DNA of 32,264 nucleotides from Falsiruegeria mediterranea M17 (GTDB lineage: Bacteria; Pseudomonadota; Alphaproteobacteria; Rhodobacterales; Rhodobacteraceae): assembly GCF_900302455.1 (NCBI RefSeq), contig NZ_ONZG01000023.1:1-32264 (forward strand), in the 5' to 3' direction. The notes under the pieces were generated by a model. That model ran no database searches. It was not told the origin of the DNA and saw only the letters and a program-made list of their open reading frames with translations. Shown here one piece after another: positions 1 through 32,264 of this stretch; position 1 is the first letter of the stretch; every line of letters starts with the position of its first letter. The position numbers were made by a program, and so were the translations under genes.

Positions 1-63
1 GCCATCGCCCAAAACCTCCGGAAACTAGCAAAACTCAAGCCAATGGTGACAACCACCGGCTGA
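1..63 (+). pseudogene. 3' end of an IS transposase (C-terminal tail only in window)
   Basis: Frame 1 reads straight from the window edge to a TGA at 61-63 and gives a 20-residue tail starting AIAQNLRKLAKLK. An AQNLRKLAKL-type helix just before the stop is typical of the C-terminus of IS1182/IS5-like DDE transposases, common in Rhodobacterales. The rest of the gene lies outside the window, so whether the element is intact cannot be judged. The assignment rests on this short motif plus the terminal-repeat-like sequence that follows. Confidence 0.6.
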
Positions 64-156
64 CAACAAGCCTCAGCATCGGTCGTTCAATAAAATCAGC
101 GCAGTAGCTAAACGCGCAACGCCAAAAACCAACGACTTTTTCAACGAAATCAGCCC
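64..156 (+). mobile_element. right end of the IS element, with terminal inverted repeat-like sequence
   Basis: After the transposase stop there is about 70 nt without coding content, then GACTTTTTCAACGAAATCAG (134-153) and CCC. A GACTTTTTCAAC..AATCAGCCC end is what IS5/IS1182-type elements of alphaproteobacteria commonly carry as their terminal repeat. The left terminal repeat is outside the window, so the exact boundary near 156 is an estimate. Confidence 0.45.
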
Positions 157-256
157 AAATTTGCCGTTGAGATTGCTTTTTTTGACTAAGGTTGTTTCAA
201 GGTGAAGAATAACTGCATACTCCGGTTTGACACTCTTTGTAAAAACAGGATTCCTA

Positions 257-1945
257 ATGCACTTTCTGCCAAAAACTATAGGCTTGGTGATATGCGCTTT
301 GGGCGCAATGCCGATGGCTGCCACAGCCCAGAGCCAACCAAAACTCATCGTGCAAATCACTGTTGATCAGTTGCGCGGCGACATGCCGACCAGACATCTC
401 AAGCAGTTCGGAGAGGGTGGTTTCCGCTACCTTCTGGAAGAAGGCATCCACTACAACAACGCCCACCATACACATGCCAACACAGAAACGATTGTAGGGC
501 ATACGACGCTTGCAACCGGAGCCAACCCGGCAGCGCACGGCATGATCGGCAATCTTTGGTATGACCGCGAAGCTGGCCGTACCGTCTACAACATTGAAGA
601 CCCGGACTATTCTCTCCTGACGAGTGGTGCGGATGTTGACGATGCGACTGAAATCGACCCCACGCAGCGTGCGGCGACGAGTGATGGCCGTTCGCCACTT
701 ACAATTCTGACCTCGACCTTTGGTGACGAACTAGCCGTTAACACAGCCGGTCGCGCAAAAGTTTTCGGCGTCTCGATCAAGGATCGGGGTGCGGTTGCGA
801 TGGCCGGACACGCAGGCAAGGCCTTCTGGTTTTCAAAAGCCGCTGGACAGTTCGTGACAAGCAATTACTACTACGACCGTTATCCCGAATGGGTAGAGGC
901 TTGGAACGACAAAGGTTTGCCACAAAGCTTTAGCGGGCAGTCGTGGGAATTGCTGAACCCCATAGACACCTATCTCTTCGCCAACGAAAAAGGATACAAG
1001 CCCGATTTCGCCGGATTTGGGAGCACGTTTCCCCATCCTCTGGGCGAAGCAGAAAGCGGATACTACACGACGTTCCTGACGCTTAGCCCGTTTGGCGACA
1101 AGATGACGGCAGATTTTGCCAAGACTTTGATTGATGCTGAAGGTTTGGGTGATGACAATGTGACCGATTTTCTCGCCGTTAGCTTTTCCGTAACTGACTA
1201 CGTCGGCCATCTCTTTGGTCCCTCAAGTCTTGAGGCCGAAGACAACCTGCTACAGCTTGACCGGACGCTGGCTGATCTCTTTGCCTATATCGATGCCGAG
1301 GTTGGTCTTGAAAATACCCTGATTGTCTTGTCCTCCGACCACGGTGCTCCAGAAGCACCCGGCTATCTTGCCTCTATCGGGATGCCGGGTGGCTATGTCA
1401 CGCCAGACAACTGGGACACGGCACCCGCCGTTGCGCGGATCAAAGAGCGTTTCGGCATACCCGGTGCATTGTTTGAAGGCTATGACCACCCCTATCTGAC
1501 CTTGGCCGCAGAGGTTCGCAACAATCCTGACATCGACCGCGTCGCGCTTGAAACTATGATTTCGGATGAACTGGTGGCCTTTGAAGGTGTCGCCTATGCG
1601 ATCCCCAGTTCGCGCCTTCGCGAGGGATCACTGCCGGACAATGCTTTGATGCAGGCGGTCTTGAATAACTACCACCCCGGCCGGTCGGGGGATATCTACC
1701 TTGTTTTCCAACCGGAATGGTTCATCAACGATATGGACGGGTTGTCAGTGACGGTGACCCACGGCTCACCTTGGCGCTACGATACGTTTGTGCCGATCCT
1801 ATTTGCTGGACAGGGCATCGCGCCACAGAAAGTGTCGCGCCGCGTTCATACGATTGACGTGGCTTTGACCCTTTCGATTGTCGCAGGCACCCGCCCCCCT
1901 TCCGGTGCGACAGGCGAGGTGCTGCTTGAAGTGCTGGGGCAGTAG
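257..1945 (+). CDS. secreted PafA-like alkaline phosphatase family protein
   Basis: A 562-aa protein of the alkaline phosphatase superfamily (type I phosphodiesterase/NPP branch), likely a periplasmic phosphomonoesterase that releases phosphate from organic esters. The start at ATG 257 is preferred over an upstream frame opening because it gives a clean signal peptide (residues 1-25, MHFLPKTIGLVICALGAMP, AXA-type cleavage near ATA-Q) and has AGGA 7 nt upstream. Motifs in order: metal-binding Asp37 in ITVDQLRGD; the nucleophile Thr in TETIVGHTTLATG (76-88); Asn99 in GMIGNLWYD; K175 and R177 in KDRG, the pair seen in PafA phosphatases; SVTDYVGH and SSDHG metal ligands; and a final THGSPWRYD histidine. 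Length is close to PafA (about 550 aa). It stands alone, following an IS end and preceding a sensor kinase on the same strand with a 384-bp gap. Substrate preference (mono- or diester) is not proven. Confidence 0.85.
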   Translation: MHFLPKTIGLVICALGAMPMAATAQSQPKLIVQITVDQLRGDMPTRHLKQFGEGGFRYLLEEGIHYNNAHHTHANTETIVGHTTLATGANPAAHGMIGNLWYDREAGRTVYNIEDPDYSLLTSGADVDDATEIDPTQRAATSDGRSPLTILTSTFGDELAVNTAGRAKVFGVSIKDRGAVAMAGHAGKAFWFSKAAGQFVTSNYYYDRYPEWVEAWNDKGLPQSFSGQSWELLNPIDTYLFANEKGYKPDFAGFGSTFPHPLGEAESGYYTTFLTLSPFGDKMTADFAKTLIDAEGLGDDNVTDFLAVSFSVTDYVGHLFGPSSLEAEDNLLQLDRTLADLFAYIDAEVGLENTLIVLSSDHGAPEAPGYLASIGMPGGYVTPDNWDTAPAVARIKERFGIPGALFEGYDHPYLTLAAEVRNNPDIDRVALETMISDELVAFEGVAYAIPSSRLREGSLPDNALMQAVLNNYHPGRSGDIYLVFQPEWFINDMDGLSVTVTHGSPWRYDTFVPILFAGQGIAPQKVSRRVHTIDVALTLSIVAGTRPPSGATGEVLLEVLGQ

Positions 1946-2329
1946 AGGTTGTTAAAACCGGATTGCAGCGGTGACTGCGATTGCGATTTCTTGGGCGGCA
2001 GGTTTGTCCGCATTGCAGCCATCGGTGCAAACTGTGGCGAACGGCCGGAACGAGCCCATGATGACGAATGCCGCGCAGTGAATGAACTGGCGCAAACCGC
2101 GATATGCAGACGTGAGTCGCAAACGACAGTACACAAATCAAACACACGTGCTGAACCAGAATTTTTCGGTCCCACCTTCCGACCGTTGAAGTCCGATTTG
2201 GATAAAATCTTTCATATCCCAATCAAACGACTATCGTGCATATACGAAAGCATATGCGGGATAATCTTTATTTCCCCTAATGCACCTGTTCTGACGGTCT
2301 AACCTACGTTGCGTTGGAGGAACAGTGTA
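1946..2329. other. intergenic stretch without recognised gene
   Basis: This 384-bp gap lies between the phosphatase and the sensor kinase. An open frame can be read through 1949-2302 but its product (rich in Cys/Arg, no domain) and lack of a ribosome binding site argue against a gene. The segment 1975-2130 resembles the degenerate intergenic repeats found in Rhodobacterales genomes; this is an impression, not a demonstrated match. The kinase promoter must lie here or further upstream, but I cannot pick a convincing one. Confidence 0.4.
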
Positions 2330-4960
2330 GTGTCGAATGTGATGGAGTGCTTATCACGCGCTTTTCGAAATACTCAGAAAGTGCGCGTCCACATGTTTCT
2401 GGGCATGGTGGTTATATTGCTATTAGCCATCAGCGTGTTTTCGCAGAACAGTTACAAAGTGGCTCTTCAGCGCGAGCTGGACAAGGTGGAGCAATCGCAT
2501 GTTGTCATTGCTGAGAACCTTGCATCGACGCTGGATCGATACGCGATCGACGTCAAAGCCACTTTCGACTTTGTGGTGGCCAACTATGACCAACACTACG
2601 CTCAGGGCTCGATTGATGAACTGCTTGGGTCATACGATTTTCGGTCGGTGGCGGTTATTAGTCCCGACAATCACGTTATGAACGTGTTGTACGATCGAGA
2701 GTTTGAAGCGCCACGCGAGGCGGCCTTGGCCAGCCTTCGCGCAAATGCAGCAACCGACAAGTCCACGTTTTCGGGCGTCCAGCGATCGCCGTCTGGACCA
2801 GTTATCTACATCACGCGCTTATTTGCTTCCGGAACGCTTCTGGTAGGGGTGATCGACACGAGTTTCCTGATTTCACAGCAGCTTGACATCGCCTTTGGCG
2901 ATCGTGGTCACGCCATGATTGTAGATCACGAGGGCCGTGTCTTGGCGCATCCGAAAAAGGAGTGGGTTGAAACGTCCAAAGACGTGGCCGGGCTTGAAGT
3001 GGTGCAACGCATGACATCTGGTCAAACCGGAGTAATGCAGTTCTACGCACCTCCGTTGAAGGCTGACGTGATTGCCGGCTACACTTCTGTTCCGTCCACA
3101 GGTTGGGGGGCAATGGTTCCACAGCCTATTTCTGAGCTTGAAGAAGCAGCGAGCGCTGAAGCGAACAAACTCCTTGGCACACTTTTAGTGCTTTTTTTGA
3201 TTGCCGCGTTGGCGAGTTGGGTCTTGTCGGGTCTGATTGCGCGCCCCATTCACAAGTTATCGGAGGTGGTCAAGAAAGTCCGATGTGGAGACCTTACGGC
3301 GCGCGTCCCCGACTTTAATTTCCTGACGCCGACTGAACTCGTTTCTCTAAGGTTCGTTTTCAACGGCTTGTTGGACAACTGGGCAGAAAACAGAGCGCTG
3401 CTGGAGCGTTCACTGGAAGCAGCCAAAGAAGCCAATATGCACAAGTCCAATGCTATCTCGGTGCTCAGTCACGAGATGCGGACGCCGTTGAATGGAGTCG
3501 TTGGTGCTGTGGGCCTTCTCGAACGGACTGAGTTGACCAACTCGCAAAAAAAATATCTTGGCTTCGTGAGCACGTCAACTCACACTCTGCTCAAGCACGT
3601 TAACGACGTTCTGGAAGTGAGCAGGCTGGAAAGCTGCAACGTCAAGCTTCAAAAGGACTGTGTTAATCTGTCGGATATGATGAAAGCAATTGTAGAGGAA
3701 AACTCTGCACAGGCAGAGCGCGCTGGCAGTCAGATCACTCTCATGTTCGAACCAGGTATGCCGCTTGACGTTGAGACTGATCCGCGGTTGCTCAGGACAA
3801 TTGCTGCAAACCTCGTTGGCAACGCTGTAAAATTTGCAGCAGGCGCAAAAATCGACATCCTGTTGGAGTTTGATCCTGAAGGTATACTCGAGTTTGTGGT
3901 GAAAGATAACGGCCCGGGGATACGGTCATGTGATATTGAAAGTGTCTTTGAGCCATTCACAGTGCTCGACGCATCATACGGGCGTCATTCTGAAGGTACA
4001 GGTTTGGGATTGAGCATCGTGGCAACGTCTGTCAACGCGTTGGACGGTCAGATAGATCTAAAGAGTGAGGAAGGGGCTGGAAGCGAGTTCTGTGTTCGTA
4101 TTCCAGTTGGGCTCGCGCCAGGTTCTGCCCGGTTCGACAATCGGGACTGTAACAAAGCGCGATCACTTAATGGTAATCGCGTTTCGACCGGCACGGCCGA
4201 ACACAAGAAAGTTCTCGTTGTCGATGACAACGAAATAAATCGCCTGTTACTTACAGATATGCTCGAAGCGCTAGGACACTCAGTGTCTGAGGCCGAGGAC
4301 GGGCGGGATGCGATTGACGTGGCCATGAATGAGCACTTTGACTTGATACTGATGGACATCAGCATGCCGCACATCGACGGTACCGAGGCCGCCAGATTGC
4401 TGCGTGACCGTCAAGGTCCTAACCAGCACACAAAAATCATTGCACAAACCGCACATGCCAGTCCGAAAGACCGGGACGAGATCTTTGCCGCCGGAATGCA
4501 GGGAATATTAACCAAGCCCATCTCGACCGAAGCGCTCCGGTTGGCGCTGACTGGTAAGATGACCAAGGAGTGCGCGGTCGGTTTCGACAACAAATCTTCG
4601 CGATCGGTGCTCGAATTGGAGCCCCTGAATGTGCTGGTTTCGGCAACTGGCCTTGAGCTCACTGGCAAAAGCCTGGATGAACTGTTTGACGAGGCCTCCT
4701 GCATCATCCAACTGTTTAAGACATGTGACCCTTCGTATTTTGAGGAAGAATGCGTGAGATCCCGTGTCCGCAACACCACTGGCGTTTGTGCCACTCTGGG
4801 AGCAAAGAACCTGCACACTAGTTTCTATAAAATCGAAGACTCTCTGAAGCGCGGCTCAATGGTTTCATCACGTAAACGGCTGCTTGATGCGGCAGAGCGA
4901 GCGCTTGAGGAAACACGCAATGCTTCGTCCAATTTGATTTACCAGTTAAAGCAGGCGTAA
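2330..4960 (+). CDS. membrane-bound hybrid sensor histidine kinase (PDC sensor-HAMP-HisKA-HATPase-REC)
   Basis: An 876-aa hybrid kinase. I chose GTG 2330 because TGGAGGAA (2315-2322) sits 7 nt upstream; an in-frame TTG at 2309 has no such site and would include the Shine-Dalgarno. A first membrane helix (HMFLGMVVILLLAISVFS, about 21-38) is followed by a periplasmic region of about 240 aa with PDC/Cache features, a second helix (LLGTLLVLFLIAALASWVL, about 281-299), HAMP, then HisKA with His381 in LSHEMRTPLNG. The ATPase has N box NLVGNAVKF, DNGPGI and GTGLGLSIV. The receiver domain (VLVVDDNEINRLL) has Asp676 in LILMDISMP and the KPIS lysine. The C-terminal 100 residues look like an HPt domain by the LGAKNL...IED pattern, but no histidine stands at the phosphorylation position. 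No response regulator is adjacent. The signal sensed is unknown. Confidence 0.9.
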   Translation: MSNVMECLSRAFRNTQKVRVHMFLGMVVILLLAISVFSQNSYKVALQRELDKVEQSHVVIAENLASTLDRYAIDVKATFDFVVANYDQHYAQGSIDELLGSYDFRSVAVISPDNHVMNVLYDREFEAPREAALASLRANAATDKSTFSGVQRSPSGPVIYITRLFASGTLLVGVIDTSFLISQQLDIAFGDRGHAMIVDHEGRVLAHPKKEWVETSKDVAGLEVVQRMTSGQTGVMQFYAPPLKADVIAGYTSVPSTGWGAMVPQPISELEEAASAEANKLLGTLLVLFLIAALASWVLSGLIARPIHKLSEVVKKVRCGDLTARVPDFNFLTPTELVSLRFVFNGLLDNWAENRALLERSLEAAKEANMHKSNAISVLSHEMRTPLNGVVGAVGLLERTELTNSQKKYLGFVSTSTHTLLKHVNDVLEVSRLESCNVKLQKDCVNLSDMMKAIVEENSAQAERAGSQITLMFEPGMPLDVETDPRLLRTIAANLVGNAVKFAAGAKIDILLEFDPEGILEFVVKDNGPGIRSCDIESVFEPFTVLDASYGRHSEGTGLGLSIVATSVNALDGQIDLKSEEGAGSEFCVRIPVGLAPGSARFDNRDCNKARSLNGNRVSTGTAEHKKVLVVDDNEINRLLLTDMLEALGHSVSEAEDGRDAIDVAMNEHFDLILMDISMPHIDGTEAARLLRDRQGPNQHTKIIAQTAHASPKDRDEIFAAGMQGILTKPISTEALRLALTGKMTKECAVGFDNKSSRSVLELEPLNVLVSATGLELTGKSLDELFDEASCIIQLFKTCDPSYFEEECVRSRVRNTTGVCATLGAKNLHTSFYKIEDSLKRGSMVSSRKRLLDAAERALEETRNASSNLIYQLKQA

Positions 4961-5340
4961 CAAAAGGCCGATGGCGTGCTACACGCTGTTTCTCTTGAGG
5001 TGTACAGCCAGTGGGCTGAGGTCTCCGAGAGCATTTTTCTAGCGTCGCGCACCACATAATCCGGTCATTCATGAATGCGCAGCGAAAGAGCGTTTTGTCC
5101 GCATACCTGACTTTAGACTGACTCTCGCTCAACGGCAGCGATGCCGAGAAATCGCTTGAGAAGTCTGTGTCTTGGTTTCTTGTTTGCACTCTCATGAGAA
5201 GGCGGTCGCCTCGAATTTTTCGCCAATGCGCTTCCGTTGAGAATACTAGCCACATGCGTGGCTCAGCGCTCTTGTTTCAAATATCCGTGTTTGAAATTCG
5301 CGTATGTCTTCTAGATTTCGGCTAAGTGCTTGAAATGAAA
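4961..5340. other. intergenic stretch between kinase and att site, no gene seen
   Basis: This 380-bp region holds a short hairpin just after the kinase stop (listed separately) and nothing else I can identify. A minus-strand reading frame spans it but runs into the kinase 3' end and has no domain or ribosome binding site. It is the last host sequence before the tRNA fragment. Confidence 0.4.
4974..4996 (+). terminator. weak hairpin downstream of the kinase gene
   Basis: GCGTG (4974-4978), CTA, CACGC (4982-4986), then TGTTTCTCTT. The stem is only 5 bp and the T tract is interrupted, so this is a possible but weak intrinsic terminator placed 13 nt after the kinase stop. Confidence 0.35.
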
Positions 5341-5388
5341 TGGAGGCGAGTACCGGAATCGAACCGGTGTACACGGATTTGCAATCCG
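5341..5388 (-). tRNA. truncated tRNA-Cys(GCA), 3' 48 nt only; att site of an integrated element
   Basis: The minus strand reads CGGATTGCAAATCCG, then a variable region, the T arm GCCGGTTCGATTCCGG-like stem (here ACCGGTTCGATTCCGGT), the acceptor 3' strand ACTCGCC and TCCA. Anticodon GCA lies at 5380-5382, so it was a tRNA-Cys. The D arm, acceptor 5' strand and 5' anticodon-stem nucleotides that should follow on the right (plus-strand CTGC...GGCGAGT-type sequence) are absent, replaced by AT-rich unrelated sequence from 5389. This pattern is what remains when an integrative element recombines at the anticodon loop or 3' half of a tRNA gene: the displaced 3' copy marks the far att site. By orientation the element extends to the right. 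It cannot make a functional tRNA. Confidence 0.85.
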
Positions 5389-5477
5389 GAAAATTTTGCT
5401 GATTTCAAAGGGAAAAATTGTAAACGGACTTGTTTCGTTCAGGGTCACTTTTCAAGAGGTTACAAGCCCCAAGTAAA

Positions 5478-5524
5478 CGGTTTTTCACCGGCTTTTCCTC
5501 TGGTGAAAAGGCAAAGAAAAACCG
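5478..5524 (+). repeat. nested alternative inverted repeats upstream of the replication-like gene
   Basis: CGGTTTTTC (5478-5486) pairs with GAAAAACCG (5516-5524), and TTTTCACC (5482-5489) pairs with GGTGAAAA (5502-5509). The two stems share bases, so they are mutually exclusive. They lie about 100 nt upstream of the first gene inside the element. They could be an operator or a leader structure; nothing further supports either. Confidence 0.35.
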
Positions 5525-5624
5525 CTGAGGGGGCGGCCACCCACCTCAACGGCATAGAAGAATATTTCTGTCTCCAATCATATGGCATTTCCGGTCTGAC
5601 CTCAACCCAATTGGCGGTGAGATC

Positions 5625-6488
5625 ATGAGCTGGCGTATCGCAAATGAATGCGCTGAGCGCCGCTTTGGCAGCGCCGCGCGCAAGCAGATCATCATGTTTC
5701 TGGCCGACAAGGCGAGCGATGACGGTTCGGGCATCTGGTGCTCCAAGGGGACGATCCAGCGCCACACAGAGCTTAGCGAGAGCACGGTGAAGCGCACCAT
5801 CATCGACTTCCTGCGCGAAGGCATTCTGATCGAGACAGGGCGGCGGCAGTGCAAGAACGGCTATACGGTTATTTACCGCATCGTTCTGGAGCGCGTGGCC
5901 GCGCTGGAACCCACGGCCGAGCCCGACATCGACACGGGGGTCACTGTGAACCCCGTCCAGCCTGAACCCGGTACGGGGTCCACGGTGAACGGGGTACGGG
6001 GTTCACGGTGGACCCCAAACCATCCTAAAACCATCCATAAACCACCTACGCGCAGGCGCGAGGCGGCGGAGGAGGTTGAAGATCTTGAAGCTGAGAAGAT
6101 CTTGGCGGCCTATCCCGAGGACAGGATCCGAGACCGGCGAACCAGTCTGCGCCTGATCTCAGGGGCCGTGAAGGCCGGGGTGGAGCCCGATGACCTGCTT
6201 CAGGCGGTGAAAGCCTATGCGAAGGAAAGCGAAGGCTACACACGCAGCAAGGTCTGTTTTTCGGACAACTGGTTCAAGATGCGCCGATGGGAGAAGGGAC
6301 TGGCCCAGATCCAAGCCGACCGCGAGAAGGCGCGAGAGGCCGAAGCCAAAGGCCGCGCCAGCCTCGCCGAATGGATCCACGAGTGCCATCCTCTGTGCCG
6401 CCACATCACCAACCGGCAGATCGAGGATCTGATCGCGACAAAGCTGGTGACGCCTGAGCAAGTTCGAGCTGCAGGGCTGCAGCCGTGA
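5625..6488 (+). CDS. winged-helix replication-initiator-like protein
   Basis: A 287-aa protein with GGTGAG upstream of ATG 5625. Residues 1-85 form a helix-turn-helix/winged-helix domain (KGTIQRHTELSESTVKRTI, then the wing ILIETGRRQCKNGYTVIYR), of the type found in phage and integrative-element replication proteins. Residues 100-145 are a low-complexity linker rich in Thr, Val, Pro and Gly, encoded by DNA repeats (see the repeat entry). Residues 150-287 carry a C-terminal helical part with the pattern SLRLISGAVKAGVEPDDLL and KVCFSDNWFKMRRW, which I associate with alphaproteobacterial prophage-type replication proteins. It is the first gene after the att site and is alone on its transcript, with the hipBA operators 47 nt behind it. 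Initiator function is inferred from architecture; a plain transcription regulator is the alternative. Confidence 0.6.
   Translation: MSWRIANECAERRFGSAARKQIIMFLADKASDDGSGIWCSKGTIQRHTELSESTVKRTIIDFLREGILIETGRRQCKNGYTVIYRIVLERVAALEPTAEPDIDTGVTVNPVQPEPGTGSTVNGVRGSRWTPNHPKTIHKPPTRRREAAEEVEDLEAEKILAAYPEDRIRDRRTSLRLISGAVKAGVEPDDLLQAVKAYAKESEGYTRSKVCFSDNWFKMRRWEKGLAQIQADREKAREAEAKGRASLAEWIHECHPLCRHITNRQIEDLIATKLVTPEQVRAAGLQP
5937..6046 (+). repeat. iteron-like repeats and A-rich tract inside the replication-like gene
   Basis: Within the linker region of the gene the DNA holds GGGGTCACTGTGAACCCC (5937-5954), then a 23-bp direct repeat (units starting GTACGGGGT at 5971 and 5994), which together form a long inverted repeat: GGGGTCCACGGTGAAC (5975-5990) against GTTCACGGTGGACCCC (6001-6016), one mismatch, 10-nt loop. 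Immediately after come three A-rich units AAACCATCC, AAACCATCC and AAACCACC (6017-6046). Repeats followed by an A-rich tract inside an initiator gene match the layout of phage lambda O and its origin. Confidence 0.5.
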
Positions 6489-6534
6489 GGACATTTGCGA
6501 AGTCTGTGAGACAGCTCGCAACGCTGTTGAGGTC

Positions 6535-6552
6535 TATGATGCTCAGATCATA
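6535..6552. promoter_or_regulatory. hipBA-1 operator O1
   Basis: Perfect palindrome TATGAT-GCTCAG-ATCATA, the first of three equally spaced sites (27 bp apart) ahead of the antitoxin gene. HipB-type antitoxins bind such palindromes to repress their own operon. Confidence 0.7.
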
Positions 6553-6561
6553 CTGCGCGCT

Positions 6562-6579
6562 TATGATTTTGAGATCATA
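6562..6579. promoter_or_regulatory. hipBA-1 operator O2
   Basis: Perfect palindrome TATGAT-TTTGAG-ATCATA, 27 bp after O1 and ending directly before the -35 element at 6580. Confidence 0.7.
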
Positions 6580-6610
6580 TTGACAATTTATGATCCATGG
6601 GTCATATGCA
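6580..6610 (+). promoter_or_regulatory. promoter of hipBA-1
   Basis: Consensus -35 TTGACA (6580-6585) with a -10-like CATATG (6603-6608, 17-bp spacer) or TATGCA (6605-6610). The spacer and -10 are covered by operator O3, so bound antitoxin would block RNA polymerase. Start codon follows at 6628. Confidence 0.6.
6589..6606. promoter_or_regulatory. hipBA-1 operator O3
   Basis: TATGAT-CCATGG-GTCATA, the same palindrome with one mismatch in the right arm, exactly 27 bp after O2 and lying across the spacer and -10 of the promoter. Confidence 0.65.
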
Positions 6611-6627
6611 GTGGCAGGAGAACCGCC

Positions 6628-6879
6628 ATGAAGAACCTCGTTCGTACATCAAAAAACTTGGGCCACGCAATTCGCGAAGCTCGGAAGGCAAAGAAACTGA
6701 CCCAGAAGGAACTCGCCTCGATGAGCGGTGTCTGGCAGGAGACGATCTCCAAAATCGAGAACGGCAGTGGGGGCACCAAGCTGGAAACGGTATTTGATTT
6801 GATCGCGGCCTTGGAGCTCGAAATTACGGTGGCCGAGCGCAGCAAAGGCACATCAGACGGGCTAGAGGACATTTTCTGA
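6628..6879 (+). CDS. hipB: HipB-like antitoxin (XRE-family HTH)
   Basis: An 83-aa Cro/CI-type helix-turn-helix protein (LGHAIREARKAKKLTQKELASMSGV..ETISKIENGSGGTKLETVFDLIAALELEI). I start at ATG 6628 because CAGGAGA lies 6-7 nt upstream; an earlier in-frame start would overlap the promoter and operator. It lies 1 nt before hipA in the same operon. HipB antitoxins neutralise the HipA kinase and, as a dimer, repress the operon; three palindromes ahead of the gene fit that role. Confidence 0.85.
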   Translation: MKNLVRTSKNLGHAIREARKAKKLTQKELASMSGVWQETISKIENGSGGTKLETVFDLIAALELEITVAERSKGTSDGLEDIF

Positions 6880-6880
6880 C

Positions 6881-8182
6881 ATGGGCCGCAAGCGCAGCTA
6901 CATACCGCTGAACGTTTTCCTGAACGCGCGGCTCGTGGGTCAATTGGTGCGTGAGCCCTCGGGCGGCGTCAGTTTCGCCTATGCACGAGACTGGCTCGAA
7001 TGGGAGCACCGGATGCCCGTGTCTTTGTCGTTGCCATTGCAGGAGAACCGGTACAGCGGCGCGCCTGTGATGGCCGTCTTTGACAACCTGTTGCCTGACA
7101 GTGACCTCATCCGCCGAAGGGTCGCGGAACGCGTGGGGGCCGAGGGCGTAGATGCCTTCAGCTTGCTGTCACAAATTGGACGCGACTGTGTTGGAGCGCT
7201 TCAGTTTCTACCCGATGGGCAAGAGCCACAACCGATGTCTGAGTTGACTGGGGAACCTGTTGACGAGGCTCAGATCGGAGCAATCTTGAGCGACCTCGAT
7301 CTCGCGCCTCTAGGTATTCGCCGCGAGAATGACTTCCGAATTTCTGTAGCTGGCGCACAGGAAAAAACGGCCCTTCTTCGCAAAGACGGCCAGTGGATTG
7401 AGCCAACCGGCACAACGCCAACCACACACATCATCAAGCCCCAAATCGGCAGACTGCCCAATGGCATGGATTTGTCTGACAGCGTTGAGAATGAATACTT
7501 ATGCCTCAAGCTGATGGAAGCGTTTGGGCTTAGAGCTGCGAATGTCGAAATGGCTCAGTTTGGCGACAAGAAAGCCTTGGTGGTTGAGCGTTTTGACCGG
7601 CGCTGGACGTCAGATGGCCGCTTGATCCGTTTGCCTCAGGAAGATTGCTGTCAGGCATTGTCCGTTGTGCCTACCCAGAAGTACCAGAACGAGGGCGGCC
7701 CAGGAATCTCAGATATCATGGAACTCTTGTTGGGGAGTGATGATCCCAACAAAGATCGGTACGATTTTTTCAAAGCGAATGTCCTGTTCTGGCTGCTGGG
7801 TGCGACAGACGGCCATGGTAAGAACTTCAGCGTCAGTCTTTTGCCCGGCGGCCGTTTTCACATGACGCCACTGTACGACGTTTTGACGGTGCAACCGACC
7901 GTCGACGCCCGGCAGATCGAGCGGAAATACTTCAAACTGGCCATGAACTTCGGCAACTCGAACCACTACAAGGTTTCGAATATCGTGGGCCGCCACATCG
8001 TGGAGACCGGCGTGCAATCCGGCTTGTCCCGCGCAGTCGTGCAGGGCCTGTTCGAAGAACTACAGGAGACCTCGCACGCGATCGTTGAGGCCACGTTCAA
8101 TCGGCTTCCGGATGGTTTCCCGGAGGCGTTGCTTGCTTCGATCGACGGCGCGCTGAAGGCGAGGTTGCACCTATTGAGCTGA
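6881..8182 (+). CDS. hipA: HipA-like serine/threonine kinase toxin
   Basis: A 433-aa HipA family kinase. Its family member in E. coli phosphorylates GltX and stops translation by uncharged tRNA-Glu accumulation, producing persistence. Conserved residues are present: Ser155 in the RISVAGAQEKTALL loop (counterpart of the autophosphorylated Ser150), THIIKP, catalytic Asp310 and Asn315 in TDGHGKN, and Asp333 in LYDVLT. The N-terminal subdomain (MAVFDNLLPDSDLIRRR) is complete, so it should be an active full-length kinase of about normal length (440 aa). It follows hipB with 1 nt spacing. The target in this organism is not known. Confidence 0.9.
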   Translation: MGRKRSYIPLNVFLNARLVGQLVREPSGGVSFAYARDWLEWEHRMPVSLSLPLQENRYSGAPVMAVFDNLLPDSDLIRRRVAERVGAEGVDAFSLLSQIGRDCVGALQFLPDGQEPQPMSELTGEPVDEAQIGAILSDLDLAPLGIRRENDFRISVAGAQEKTALLRKDGQWIEPTGTTPTTHIIKPQIGRLPNGMDLSDSVENEYLCLKLMEAFGLRAANVEMAQFGDKKALVVERFDRRWTSDGRLIRLPQEDCCQALSVVPTQKYQNEGGPGISDIMELLLGSDDPNKDRYDFFKANVLFWLLGATDGHGKNFSVSLLPGGRFHMTPLYDVLTVQPTVDARQIERKYFKLAMNFGNSNHYKVSNIVGRHIVETGVQSGLSRAVVQGLFEELQETSHAIVEATFNRLPDGFPEALLASIDGALKARLHLLS

Positions 8183-8192
8183 TGCTTCACGG

Positions 8193-8234
8193 CATGGCTG
8201 CGCCCAAAAATTCGGCGCAAACCATGATCAAAAC
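8193..8234. terminator. possible bidirectional hairpin between convergent genes
   Basis: CATGG (8193-8197), then TGCGCC (8199-8204), a loop CAAAAATTC, and GGCGCA (8214-8219), followed by CCATG (8222-8226). It sits in the 73-bp gap between the convergent hipA and DUF6880 genes. There is no clean U tract, so the terminator role is tentative. Confidence 0.35.
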
Positions 8235-8255
8235 GCCTTGGATGCGGCTCCCCAT

Positions 8256-9665
8256 CTACCCAATTCGCCCCCAAAAACCAGATTTTCTGCCATGGTTTTT
8301 TCGAAGCTCAGCCATATAAGATCCATGTTCCATGACGCCTTCCGGAAGGAAGGGATCAGCAGCCTTGGCCAGCAGGGCAAGTTTTGCCAAATACTTCGCC
8401 CCATGCCCATATGCCTTGGATCGCGCCGCCTTGAGGATATCGTCCAGAAGCGCGCGATAAAGGATCGTTGCCGCCGCCTGATGCTCATGTTCCAGCGTTT
8501 CTGCAGTTTTGGGCAAGCTGTGCCAGAGGCCTCCATCCCAGTGAGCGTGATGCTGAAGGATGACCTGTGCGGCGAGGTCAAGGCGTGGCCAATCGAGATA
8601 AAACCGCAAAGCTAATTCCGGAACCTGATGAGACAGGCCATACTGCAAAGCGTTTGTCTCGGCTTCAATGTCATCAAAGTCAGGTAAGTTTTTCAGATAA
8701 TCGCGCAGGATGTCGGCTGATAATCGGCTCTCAAAGCACTGCCAGCGCAGTGCTTGAGCTGCTGATTTGTCACCCAATGCTTCCAAAATAGACGCTTCGA
8801 TTTGGACTCTTTGGGGGGACAGCGCGTCATCCTGTCCTTTGACGCGTGATCCAGGTTTGCGCACCCATTCCAGAGCTTCATCGGCGCGACCAGCAGCCAG
8901 CAAACGCACAGCCATACCCTGAACATCCTGCATATGTGGCTTTTTGGCGCTTTCTAGGGTAATCATCAGGTCAATATCACCGCGTGCCTCAGCAATTGAT
9001 TGGCGCATTTCTGACCACTGAGAGGTCATGGAATAATGCCAGCGATCCGTCGACAGCTTGGCTTCTTCAAGTTTGCGCTTTGCAATTGCTGCGTCGAGGT
9101 CAGCATCCCATTGCGCCAGCGTAGATTGCGGCAGATGTGGCGCGATGGCCTTGGTCAGATCAGCCAGATAGCCGTGCGTGGTTTCGCCAAGGCGTGCCAT
9201 AATTCTATCAGGCAGCAATGCAGCCTCATGGGCGCTCAGCTGTGCCGTCAATTTTCCAGCGCTTATGATAGCCAGATAGTAGACATCCTGAACATGGCCT
9301 GATGAGTCATCGACCCGTTCGAACACGCGCTCATGTGTGGCAATGAACCGTATCAAACGGTCCATCGCCATATCCGGAGCGGCCGGTGCAAGCTCGGCCT
9401 CGATTGTGTCGGTCAGGCTTTGCAGATCATCGCGAAAGGCGCGGGCTTTGTCCCATTCAATGAAGCTTTTGGCGCGTTCCAGACCCGAAAGCCGTCGGTC
9501 GATAAGCTTCGCAATGCCTTCCGGCCCGGATTTCGCGGCGAGTGCCGCTTTGACCTGACGGCGAAAGCCAGCGTTGCGCTCGGCCTCATCCAGCACCAGT
9601 TGGGCAAGTTTTTGAGCGGGCAACTCGGACAGTTTTTCGATGGAAAGAGAGGGCTTTCGAGCCAT
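8256..9665 (-). CDS. DUF6880-like helical-repeat protein
   Basis: A 469-aa protein that is nearly all alpha helical, with many Ala/Leu-rich helices resembling TPR-like repeats and no visible catalytic motif. The N-terminus (LSELPAQKLAQLVLDEAERNAGFRRQV) resembles the DUF6880 family of uncharacterised alphaproteobacterial proteins. It lies on the opposite strand between the two hipBA modules and converges with hipA-1. The start at 9663-9665 has only a weak ribosome binding site; no better one is visible. The family's function is unknown to me. Confidence 0.6.
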   Translation of the reverse strand: MARKPSLSIEKLSELPAQKLAQLVLDEAERNAGFRRQVKAALAAKSGPEGIAKLIDRRLSGLERAKSFIEWDKARAFRDDLQSLTDTIEAELAPAAPDMAMDRLIRFIATHERVFERVDDSSGHVQDVYYLAIISAGKLTAQLSAHEAALLPDRIMARLGETTHGYLADLTKAIAPHLPQSTLAQWDADLDAAIAKRKLEEAKLSTDRWHYSMTSQWSEMRQSIAEARGDIDLMITLESAKKPHMQDVQGMAVRLLAAGRADEALEWVRKPGSRVKGQDDALSPQRVQIEASILEALGDKSAAQALRWQCFESRLSADILRDYLKNLPDFDDIEAETNALQYGLSHQVPELALRFYLDWPRLDLAAQVILQHHAHWDGGLWHSLPKTAETLEHEHQAAATILYRALLDDILKAARSKAYGHGAKYLAKLALLAKAADPFLPEGVMEHGSYMAELRKNHGRKSGFWGRIG

Positions 9666-10032
9666 GGATCAGGTCACTTCATTTTGCGAGCTAACCGGCC
9701 CTTCTAGGCGCGTGTAGGGTGCGGTTATTCTCAGAATAATTCGCGTCAATTGGTAGCTTCTAATTGAGAATTTCGTAAGCAGGTTTTCCATGGTGAACGC
9801 CGTATGGGGTCTGAAGACTGTTAAAACGATCTCTTTCAACAAGCCTTGCTTCCAGATCGGTGTCACGTTTGTGGCTCGGCAGCGGATAAATCTCATGCTT
9901 GGCGAACTTAAGTGATCTCACGCCGTTTCCGTTCAGTTCGAGTGCACGCATTGCATTTGTGTGGCTATGTAAGCCTGCAGGTGCAATTGGGTGATCGGGC
10001 TGTGTTTCGTTTTGGTAACCTTAATGCGCCCA
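9666..10032. other. intergenic stretch ahead of hipBA-2, no gene called
   Basis: Apart from the operators listed after it, this part of the 498-bp gap holds only a 63-codon minus-strand frame (9760-9951, start at 9951, content SHKRDTDLEARLVERD) that could be a decayed or very small gene. No ribosome binding site supports it. The promoter of the DUF6880 gene should lie here but was not located. Confidence 0.35.
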
Positions 10033-10052
10033 ATGTTATCTTGAGATAACAT
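10033..10052. promoter_or_regulatory. hipBA-2 distal operator
   Basis: Perfect 8-bp-arm palindrome ATGTTATC-TTGA-GATAACAT, about 51 bp upstream of the -35. Its sequence differs from the operators of the first hipBA module, as expected for a different HipB. Confidence 0.6.
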
Positions 10053-10102
10053 AAGATGTGACCTGAGCGGGGGTGCTGGATCGTCGAGCTAAACGGAGGA
10101 AA

Positions 10103-10131
10103 TTGACATTAATGATATCTCAGCGTAACAT
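10103..10131 (+). promoter_or_regulatory. promoter of hipBA-2 with overlapping degenerate operator
   Basis: -35 TTGACA (10103-10108), 17-bp spacer, -10 TAACAT (10126-10131). The segment 10112-10131 (ATGATATC....CGTAACAT) is an imperfect copy of the distal palindrome, so the operator covers the spacer and -10. Start codon at 10164. Confidence 0.6.
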
Positions 10132-10163
10132 TTAGGCACTTAGTGTCGCTTGGAGGTATCATT

Positions 10164-10466
10164 ATGGCAGTTTCGATCAAAATACCCAGGGCGGCCCGTA
10201 AGGAGCTCGTGGCACTTGGGGAAAACATTCGTGTTGCGCGACTGCGCCGCAAGTTGACCGCTGAGATTGTTGCGCAGCGCGCTGGCACAACACGGCAGAC
10301 AATTGCCAAGATCGAAAGCGGGAACCCCGCAGTTAAGATCGGCACTTACGTGGCCGTGTTACAGGCGCTTGGCCTCTTGAAAGGTTGGGGGGATATCGAT
10401 GATCCGGTTGGCGAGCAGATGGCACTGGATGACCTCCCGCAACGTGCGAGACTGAAAAATGGTTGA
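10164..10466 (+). CDS. hipB: HipB-like antitoxin (XRE-family HTH), second module
   Basis: A 100-aa Cro/CI-type helix-turn-helix protein (LGENIRVARLRRKLTAEIVAQRAGTTRQTIAKIESGN). TGGAGG (10151-10156) 7 nt before ATG 10164 decides the start. Its stop overlaps the start of the next hipA by 8 nt, suggesting translational coupling. It belongs to a different HipB lineage from the first module and has its own palindromes. Confidence 0.85.
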   Translation: MAVSIKIPRAARKELVALGENIRVARLRRKLTAEIVAQRAGTTRQTIAKIESGNPAVKIGTYVAVLQALGLLKGWGDIDDPVGEQMALDDLPQRARLKNG

Positions 10467-11679
10467 GGTCTGGATCGACTGGCAGGGGCTGAAACGGGTC
10501 GGCACGCTTCACCGCACAGCGGGGCGCGGCCGAGAGCGGGTGTCCTTCACCTATCATGAAGACTGGCTTGCCGACGAAAATGCCTTTGGGCTTTCGCCGG
10601 ACATGCCTCTCGTTAAAGGGCAATTCGTGCCTGAGGCAGGGCAGGACATGCTTGCGCCGATTGGGGATTCTGCCCCTGATACCTGGGGGCGAACGGTGAT
10701 GCGGCGTTTTGAGGGGCGCATGGCAGAGGCCGAGGGACGACGCTCGAGAACACTGCAAGAAACCGACTACCTGCTTGGGGTGAATGATGAGACCCGTTTG
10801 GGTGCGCTGCGCTTCAGGGTTGATGGCGAGTTTCAAGCGCGTGAGGGCATCGGGGTGCCTGCGCTGGTGAGCCTCGGGGATTTGCTTCATGCGTCTCAGC
10901 GCGTTCTGCGCGGGGAAGAGACCGCAGAGGACCTCAAAATGCTGTTTGCACCGGGAAGTTCTCTGGGCGGCGCTCGGCCAAAGGCCAGCATCCTTGACCA
11001 GCACGGCCGCCTGTCTGTCGCCAAGTTCCCGAAAGAGACCGACACCTATTGCGTGGAACGCTGGGAGGCCATAGCGCTGGAGCTGGCAAGGCGCGCTGGA
11101 ATTACGGTCTCGGATCACACGCTTGAGATGGCTGGCGACAAGCCTGTTTTCCTGTCCCATCGGTTTGACCGGAACGAGGACGGCAGGATCCCGTTCATCT
11201 CAGCTATGGCGATGCTGGGCGGCAAGGATGGCGAAAGCTACAGCTATTTGGACCTGGCAGATATCATCACTTCAGAAAGCGTAACGCCGGACCAAGACCG
11301 CGAGGAACTCTACCGGCGGGTTGCCTTTTCCATTCTCGTGACGAACCTCGATGACCATATGCGCAATCACGGGTTTCTGCGTGGGCGTGGCGGATGGCAC
11401 CTCTCACCAGCCTACGACATCAACCCTGTGCCGAACCAACCGCGTGTGCTAAAGAGCTATGTCGACGATGACAACCCGGATGCCAGTATCGCCCTGCACC
11501 GCGCGCAACATGACTCCTATCTTCTCGAACGCGGCGAGGCAGATCGCATCATTGCCGAGGTGGCCGAAGCGACTATTGCTTGGCGTGATGTTGCCCGTGC
11601 CTTGGGGGCTCCGGAGCGAGAGATCAGGGAGATGGCAACAGCCTTCGAGCACGAGGAAGCGGATCTAGCGCGCGCGTGA
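10459..11679 (+). CDS. hipA: HipA-like serine/threonine kinase toxin, second module
   Basis: A 406-aa HipA family kinase, distinct from the first. Seen: the N-terminal MLAPIGDSAPDTWGRTVMRR and LGALRFR blocks, Gly-rich loop GSSLGGARPKA (166-176), ATP-binding VAKFPKETD, catalytic Asp298 and Asn303 in DDHMRNHGF, and Asp320 in AYDINPVP. The serine used for autophosphorylation in E. coli HipA is represented by Ser167/168. This variant fits the HipA branch with an N-terminal GSSLGGARPK signature. Length is slightly below the E. coli protein. It overlaps hipB by 8 nt and is likely co-translated. The target is unknown. Confidence 0.88.
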   Translation: MVEVWIDWQGLKRVGTLHRTAGRGRERVSFTYHEDWLADENAFGLSPDMPLVKGQFVPEAGQDMLAPIGDSAPDTWGRTVMRRFEGRMAEAEGRRSRTLQETDYLLGVNDETRLGALRFRVDGEFQAREGIGVPALVSLGDLLHASQRVLRGEETAEDLKMLFAPGSSLGGARPKASILDQHGRLSVAKFPKETDTYCVERWEAIALELARRAGITVSDHTLEMAGDKPVFLSHRFDRNEDGRIPFISAMAMLGGKDGESYSYLDLADIITSESVTPDQDREELYRRVAFSILVTNLDDHMRNHGFLRGRGGWHLSPAYDINPVPNQPRVLKSYVDDDNPDASIALHRAQHDSYLLERGEADRIIAEVAEATIAWRDVARALGAPEREIREMATAFEHEEADLARA

Positions 11680-11985
11680 CCTGAGGCCGCTGTTGAATTT
11701 GATTGACGAAAGCCGTTTGACTGCAGCGGGATTTTGAGGTCCTTGGCCATTCTGATGCGTTACGACGTGGCAGTCGATTTTGGAGTGCCGAACTCAGATC
11801 CTCAACGCCGTGTTTCTGATTGCTGAACATAAGCGGGCAGCCGTAGCAGGCGCGGTGCAAGCCCCGCTTCAACAAGAAAATTCCCCTGCGCCAGCGCATT
11901 CCTCGCGAGACAAGTTTCTCGCTGACAGCCCCTTGGTGCCAGCTTTGGTCATGTTCATCGAAACACTCAAAGTGAGGATCAAAAG
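11680..11985. other. 306-bp intergenic stretch, nothing identified
   Basis: Neither strand gives a supported gene here; short frames lack ribosome binding sites and domains. The promoter for the following 65-aa gene is presumably in the right part but I cannot assign -35/-10 elements. Confidence 0.35.
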
Positions 11986-12183
11986 ATGGCTACTCAAACT
12001 CTGAAACTGAACGTCAAATCCGGCGAAAAAGACGGCAAGAACTTCTGGGACCGCTGCGGCGTCCTCTTCGTGAACACCGACGACAGCGGCAACATCACGT
12101 CGATCAATGTCAAACACAGCATGTTCCCCGATGTCGAAATGGTCGCCTTCCCGCGCCGCGATGAAGATCCGGTCACCGAGTGA
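11986..12183 (+). CDS. small conserved-looking protein of unknown function
   Basis: A 65-aa acidic/basic mixed protein, MATQTLKLNVKSGEKDGKNF at the start and VAFPRRDEDPVTE at the end. GTGAGG (11972-11977) 8 nt before ATG 11986 and a strong hairpin right after the stop support a real, separately transcribed gene. The pattern KNFWDRCGVLFVN..SGNITSINV suggests a small beta-rich fold, loosely like small plasmid and integrative-element accessory proteins; I do not recognise it as a named family. Confidence 0.7.
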   Translation: MATQTLKLNVKSGEKDGKNFWDRCGVLFVNTDDSGNITSINVKHSMFPDVEMVAFPRRDEDPVTE

Positions 12184-12190
12184 CCTTAGC

Positions 12191-12215
12191 GCCAGGGCGG
12201 GTTTCCCGCTCTGGC
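12191..12215 (+). terminator. strong hairpin terminator after the 65-aa gene
   Basis: GCCAGGGCGGG (12191-12201), TTT loop, CCCGCTCTGGC (12205-12215): an 11-bp stem with one G-U pair in RNA, 7 nt behind the stop. The U tract is short (AATTG), as is common in high-GC alphaproteobacteria. It can also act against minus-strand transcription from the defence locus. Confidence 0.7.
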
Positions 12216-12237
12216 AATTGTCATGCAAATTTGACGA

Positions 12238-12377
12238 TCATTCGATTCCGCGATCGAGAAAAGTTTTCCCGCCCGCGTCGGTGACGAAGTCCACCAAATA
12301 GAGGCCTCACTGTGTTGATATAGCTTGAAAATGCGCCCATCATCGCAATTTTTCCTTCGCGTGTCCCAAATGAGCAT
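12238..12377 (-). pseudogene. possible frameshifted small gene behind the SF1 helicase
   Basis: Starting at an ATG at 12375-12377, 35 nt behind the helicase stop, one frame gives RRKNCDDGRIFKLYQHSEAS; a shift near 12303 continues with YLVDFVTDAGGKTFLDRGIE and a stop at 12238. Both halves look protein-like and the joint product would be about 46 aa. The reading without a shift runs into low-quality sequence. It may be a broken gene or a sequencing error, or the similarity may be chance. Confidence 0.3.
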
Positions 12378-12412
12378 AGTAGATCATTGTTCCAGTGACA
12401 GCCTTTTCCCGG

Positions 12413-15130
12413 CTACATTGGCCAGTCCTTTTGAAAATGGGGCGCTAGCATCGCCACTTGCCCAGGGATTGATTGTGTAAAGGTGACGCCAAGGTAGTTC
12501 GCTGCTCGTGTTGCCCCCACATAAAGAAATTTGGCGAACAAATCGGGATGCTTCGCAATTGTCTCATCTAGCCCGATAAAAAAGACCGCTTCGAATTCCA
12601 GGCCTTTGATATGGCGGATATCGAACACTCTGACATCTCTATCGTTGCCCACCACCTTGCCGTCTTTGCACGCGACTGCCGAGAGACTGATCTCTTCCAA
12701 GCGGTCGTTCAGCGCCTTAGCTAGGGGCTCTACGTCAGCCTCTTCATTCACAAGAACCGCGATCGTTGTGGACCGCTGTAGCATTCGGTCGATCTCGTGA
12801 ATACGACTTGTGAGCCAGTCGGAGACCTTATCGTGATCGGCCAGAGCGTCCTGCCATACCGGCGACAAGCCTTCTGCGTCGAGACGATCCGGCAAGATTA
12901 TGTCTTCGGCTTGTGACCCACCCAGTGATGCAACAGCCTTTGCAAGGTCCACGAGACGTTGGCTTTGCCTATACGACACGGTGATCGACTTCCGTTCGAT
13001 ACCTTTGGTAATCCAGTCCAAGGCTTCATTTGTCTTTAGGCCCCACGATGTCAGGCGTTGATTGATATCTCCGCAGAGGAAGAACGAGCTGGAAGTTGGG
13101 TGTGAAATCTCGTGCATAGCAGCAAGTTGAACGCGGGAGAAATCGGTAGCTTCGTCAATCAGAACCTGTGCTCTTTGCATGGCGCGCACGCCACCCAGGA
13201 GGCCGCCATCCGGCAGACTGCTTACTGCATGCCTTCGATAGTGCCCTAACAGCTCATTGGCGATTTGCAGTGCGGCGAGAACAACGAGGTCAAGTTCTTT
13301 CCAAAAAATATCAAAAGGTTTGGTTGGGGTCGCCTCATACCAGCGTGAAGTTTTTACTCGCTCTGCACGAAACCGCTTATACTTTGGTGCGATGCCCCGA
13401 AGGAAAAGGCGTTCAAGTCGCTCAAACTTTCGCAGACGGGTCTGCTCCAACAGCAGTTTCCCCAACTCAGCCAAGTCCTCATCTGATGGAATGCGCTTCT
13501 CGCCAAGCCAAGCTAGAAGCATTCCGTCCTGGGACTTTTCCGATACAGTTCGTTTGGCCAGTCGAGCCCTTGCGATCGCCTTGAGCGCACGCTCGAAGCG
13601 CACAAGGGCTTGCTGGCGGCTTACTGGACGGCCGGGTTGAGGTTCCTCTGTAGCTTGATCTTCATCATCGAGTGCATCTTCAAAGTCATCTATATCCTCT
13701 GCCGGTTGTGGTGCGTTTGACAGCTGACGAGATATCTCCTCTCGGAGAATGTTTGGAAAGTTGCGGTCTTCGTAGACAAGCGCGTTGCGGGCTTTGGCGA
13801 GAAGGCGAGAGATGGCTTCACTTCGTTCAGATATTGCTTCTCGAATGTCAGGTACCAGCTCGGTGACATTCCGTAGCGCGTGGGCGTAAATGTCCTTCCG
13901 TGGGGTGTCCAAATCTTCGGAGAGTTTTTGGCCAATAGTTGTCAGATCGTCAGCCGGTCTTGCAGCCAACCACTTGGCATCGGCCCTTAGCTCTTCTGAA
14001 ACCGAAGTATCCAAATATGACCTAAAGTCATCATACCACGAGGCTTCGTCGGCAATTTCATCCTTAAGATAGTCTTGGGCGCGCCGTTCTACGAAAGGGC
14101 CGCTCCCGCTACTGGTTCTCAATAGCTTGAATTCATCGCGAGCAATTTCACGCCGGAACTCTTCCCAAGTTCTAATGTGGGTATCGCTCGCAGCCAAGCC
14201 TTCGCGTGCAAACGCCTCCTTCACATACTGACGAAGCAATTCGGTCGGGGAAAAAACGACCCAGCTTGTCTCGTGAGGGGTCTTGGTTTCTGCTTCAACT
14301 TGCTCGATTAACCGCAGCTCCTGAGGCGACTCTTGGAGAGCCTGTCGGTCGGTTTTCTGCCCCAAACGCCTAATCAGCGTGGTAGTCTTGCCAGTACCCG
14401 GAGGGCCTGAGAGGAAGCACTTGGTGTTGATCGGCATCCTAAAAATCTCGTCCTGATGCCGGTCCAAAATAGGCTGATCGCGAAGGCCCATATGCGTGAT
14501 AATTGCCCGCCTAACGCCTTCTACAACATTTTCATCGGTATCATCGTTCCAGAGCGCTTCGAGGTCCCCTTCTTCGATTTCACCTTCAGGCGTGAGGATT
14601 TCGCGTAGCGAACCAACCGTGAAACGACCCAAATCTCTGATATCAATTTCGGTTTCACGAGAGTCCCACCCGCTTGACGTACGCTCTGGTTTAAGAAGTG
14701 CGCGACTATCTATCAGGAGGTCCCGCTCTCTCGCCCCGAATTTGAATGATCCCTCATCACCGGCCACCAATGATGCAATCTTCCCGAGATCGCTCCGGTA
14801 GCTTGCGATTTTGTAGCCCGGAACAGACCGGGGCGTGGTGCGAGTGATGAAGATTGTCTCCTCTTCATCGTTTTCGTCCAGGAAGTGAACCCGCGCGATG
14901 ACAGGTTGCTGGATGAGCGCGGCAATAGCCTCAGCTTCACTATCTGATATCGAGCCGATGCTATTTACAGCCTGAGGGCTGTTCAGAGTGTTTATGGTCG
15001 TGAAGACCCGTGCGTCGCCCCTTTTATGGGCCGCGCGGGCATTCTCGGCATCGGCCGCGACCTTTTCAATGCAATCAAGAGAATGACGAGCAATGTCTTC
15101 GATTACCGCTTCTTTGTTTGTTGTATTCAT
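12413..15130 (-). CDS. UvrD/Rep-like superfamily 1 DNA helicase
   Basis: A 905-aa protein. GAGGTGAC just ahead of ATG 15130 decides the start over an in-frame one at 15190. The first 220 residues are a region without recognised domain. Then SF1 motifs in order: Walker A GPPGTGKTT (Lys248), a long insertion of about 300 aa including a charged helical part, Walker B LIDEATDF, motif III FLCGDINQRL, motif IV SYRQSQR, motif V VFDIRHIKGLEFEAVFFIG and motif VI YVGATRAANYLGV. It should be an ATP-driven 3'-5' translocase. It lies 120-230 bp behind the DUF262 fusion gene on the same strand, so it may share the transcript or have its own promoter. UvrD-type helicases are common partners of nucleases in defence loci; membership of this system is inferred from position only. 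Confidence 0.8.
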   Translation of the reverse strand: MNTTNKEAVIEDIARHSLDCIEKVAADAENARAAHKRGDARVFTTINTLNSPQAVNSIGSISDSEAEAIAALIQQPVIARVHFLDENDEEETIFITRTTPRSVPGYKIASYRSDLGKIASLVAGDEGSFKFGARERDLLIDSRALLKPERTSSGWDSRETEIDIRDLGRFTVGSLREILTPEGEIEEGDLEALWNDDTDENVVEGVRRAIITHMGLRDQPILDRHQDEIFRMPINTKCFLSGPPGTGKTTTLIRRLGQKTDRQALQESPQELRLIEQVEAETKTPHETSWVVFSPTELLRQYVKEAFAREGLAASDTHIRTWEEFRREIARDEFKLLRTSSGSGPFVERRAQDYLKDEIADEASWYDDFRSYLDTSVSEELRADAKWLAARPADDLTTIGQKLSEDLDTPRKDIYAHALRNVTELVPDIREAISERSEAISRLLAKARNALVYEDRNFPNILREEISRQLSNAPQPAEDIDDFEDALDDEDQATEEPQPGRPVSRQQALVRFERALKAIARARLAKRTVSEKSQDGMLLAWLGEKRIPSDEDLAELGKLLLEQTRLRKFERLERLFLRGIAPKYKRFRAERVKTSRWYEATPTKPFDIFWKELDLVVLAALQIANELLGHYRRHAVSSLPDGGLLGGVRAMQRAQVLIDEATDFSRVQLAAMHEISHPTSSSFFLCGDINQRLTSWGLKTNEALDWITKGIERKSITVSYRQSQRLVDLAKAVASLGGSQAEDIILPDRLDAEGLSPVWQDALADHDKVSDWLTSRIHEIDRMLQRSTTIAVLVNEEADVEPLAKALNDRLEEISLSAVACKDGKVVGNDRDVRVFDIRHIKGLEFEAVFFIGLDETIAKHPDLFAKFLYVGATRAANYLGVTFTQSIPGQVAMLAPHFQKDWPM

Positions 15131-15250
15131 TGTCACCTCAATTTGCATTTTGGCCTCGTCAGGTGTGAAAACTACAGTTCGCCAACACAAAACGAGACAT
15201 CGAAATTTAATCTTTGAAACCGTGACGCGATTCCATCGTTAGTCTTGTCA

Positions 15251-15361
15251 CAGATTGGTCACATGGCACTTCCTCAGCATGCCGAGCTTTTGTAGATGAT
15301 CGCCAAAGCTGAATTTGTCACGTTGCATTCTCCGCTGTTGCTCAAGGCTCTCGATCTTTTC
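15251..15361 (-). other. in-frame 37-codon extension behind the TGA stop of the DUF262 fusion gene
   Basis: Directly after the TGA at 15362-15364 the same frame stays open for 37 codons (EKIESLEQQRRMQRDKF at the start, then about 20 more residues) and ends at a second TGA (15248-15250). The composition, with a heptad-like helical start, looks coding rather than random. It could be a tail lost by a nonsense change, a readthrough product, or chance. Confidence 0.3.
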
Positions 15362-17491
15362 TCAGAAGCGTCCTTTGTTCCATTCATGCTCTTCCGCACG
15401 TGAAAGCGGCTGCGATGATCCTTCTTTGCGTACGAAGAACTCCTCCTTACCTTCGGAAATCACGTAAACGGGTTTGTTCGCTCTTGTGACCTCAACATGA
15501 CAAATCTGTTTGTCGTCATAGGTGGGCCAGTTGAGCTTCCAAAGCTTCATAACGTCCTTACCGAGGAACTTGTCGAAGATATTAGCAATGTGAAGTTGAA
15601 AGCCGTCCCGATCTTTCTTTGAAAGTGTGCCGCAGTCGAGTTCGAGGCCAATGGCATTCCCATGGTCATCGACACCAATGAAGAGGCTTCCACCGTCAGA
15701 ATTCATGAATGCCGCAACTGTCTTGGCGACCACATGCTCGAGCTTCTTGTTCACTTCGCCAGTACGCATGTCGTATCGTAGGGTGGACTTGAACTCTACC
15801 AGCTGGCCCTCTCCATCGAGGATCATCTCATGGATGGGGTCGATCTGCGCGGGTGCTTCGGATGGTTCGATGCGCTTCAAGATCTCGGCATAGAGCACTT
15901 CTGAGCGATGCTTCAGGAATGCAGTAAAATCGTCTTGCACAACTGAGGCATCATCCAACTCGATGAGATGGCTGCTCAGCGCATGCTTTAATTCTGAATT
16001 CTCATCTGCAAAATCTGCTAGATAAACCGAGGGGGCCTTTGCGCCGATCCGCTTCTTGTTCAGTTCGGCGCTGACCAAAGTGATGTTCACAATCGAGTTG
16101 GCATAGGGGGTCTCTGCATCGCTGCCATGCTTGCGGACAAATGCTCTCGGAAAGAAATGGTGGTAGTTCTTACTGCTGGCGATTTTGAGATAGGAGTTAT
16201 CCAGAAGCACCTTACCGTTTGTGTCGAAATCTTTTGGTTCATGATATGCTAGAATGCACAGGATCGACTTGCAGATCGCGTTCCCGGTCGAGAAGTCTGT
16301 TTCACGGAGATCTTGAGCTGAATTGATGAAAAGTTTGAACTCGGAGTAAGCTGGCCGCTGGCCTGCTATGATTAGATCAACTTTCTTGATATCAGCCGCC
16401 AGCTTGGATTCAGTTGCCGATGAATACCGCAGCGACAAGGAAGAACGCCAGAAGAGCTCTTCCAGATATTTCCGTTGCTGACCGCTGGGTGACTTGCCCG
16501 TTTTCAAGAAGAAGTAGGCAAAAGGCACGATGAGAGTGTCGTAGGGCAAAATTTGGGAAACAGGTATCCGCAAAACTGTTCGGAAGTGGTCGATGGTCTT
16601 CTCGATCGCAGAGATGACATCATCCCACCTTGCAATGATGTCGGCCTTGTCCAGGCCAAGGATCGTCTTTCGCTTGCACTCCTTCGACTCGCTTATGACG
16701 AGGCTCAGGATTTGCAGAAGAACAGAGGGAGAAATGTTTTCGTACTTGCTGTCATTAAGTTTTTTCTGGAACTTCTCCCAGCGGGCCTGCATGTCGAAAT
16801 CAGCGGCTTCGTCGTAGGTCTTGGCCGACATGATTTCGAAAAGCGTGAGAACCTTTCCCCCCGTATTTATTCGAGTAAAGACCTCAATGGCGGACTCGAT
16901 ATCGTTCTGTCGAAGGGTGACCGTTGAGAACGCATAAGTCTTAAAGGCGCTGGAATAAGCACTGATCTGATTGATTTGAGTTTTCTCAAAACCACGCTGT
17001 TCCAGTTCATTGCCCATCTGGTAGTCAAAGTTCAGAACGTCATGCAGGGGTATGAAAACCTCCGCCTCGTCTTTCACGGTGACGATGTCCTTCTCCTTCT
17101 CCTCGAGGTTCTCTTCCAGGTTCACGACAATGTCTTTGTAGTCGGTCACCTTTTTTTCGGTGGGTTTTCTGATCTGTGCACCAAGATAGGCAGCGAAGAG
17201 GGAGGTTATGCGTTGCTGCCCATCAAGGACGTACTGAACATTGCGCCCAACGGGCGTCTCAGGCAGATCAAAGCCACCAATGTTCTTTATATCGTTGATG
17301 CGTTGATCCGTTTCCCAAAGGATGAAGGTCCCGATGGGATACCCTTTGAGGATAGAATCCAGAAGCTTGGCAGTTGCCTTCAAGTCCCAGACGAAATCCC
17401 GTTGGAACTTGGGCACCTTGATGATGCCCTTTTTGACGTCCGAGATCAGGTCATCATATGTCTTTGAATCTGGCTTTGGCTGGTTATTCAT
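15362..17491 (-). CDS. DUF262 (GmrSD-type) - HNH - AlbA_2 (Schlafen-type) fusion protein
   Basis: A 709-aa protein with three parts. The N-terminal DUF262 (about 10-230) shows VPKFQRDFVWDLK, ILKGYPIGTFILW and VLDGQQRITSLFAAY, the DNA-binding/NTP-using module of GmrSD-type modification-dependent restriction enzymes. The middle part holds HHFFPRAF (H444, H445) with ANSIVNITLVSAELNKK and KAPSVYL, the His-Asn pattern of DUF1524-like HNH nucleases. The C-terminus (about 555-700) is an AlbA_2/Schlafen-type domain: GEGQLVEFKSTLR (E566, K568), AFMNSDGGSLFIGVDDHG and VRKEGSSQPLS. The start ATG 17491 follows GGACGGACGA. It lies 75 bp behind the HNH gene, same strand. GmrSD enzymes cut modified phage DNA; Schlafen-type domains are found in tRNA- or DNA-acting defence proteins. 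The combined activity here is inferred. Confidence 0.85.
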   Translation of the reverse strand: MNNQPKPDSKTYDDLISDVKKGIIKVPKFQRDFVWDLKATAKLLDSILKGYPIGTFILWETDQRINDIKNIGGFDLPETPVGRNVQYVLDGQQRITSLFAAYLGAQIRKPTEKKVTDYKDIVVNLEENLEEKEKDIVTVKDEAEVFIPLHDVLNFDYQMGNELEQRGFEKTQINQISAYSSAFKTYAFSTVTLRQNDIESAIEVFTRINTGGKVLTLFEIMSAKTYDEAADFDMQARWEKFQKKLNDSKYENISPSVLLQILSLVISESKECKRKTILGLDKADIIARWDDVISAIEKTIDHFRTVLRIPVSQILPYDTLIVPFAYFFLKTGKSPSGQQRKYLEELFWRSSLSLRYSSATESKLAADIKKVDLIIAGQRPAYSEFKLFINSAQDLRETDFSTGNAICKSILCILAYHEPKDFDTNGKVLLDNSYLKIASSKNYHHFFPRAFVRKHGSDAETPYANSIVNITLVSAELNKKRIGAKAPSVYLADFADENSELKHALSSHLIELDDASVVQDDFTAFLKHRSEVLYAEILKRIEPSEAPAQIDPIHEMILDGEGQLVEFKSTLRYDMRTGEVNKKLEHVVAKTVAAFMNSDGGSLFIGVDDHGNAIGLELDCGTLSKKDRDGFQLHIANIFDKFLGKDVMKLWKLNWPTYDDKQICHVEVTRANKPVYVISEGKEEFFVRKEGSSQPLSRAEEHEWNKGRF

Positions 17492-17566
17492 TCGTCCGTC
17501 CGTCTAAATCTTGCGCTTCAATTGATCAGTTGCAAATCGTGCGAGTTTGTCGCTTGGGGCATGCCA

Positions 17567-18316
17567 TCACCCTTCAAACAAGTTGGTGCGATGCCAACTC
17601 AGGCGCTTCGCTATTTCGTCATTCAAGCGGGTCAAACGCATCGTCGGCAGTATCCCGGAAGCTAATTGATCCCCGTCTGAGACTTTCGTCGAGATCAGAA
17701 TGTTCCCACCGTCATCAAAGGACACAAGACCAGCGTCGAAGGCGGCGTCTAGCGTGGCGACCAGAAGCAAACCGTTATGCACGTTCAGGCGCTCTTCGTC
17801 GCTTTCACATTTGGCCCAGGGAATGATGTGGCTCGCGCGTAGCAGCGTCGGGTTCCGCACGCCGGTGACAGCGCAGGATTTTTCCCAATAATCCATCAGG
17901 GCCGAGCGAAACACATTCTGCCCGATCCGTTCCTTGCGCAGCCGTTCCACCTCGGTGCTGGAAGGCTCCTCTTGAAGCAGACGCTCGAACTCTGCCAGCG
18001 GTTCGTTGGGCAGAGAGCGCGCGAGCGCCCAAATGCGGCCGATGATGCGGAATAGATCGCCGGAGCTTGGGGCGATAAAGCAGTCAAAACCCTCATGCGC
18101 GACCGGCGCGGGGGCGAGCTCGCTCGACAGTTCGCGGCCGACGCCCCGATGCGAGGTGCCAACAAAGAAGCGCCCTGTATCATCCGTGGTCAAGGCTAGC
18201 CGAGCTGTCACCGCATGGCCCTGAAAACACAGCCAACCATCGCTTTCGCCAAGGGGGATCGAGAACCCGTGATCGAGGGCGGATTTTTCCAGTCGGTTGC
18301 GTAGGCTCAGGTCCAT
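17567..18316 (-). CDS. HNH endonuclease (HNH_2 type)
   Basis: A 249-aa protein. The first 130 residues are an uncharacterised alpha/beta region; the C-terminus carries the nuclease: RIGQNVFRSALMDYWEKSC, ITGV-like AVTGVRNPTLLRASHIIPW (catalytic His163), RLNVHNGLLL (Asn/His 178-181) and LDAAFDAGLVSF. This is the usual layout of the restriction-associated HNH_2 family. It starts 10 nt behind the RAMA-like gene, in the same operon as the methylase, and so is the best candidate for the cutting component of the system. The cleavage activity is inferred from motifs. Confidence 0.85.
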   Translation of the reverse strand: MDLSLRNRLEKSALDHGFSIPLGESDGWLCFQGHAVTARLALTTDDTGRFFVGTSHRGVGRELSSELAPAPVAHEGFDCFIAPSSGDLFRIIGRIWALARSLPNEPLAEFERLLQEEPSSTEVERLRKERIGQNVFRSALMDYWEKSCAVTGVRNPTLLRASHIIPWAKCESDEERLNVHNGLLLVATLDAAFDAGLVSFDDGGNILISTKVSDGDQLASGILPTMRLTRLNDEIAKRLSWHRTNLFEG

Positions 18317-18326
18317 TCTTTTTAGA

Positions 18327-18572
18327 TCACTTCAAGTGTTTTTTGCGAAGTGCACCGAGTCTTTCTCCGGTAGACAGTTCTACCTTGTCGAAGATATTGA
18401 CACCCTTCCAACCGGTTAAGCTCTTGGCCCACGCCGTGAATGTCATAGTCTCACCTCGGTATTTTACCTTTCGTGCATCCACAATTGTGGCCCGAGATGC
18501 GGGCATGCCAACGAGCTGGACTTCTTGACCAGCGCGCAAAATTCCAAGTGAAAACATTTCCTCTCGTGTCAT
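18327..18572 (-). CDS. small RAMA/DUF4357-like protein
   Basis: An 81-aa protein (GILRAGQEVQLVGMPASRAT, then VKYRGETMTFTAWAKSLTGW, ending with a basic KKHLK). The order 'level of compound - G - y/v - A-W-A - tGW' resembles RAMA/DUF4357 domains, which often accompany adenine methylases and restriction enzymes as DNA-reading modules. It sits 10 nt ahead of the HNH gene and 17 nt behind the methylase, so it is certainly in that operon. The family assignment is tentative. Confidence 0.55.
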   Translation of the reverse strand: MTREEMFSLGILRAGQEVQLVGMPASRATIVDARKVKYRGETMTFTAWAKSLTGWKGVNIFDKVELSTGERLGALRKKHLK

Positions 18573-18589
18573 AACTGCCGTCCTTTCTT

Positions 18590-21500
18590 CTACATTTTCG
18601 ATCTTGAATGCCTGTCATAGGCCTCCAGGATCAGTCTCTGTGTTCGGTATTCGCCAAGCTGGCTGACTTCTTTTTCTTTCAGCCCCCGAAATGTCTCAGT
18701 GGGGTACGCATGTTCTTTGATCGAATGAGGATCCAACACAAAACTCAATTCCTCTCTTGTCAGGCGATACTTGTGAGCAAAAAACGCGTCGAGTTCCGCT
18801 CTAAGAAGCGCGCGTCGTTCTGGATCAAAGTTGAACGGCGCTCGATCACAACCGAGGTCTTCGGCCCAAGGTCGCATAGCCTCGGTAGTGTAGGTTAACT
18901 CAGTCATCAGTTTCGTTAGAATTGCTAACTCTTCCTCATTAAATTGATAAGGGGCAATTACCGGAAATTGCTGCACGTAGAAAAAGTTAAGATTTATTCC
19001 GCCGACCTTTTGGCGGGCAATGTAATCGAAGGGTATGCTTGATATGCAAGCCATAAGAGCGGCATAGTGCGGGGTCGAAAGATCGCCTGGTACGCCCCAA
19101 ACTTGGACGCTATTGCCCGTGGCTGTACGCGGAATGATAGTTCCTAAAACAGTTCTTTCGTCGGTAGCACGAGCAATGCCGCGAACCCCCAACAACCAAC
19201 GCGGCTTCTTTCGATCAATCAGGTCCCCCGTCAGCTCCAGCCATCGACCATCATAGTCTTTGATAAAGGCGAGATCGTCTTGAGCTAACGGCGTATAGCG
19301 CTGCATCTCCACGCCACGGGGCGCAGAGGCGCTCAGCCAATTTTGAAGACTTCTGCCCACGACGCTGGTTGATGTCGCTTGCGGGCCCAAGACGTTTGTC
19401 AGATGTGCCTGTATATCGCGCAGGGAGGCGATCGGGTTGCGCGGGCTCAAGCCTGGGGTCGACCCCAAGACCCACTCTGCCAGAACCTTAAGGCACGCTT
19501 CAGCATCTTCTTTGCGGAATGCCGATTTCAAACGGGTCGGCACACGTGACGCTCGCAGATCAACCTCATCTTCCGGCACCCAATAACGTGGGGTCGGTTC
19601 AAAGGTCGGATTCTGCTTTTCTTCAAGGGTCACGTCTCGCGTCGATTGATCCTCATCTTCACCCTCATAGGTCGCCCAGCGATGATCGTAATGGTGGATC
19701 ATTTTGGCCTCATAGAGGGGCACAAAGCGCCGCCCGTCTGAATGTTCCCAATTCGCGCTACTACGAACAAAGCCTTGCTTTGCAAGGGTATCCTCGCCCG
19801 CGAAGAAACCGCTGTCGTTTGACATGTCGAACATGCGTTGAAAGCTGATCCCCCAGGGGTTCTTGTCGCCTTCAGGGCTGTCAGGCTGTTCTTCGATCAG
19901 AACGGGCGCTTTGGCATATAGTTTTGCCGTCAGTTCAGCATCGGCGCGCGACCGAAAGACGGGGGCCGTTTTTGTGTTGGGATTGATCGCCGCGATCTGT
20001 TCGGGTGTGAGTGTGAAACGACGTTCTTTTTCTTCCAGCATGGACACATCGTGCAAAAAGAAGGCGAAACTAGCGACCTTTGCAGGACCGATGGACAGGA
20101 TCGAGAATTTGAAACTTCTGTGGACACTCGGGAAGATGCCGTCTCGGTTTTCGAAGTCGTATAGAGCGTTCAAGCGTTTGGTTGCCACCAAATCCCCAAA
20201 AAACGCACTGGTGGAGCTGTCCGTGGCAATGCCTGTCGGCACGATCATCCCTGCGCGGCCAGAAGGTGCTTCACGAACCCCGCCTGTATCCGCAATGGCC
20301 TGGAGCAGCGAGGTTTGGGGAGCCTTCTGCGACTGCATGTTTCGACGGGCAAGGCGTGAAAAATGCTCGGCGAAAAGCGCATAGGTGTTGACGTCACCGA
20401 CGCCGGACAAGGGAAACCGGCCCGACTTGCGGACAAAGAAACTGGCGGCTTCTGCCGCACGTTTCGCCGCTTCAAATTCGAGAAAGAGATCGCGTTCAGC
20501 TGTGCCGTCCTCAGCCGAAGACAAGGCCTTGATCAGCTTGTCCCTCGCGGCCTTGTTCTTGGCAGTCGCAATCGCCGTATCCCGTGAGGCAAAGAACTCT
20601 TGCTCCTGAAGTTTGATACGCTCCCACGGCGGGTTTCCTACGACGGCATCAAAGCCGCCTCGCGCCATGACGGCCGGAAAAGCTAGTGGCCAATGCAGAG
20701 CGCTGTTCTGGTCAGAGACGGTATGGGCATTGTCTTGCAGGACATCCGACCGGATTTTGCCGCTTAACGCTTCCCACATTGCACCTGTTGTCGGCACGGG
20801 CATGTCCACTAAAGTTCGGGCGGAGGGTTCTTCACCCACCTTGGGTGTGAAAAAGGCCGCCACATACATATCGCAGGCCAATTTCAAGCGCTGCCATTGG
20901 TCAGACGCCTCGTACTTGGCAAATGCACGCGCCTTGGCCTTGACCTCCTTCAGCGTATCCTCGGGCATGGCCGCGATTTTCCGCGCGCCATCGATGATCT
21001 CAGCCGGGGCCGCGAGAGTTTTGATAAAGCCCGACGCGGCCTTGCCATCACGTTCGTCCTTGTTGAGGCGTTCATAGGCTTTGGCCACTTCTTTGTCGTC
21101 GCCGGACATCGCCTTATACGCATCGTCCGGGATACCGGCCTTCAGCATCTCGTAGTCGAAGATCCCGATCAGGCTGTCTCCGCATTGGATGCGGGCGTCG
21201 AGGAAGGATAGCGGCTTGCCTGGTTCCAGCGCTTCGATCCACAAGGCCACCTTGCAGAGCTCAACTGCCATTGGGTTCCTGTCGGACCCGTATATGCAAT
21301 TCCCGACGACCTCACGCAGGGCATGTTGGAAGACTTCTTGTGAAATGGCTCCGGGCATCCGATGACGAGCGATGCGGGCTGCGGCGCGACGAGCGGCTCC
21401 GAGAAGAAAGTGACCAGACCCACATGCCGGGTCGATCATCGAAAGCTTAAGTATTTCGGAGACGGGATCGTTTGGATTTCGTGCCTCCGCTGCATCCAGC

Positions 21501-22972
21501 ACGGGATCCAGCGTGGTATCCAGAAGAAGTTTCACCAAAGAATCTGGTGTGTAGTAGGAGCCTGACACCTTGCGGGCGTTGCCCTTGGTCGCATCGCCTT
21601 CCGCAAAGGTGAAATCTCTCGCCTCGAGGTTCAGCTCTGGTGTGAGTTCCAGCAGGCTTTCGTAGACTGACCCCAGTTCTTCCGTTTCCATGTCACGCCA
21701 ATTCACCTTGGTCATGGATTGACCCTCAGGACGGAACCAAGCCACCCGCCAGATCGCTTTTAAGAAGCGTTTGTTGTCGATCTTGCAGTTGCCGAGATGT
21801 TCGAGTTTGTCTGGGTCAAAGAGCCCGCCAAGAGCAACCAGCCCAAGAGCAGGCTGTCCGTCCGAAAGTGCTATGAAGAGGGATTTCATCCCCTCCCAAG
21901 CATCAATATTTTTGTCGAGAGAGGCGTTGCGAACGCAGCGTTCTCGGAGGCGGTGCAATGAATACCCTCCAAGATAGGCCTTTCGGGCGGCGTCGCTCGT
22001 ATTTGGGGCATGCAAGAGGTCGCGGTCTTCTGCCGCGAATAGGAAGATGATGCGGTAAACCAGCCGCAATAGTTCTTCATAGTAGGCTTGGCGTCTTAAC
22101 TCGCCTGACTGCAGCTGGTCTCGCAGCTCCGAGTTGAAGGGATGTTGGATAAATCCTCGCCCCAGTTCAATCAGTGCAGCTTCCACGCCCAAGCGCAGAT
22201 TGTCTTTTGCAGCTGCACCATCGAGACGGCTCCGCTCTTTCCAACGCTCCAGCGGGCAGTCGGACGGACTAGTGCCTTCAACGCCAAATCGGGAAGCGTG
22301 AAGGATAAGCCATGCTGCGGAAAAGTCGGGAAAAAGTCCTTCTGTGAAGATCTTCTCGAAGTTCACTTCAATCCAGGCCGGTCGTGTGAGACTTGCATTG
22401 TCCCGCATGATACGCAGCACGCCACCATCACAGGTGATACCCCATAAAGCATCTTCATCGGCGTTCAGGTATTCCTGCAAGAGCTGGGTCGATGACCTTT
22501 TGCGGGTGTCATCTCCAAACTGAGAAAGAGCTTCATCTATGCCTGGCTTTCTGCTGTCAGCGGGAGAAGAAGGAGCGATGATGACAGGTATACGCCCATT
22601 TGCTGCAGAAAAATTAACAGGAAATGTTCGGTCAGTAATCTGTTTGCCAGCCGACTTTGTGAGGGTTTTGAAGCCGAAGCATTCTGAGAGCAGGCTTTGC
22701 ACGAAGCCAATAGGAGCAGACGCATTCGCCCCTTTTCCAGCCTCATAGCTTTCCCAGTGAGCATGGGCGATCTGATAAAAGCGAGCGATTTCATCCCGAA
22801 GCTTCAGGCCTTTGGGGATATCGTAGCTTTCATCACTTTGTTCGGCTGCATCACCAGCTGCAATTTGGGCGATTATATCTGTTGGTAGAAGACCGCCAAC
22901 AACTTCAATTGCCGCAAAATCTAGGCGAGCAGAGCGGCGGGATTGTCTACGTCTTTTTGTAATTCTGGCCAT
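18590..22972 (-). CDS. Eco57I-type N6-adenine DNA methylase, DrmMI-like
   Basis: A 1460-aa protein. The N-terminal 470 residues are a helical region of the sort found in large type IIG/PglX/DrmMI-type methylases. Motif I is DPACGSGHFLLGAARR (Asp514) and motif IV is GNPPWERI (NPPW at 780-783), so it should transfer methyl groups from S-adenosylmethionine to the N6 of adenine. The C-terminal 600 residues would contain the target recognition domain (YYVQQFPV-like FFYVQQFPVIAPY and ADDRAPF-like blocks). No PD-(D/E)XK motif is obvious at the N-terminus, so it looks like a methylase alone. It starts 10 nt behind the SNF2 helicase gene. In DISARM class 1 such a methylase marks self DNA; a BREX PglX-like role is the alternative. 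Confidence 0.8.
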   Translation of the reverse strand: MARITKRRRQSRRSARLDFAAIEVVGGLLPTDIIAQIAAGDAAEQSDESYDIPKGLKLRDEIARFYQIAHAHWESYEAGKGANASAPIGFVQSLLSECFGFKTLTKSAGKQITDRTFPVNFSAANGRIPVIIAPSSPADSRKPGIDEALSQFGDDTRKRSSTQLLQEYLNADEDALWGITCDGGVLRIMRDNASLTRPAWIEVNFEKIFTEGLFPDFSAAWLILHASRFGVEGTSPSDCPLERWKERSRLDGAAAKDNLRLGVEAALIELGRGFIQHPFNSELRDQLQSGELRRQAYYEELLRLVYRIIFLFAAEDRDLLHAPNTSDAARKAYLGGYSLHRLRERCVRNASLDKNIDAWEGMKSLFIALSDGQPALGLVALGGLFDPDKLEHLGNCKIDNKRFLKAIWRVAWFRPEGQSMTKVNWRDMETEELGSVYESLLELTPELNLEARDFTFAEGDATKGNARKVSGSYYTPDSLVKLLLDTTLDPVLDAAEARNPNDPVSEILKLSMIDPACGSGHFLLGAARRAAARIARHRMPGAISQEVFQHALREVVGNCIYGSDRNPMAVELCKVALWIEALEPGKPLSFLDARIQCGDSLIGIFDYEMLKAGIPDDAYKAMSGDDKEVAKAYERLNKDERDGKAASGFIKTLAAPAEIIDGARKIAAMPEDTLKEVKAKARAFAKYEASDQWQRLKLACDMYVAAFFTPKVGEEPSARTLVDMPVPTTGAMWEALSGKIRSDVLQDNAHTVSDQNSALHWPLAFPAVMARGGFDAVVGNPPWERIKLQEQEFFASRDTAIATAKNKAARDKLIKALSSAEDGTAERDLFLEFEAAKRAAEAASFFVRKSGRFPLSGVGDVNTYALFAEHFSRLARRNMQSQKAPQTSLLQAIADTGGVREAPSGRAGMIVPTGIATDSSTSAFFGDLVATKRLNALYDFENRDGIFPSVHRSFKFSILSIGPAKVASFAFFLHDVSMLEEKERRFTLTPEQIAAINPNTKTAPVFRSRADAELTAKLYAKAPVLIEEQPDSPEGDKNPWGISFQRMFDMSNDSGFFAGEDTLAKQGFVRSSANWEHSDGRRFVPLYEAKMIHHYDHRWATYEGEDEDQSTRDVTLEEKQNPTFEPTPRYWVPEDEVDLRASRVPTRLKSAFRKEDAEACLKVLAEWVLGSTPGLSPRNPIASLRDIQAHLTNVLGPQATSTSVVGRSLQNWLSASAPRGVEMQRYTPLAQDDLAFIKDYDGRWLELTGDLIDRKKPRWLLGVRGIARATDERTVLGTIIPRTATGNSVQVWGVPGDLSTPHYAALMACISSIPFDYIARQKVGGINLNFFYVQQFPVIAPYQFNEEELAILTKLMTELTYTTEAMRPWAEDLGCDRAPFNFDPERRALLRAELDAFFAHKYRLTREELSFVLDPHSIKEHAYPTETFRGLKEKEVSQLGEYRTQRLILEAYDRHSRSKM

Positions 22973-22982
22973 GGTCTTACCC

Positions 22983-25781
22983 TTACAATCCCGGCATCAG
23001 CACATAGAAACCAATCACATCAACTGGTGTGATGGCGCTGACTTTTACCTGTCCTTTTGACCCTAGTGCCTGACGCACTCGAACATGGTCGCCGGCCAAA
23101 ACTTCTGACCGCTCATGCGCAAACTGGGTCAGAGCTGGCTGAAGAGCCTCCAGAGAATTCAACGCCCGTTCAATCTGGTTTTGGCGGGTGCTTTTGTCGA
23201 GGTTCTGACCGTCCTGATCGAGCAGTGCAAAGGCATCTTCGTCCCACTTCATTGGAAGCTTGGAGAAAGCGCTGAAGGCGATAGCAGCGGACTCTTCTGC
23301 CATGGCAAATTTGGGCCCTAGCTTGCCCCTGGAGTCGATGCGATGACGCACTCTTAGAAGAGCAAGCCAGGTAACCTCATCAACTGCATCCGTTTCCCAA
23401 GCCCCCAAACGTGGCAAGGTGGACAGGGCATCTTCGTCGGCAAACTCATCTAGAGCTTGCTCAAGGAAGTTTTCAGCCAGAACAGACGGCAAGGCATGTG
23501 CACGGTGAACAGAAATCGTGCCACTTGGAGGGCGAGCAGAGAACCCGACCTTGAGGGGCTTGATATCTGCATCATCTATCAAGCTTTCAGCAATAAACCG
23601 CTCCTTGATGTGGTCTGGAACCAGGTGAAGAGCGACCTTGTAGGCACCAGATTTTAGGGGCTCCAAGGGTTGTCCAAGACGTTTCATGGCTTGGAACACA
23701 AAACGTTCAGTATCCGCGTAACCACCAAGAGCCGTTTGGGTCGCCTCCCATTCCACGGCAACTTCTTCAGGTTTCAAAGAATTCTGAGCAAAAATGGTGC
23801 GGGTCTTCTTTTCCTGCTCGGAGGCATTGATCCATGCCATTTCAATCTGGCGAGCTTCTTCCGAGTCTGAAAAGTCGAGATCAAGGGTCATCTGTTCCTG
23901 ACCTCTTGCCCGCAGCATCACGGTAGACATGAGGGCTTTGGTCAACGAGCCTTGGTCATCAGGCATCGGAACCCGAACACCTGTCTGCTTAGCAATAGCT
24001 TCCGCTTTGCGGATGATCACTTCGAGAACAGCACCATCGACTGGGTTGTTCTCACCATACATTAGCACAGAGCGAACAATCGGCGCTTTCTGACCAAAAC
24101 GGTCGATACGGCCTTCTCGCTGTTGATGACGGGTCGGGTTCCATGAGAGGTCATAATGAATGACCGCATCGAACCAGGCTTGAAGGTTGATACCTTCAGA
24201 CAAGCAGTCGGTCGCAACAAGAATTCGGTTTTCGTGACCACCGAGTTCTTCAACTCGGATTTCACGTTCCTCTGACGGCATAGCCCCCGTGACAACTTCA
24301 ACCACATGCTTAGACGCGAACTTTTGAAGTGCTGCCCCAATTTGCTCGGCGGTTGCGATGTAGCGGCAGAAGATAACAGGCGAATGCCCCTTCTTGAGCA
24401 TATCCTCCAAGGCTTTGATGAGCGCCTTGAACTTGGGATCCTTTTCGACCTCTGCAGAGAGCTTGTCTGCTGTGGCAATGAGTGAACTGAGGTTTTCATC
24501 TTCGATGCCAACACCAGGTTCAAGATCGTTTTCAGAAAGCTCTTCATCATCTAGGGTTTGAGCTGAAAGTTCGCTTTCCGAGATGGCACTAGGATCCAGT
24601 TGGGCACGTGTCTTGAGCGCACGTGCAGCGGCAGCTGGACTGGACCCCACACAGCGCATCAAAGCGAGTGTGCCCCAGAAAGCGAGACGTTTCTTGGTCT
24701 CACCTTCAACGGACTCAATGACTTCCGCACAGTAATCGAGGATTTTTCCGTAGAATTCTTCATATTCGCCAGTCAGCCGATAGGGGAAGTTCGAGGTCTC
24801 ATGCGTTGGAAAGAGACCAGGTTCTTTCCATGCATCAATGTCACGACGACGACGCTGGATAAAATGTCCTGCAAGCCTTTCCCTCAGCTGGCGCTGTCGT
24901 TCACCTCCTGCATCCTGAAGTGCTGCGAATTCTTTATCCAAAAGCCCCAGGAGATTGTGAAAGGCTGTCTCATCACCCGAATGTGGAGTTGCGGTAAGAA
25001 GCAATATGTTGCGTTCAGGATCGTCTGCAAGTGAACGGACAAGCTCATAGCGTCTTTGCCGTCCTTTGCCTGCACTGACCGCGGAGTGGGCCTCATCAAC
25101 GACTACCATGTTGGGACATGCTCTCTTAAAGTCGAAAAAGCGGCGTTCACTCTTGATGAAGTCCATCGAAACCACGGTGAAGGGGTAGGCTTCGAAAATG
25201 GAGACGGTGTTGGGCAGGTTACGTTCAAGCCTGGCCGCTTCAGATGCGGTCACGGGTGTTGCCGGAATAGAGAACTTACTTTCAAGTTCACTTGTCCACT
25301 GCTCGACAAGATGGGGTGGGCAAAGCACGGTGAAGCGGTCGATTTCACCACGGTCGAGCATTTCCCTCAGAATGAGACCAGCTTCGATTGTCTTACCGAT
25401 ACCCACGTCATCAGCGATGAGGAGACGGATTACGTCCTGTCGAAGCGCCATCATCAAGGGAGCAAGCTGATAGGCTCTCGGTTCAAAGTTAATGCGACCA
25501 GCAGCACGGAAAGGGCCTGCACCACGGCGCAAGGACAGTCTGAGGGCATCCCTGAGTAACTGGGCGGCATCACGTCCACCCAATTTATCGGTCAGCGAAG
25601 GGGGGGCAAAGCTGGCGTAGGTTACAGGATCCGCTTCCAGCTCAGGAATGATCGTTTCAAGGTCGGCTTCAGAGCCGGAAAGTGGACGCAAAGTCAAAGC
25701 GTTCGAGCTATCGACAACAACCCATTCACGTCCACGAGCTCTTACCAATTCGCCAGGAGAAAACTGTTCTGCAATACCCAT
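22983..25781 (-). CDS. RapA/SNF2-type helicase, DrmD-like
   Basis: A 932-aa superfamily 2 ATPase. The N-terminus (LVRARGREWVVVDSS, then LRPLSGSEADLETIIPELE) is characteristic of the DISARM DrmD helicases as I know them. Helicase motifs: ADDVGIGKT (Walker A, Lys130), VVVDEAHSAVS (DEAH 229-232), LLTATPHSG, and in the C-terminal lobe ILVATDCLSEGINLQ and HQQREGRIDRFGQ. The last 300 residues are a C-terminal part without a recognised domain. It begins 3 nt behind the DUF1998 helicase gene and ends 10 nt before the methylase, so these three are one transcript. Predicted to translocate on DNA. Confidence 0.82.
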   Translation of the reverse strand: MGIAEQFSPGELVRARGREWVVVDSSNALTLRPLSGSEADLETIIPELEADPVTYASFAPPSLTDKLGGRDAAQLLRDALRLSLRRGAGPFRAAGRINFEPRAYQLAPLMMALRQDVIRLLIADDVGIGKTIEAGLILREMLDRGEIDRFTVLCPPHLVEQWTSELESKFSIPATPVTASEAARLERNLPNTVSIFEAYPFTVVSMDFIKSERRFFDFKRACPNMVVVDEAHSAVSAGKGRQRRYELVRSLADDPERNILLLTATPHSGDETAFHNLLGLLDKEFAALQDAGGERQRQLRERLAGHFIQRRRRDIDAWKEPGLFPTHETSNFPYRLTGEYEEFYGKILDYCAEVIESVEGETKKRLAFWGTLALMRCVGSSPAAAARALKTRAQLDPSAISESELSAQTLDDEELSENDLEPGVGIEDENLSSLIATADKLSAEVEKDPKFKALIKALEDMLKKGHSPVIFCRYIATAEQIGAALQKFASKHVVEVVTGAMPSEEREIRVEELGGHENRILVATDCLSEGINLQAWFDAVIHYDLSWNPTRHQQREGRIDRFGQKAPIVRSVLMYGENNPVDGAVLEVIIRKAEAIAKQTGVRVPMPDDQGSLTKALMSTVMLRARGQEQMTLDLDFSDSEEARQIEMAWINASEQEKKTRTIFAQNSLKPEEVAVEWEATQTALGGYADTERFVFQAMKRLGQPLEPLKSGAYKVALHLVPDHIKERFIAESLIDDADIKPLKVGFSARPPSGTISVHRAHALPSVLAENFLEQALDEFADEDALSTLPRLGAWETDAVDEVTWLALLRVRHRIDSRGKLGPKFAMAEESAAIAFSAFSKLPMKWDEDAFALLDQDGQNLDKSTRQNQIERALNSLEALQPALTQFAHERSEVLAGDHVRVRQALGSKGQVKVSAITPVDVIGFYVLMPGL

Positions 25782-25784
25782 GGT

Positions 25785-28700
25785 TTACTCCTTCAAGGCG
25801 GATTTCAAGTCGTTGAAGACCTGTTTTTTTTGGTCAGGTGATATGGGAAGGATAAAAAGCCTTACGCCCTTTGCATCCAAAGCCGAGCGCAATTCCTCGC
25901 TCACCCGCTCGTCCTCAACCGCAACAATGCGTTTCTTTCGCCAGAAAAGTGGGATCTCGACACCAGCGATTACCAAAGGATTTGGCTCAGGAGGCGGCAG
26001 TTCTCCTGCATCAACATCTGCTCCAGAAGAATGAGCAGGGGATGATACTGATCCTGACCCGTTTGCAGTTGTCACTGGTGCAGGGTCTTTTCTGGTTTCT
26101 TCCGGTGCAGAGGTCGTGCTGTAGGCCAGTCTCAGCAGCATCCTTTGCATTTCCTCATCACGTCGCTCGATATGCTCGTGGTCAGGTTGATTAAAATAGG
26201 ACAGTACACATCGGTAGCAGCCAGCCACGCAGTCCACACCAGTCTTCTGAACAAGCTTATCAGGATCACTATGTGGCGTGCTGAAGGATGAAGGCTCAAA
26301 ATGCATGATTTCGAGTGCTTTTCGAGCAACCAGTGCGATGCTGTCTTTTTCAGACACCATCTGTCCGAGAGCCCCAGCACCACCTTCGGCGGCTTCATAA
26401 AACAAAAGCGCACGGCGTTCTGAACGGGAAGGCGTTGGCTCTACGAGGATCTCGCCTTCTTCAAGCTGGAATACAGCTTCGATACCACGAGCCAATGCAT
26501 GCTGAAGTGTGGTGAGTGTCTTATCAGCTTCCTTCCCAAGATCGGAGAGCCACTCATCATCAAACCTGATGAGAAGTGCATTCTTACGGTCTTCTACCGT
26601 CGGCACGATGAGCTGTTTGAGTTGATCTGGGCGTTCTTCTTCACTGCCATCATCTTTGGGTTTGCCGACCCATACGCCAGTTTTTGGGTTGATATAGAAG
26701 CCAATCTCTGACTTGTCGGCTCGACGCCGCAAGCCCTTATTGATCCGGCTGATATAGGCAGCTTGAGCGTAGTCGATTTGGATGATGTCGCCATCATCAT
26801 CTCTGACTTTCATCGAAGCCGTGTAACTGGACGCATCAAAAGCGAATGTCGTCTGAATCTCAAAGCCTTGACGCTTACGCTCTTCGTCATTTGATGTGAT
26901 CCGTTCAGCGGGGCGTGTGCCAACATTCTCAATACGGTAGAGATTGGTCAGCGGAACAGATTTACTGAGTGCTGTGTTACACACATGGCAACGTTCCGGA
27001 TGCTCACCATCATGGCTTGCTCCACAGGAGGGGCAGAGGGCACGTGATTTGGTACTCAGATAGCCATCATCTCGGTCACCAGCCTCCTTGAGAAGGGCGC
27101 GGTCAACACGGAAGGCACGTCCTTCATGATAAACGAGGCTTTGAGGTCCGAATTCTGAAATCGCAAGGAACCTGGCACGCTGGATGTAACGCTGGTTCTT
27201 GCCATCATTTCCACCCTGCACGTAAGCCATCAAAGGTAAGCGTGGGAAGTTATATCCGGGAAGGAAACCTTCTGTCGCCAGATACCTGTAGATGTAGAAG
27301 TCATTATCCCTGTTCGACTGGTTAGACAAAAGGATAGACCGCTGGAACTCGCCCATGCGGCGGCGATCTTCTGCAGCTTTCCGCTCTGGGGGGGAAATCG
27401 TGTAATCTTTCAAGGTTCGCTCAGCCAAATCGATAGAACGCTCAGCAGCCTTCAAGAGATCTCGCCAGCGTTCGAAGGTATCATTGAAGCGACCGGGAGC
27501 CTTCGAGGTGATATCCGCGGTAACAAACTCCTTAGACTTGAACCAGCGTGGGTTGTCGCCGCTGTAGTCTTTTTCCAGAGCTGTCAAAACAGCTGTGATA
27601 AGTGGTTTTGCACGGTCAGCGGTGTGTGGGGCAGCAGCCACATCCCGGATTTCTGGCAGGAGTGCTTTTTCTGGGTCAGAGAGGTCAAGGTTAGCTTTGA
27701 TGTTCTTGTCCAACTCGATGTTGTCATCCTTCAGCTCCATACCCAGTGAGGCAAGCCACTCAGCGTTGAGATGGCTCTCAACCAAGTCACGGTTTTTGAG
27801 ATCGATGGAAGGTGGGACCACAATGCCATCAACAAGATCGGTCTTTCGGTCGAAGAAATACTGATCGTGCGGACTTTGAGCGGCGCAATAGGTCAAGATC
27901 AACGCAGCCTGTCCACTACGGCCAGCACGACCACTGCGTTGTGCGTAGTTGGCGGCTGTAGGGGGAGCATTGCGTAGATAGACCACATTCATGGCGGAAA
28001 TATCGACACCAAGTTCCATTGTTGGGGAGCAGAAAAGCGTCGGAAGAAACCGACTGTCTTCCTTGAAGTTTTTCAGGCTTTCCTCTGCCTCTTGGAGGGC
28101 TTTCTGGTCTTCCATTCCGTAGCGGAAGCGCATCTCCCGCAACTCTCTAAGGTCCCCTTCAACTTGGGCGGTGTGCTCGCGCCCCTCAAAACCGAAGAGA
28201 GTCTGTCCACCTCGGTCGAGCATTTCAGAGACCATCTGATAAACGCCGACAAAGTAGGTATTTGTCAGTTCGGCATCAGCAAGCGTTTCATCGAGAGCAA
28301 AGCGGACGGTAGACCCAGCGAGCCGCCAACCCATCCCGAATGGGCCAGCTTCTTTGATGACCGACCCATAGTTCTCAGATGCTTTCAGCAGCCCTTCAAG
28401 AACTTCAGGAACCTCTTTCAACTCGATGCGAAGCCCAGAAAAAGTCAGGTCCCGCATCTTGCGTCCGATGGCGCTGGTAGGACTTCCACGAAGGAGCCGG
28501 TCTTCATCCTTATTCTTCATTTCCTTTCTCTTCGGCGGCTCGGTCATGAAGATTGTGGAGGTCACCATGCGGTCATCATCGACGTTCCACGGTGACTTGA
28601 TGAGGTTGTGGTTTTTGCCGACCAGTTCTTCGAGCTTAAGTCTGTTGAGAGCGGCACAATCAACAGCAAGACCTTTGCGCATATGGTCGTAAAGTGCCTT

Positions 28701-31079
28701 GAGAGCCTCTCTACGTTCCTCTGTGCTGGCATTATTGAGGATGGGCGAGCTTCGGAATTCATCAGCATCAGCTGAAATATCATCCAGATATTTGTAACGT
28801 GCTGAGAGCAGCCCAAGCTGTTCAAGGTTAGGGTTCGTGTAGCGCCAACCTCTACGCTGATCGATCCAGAAAAGATGCTGTAAGTTCTGCCGCAAGATTG
28901 CTTCAGCCTCGTTGCGACGTTCACCCTTAACTCCGGTGTTCAGTAGCCATTCGGGCGAACGTTGGGCATAATCTGGTGAAGCAAGGAAACCGAGCGCTTT
29001 TTGGACCTCTTGACCAATATTTGCTTCATCGAGCGAGCCATCTGGCGCTGAACGCAGGGCGCTAATGATCGCCCCCCTAAGCATAGTGACAAACACGAAA
29101 TCGTTGAAGTGACCTGCCTGTAGGGCAGCATCCTGGCGATTGTCCGTGAATGCGAGTAGCTTGCGCGAGTAATCGTCAATCGTGGACGCTGGCGAATTCA
29201 TCCAGCGCAACACGGTAGACAGCAAGATGGTCGTGGCAGAGCTTCTGCTCTCGGCACTTAGGGATGCCAGTTTGTTGATGTCTCGTGCTGTAGAGGTGCT
29301 GACATCCCGACAGGAGGGGCAGAAACGATATTTTCCAGGCAGGAACCAAGCTTGCCGTGATCCGGAATGAGCGGTCCCGTCTGGCAGAACAGAAAACTGT
29401 TGTGCCCGCTTCTTGCGATAGGTGGCTTTCAGGCGCTTTTCGCCATTTGGCTTCTCATCAAGCCATGCGTCTGGGTAGTCCTCGTCTTTTCCGGAAAAAC
29501 TGAAGTCTGAACTTGTGGGTTCAGGCATTAGGAAACCCCAATCTGCCCCATCATCATCTTCATCGCCTTCTACAGGGATATCGTCGATTTCTCGCTTCTC
29601 GAAGACATCCGTACCGTCATGGCTGCGAAGTGTTACCGGATGGAACTCTTGGCCGCAGTTCCGGCAGAAATGGGTGGGGTAGAGCCGTTCAGCGTCATTA
29701 TTCGGGTTGAAGAGCTGCCCGCTGAAGGTCACATCCCGCTCACCCTCAGGGCGCAGGGTCATATAGAGCCTGCCTGCACCCGCTACGAACTGGTGCAGTT
29801 TAAACGCAAAAAGTGGGGAGTATTCCTTACTACCCTCAACTCGGTCTTTTTCCGGAACAGAATATCCGATGAGTGCTTCACGAAGGGCTTGAGCACAGAG
29901 TTCTACATCCAGTCCACAATCAGCGGAAAGGGTCTCAGCCGCTTCTTCCAGTGAGATTGGCTTTGCTCTTTCAGGCTTGGTTTCAACATTTTTGAGCCCA
30001 ACCCGGGTCTCGACCCAGATAGCCAGAGGATCATCGAAGAAATCAGAATTCTTGAGACCTTGGGCTACATTACCCTTGGAGGCAGCGAGAACGGCATCTG
30101 AAAGCCCACTTAATCCTTTAACTCCAATTTTTACTGGGTTCGTCACTCGTTTGAGGGTTTCTGTTACAATGGCATCTGGGCCGATATCAGCTCCAAAAAT
30201 CTGACTGGCAATGCGTGCGACTGCTTCGTTCTTTTCGTGTTGGGCACCTTCTGACGCCATAGTTGCCGATGTGCCAATGCACAGTGGGGGATTCTTGGGG
30301 GCGCCAATGCGAGAGCGCAGACGGCGCATGAGCATGGCAACGTCAGCACCCTGCCTCCCCCGATAGGTATGAAGTTCGTCCAGAACGATGAACTGCAAGC
30401 CTTCGCAGTTTTGCAGTACCTTGCGATCCAAGTCACTCTGACGTGTCATCAGAAGCTCAAGCATCATGAAGTTGGTGAGCAAAATATCTGGCGGATTGGC
30501 CTTGATGAGTTGCCTGTCTTCGTTGCTTTCTTGGCCCGTGTAACGCGCGTAGGTGACAAGGCCGCCAGTTGCAGATCCAAGGTAGCCTTCGAGTTCTTTT
30601 GCTTGGCTATTCGCCAATGCGTTCATTGGATAGATGACAATAGCACGTGTTTTCGCGCCTCCACCCGCTTTCTTGGCGCGAATGACGGCGTCTATGATTG
30701 GAATGAAGAAACACAGAGACTTGCCAGACCCTGTGCCGGTTGTGACGACGTAGCTTTGGCGTTCTTTTGCGAAGCTGATAGCTTGTTCTTGGTGCTTACG
30801 GAGCTTTAGGCTTGGGTCGGCCTGATCCGTTGGGCCCCACTTATCGTGGAACACGTCAGAGCATTCTGGCTCAAGCATACCTCCATTGATGAAATCAAGG
30901 ACAGACCCGCCTGATGCATAGTGTGGATTGATCTGCAGAAGCGGTTCGGGCCAAAATCGATTGTCGTCATATAAAGCGTCTACCTTCGAAGAAATTTCCG
31001 GTGACCTGATCTTCGTAAAGGACCTTGAAAATGCCTTGTATTGATCGATAACAAATCGATCTAGATTGAATACGTCCAT
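25785..31079 (-). CDS. large DEAD/DEAH helicase with DUF1998, apparent DrmA-DrmB fusion (or DruE-like)
   Basis: A 1764-aa protein. I start at ATG 31079, 4 nt behind the regulator's stop; the upstream ATG at 31139 would overlap the regulator by over 50 bp. Motifs: LRKHQEQAISF, VVTTGTGSGKS (Walker A about 113-121), PMNALANSQ, LDELHTYRGRQGADV (234-237), motif IV-VI SPTMELGVDIS and YAQRSGRAGRSGQ. Zinc-ribbon-like pairs follow (FCRNCGQEFHP, FCPSCRD, LCPSCGASHDG..CHVCN). The C-terminal DUF1998 module has EAAEGGAGALGQM and DCVAGCYRCVLSYFNQ (Cys1617/1621/1624). A Pro/Ser/Thr-rich linker and a 60-residue end domain (VEIPLFWRKKRIVAV) close it. In DISARM, drmA and drmB are separate genes (about 1300 and 600 aa); here one chain has about their sum. 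DruE of Druantia is the other large DUF1998 helicase, so the assignment depends on the neighbours (DrmD-like, adenine methylase), which favour DISARM. Confidence 0.78.
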   Translation of the reverse strand: MDVFNLDRFVIDQYKAFSRSFTKIRSPEISSKVDALYDDNRFWPEPLLQINPHYASGGSVLDFINGGMLEPECSDVFHDKWGPTDQADPSLKLRKHQEQAISFAKERQSYVVTTGTGSGKSLCFFIPIIDAVIRAKKAGGGAKTRAIVIYPMNALANSQAKELEGYLGSATGGLVTYARYTGQESNEDRQLIKANPPDILLTNFMMLELLMTRQSDLDRKVLQNCEGLQFIVLDELHTYRGRQGADVAMLMRRLRSRIGAPKNPPLCIGTSATMASEGAQHEKNEAVARIASQIFGADIGPDAIVTETLKRVTNPVKIGVKGLSGLSDAVLAASKGNVAQGLKNSDFFDDPLAIWVETRVGLKNVETKPERAKPISLEEAAETLSADCGLDVELCAQALREALIGYSVPEKDRVEGSKEYSPLFAFKLHQFVAGAGRLYMTLRPEGERDVTFSGQLFNPNNDAERLYPTHFCRNCGQEFHPVTLRSHDGTDVFEKREIDDIPVEGDEDDDGADWGFLMPEPTSSDFSFSGKDEDYPDAWLDEKPNGEKRLKATYRKKRAQQFSVLPDGTAHSGSRQAWFLPGKYRFCPSCRDVSTSTARDINKLASLSAESRSSATTILLSTVLRWMNSPASTIDDYSRKLLAFTDNRQDAALQAGHFNDFVFVTMLRGAIISALRSAPDGSLDEANIGQEVQKALGFLASPDYAQRSPEWLLNTGVKGERRNEAEAILRQNLQHLFWIDQRRGWRYTNPNLEQLGLLSARYKYLDDISADADEFRSSPILNNASTEERREALKALYDHMRKGLAVDCAALNRLKLEELVGKNHNLIKSPWNVDDDRMVTSTIFMTEPPKRKEMKNKDEDRLLRGSPTSAIGRKMRDLTFSGLRIELKEVPEVLEGLLKASENYGSVIKEAGPFGMGWRLAGSTVRFALDETLADAELTNTYFVGVYQMVSEMLDRGGQTLFGFEGREHTAQVEGDLRELREMRFRYGMEDQKALQEAEESLKNFKEDSRFLPTLFCSPTMELGVDISAMNVVYLRNAPPTAANYAQRSGRAGRSGQAALILTYCAAQSPHDQYFFDRKTDLVDGIVVPPSIDLKNRDLVESHLNAEWLASLGMELKDDNIELDKNIKANLDLSDPEKALLPEIRDVAAAPHTADRAKPLITAVLTALEKDYSGDNPRWFKSKEFVTADITSKAPGRFNDTFERWRDLLKAAERSIDLAERTLKDYTISPPERKAAEDRRRMGEFQRSILLSNQSNRDNDFYIYRYLATEGFLPGYNFPRLPLMAYVQGGNDGKNQRYIQRARFLAISEFGPQSLVYHEGRAFRVDRALLKEAGDRDDGYLSTKSRALCPSCGASHDGEHPERCHVCNTALSKSVPLTNLYRIENVGTRPAERITSNDEERKRQGFEIQTTFAFDASSYTASMKVRDDDGDIIQIDYAQAAYISRINKGLRRRADKSEIGFYINPKTGVWVGKPKDDGSEEERPDQLKQLIVPTVEDRKNALLIRFDDEWLSDLGKEADKTLTTLQHALARGIEAVFQLEEGEILVEPTPSRSERRALLFYEAAEGGAGALGQMVSEKDSIALVARKALEIMHFEPSSFSTPHSDPDKLVQKTGVDCVAGCYRCVLSYFNQPDHEHIERRDEEMQRMLLRLAYSTTSAPEETRKDPAPVTTANGSGSVSSPAHSSGADVDAGELPPPEPNPLVIAGVEIPLFWRKKRIVAVEDERVSEELRSALDAKGVRLFILPISPDQKKQVFNDLKSALKE

Positions 31080-31083
31080 ATTC

Positions 31084-31944
31084 CTATACTTCCGCTCTCG
31101 CCAGTGAATCTCTGTTTTGGAGAATAATTTGCTGCTCATTGGGGGATCTTGAATTCGGATCCACGTCCAGGCCTAGCCGCTTCAGGTTGTAAAATAGAAG
31201 GCATCTACGCACTTGTATTTCTGCTATGCCGTCCTGCATTGCGTAGTCGAGTTCAACTATTCTCCGTTGGTTTTCGGATAGGCCAGGGTGAGGCGCGATT
31301 TTGAGCGTTATTGTTTGGTGCCAGTCTTCATCTGTACCGGCATCGACATCTGATTGTTCCCCCAATGTGCTCTTCAGTATGCGTCCGAGAACAAAGTCTT
31401 TGAAAACTTGGTCTTTTGAGCAAAGCGCTCTCGCATGCCAACGAAATCCGTCATGTGCGAGGGCATGAGGAATGATAACGCGATCTTCTGGATCGGGGGA
31501 CGACATCGACTGATAGCTTATTTGCAGCTCTTTGCCCTGTTCACAGGCTAATAAGACGTTGCGAAGCGTTAGCGCGCTAAGTCCGCGCCCAGGCACAGTG
31601 GTTGCCAGAATGTCCGGCTGATAGACAATCCAGTCTGCAGTGGGGGCTGAACCGCCCCGTGAGATCGACAGGAGATCATCAAGATACTCTGACGGATCAA
31701 GCGCAGTGTAGTGTTCTTCGAACTTCGGGCCCAGAACGTAGGTCTTGGCCGTTTTATCGTAGATGATGTGTTCGGGATGATCATTGATGTAGCTATTGAG
31801 GTCTTTCGAAGCTTGAGCCCGACTAAGGCCCATAACGTCCATCAGATCCGCAAGGCCGACACGTCCACGCCAAAAGACCCTGTGCTCAATGAATGCACGG
31901 CGATCCTGCTGCCATCGTGAAAGACTATTCGATTCGCTTGTCAT
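31084..31944 (-). CDS. CapW/BrxR-like wHTH-WYL transcription regulator
   Basis: A 286-aa protein. The N-terminus (DRRAFIEHRVFWRGRVGLADLMDVMGLSRAQAS) is the winged helix seen in CapW/BrxR regulators, followed by VYDKTAKTYVLGPKF. A WYL domain (about 110-205) carries ISYQSMSS..VIIPHALAHDGFRWHARALC and KDFVLGRI; a WCX end follows. Such regulators repress phage-defence operons (CBASS, BREX) and release them on a nucleic-acid-type signal. It is the first gene of the operon and overlaps nothing; the next gene starts 4 nt after its stop. An inverted repeat lies just upstream of its start. The start is 31944, without a strong Shine-Dalgarno. Confidence 0.85.
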   Translation of the reverse strand: MTSESNSLSRWQQDRRAFIEHRVFWRGRVGLADLMDVMGLSRAQASKDLNSYINDHPEHIIYDKTAKTYVLGPKFEEHYTALDPSEYLDDLLSISRGGSAPTADWIVYQPDILATTVPGRGLSALTLRNVLLACEQGKELQISYQSMSSPDPEDRVIIPHALAHDGFRWHARALCSKDQVFKDFVLGRILKSTLGEQSDVDAGTDEDWHQTITLKIAPHPGLSENQRRIVELDYAMQDGIAEIQVRRCLLFYNLKRLGLDVDPNSRSPNEQQIILQNRDSLARAEV

Positions 31945-31952
31945 AGCTTAAG

Positions 31953-31968
31953 TCTAGTTCAACCTAGA
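31953..31968. promoter_or_regulatory. candidate operator of the defence operon
   Basis: TCTAG-TTCAAC-CTAGA inverted repeat, 9-24 nt upstream of the regulator start codon. Position directly ahead of a CapW/BrxR-like gene fits autoregulation. The arms are only 5 bp and no matched promoter was identified with confidence. Confidence 0.45.
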
Positions 31969-32264
31969 GGATGGGTCTACATTTAAGAACCATATACTCA
32001 GCGGACCGTCTGCGATATCTTGTAATTCTGTCAGCGGGTTGTGGGACTGCTTTGGCTTTGTATCGCGCGCGGCCTGGGAAGTATCGCATGGTTTCAGAAG
32101 AACCCGCGCTTTAGCGCGCGGGCAACGTTTCCCGGCAGACTGAACCGAGGTTCAACGGGCCGATGGCCCGCTCACCCCGATCCAGACATCATTCTTTTTG
32201 TTTGGTCCGCCCAACATCCCTGACCGTGGCGGTCAACCTTGGGCCATCCCCAAAATAAGCCACC
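31969..32264. other. non-coding stretch at the right edge
   Basis: Nothing coding is supported in the last 296 bases; short frames have no ribosome binding site. The right half is filled with the cluster of inverted repeats listed next. The sequence up to the window edge should contain the start of whatever lies to the right. Confidence 0.4.
32103..32253. repeat. cluster of five short inverted repeats
   Basis: Five successive inverted repeats: CCCGCGC/GCGCGGG (32103-32122, 6-nt loop), TGAACC/GGTTCA (32141-32154, 2-nt loop), CGGGCC/GGCCCG (32156-32170), TGACCG/CGGTCA (32221-32235) and TTGGG/CCCAA (32239-32253). Each has perfect arms. They could form a structured RNA, a protein-binding or transfer region, or be terminators facing a neighbour beyond the edge. 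Confidence 0.55.

Follow-up and report, generated by a model that had tools for sequence, protein, structure and literature searches.

The sequence analysed here, which we call the window, is 32,264 nucleotides long and makes up an entire contig (NZ_ONZG01000023.1) of the 5.28-Mb genome of Falsiruegeria mediterranea M17. On its minus strand, at 17567-31944, lies an operon of six genes with open reading frames throughout, as the original prediction had stated. The first gene (31084..31944) codes for a WYL-domain transcriptional regulator of 286 aa (PF13280, E 2.8e-9; PADLOC WYL, 1e-14). It is followed by a YprA-family, ArmC-like helicase of 1,764 aa (25785..31079) with DEAD, Helicase_C and DUF1998/MZB domains, recognised by Pfam, PADLOC, alignment and trees, and with CxxC pairs visible in the alignment. 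The tail of this protein past the DUF1998 cysteines measures 134 aa (25785..26189) and is described below from alignment, hhalign and a structural model. Next come a BrxHII/RapA-like SNF2 helicase (ArmA-like, 932 aa, 22983..25781), assigned by its top PADLOC models DpdE and DrmD and by BLASTP, and a PglX/DrmMI-like N6-adenine methyltransferase (ArmB-like, 1,460 aa, 18590..22972), assigned by domain matches and BLASTP, whose translation carries NPPW and ACGSG motifs. The last two genes encode an 81-aa protein (18327..18572) and an HNH endonuclease of 249 aa (17567..18316; PF13391, 1.9e-13), which is composed of an N-terminal domain (residues 1 to ~115), linker helices and an HNH_2 domain. All genes named here and in the next paragraph lie on the minus strand. 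Pfam found the five kinds of domain announced for this locus, namely WYL regulator, DUF1998 helicase, DrmD-like helicase, N6-adenine methylase and HNH.

The start of the helicase is most likely at 31079, which is M21 of the reading frame listed from 31139, since the alignment of its relatives begins there; with this start, 4 nt separate it from the WYL stop. From the WYL gene to the HNH gene the intergenic gaps are 4, 3, 10, 17 and 10 nt, so the close packing described in the original prediction stands, but its range of 3-10 nt does not. Likewise, the 81-aa protein had been called RAMA-like; such a match exists, but with 14.2 bits (E 0.044) it stays below the Pfam cut-off of 35.2. Among the first relatives' loci gathered, phmmer matched this protein with itself alone. 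A WYL gene is also found upstream in L005, L027, L030, L186 and L206, and the core gene order was found again in other records, above chance, as had been anticipated. Downstream of the HNH gene, after 75 nt, there is a GmrSD (DUF262)-Schlafen AlbA_2 fusion (15362..17491), possibly an extension of the operon or a mere neighbour. A UvrD-type helicase follows 171 nt past this fusion (12413..15190, 925 aa as listed, with a TTG start that leaves its true start unsure), and relatives of it are also present in two other ARMADA I operons. Across the whole genome, at E 0.001, there is one MZB gene and one HNH-profile match, both in this operon.

In terms of system identity, automated tools split what appears to be one system into three, as the top PADLOC models of the core proteins are DruE3 for the YprA-family helicase (294 bits), DpdE for the SNF2 helicase (620 bits) and DrmMI for the methylase (258 bits). 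With BLASTP, the YprA-family helicase gave 128 bits to ARMADA II, 110 bits to one DruE (in the RecA parts) and 31.6 bits to one DISARM DrmA. Against the ARMADA II locus L170, the BrxHII-like helicase gave 163 bits and the methylase 130 bits.

The operon had been taken for a new branch of DISARM, with the HNH enzyme in place of the nuclease DrmC. It is indeed a related defence operon, with BrxHII/DrmD-like and PglX/DrmMI-like genes in common with DISARM class 1, but we see next to no chance that it belongs to that system. The DrmD model scores 307 bits, about half of the 610 that NCBIfam requires, similarity of the helicase to DrmA is weak (52 bits for the best DrmA model listed, versus 294 for DruE), and on the tree this helicase branches far from the single DISARM row used. 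A separate DrmB (DUF1998) is absent, the MZB region being fused into the helicase. The missing drmC gene had been observed correctly, with no phospholipase-D match in the 16 window ORFs (Pfam, E 0.01). The fusion of DUF1998 to the helicase and this lack of a phospholipase-D match thus disfavour DISARM.

Other families were also compared. Druantia systems combine DruE with partner proteins; among the PADLOC matches listed for the 16 ORFs there is no DruH-like partner, and no phospholipase-D domain was matched. As for Dpd, the scores are 209 bits for DpdE (NCBIfam cut-off 500) and 83 for DpdJ (cut-off 800), and no 7-deazapurine insertion genes are among the Pfam and PADLOC matches of the window ORFs. 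ARMADA Type II has the order BrxHII-PglX-YprA followed by RelE-GajB (ArmD), which is not the order of the window. Close homology of the UvrD-type neighbour to ArmD is ruled out by a BLASTP score of 44 bits to the L170 UvrD protein, confined to the generic helicase part.

Gene order and the helicase tree instead point to an anti-phage operon of the ARMADA Type I kind. The main text of the preprint that describes ARMADA gives the Type I order, in general, as YprA helicase, BrxHII-like helicase and PglX-like methylase (Bell et al. 2025, PMC12458937). In the outgroup tree the window helicase groups with 29 other helicases, apart from ARMADA II (3 rows, named by gene order), 7 viral relatives, Druantia III (1 row) and DISARM (1 row), on a tree where outgroup branches are long. 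The same preprint defines the helicases by a BrxA-like insert after RecA1 and a zinc beta-barrel and a MarR-like insert in RecA2, and reports for those of Types I and II a C-terminal Vsr nuclease predicted to be active, given as a domain and not as a rule of membership (PMC12458937). This active C-terminal Vsr is not seen in the window, and relatives on the same tree do carry it. The anti-phage assay in that text concerns a Type II system, which was active and non-abortive and required all four genes (PMC12458937).

As the genes match those of ARMADA Type I, the branch was already named in 2025 (PMC12458937), and the reading as a new DISARM branch is out of date. In the main text of the preprint, HNH and WYL occur once each, both in reference titles. 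By the original prediction's own account, finding the same accessory genes in a known system would count against it. This holds by half: the core is a known system, but an HNH accessory of ARMADA was not found in print, in a search that covered the main text of the preprint.

The tail of the window helicase lacks, in the alignment, the Vsr motif PDFxY...(V/I)DGPxH (also written PDFxY...DGPxH). Vsr states were assigned across 86 helicases by regular expression, which is crude, giving 33 intact, 43 decayed and 10 partial. Inspection by eye found L029, L037, L047 and L052 decayed, L034 near-intact and L051 with half of the motif; the original labels were retained. A profile of the 33 intact tails was aligned by hhalign to one of decayed tails (40 of the 43 so labelled), with Prob 97.4 and E 9.2e-12. 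Because the two profiles align, we read the window tail as a decayed Vsr domain, in which the last ~65 residues would be what is left of a Vsr-type nuclease that has lost its active site. An AlphaFold model of the tail shows short strands and then an alpha-beta-alpha remnant, at pLDDT 90-96. In a Foldseek search with this model, the DUF1998 part was matched to MrfA and DrmB; none of the 50 rows listed is a Vsr protein and no match reached E 0.001, so the reading as decay rests on sequence. The 40 decayed tails keep certain positions, a G in 38, a P in 37 and a W in 31, all of them present in the window, so the tail may still have a role, for instance in docking.

The HNH protein is modelled with a pLDDT of 94.6, with helices preceding the HNH domain. 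Its HNH half matches VcaM4I (6yex) with a sequence E of 1.7e-37, at profile positions 125-254 only. VcaM4I is also the closest solved relative by Foldseek (E 9e-10), followed by the modification-dependent TagI at E 0.03. Residues H163, N181, D190 and D194 are kept in 41/41 HNH proteins and align with H224, N241, D250 and D254 of VcaM4I, where the substitutions H224A, D250A and D254A are reported to impair cleavage drastically (PMC7897488). The HNH domain of VcaM4I without its helical linker is described as a toxic, unspecific nuclease (PMC7897488). Residues 1-115 of the window protein matched no Pfam family. Foldseek matches of this N-terminal domain to a domain of T4 MotA are weak (E 0.26 and up) and we do not take them as evidence. 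Against viral structures, five matches were found at E <=0.001, four to proteins named HNH endonuclease and one to an unnamed phage protein; nothing was returned for the N-terminal domain. Furthermore, distances between HNH proteins follow those between their helicases (r = 0.876, 41 rows), a value not reached in any of 2,000 permutations.

To place these features among relatives, we gathered the best 80 of 590 species-genome matches, plasmid records, 12 viral contigs and 8 of 385 same-class genomes; as the best 80 were taken, kin of the window are over-represented in the tree. Out of 89 readable helicases, 86 entered the tree (FastTree). In this set of 89, the HNH gene was called present in 44 cases and absent in 26, with 19 left without a call. 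The gene is called absent where the HNH profile has no match next to the locus, and in most cases the search extended to the whole genome, at E 1e-6; for L016 and L017 the plasmid record alone was searched, and the genomes of L065, L076, L086 and L089, all called absent, have weak, domain-only matches elsewhere. Two of the rows without a call, L033 and L036, proved positive on a second contig. Three of the 44 positives are domain-only or cut matches (L015, L084 and L041). In L035 one stop was flagged within the HNH stretch, yet an open frame of 241 aa spans it.

On this 86-row tree, built with the same best 80 of 590, HNH is confined to one clade of 52 rows, with 44 positives and 8 without a call. 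Outside it, 0/25 called rows are positive, and 9 of the 34 have no call. The clade has a local support of 96 in FastTree, and in IQ-TREE (33 rows) a support of 86, not starred, was obtained for a group of 19 positives or kin. In the outgroup tree, L015 and the betaproteobacterial positives instead group with L049 and with L055, which is HNH-negative, a placement that needs one HNH loss or a second gain. The FastTree tree requires at least 1 change for HNH and at least 6 for Vsr.

Both the Vsr and the HNH state are available for 68 rows, not counting L034. Of these, 20 have intact Vsr and no HNH, 40 have HNH and a Vsr that is not intact, 3 have both and 5 have a Vsr that is not intact and no HNH. 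Within the HNH clade, five rows are Vsr-intact: L035, L039 and L040 with HNH, and L038 and L043 without an HNH call. All clade rows with an intact, near-intact (L034) or half (L051) motif are betaproteobacterial. As three of the five intact members also have HNH, the simplest order is that HNH probably arrived first and Vsr decayed later. One metagenome-assembled genome (G401) holds both arrangements, with L047 having HNH and a decayed tail, and L070 a Vsr with no HNH beside it.

Outside the clade, Vsr is not intact in 6/34 rows (L085-L088, L093 and L094), of which five are HNH-negative and L094 is without a call. In L093 the loss looks like a frameshift. A McrB-like gene adjoins downstream in L087 and L094, and in L085, L086 and L088 one downstream gene each was scanned, with no nuclease match. 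A test of HNH against Vsr loss corrected for descent yields 5 independent pairs, of which HNH differs in 1 (p = 1). Compensation is thus inferred, and the single gain of HNH leaves it without statistical support.

We also drew a second sample of 398 genomes of the phylum, searched separately for the helicase (E 1e-100) and for HNH (E 1e-55). The helicase is present in 14 genomes, the window's own included. G695, G738 and G759 have HNH, with decayed tails in 3/3. Ten genomes lack HNH, and the nine readable ones have intact Vsr in 9/9 (10 helicases, as G564 has two). The rule that HNH goes with a decayed tail, and its absence with intact Vsr, held in 12/12 readable genomes, which fall in few groups. 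The samples overlap, as two helicases of this draw have a stretch of 60 residues in common with main-set rows and several are from the same genera. Taking both draws together (385 + 398), full-length HNH occurs in 8 genomes, in 6 of them beside ARMADA core genes. As for the other two, in G066 it lies in the remains of a broken operon, next to fragments of BrxHII-like and SMC-like genes, and in G636 on a 9.3-kb contig where no helicase was found.

We conclude that the operon is real and conserved, and that it belongs to a distinct HNH-bearing lineage of ARMADA I. A functional swap from Vsr to HNH is likely, and we give somewhat better than even chances to the fuller reading, where the HNH protein of this lineage would cut in trans in place of the lost Vsr site. 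The swap is favoured by the HNH active site kept in 41/41 proteins, by HNH and helicase having diverged in parallel, and by the lineage with both nucleases. The proposal that HNH replaces a lost nuclease therefore survives in part: the protein is a likely nuclease, but it appears to stand in for the Vsr of the helicase and not for drmC.

In the mechanism that we propose, the WYL protein would control expression of the operon. The PglX-like methylase would mark host DNA at N6-adenine, help to tell self from foreign, or both. The BrxHII-like and YprA helicases may make up, or work for, a machine that scans DNA by loading on that of the phage and moving along it; the related DruE is reported to load on 3' single-stranded tails and to carry a nuclease at its own C-terminus (PMC13192584). 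Vsr, at the C-terminus of the helicase itself, would make the cut in ordinary ARMADA, and in the lineage of the window the HNH protein would make it in trans, doing the job of the ancestral Vsr. Until it is recruited, perhaps by the degenerate Vsr tail, HNH may be restrained by its N-terminal domain and the helical linker. A more specific version, that we put forward only tentatively and would not bet on, is an HNH-ARMADA subtype in which a stand-alone, auto-inhibited HNH enzyme bearing a new targeting domain joined the system in a single event, first paralleled and then replaced Vsr, and uses the dead Vsr fold as a docking site that loads it onto phage DNA.

Two further explanations accept the ARMADA core and deny this replacement. 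HNH could be an independent type IV (modification-dependent) or back-up effector, travelling with ARMADA and firing when the core is blocked or phage DNA is modified, with no cutting for the helicase complex. This is the main rival, although rather unlikely in our view. In its favour, VcaM4I, the closest solved relative, is a modified-cytosine-dependent EVE-HNH enzyme, the weaker Foldseek match at E 0.03 (TagI) is also modification-dependent, auxiliary HNH enzymes are described beside BREX in a survey of that system (PMC12839542), and three betaproteobacterial loci have both nucleases. Arguing the other way, the resemblance to VcaM4I covers positions 125-254 alone and the N-terminal domain has no Pfam match, HNH diverges in step with the helicase, and ARMADA core genes stand beside 6/8 of the full-length HNH genes. 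In the last scenario, Vsr decay and HNH are unrelated: Vsr would be dispensable in ARMADA I and drift in many lineages, with HNH hitch-hiking in one clade. On the tree Vsr changed state at least six times, in part among HNH-free rows, which would agree with such drift, and the sign test is uninformative, as HNH differs in 1/5 pairs. Neither the invariant HNH active site (41/41), nor the positions that 40 decayed tails still have in common (G 38, P 37, W 31), nor the agreement of the second draw with the rule (12/12, in few groups) is expected from it, and we regard it as quite improbable.

The idea of compensation itself is not new, since the same survey calls nucleases near loci without a fused one, in a BREX-related class, likely compensatory (PMC12839542). 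Our results suggest a defence system that exchanges the part that cuts and retains those that sense and move, and whose intermediate stages still exist in living lineages. Lineages with both nucleases let simple mutations ask what the ARMADA nuclease does and how it is switched on.

Finally, we compare the window with the known systems. The link to Druantia III is DruE3, the top-scoring PADLOC model for the helicase. DISARM class 1 has BrxHII/DrmD-like and PglX/DrmMI-like genes as the window does, but a split DrmA/DrmB and the phospholipase-D nuclease DrmC, neither of which was found in the window. ARMADA Type II, represented by L170, L171 and L172 (named by gene order), has homologues of all three core proteins, at 128-163 bits to L170, in the different order BrxHII-PglX-YprA-UvrD(RelE). 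The EVE-HNH enzyme VcaM4I (PDB 6yex) has in common with the window protein the HNH domain, the same four residues and helices ahead of the domain; the window protein differs in its N-terminal domain, where no EVE domain was recognised by sequence. Lastly, ARMADA Type I shares with the window the gene order YprA, BrxHII, PglX and the fused DUF1998, whereas in the window the Vsr motif is absent and a WYL regulator, the 81-aa protein and the HNH endonuclease are added.

Next to the window operon lies a GmrSD (DUF262) gene (15362-17491), to which a Schlafen AlbA_2 domain is fused. Of the 89 ARMADA I loci with a readable helicase, seven carry a GmrSD gene, and every one of the seven is positive for the HNH endonuclease. 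L186 carries a GmrSD copy at 14698-16968 and has the order WYL-YprA-BrxHII-PglX-HNH-GmrSD, that is, the order of the window without the 81-aa gene.

Where the window has that 81-aa protein, between the methylase and HNH genes, a number of relatives, including L010 (24862-26844) and L012 (24435-26417), encode a protein of about 660 aa that is annotated as SMC-like. Its DUF2326 match is weak, below the cut-off, and it occurs in HNH-free loci as well.

Next, McrB-like genes follow the ARMADA I operon in three actinobacterial loci (L017, L087 and L094), with McrC in addition in L017. The Vsr nuclease tail of the helicase is not intact in two of the three (L087 and L094), possibly another exchange of nuclease.

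In L180 (genome G066), the HNH gene adjoins fragments of BrxHII-like and SMC-like genes; this is the remnant of a broken ARMADA operon, in which an open HNH gene has been kept. On a Mesorhizobium loti plasmid (L011), the YprA helicase (12025-17013) ends early, before the tail, and no BrxHII-like or PglX-like gene was recognised adjoining it.

The window also contains two HipA-like kinases (PF07804; 6881-8182 and 10459-11679), one on each side of a DUF6880 gene. They probably represent toxin-antitoxin modules within the same island. Helicases of the wider family to which the operon's YprA helicase belongs are encoded on 12 IMG/VR viral contigs (L098-L109), showing carriage by phage-like elements. 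Of the seven viral helicases entered in the tree, six group with ARMADA II.

Lastly, a UvrD-type helicase gene (12413-15190) adjoins the window operon, with relatives at L163 15992-18694 and L209 1-2561. These relatives lie within two other ARMADA I operons or at their end: in Croceicoccus marinus pCME4A9II the gene is placed between methylase and HNH, and in genome G591, where Vsr is intact and no HNH match is present, it comes after an SMC-like gene. Elsewhere, relatives belong to other helicase-methylase clusters (Aeromonas, Raoultella). In Type I operons, this helicase may be an equivalent of ArmD, the RelE-GajB/UvrD(RelE) component of ARMADA Type II operons.
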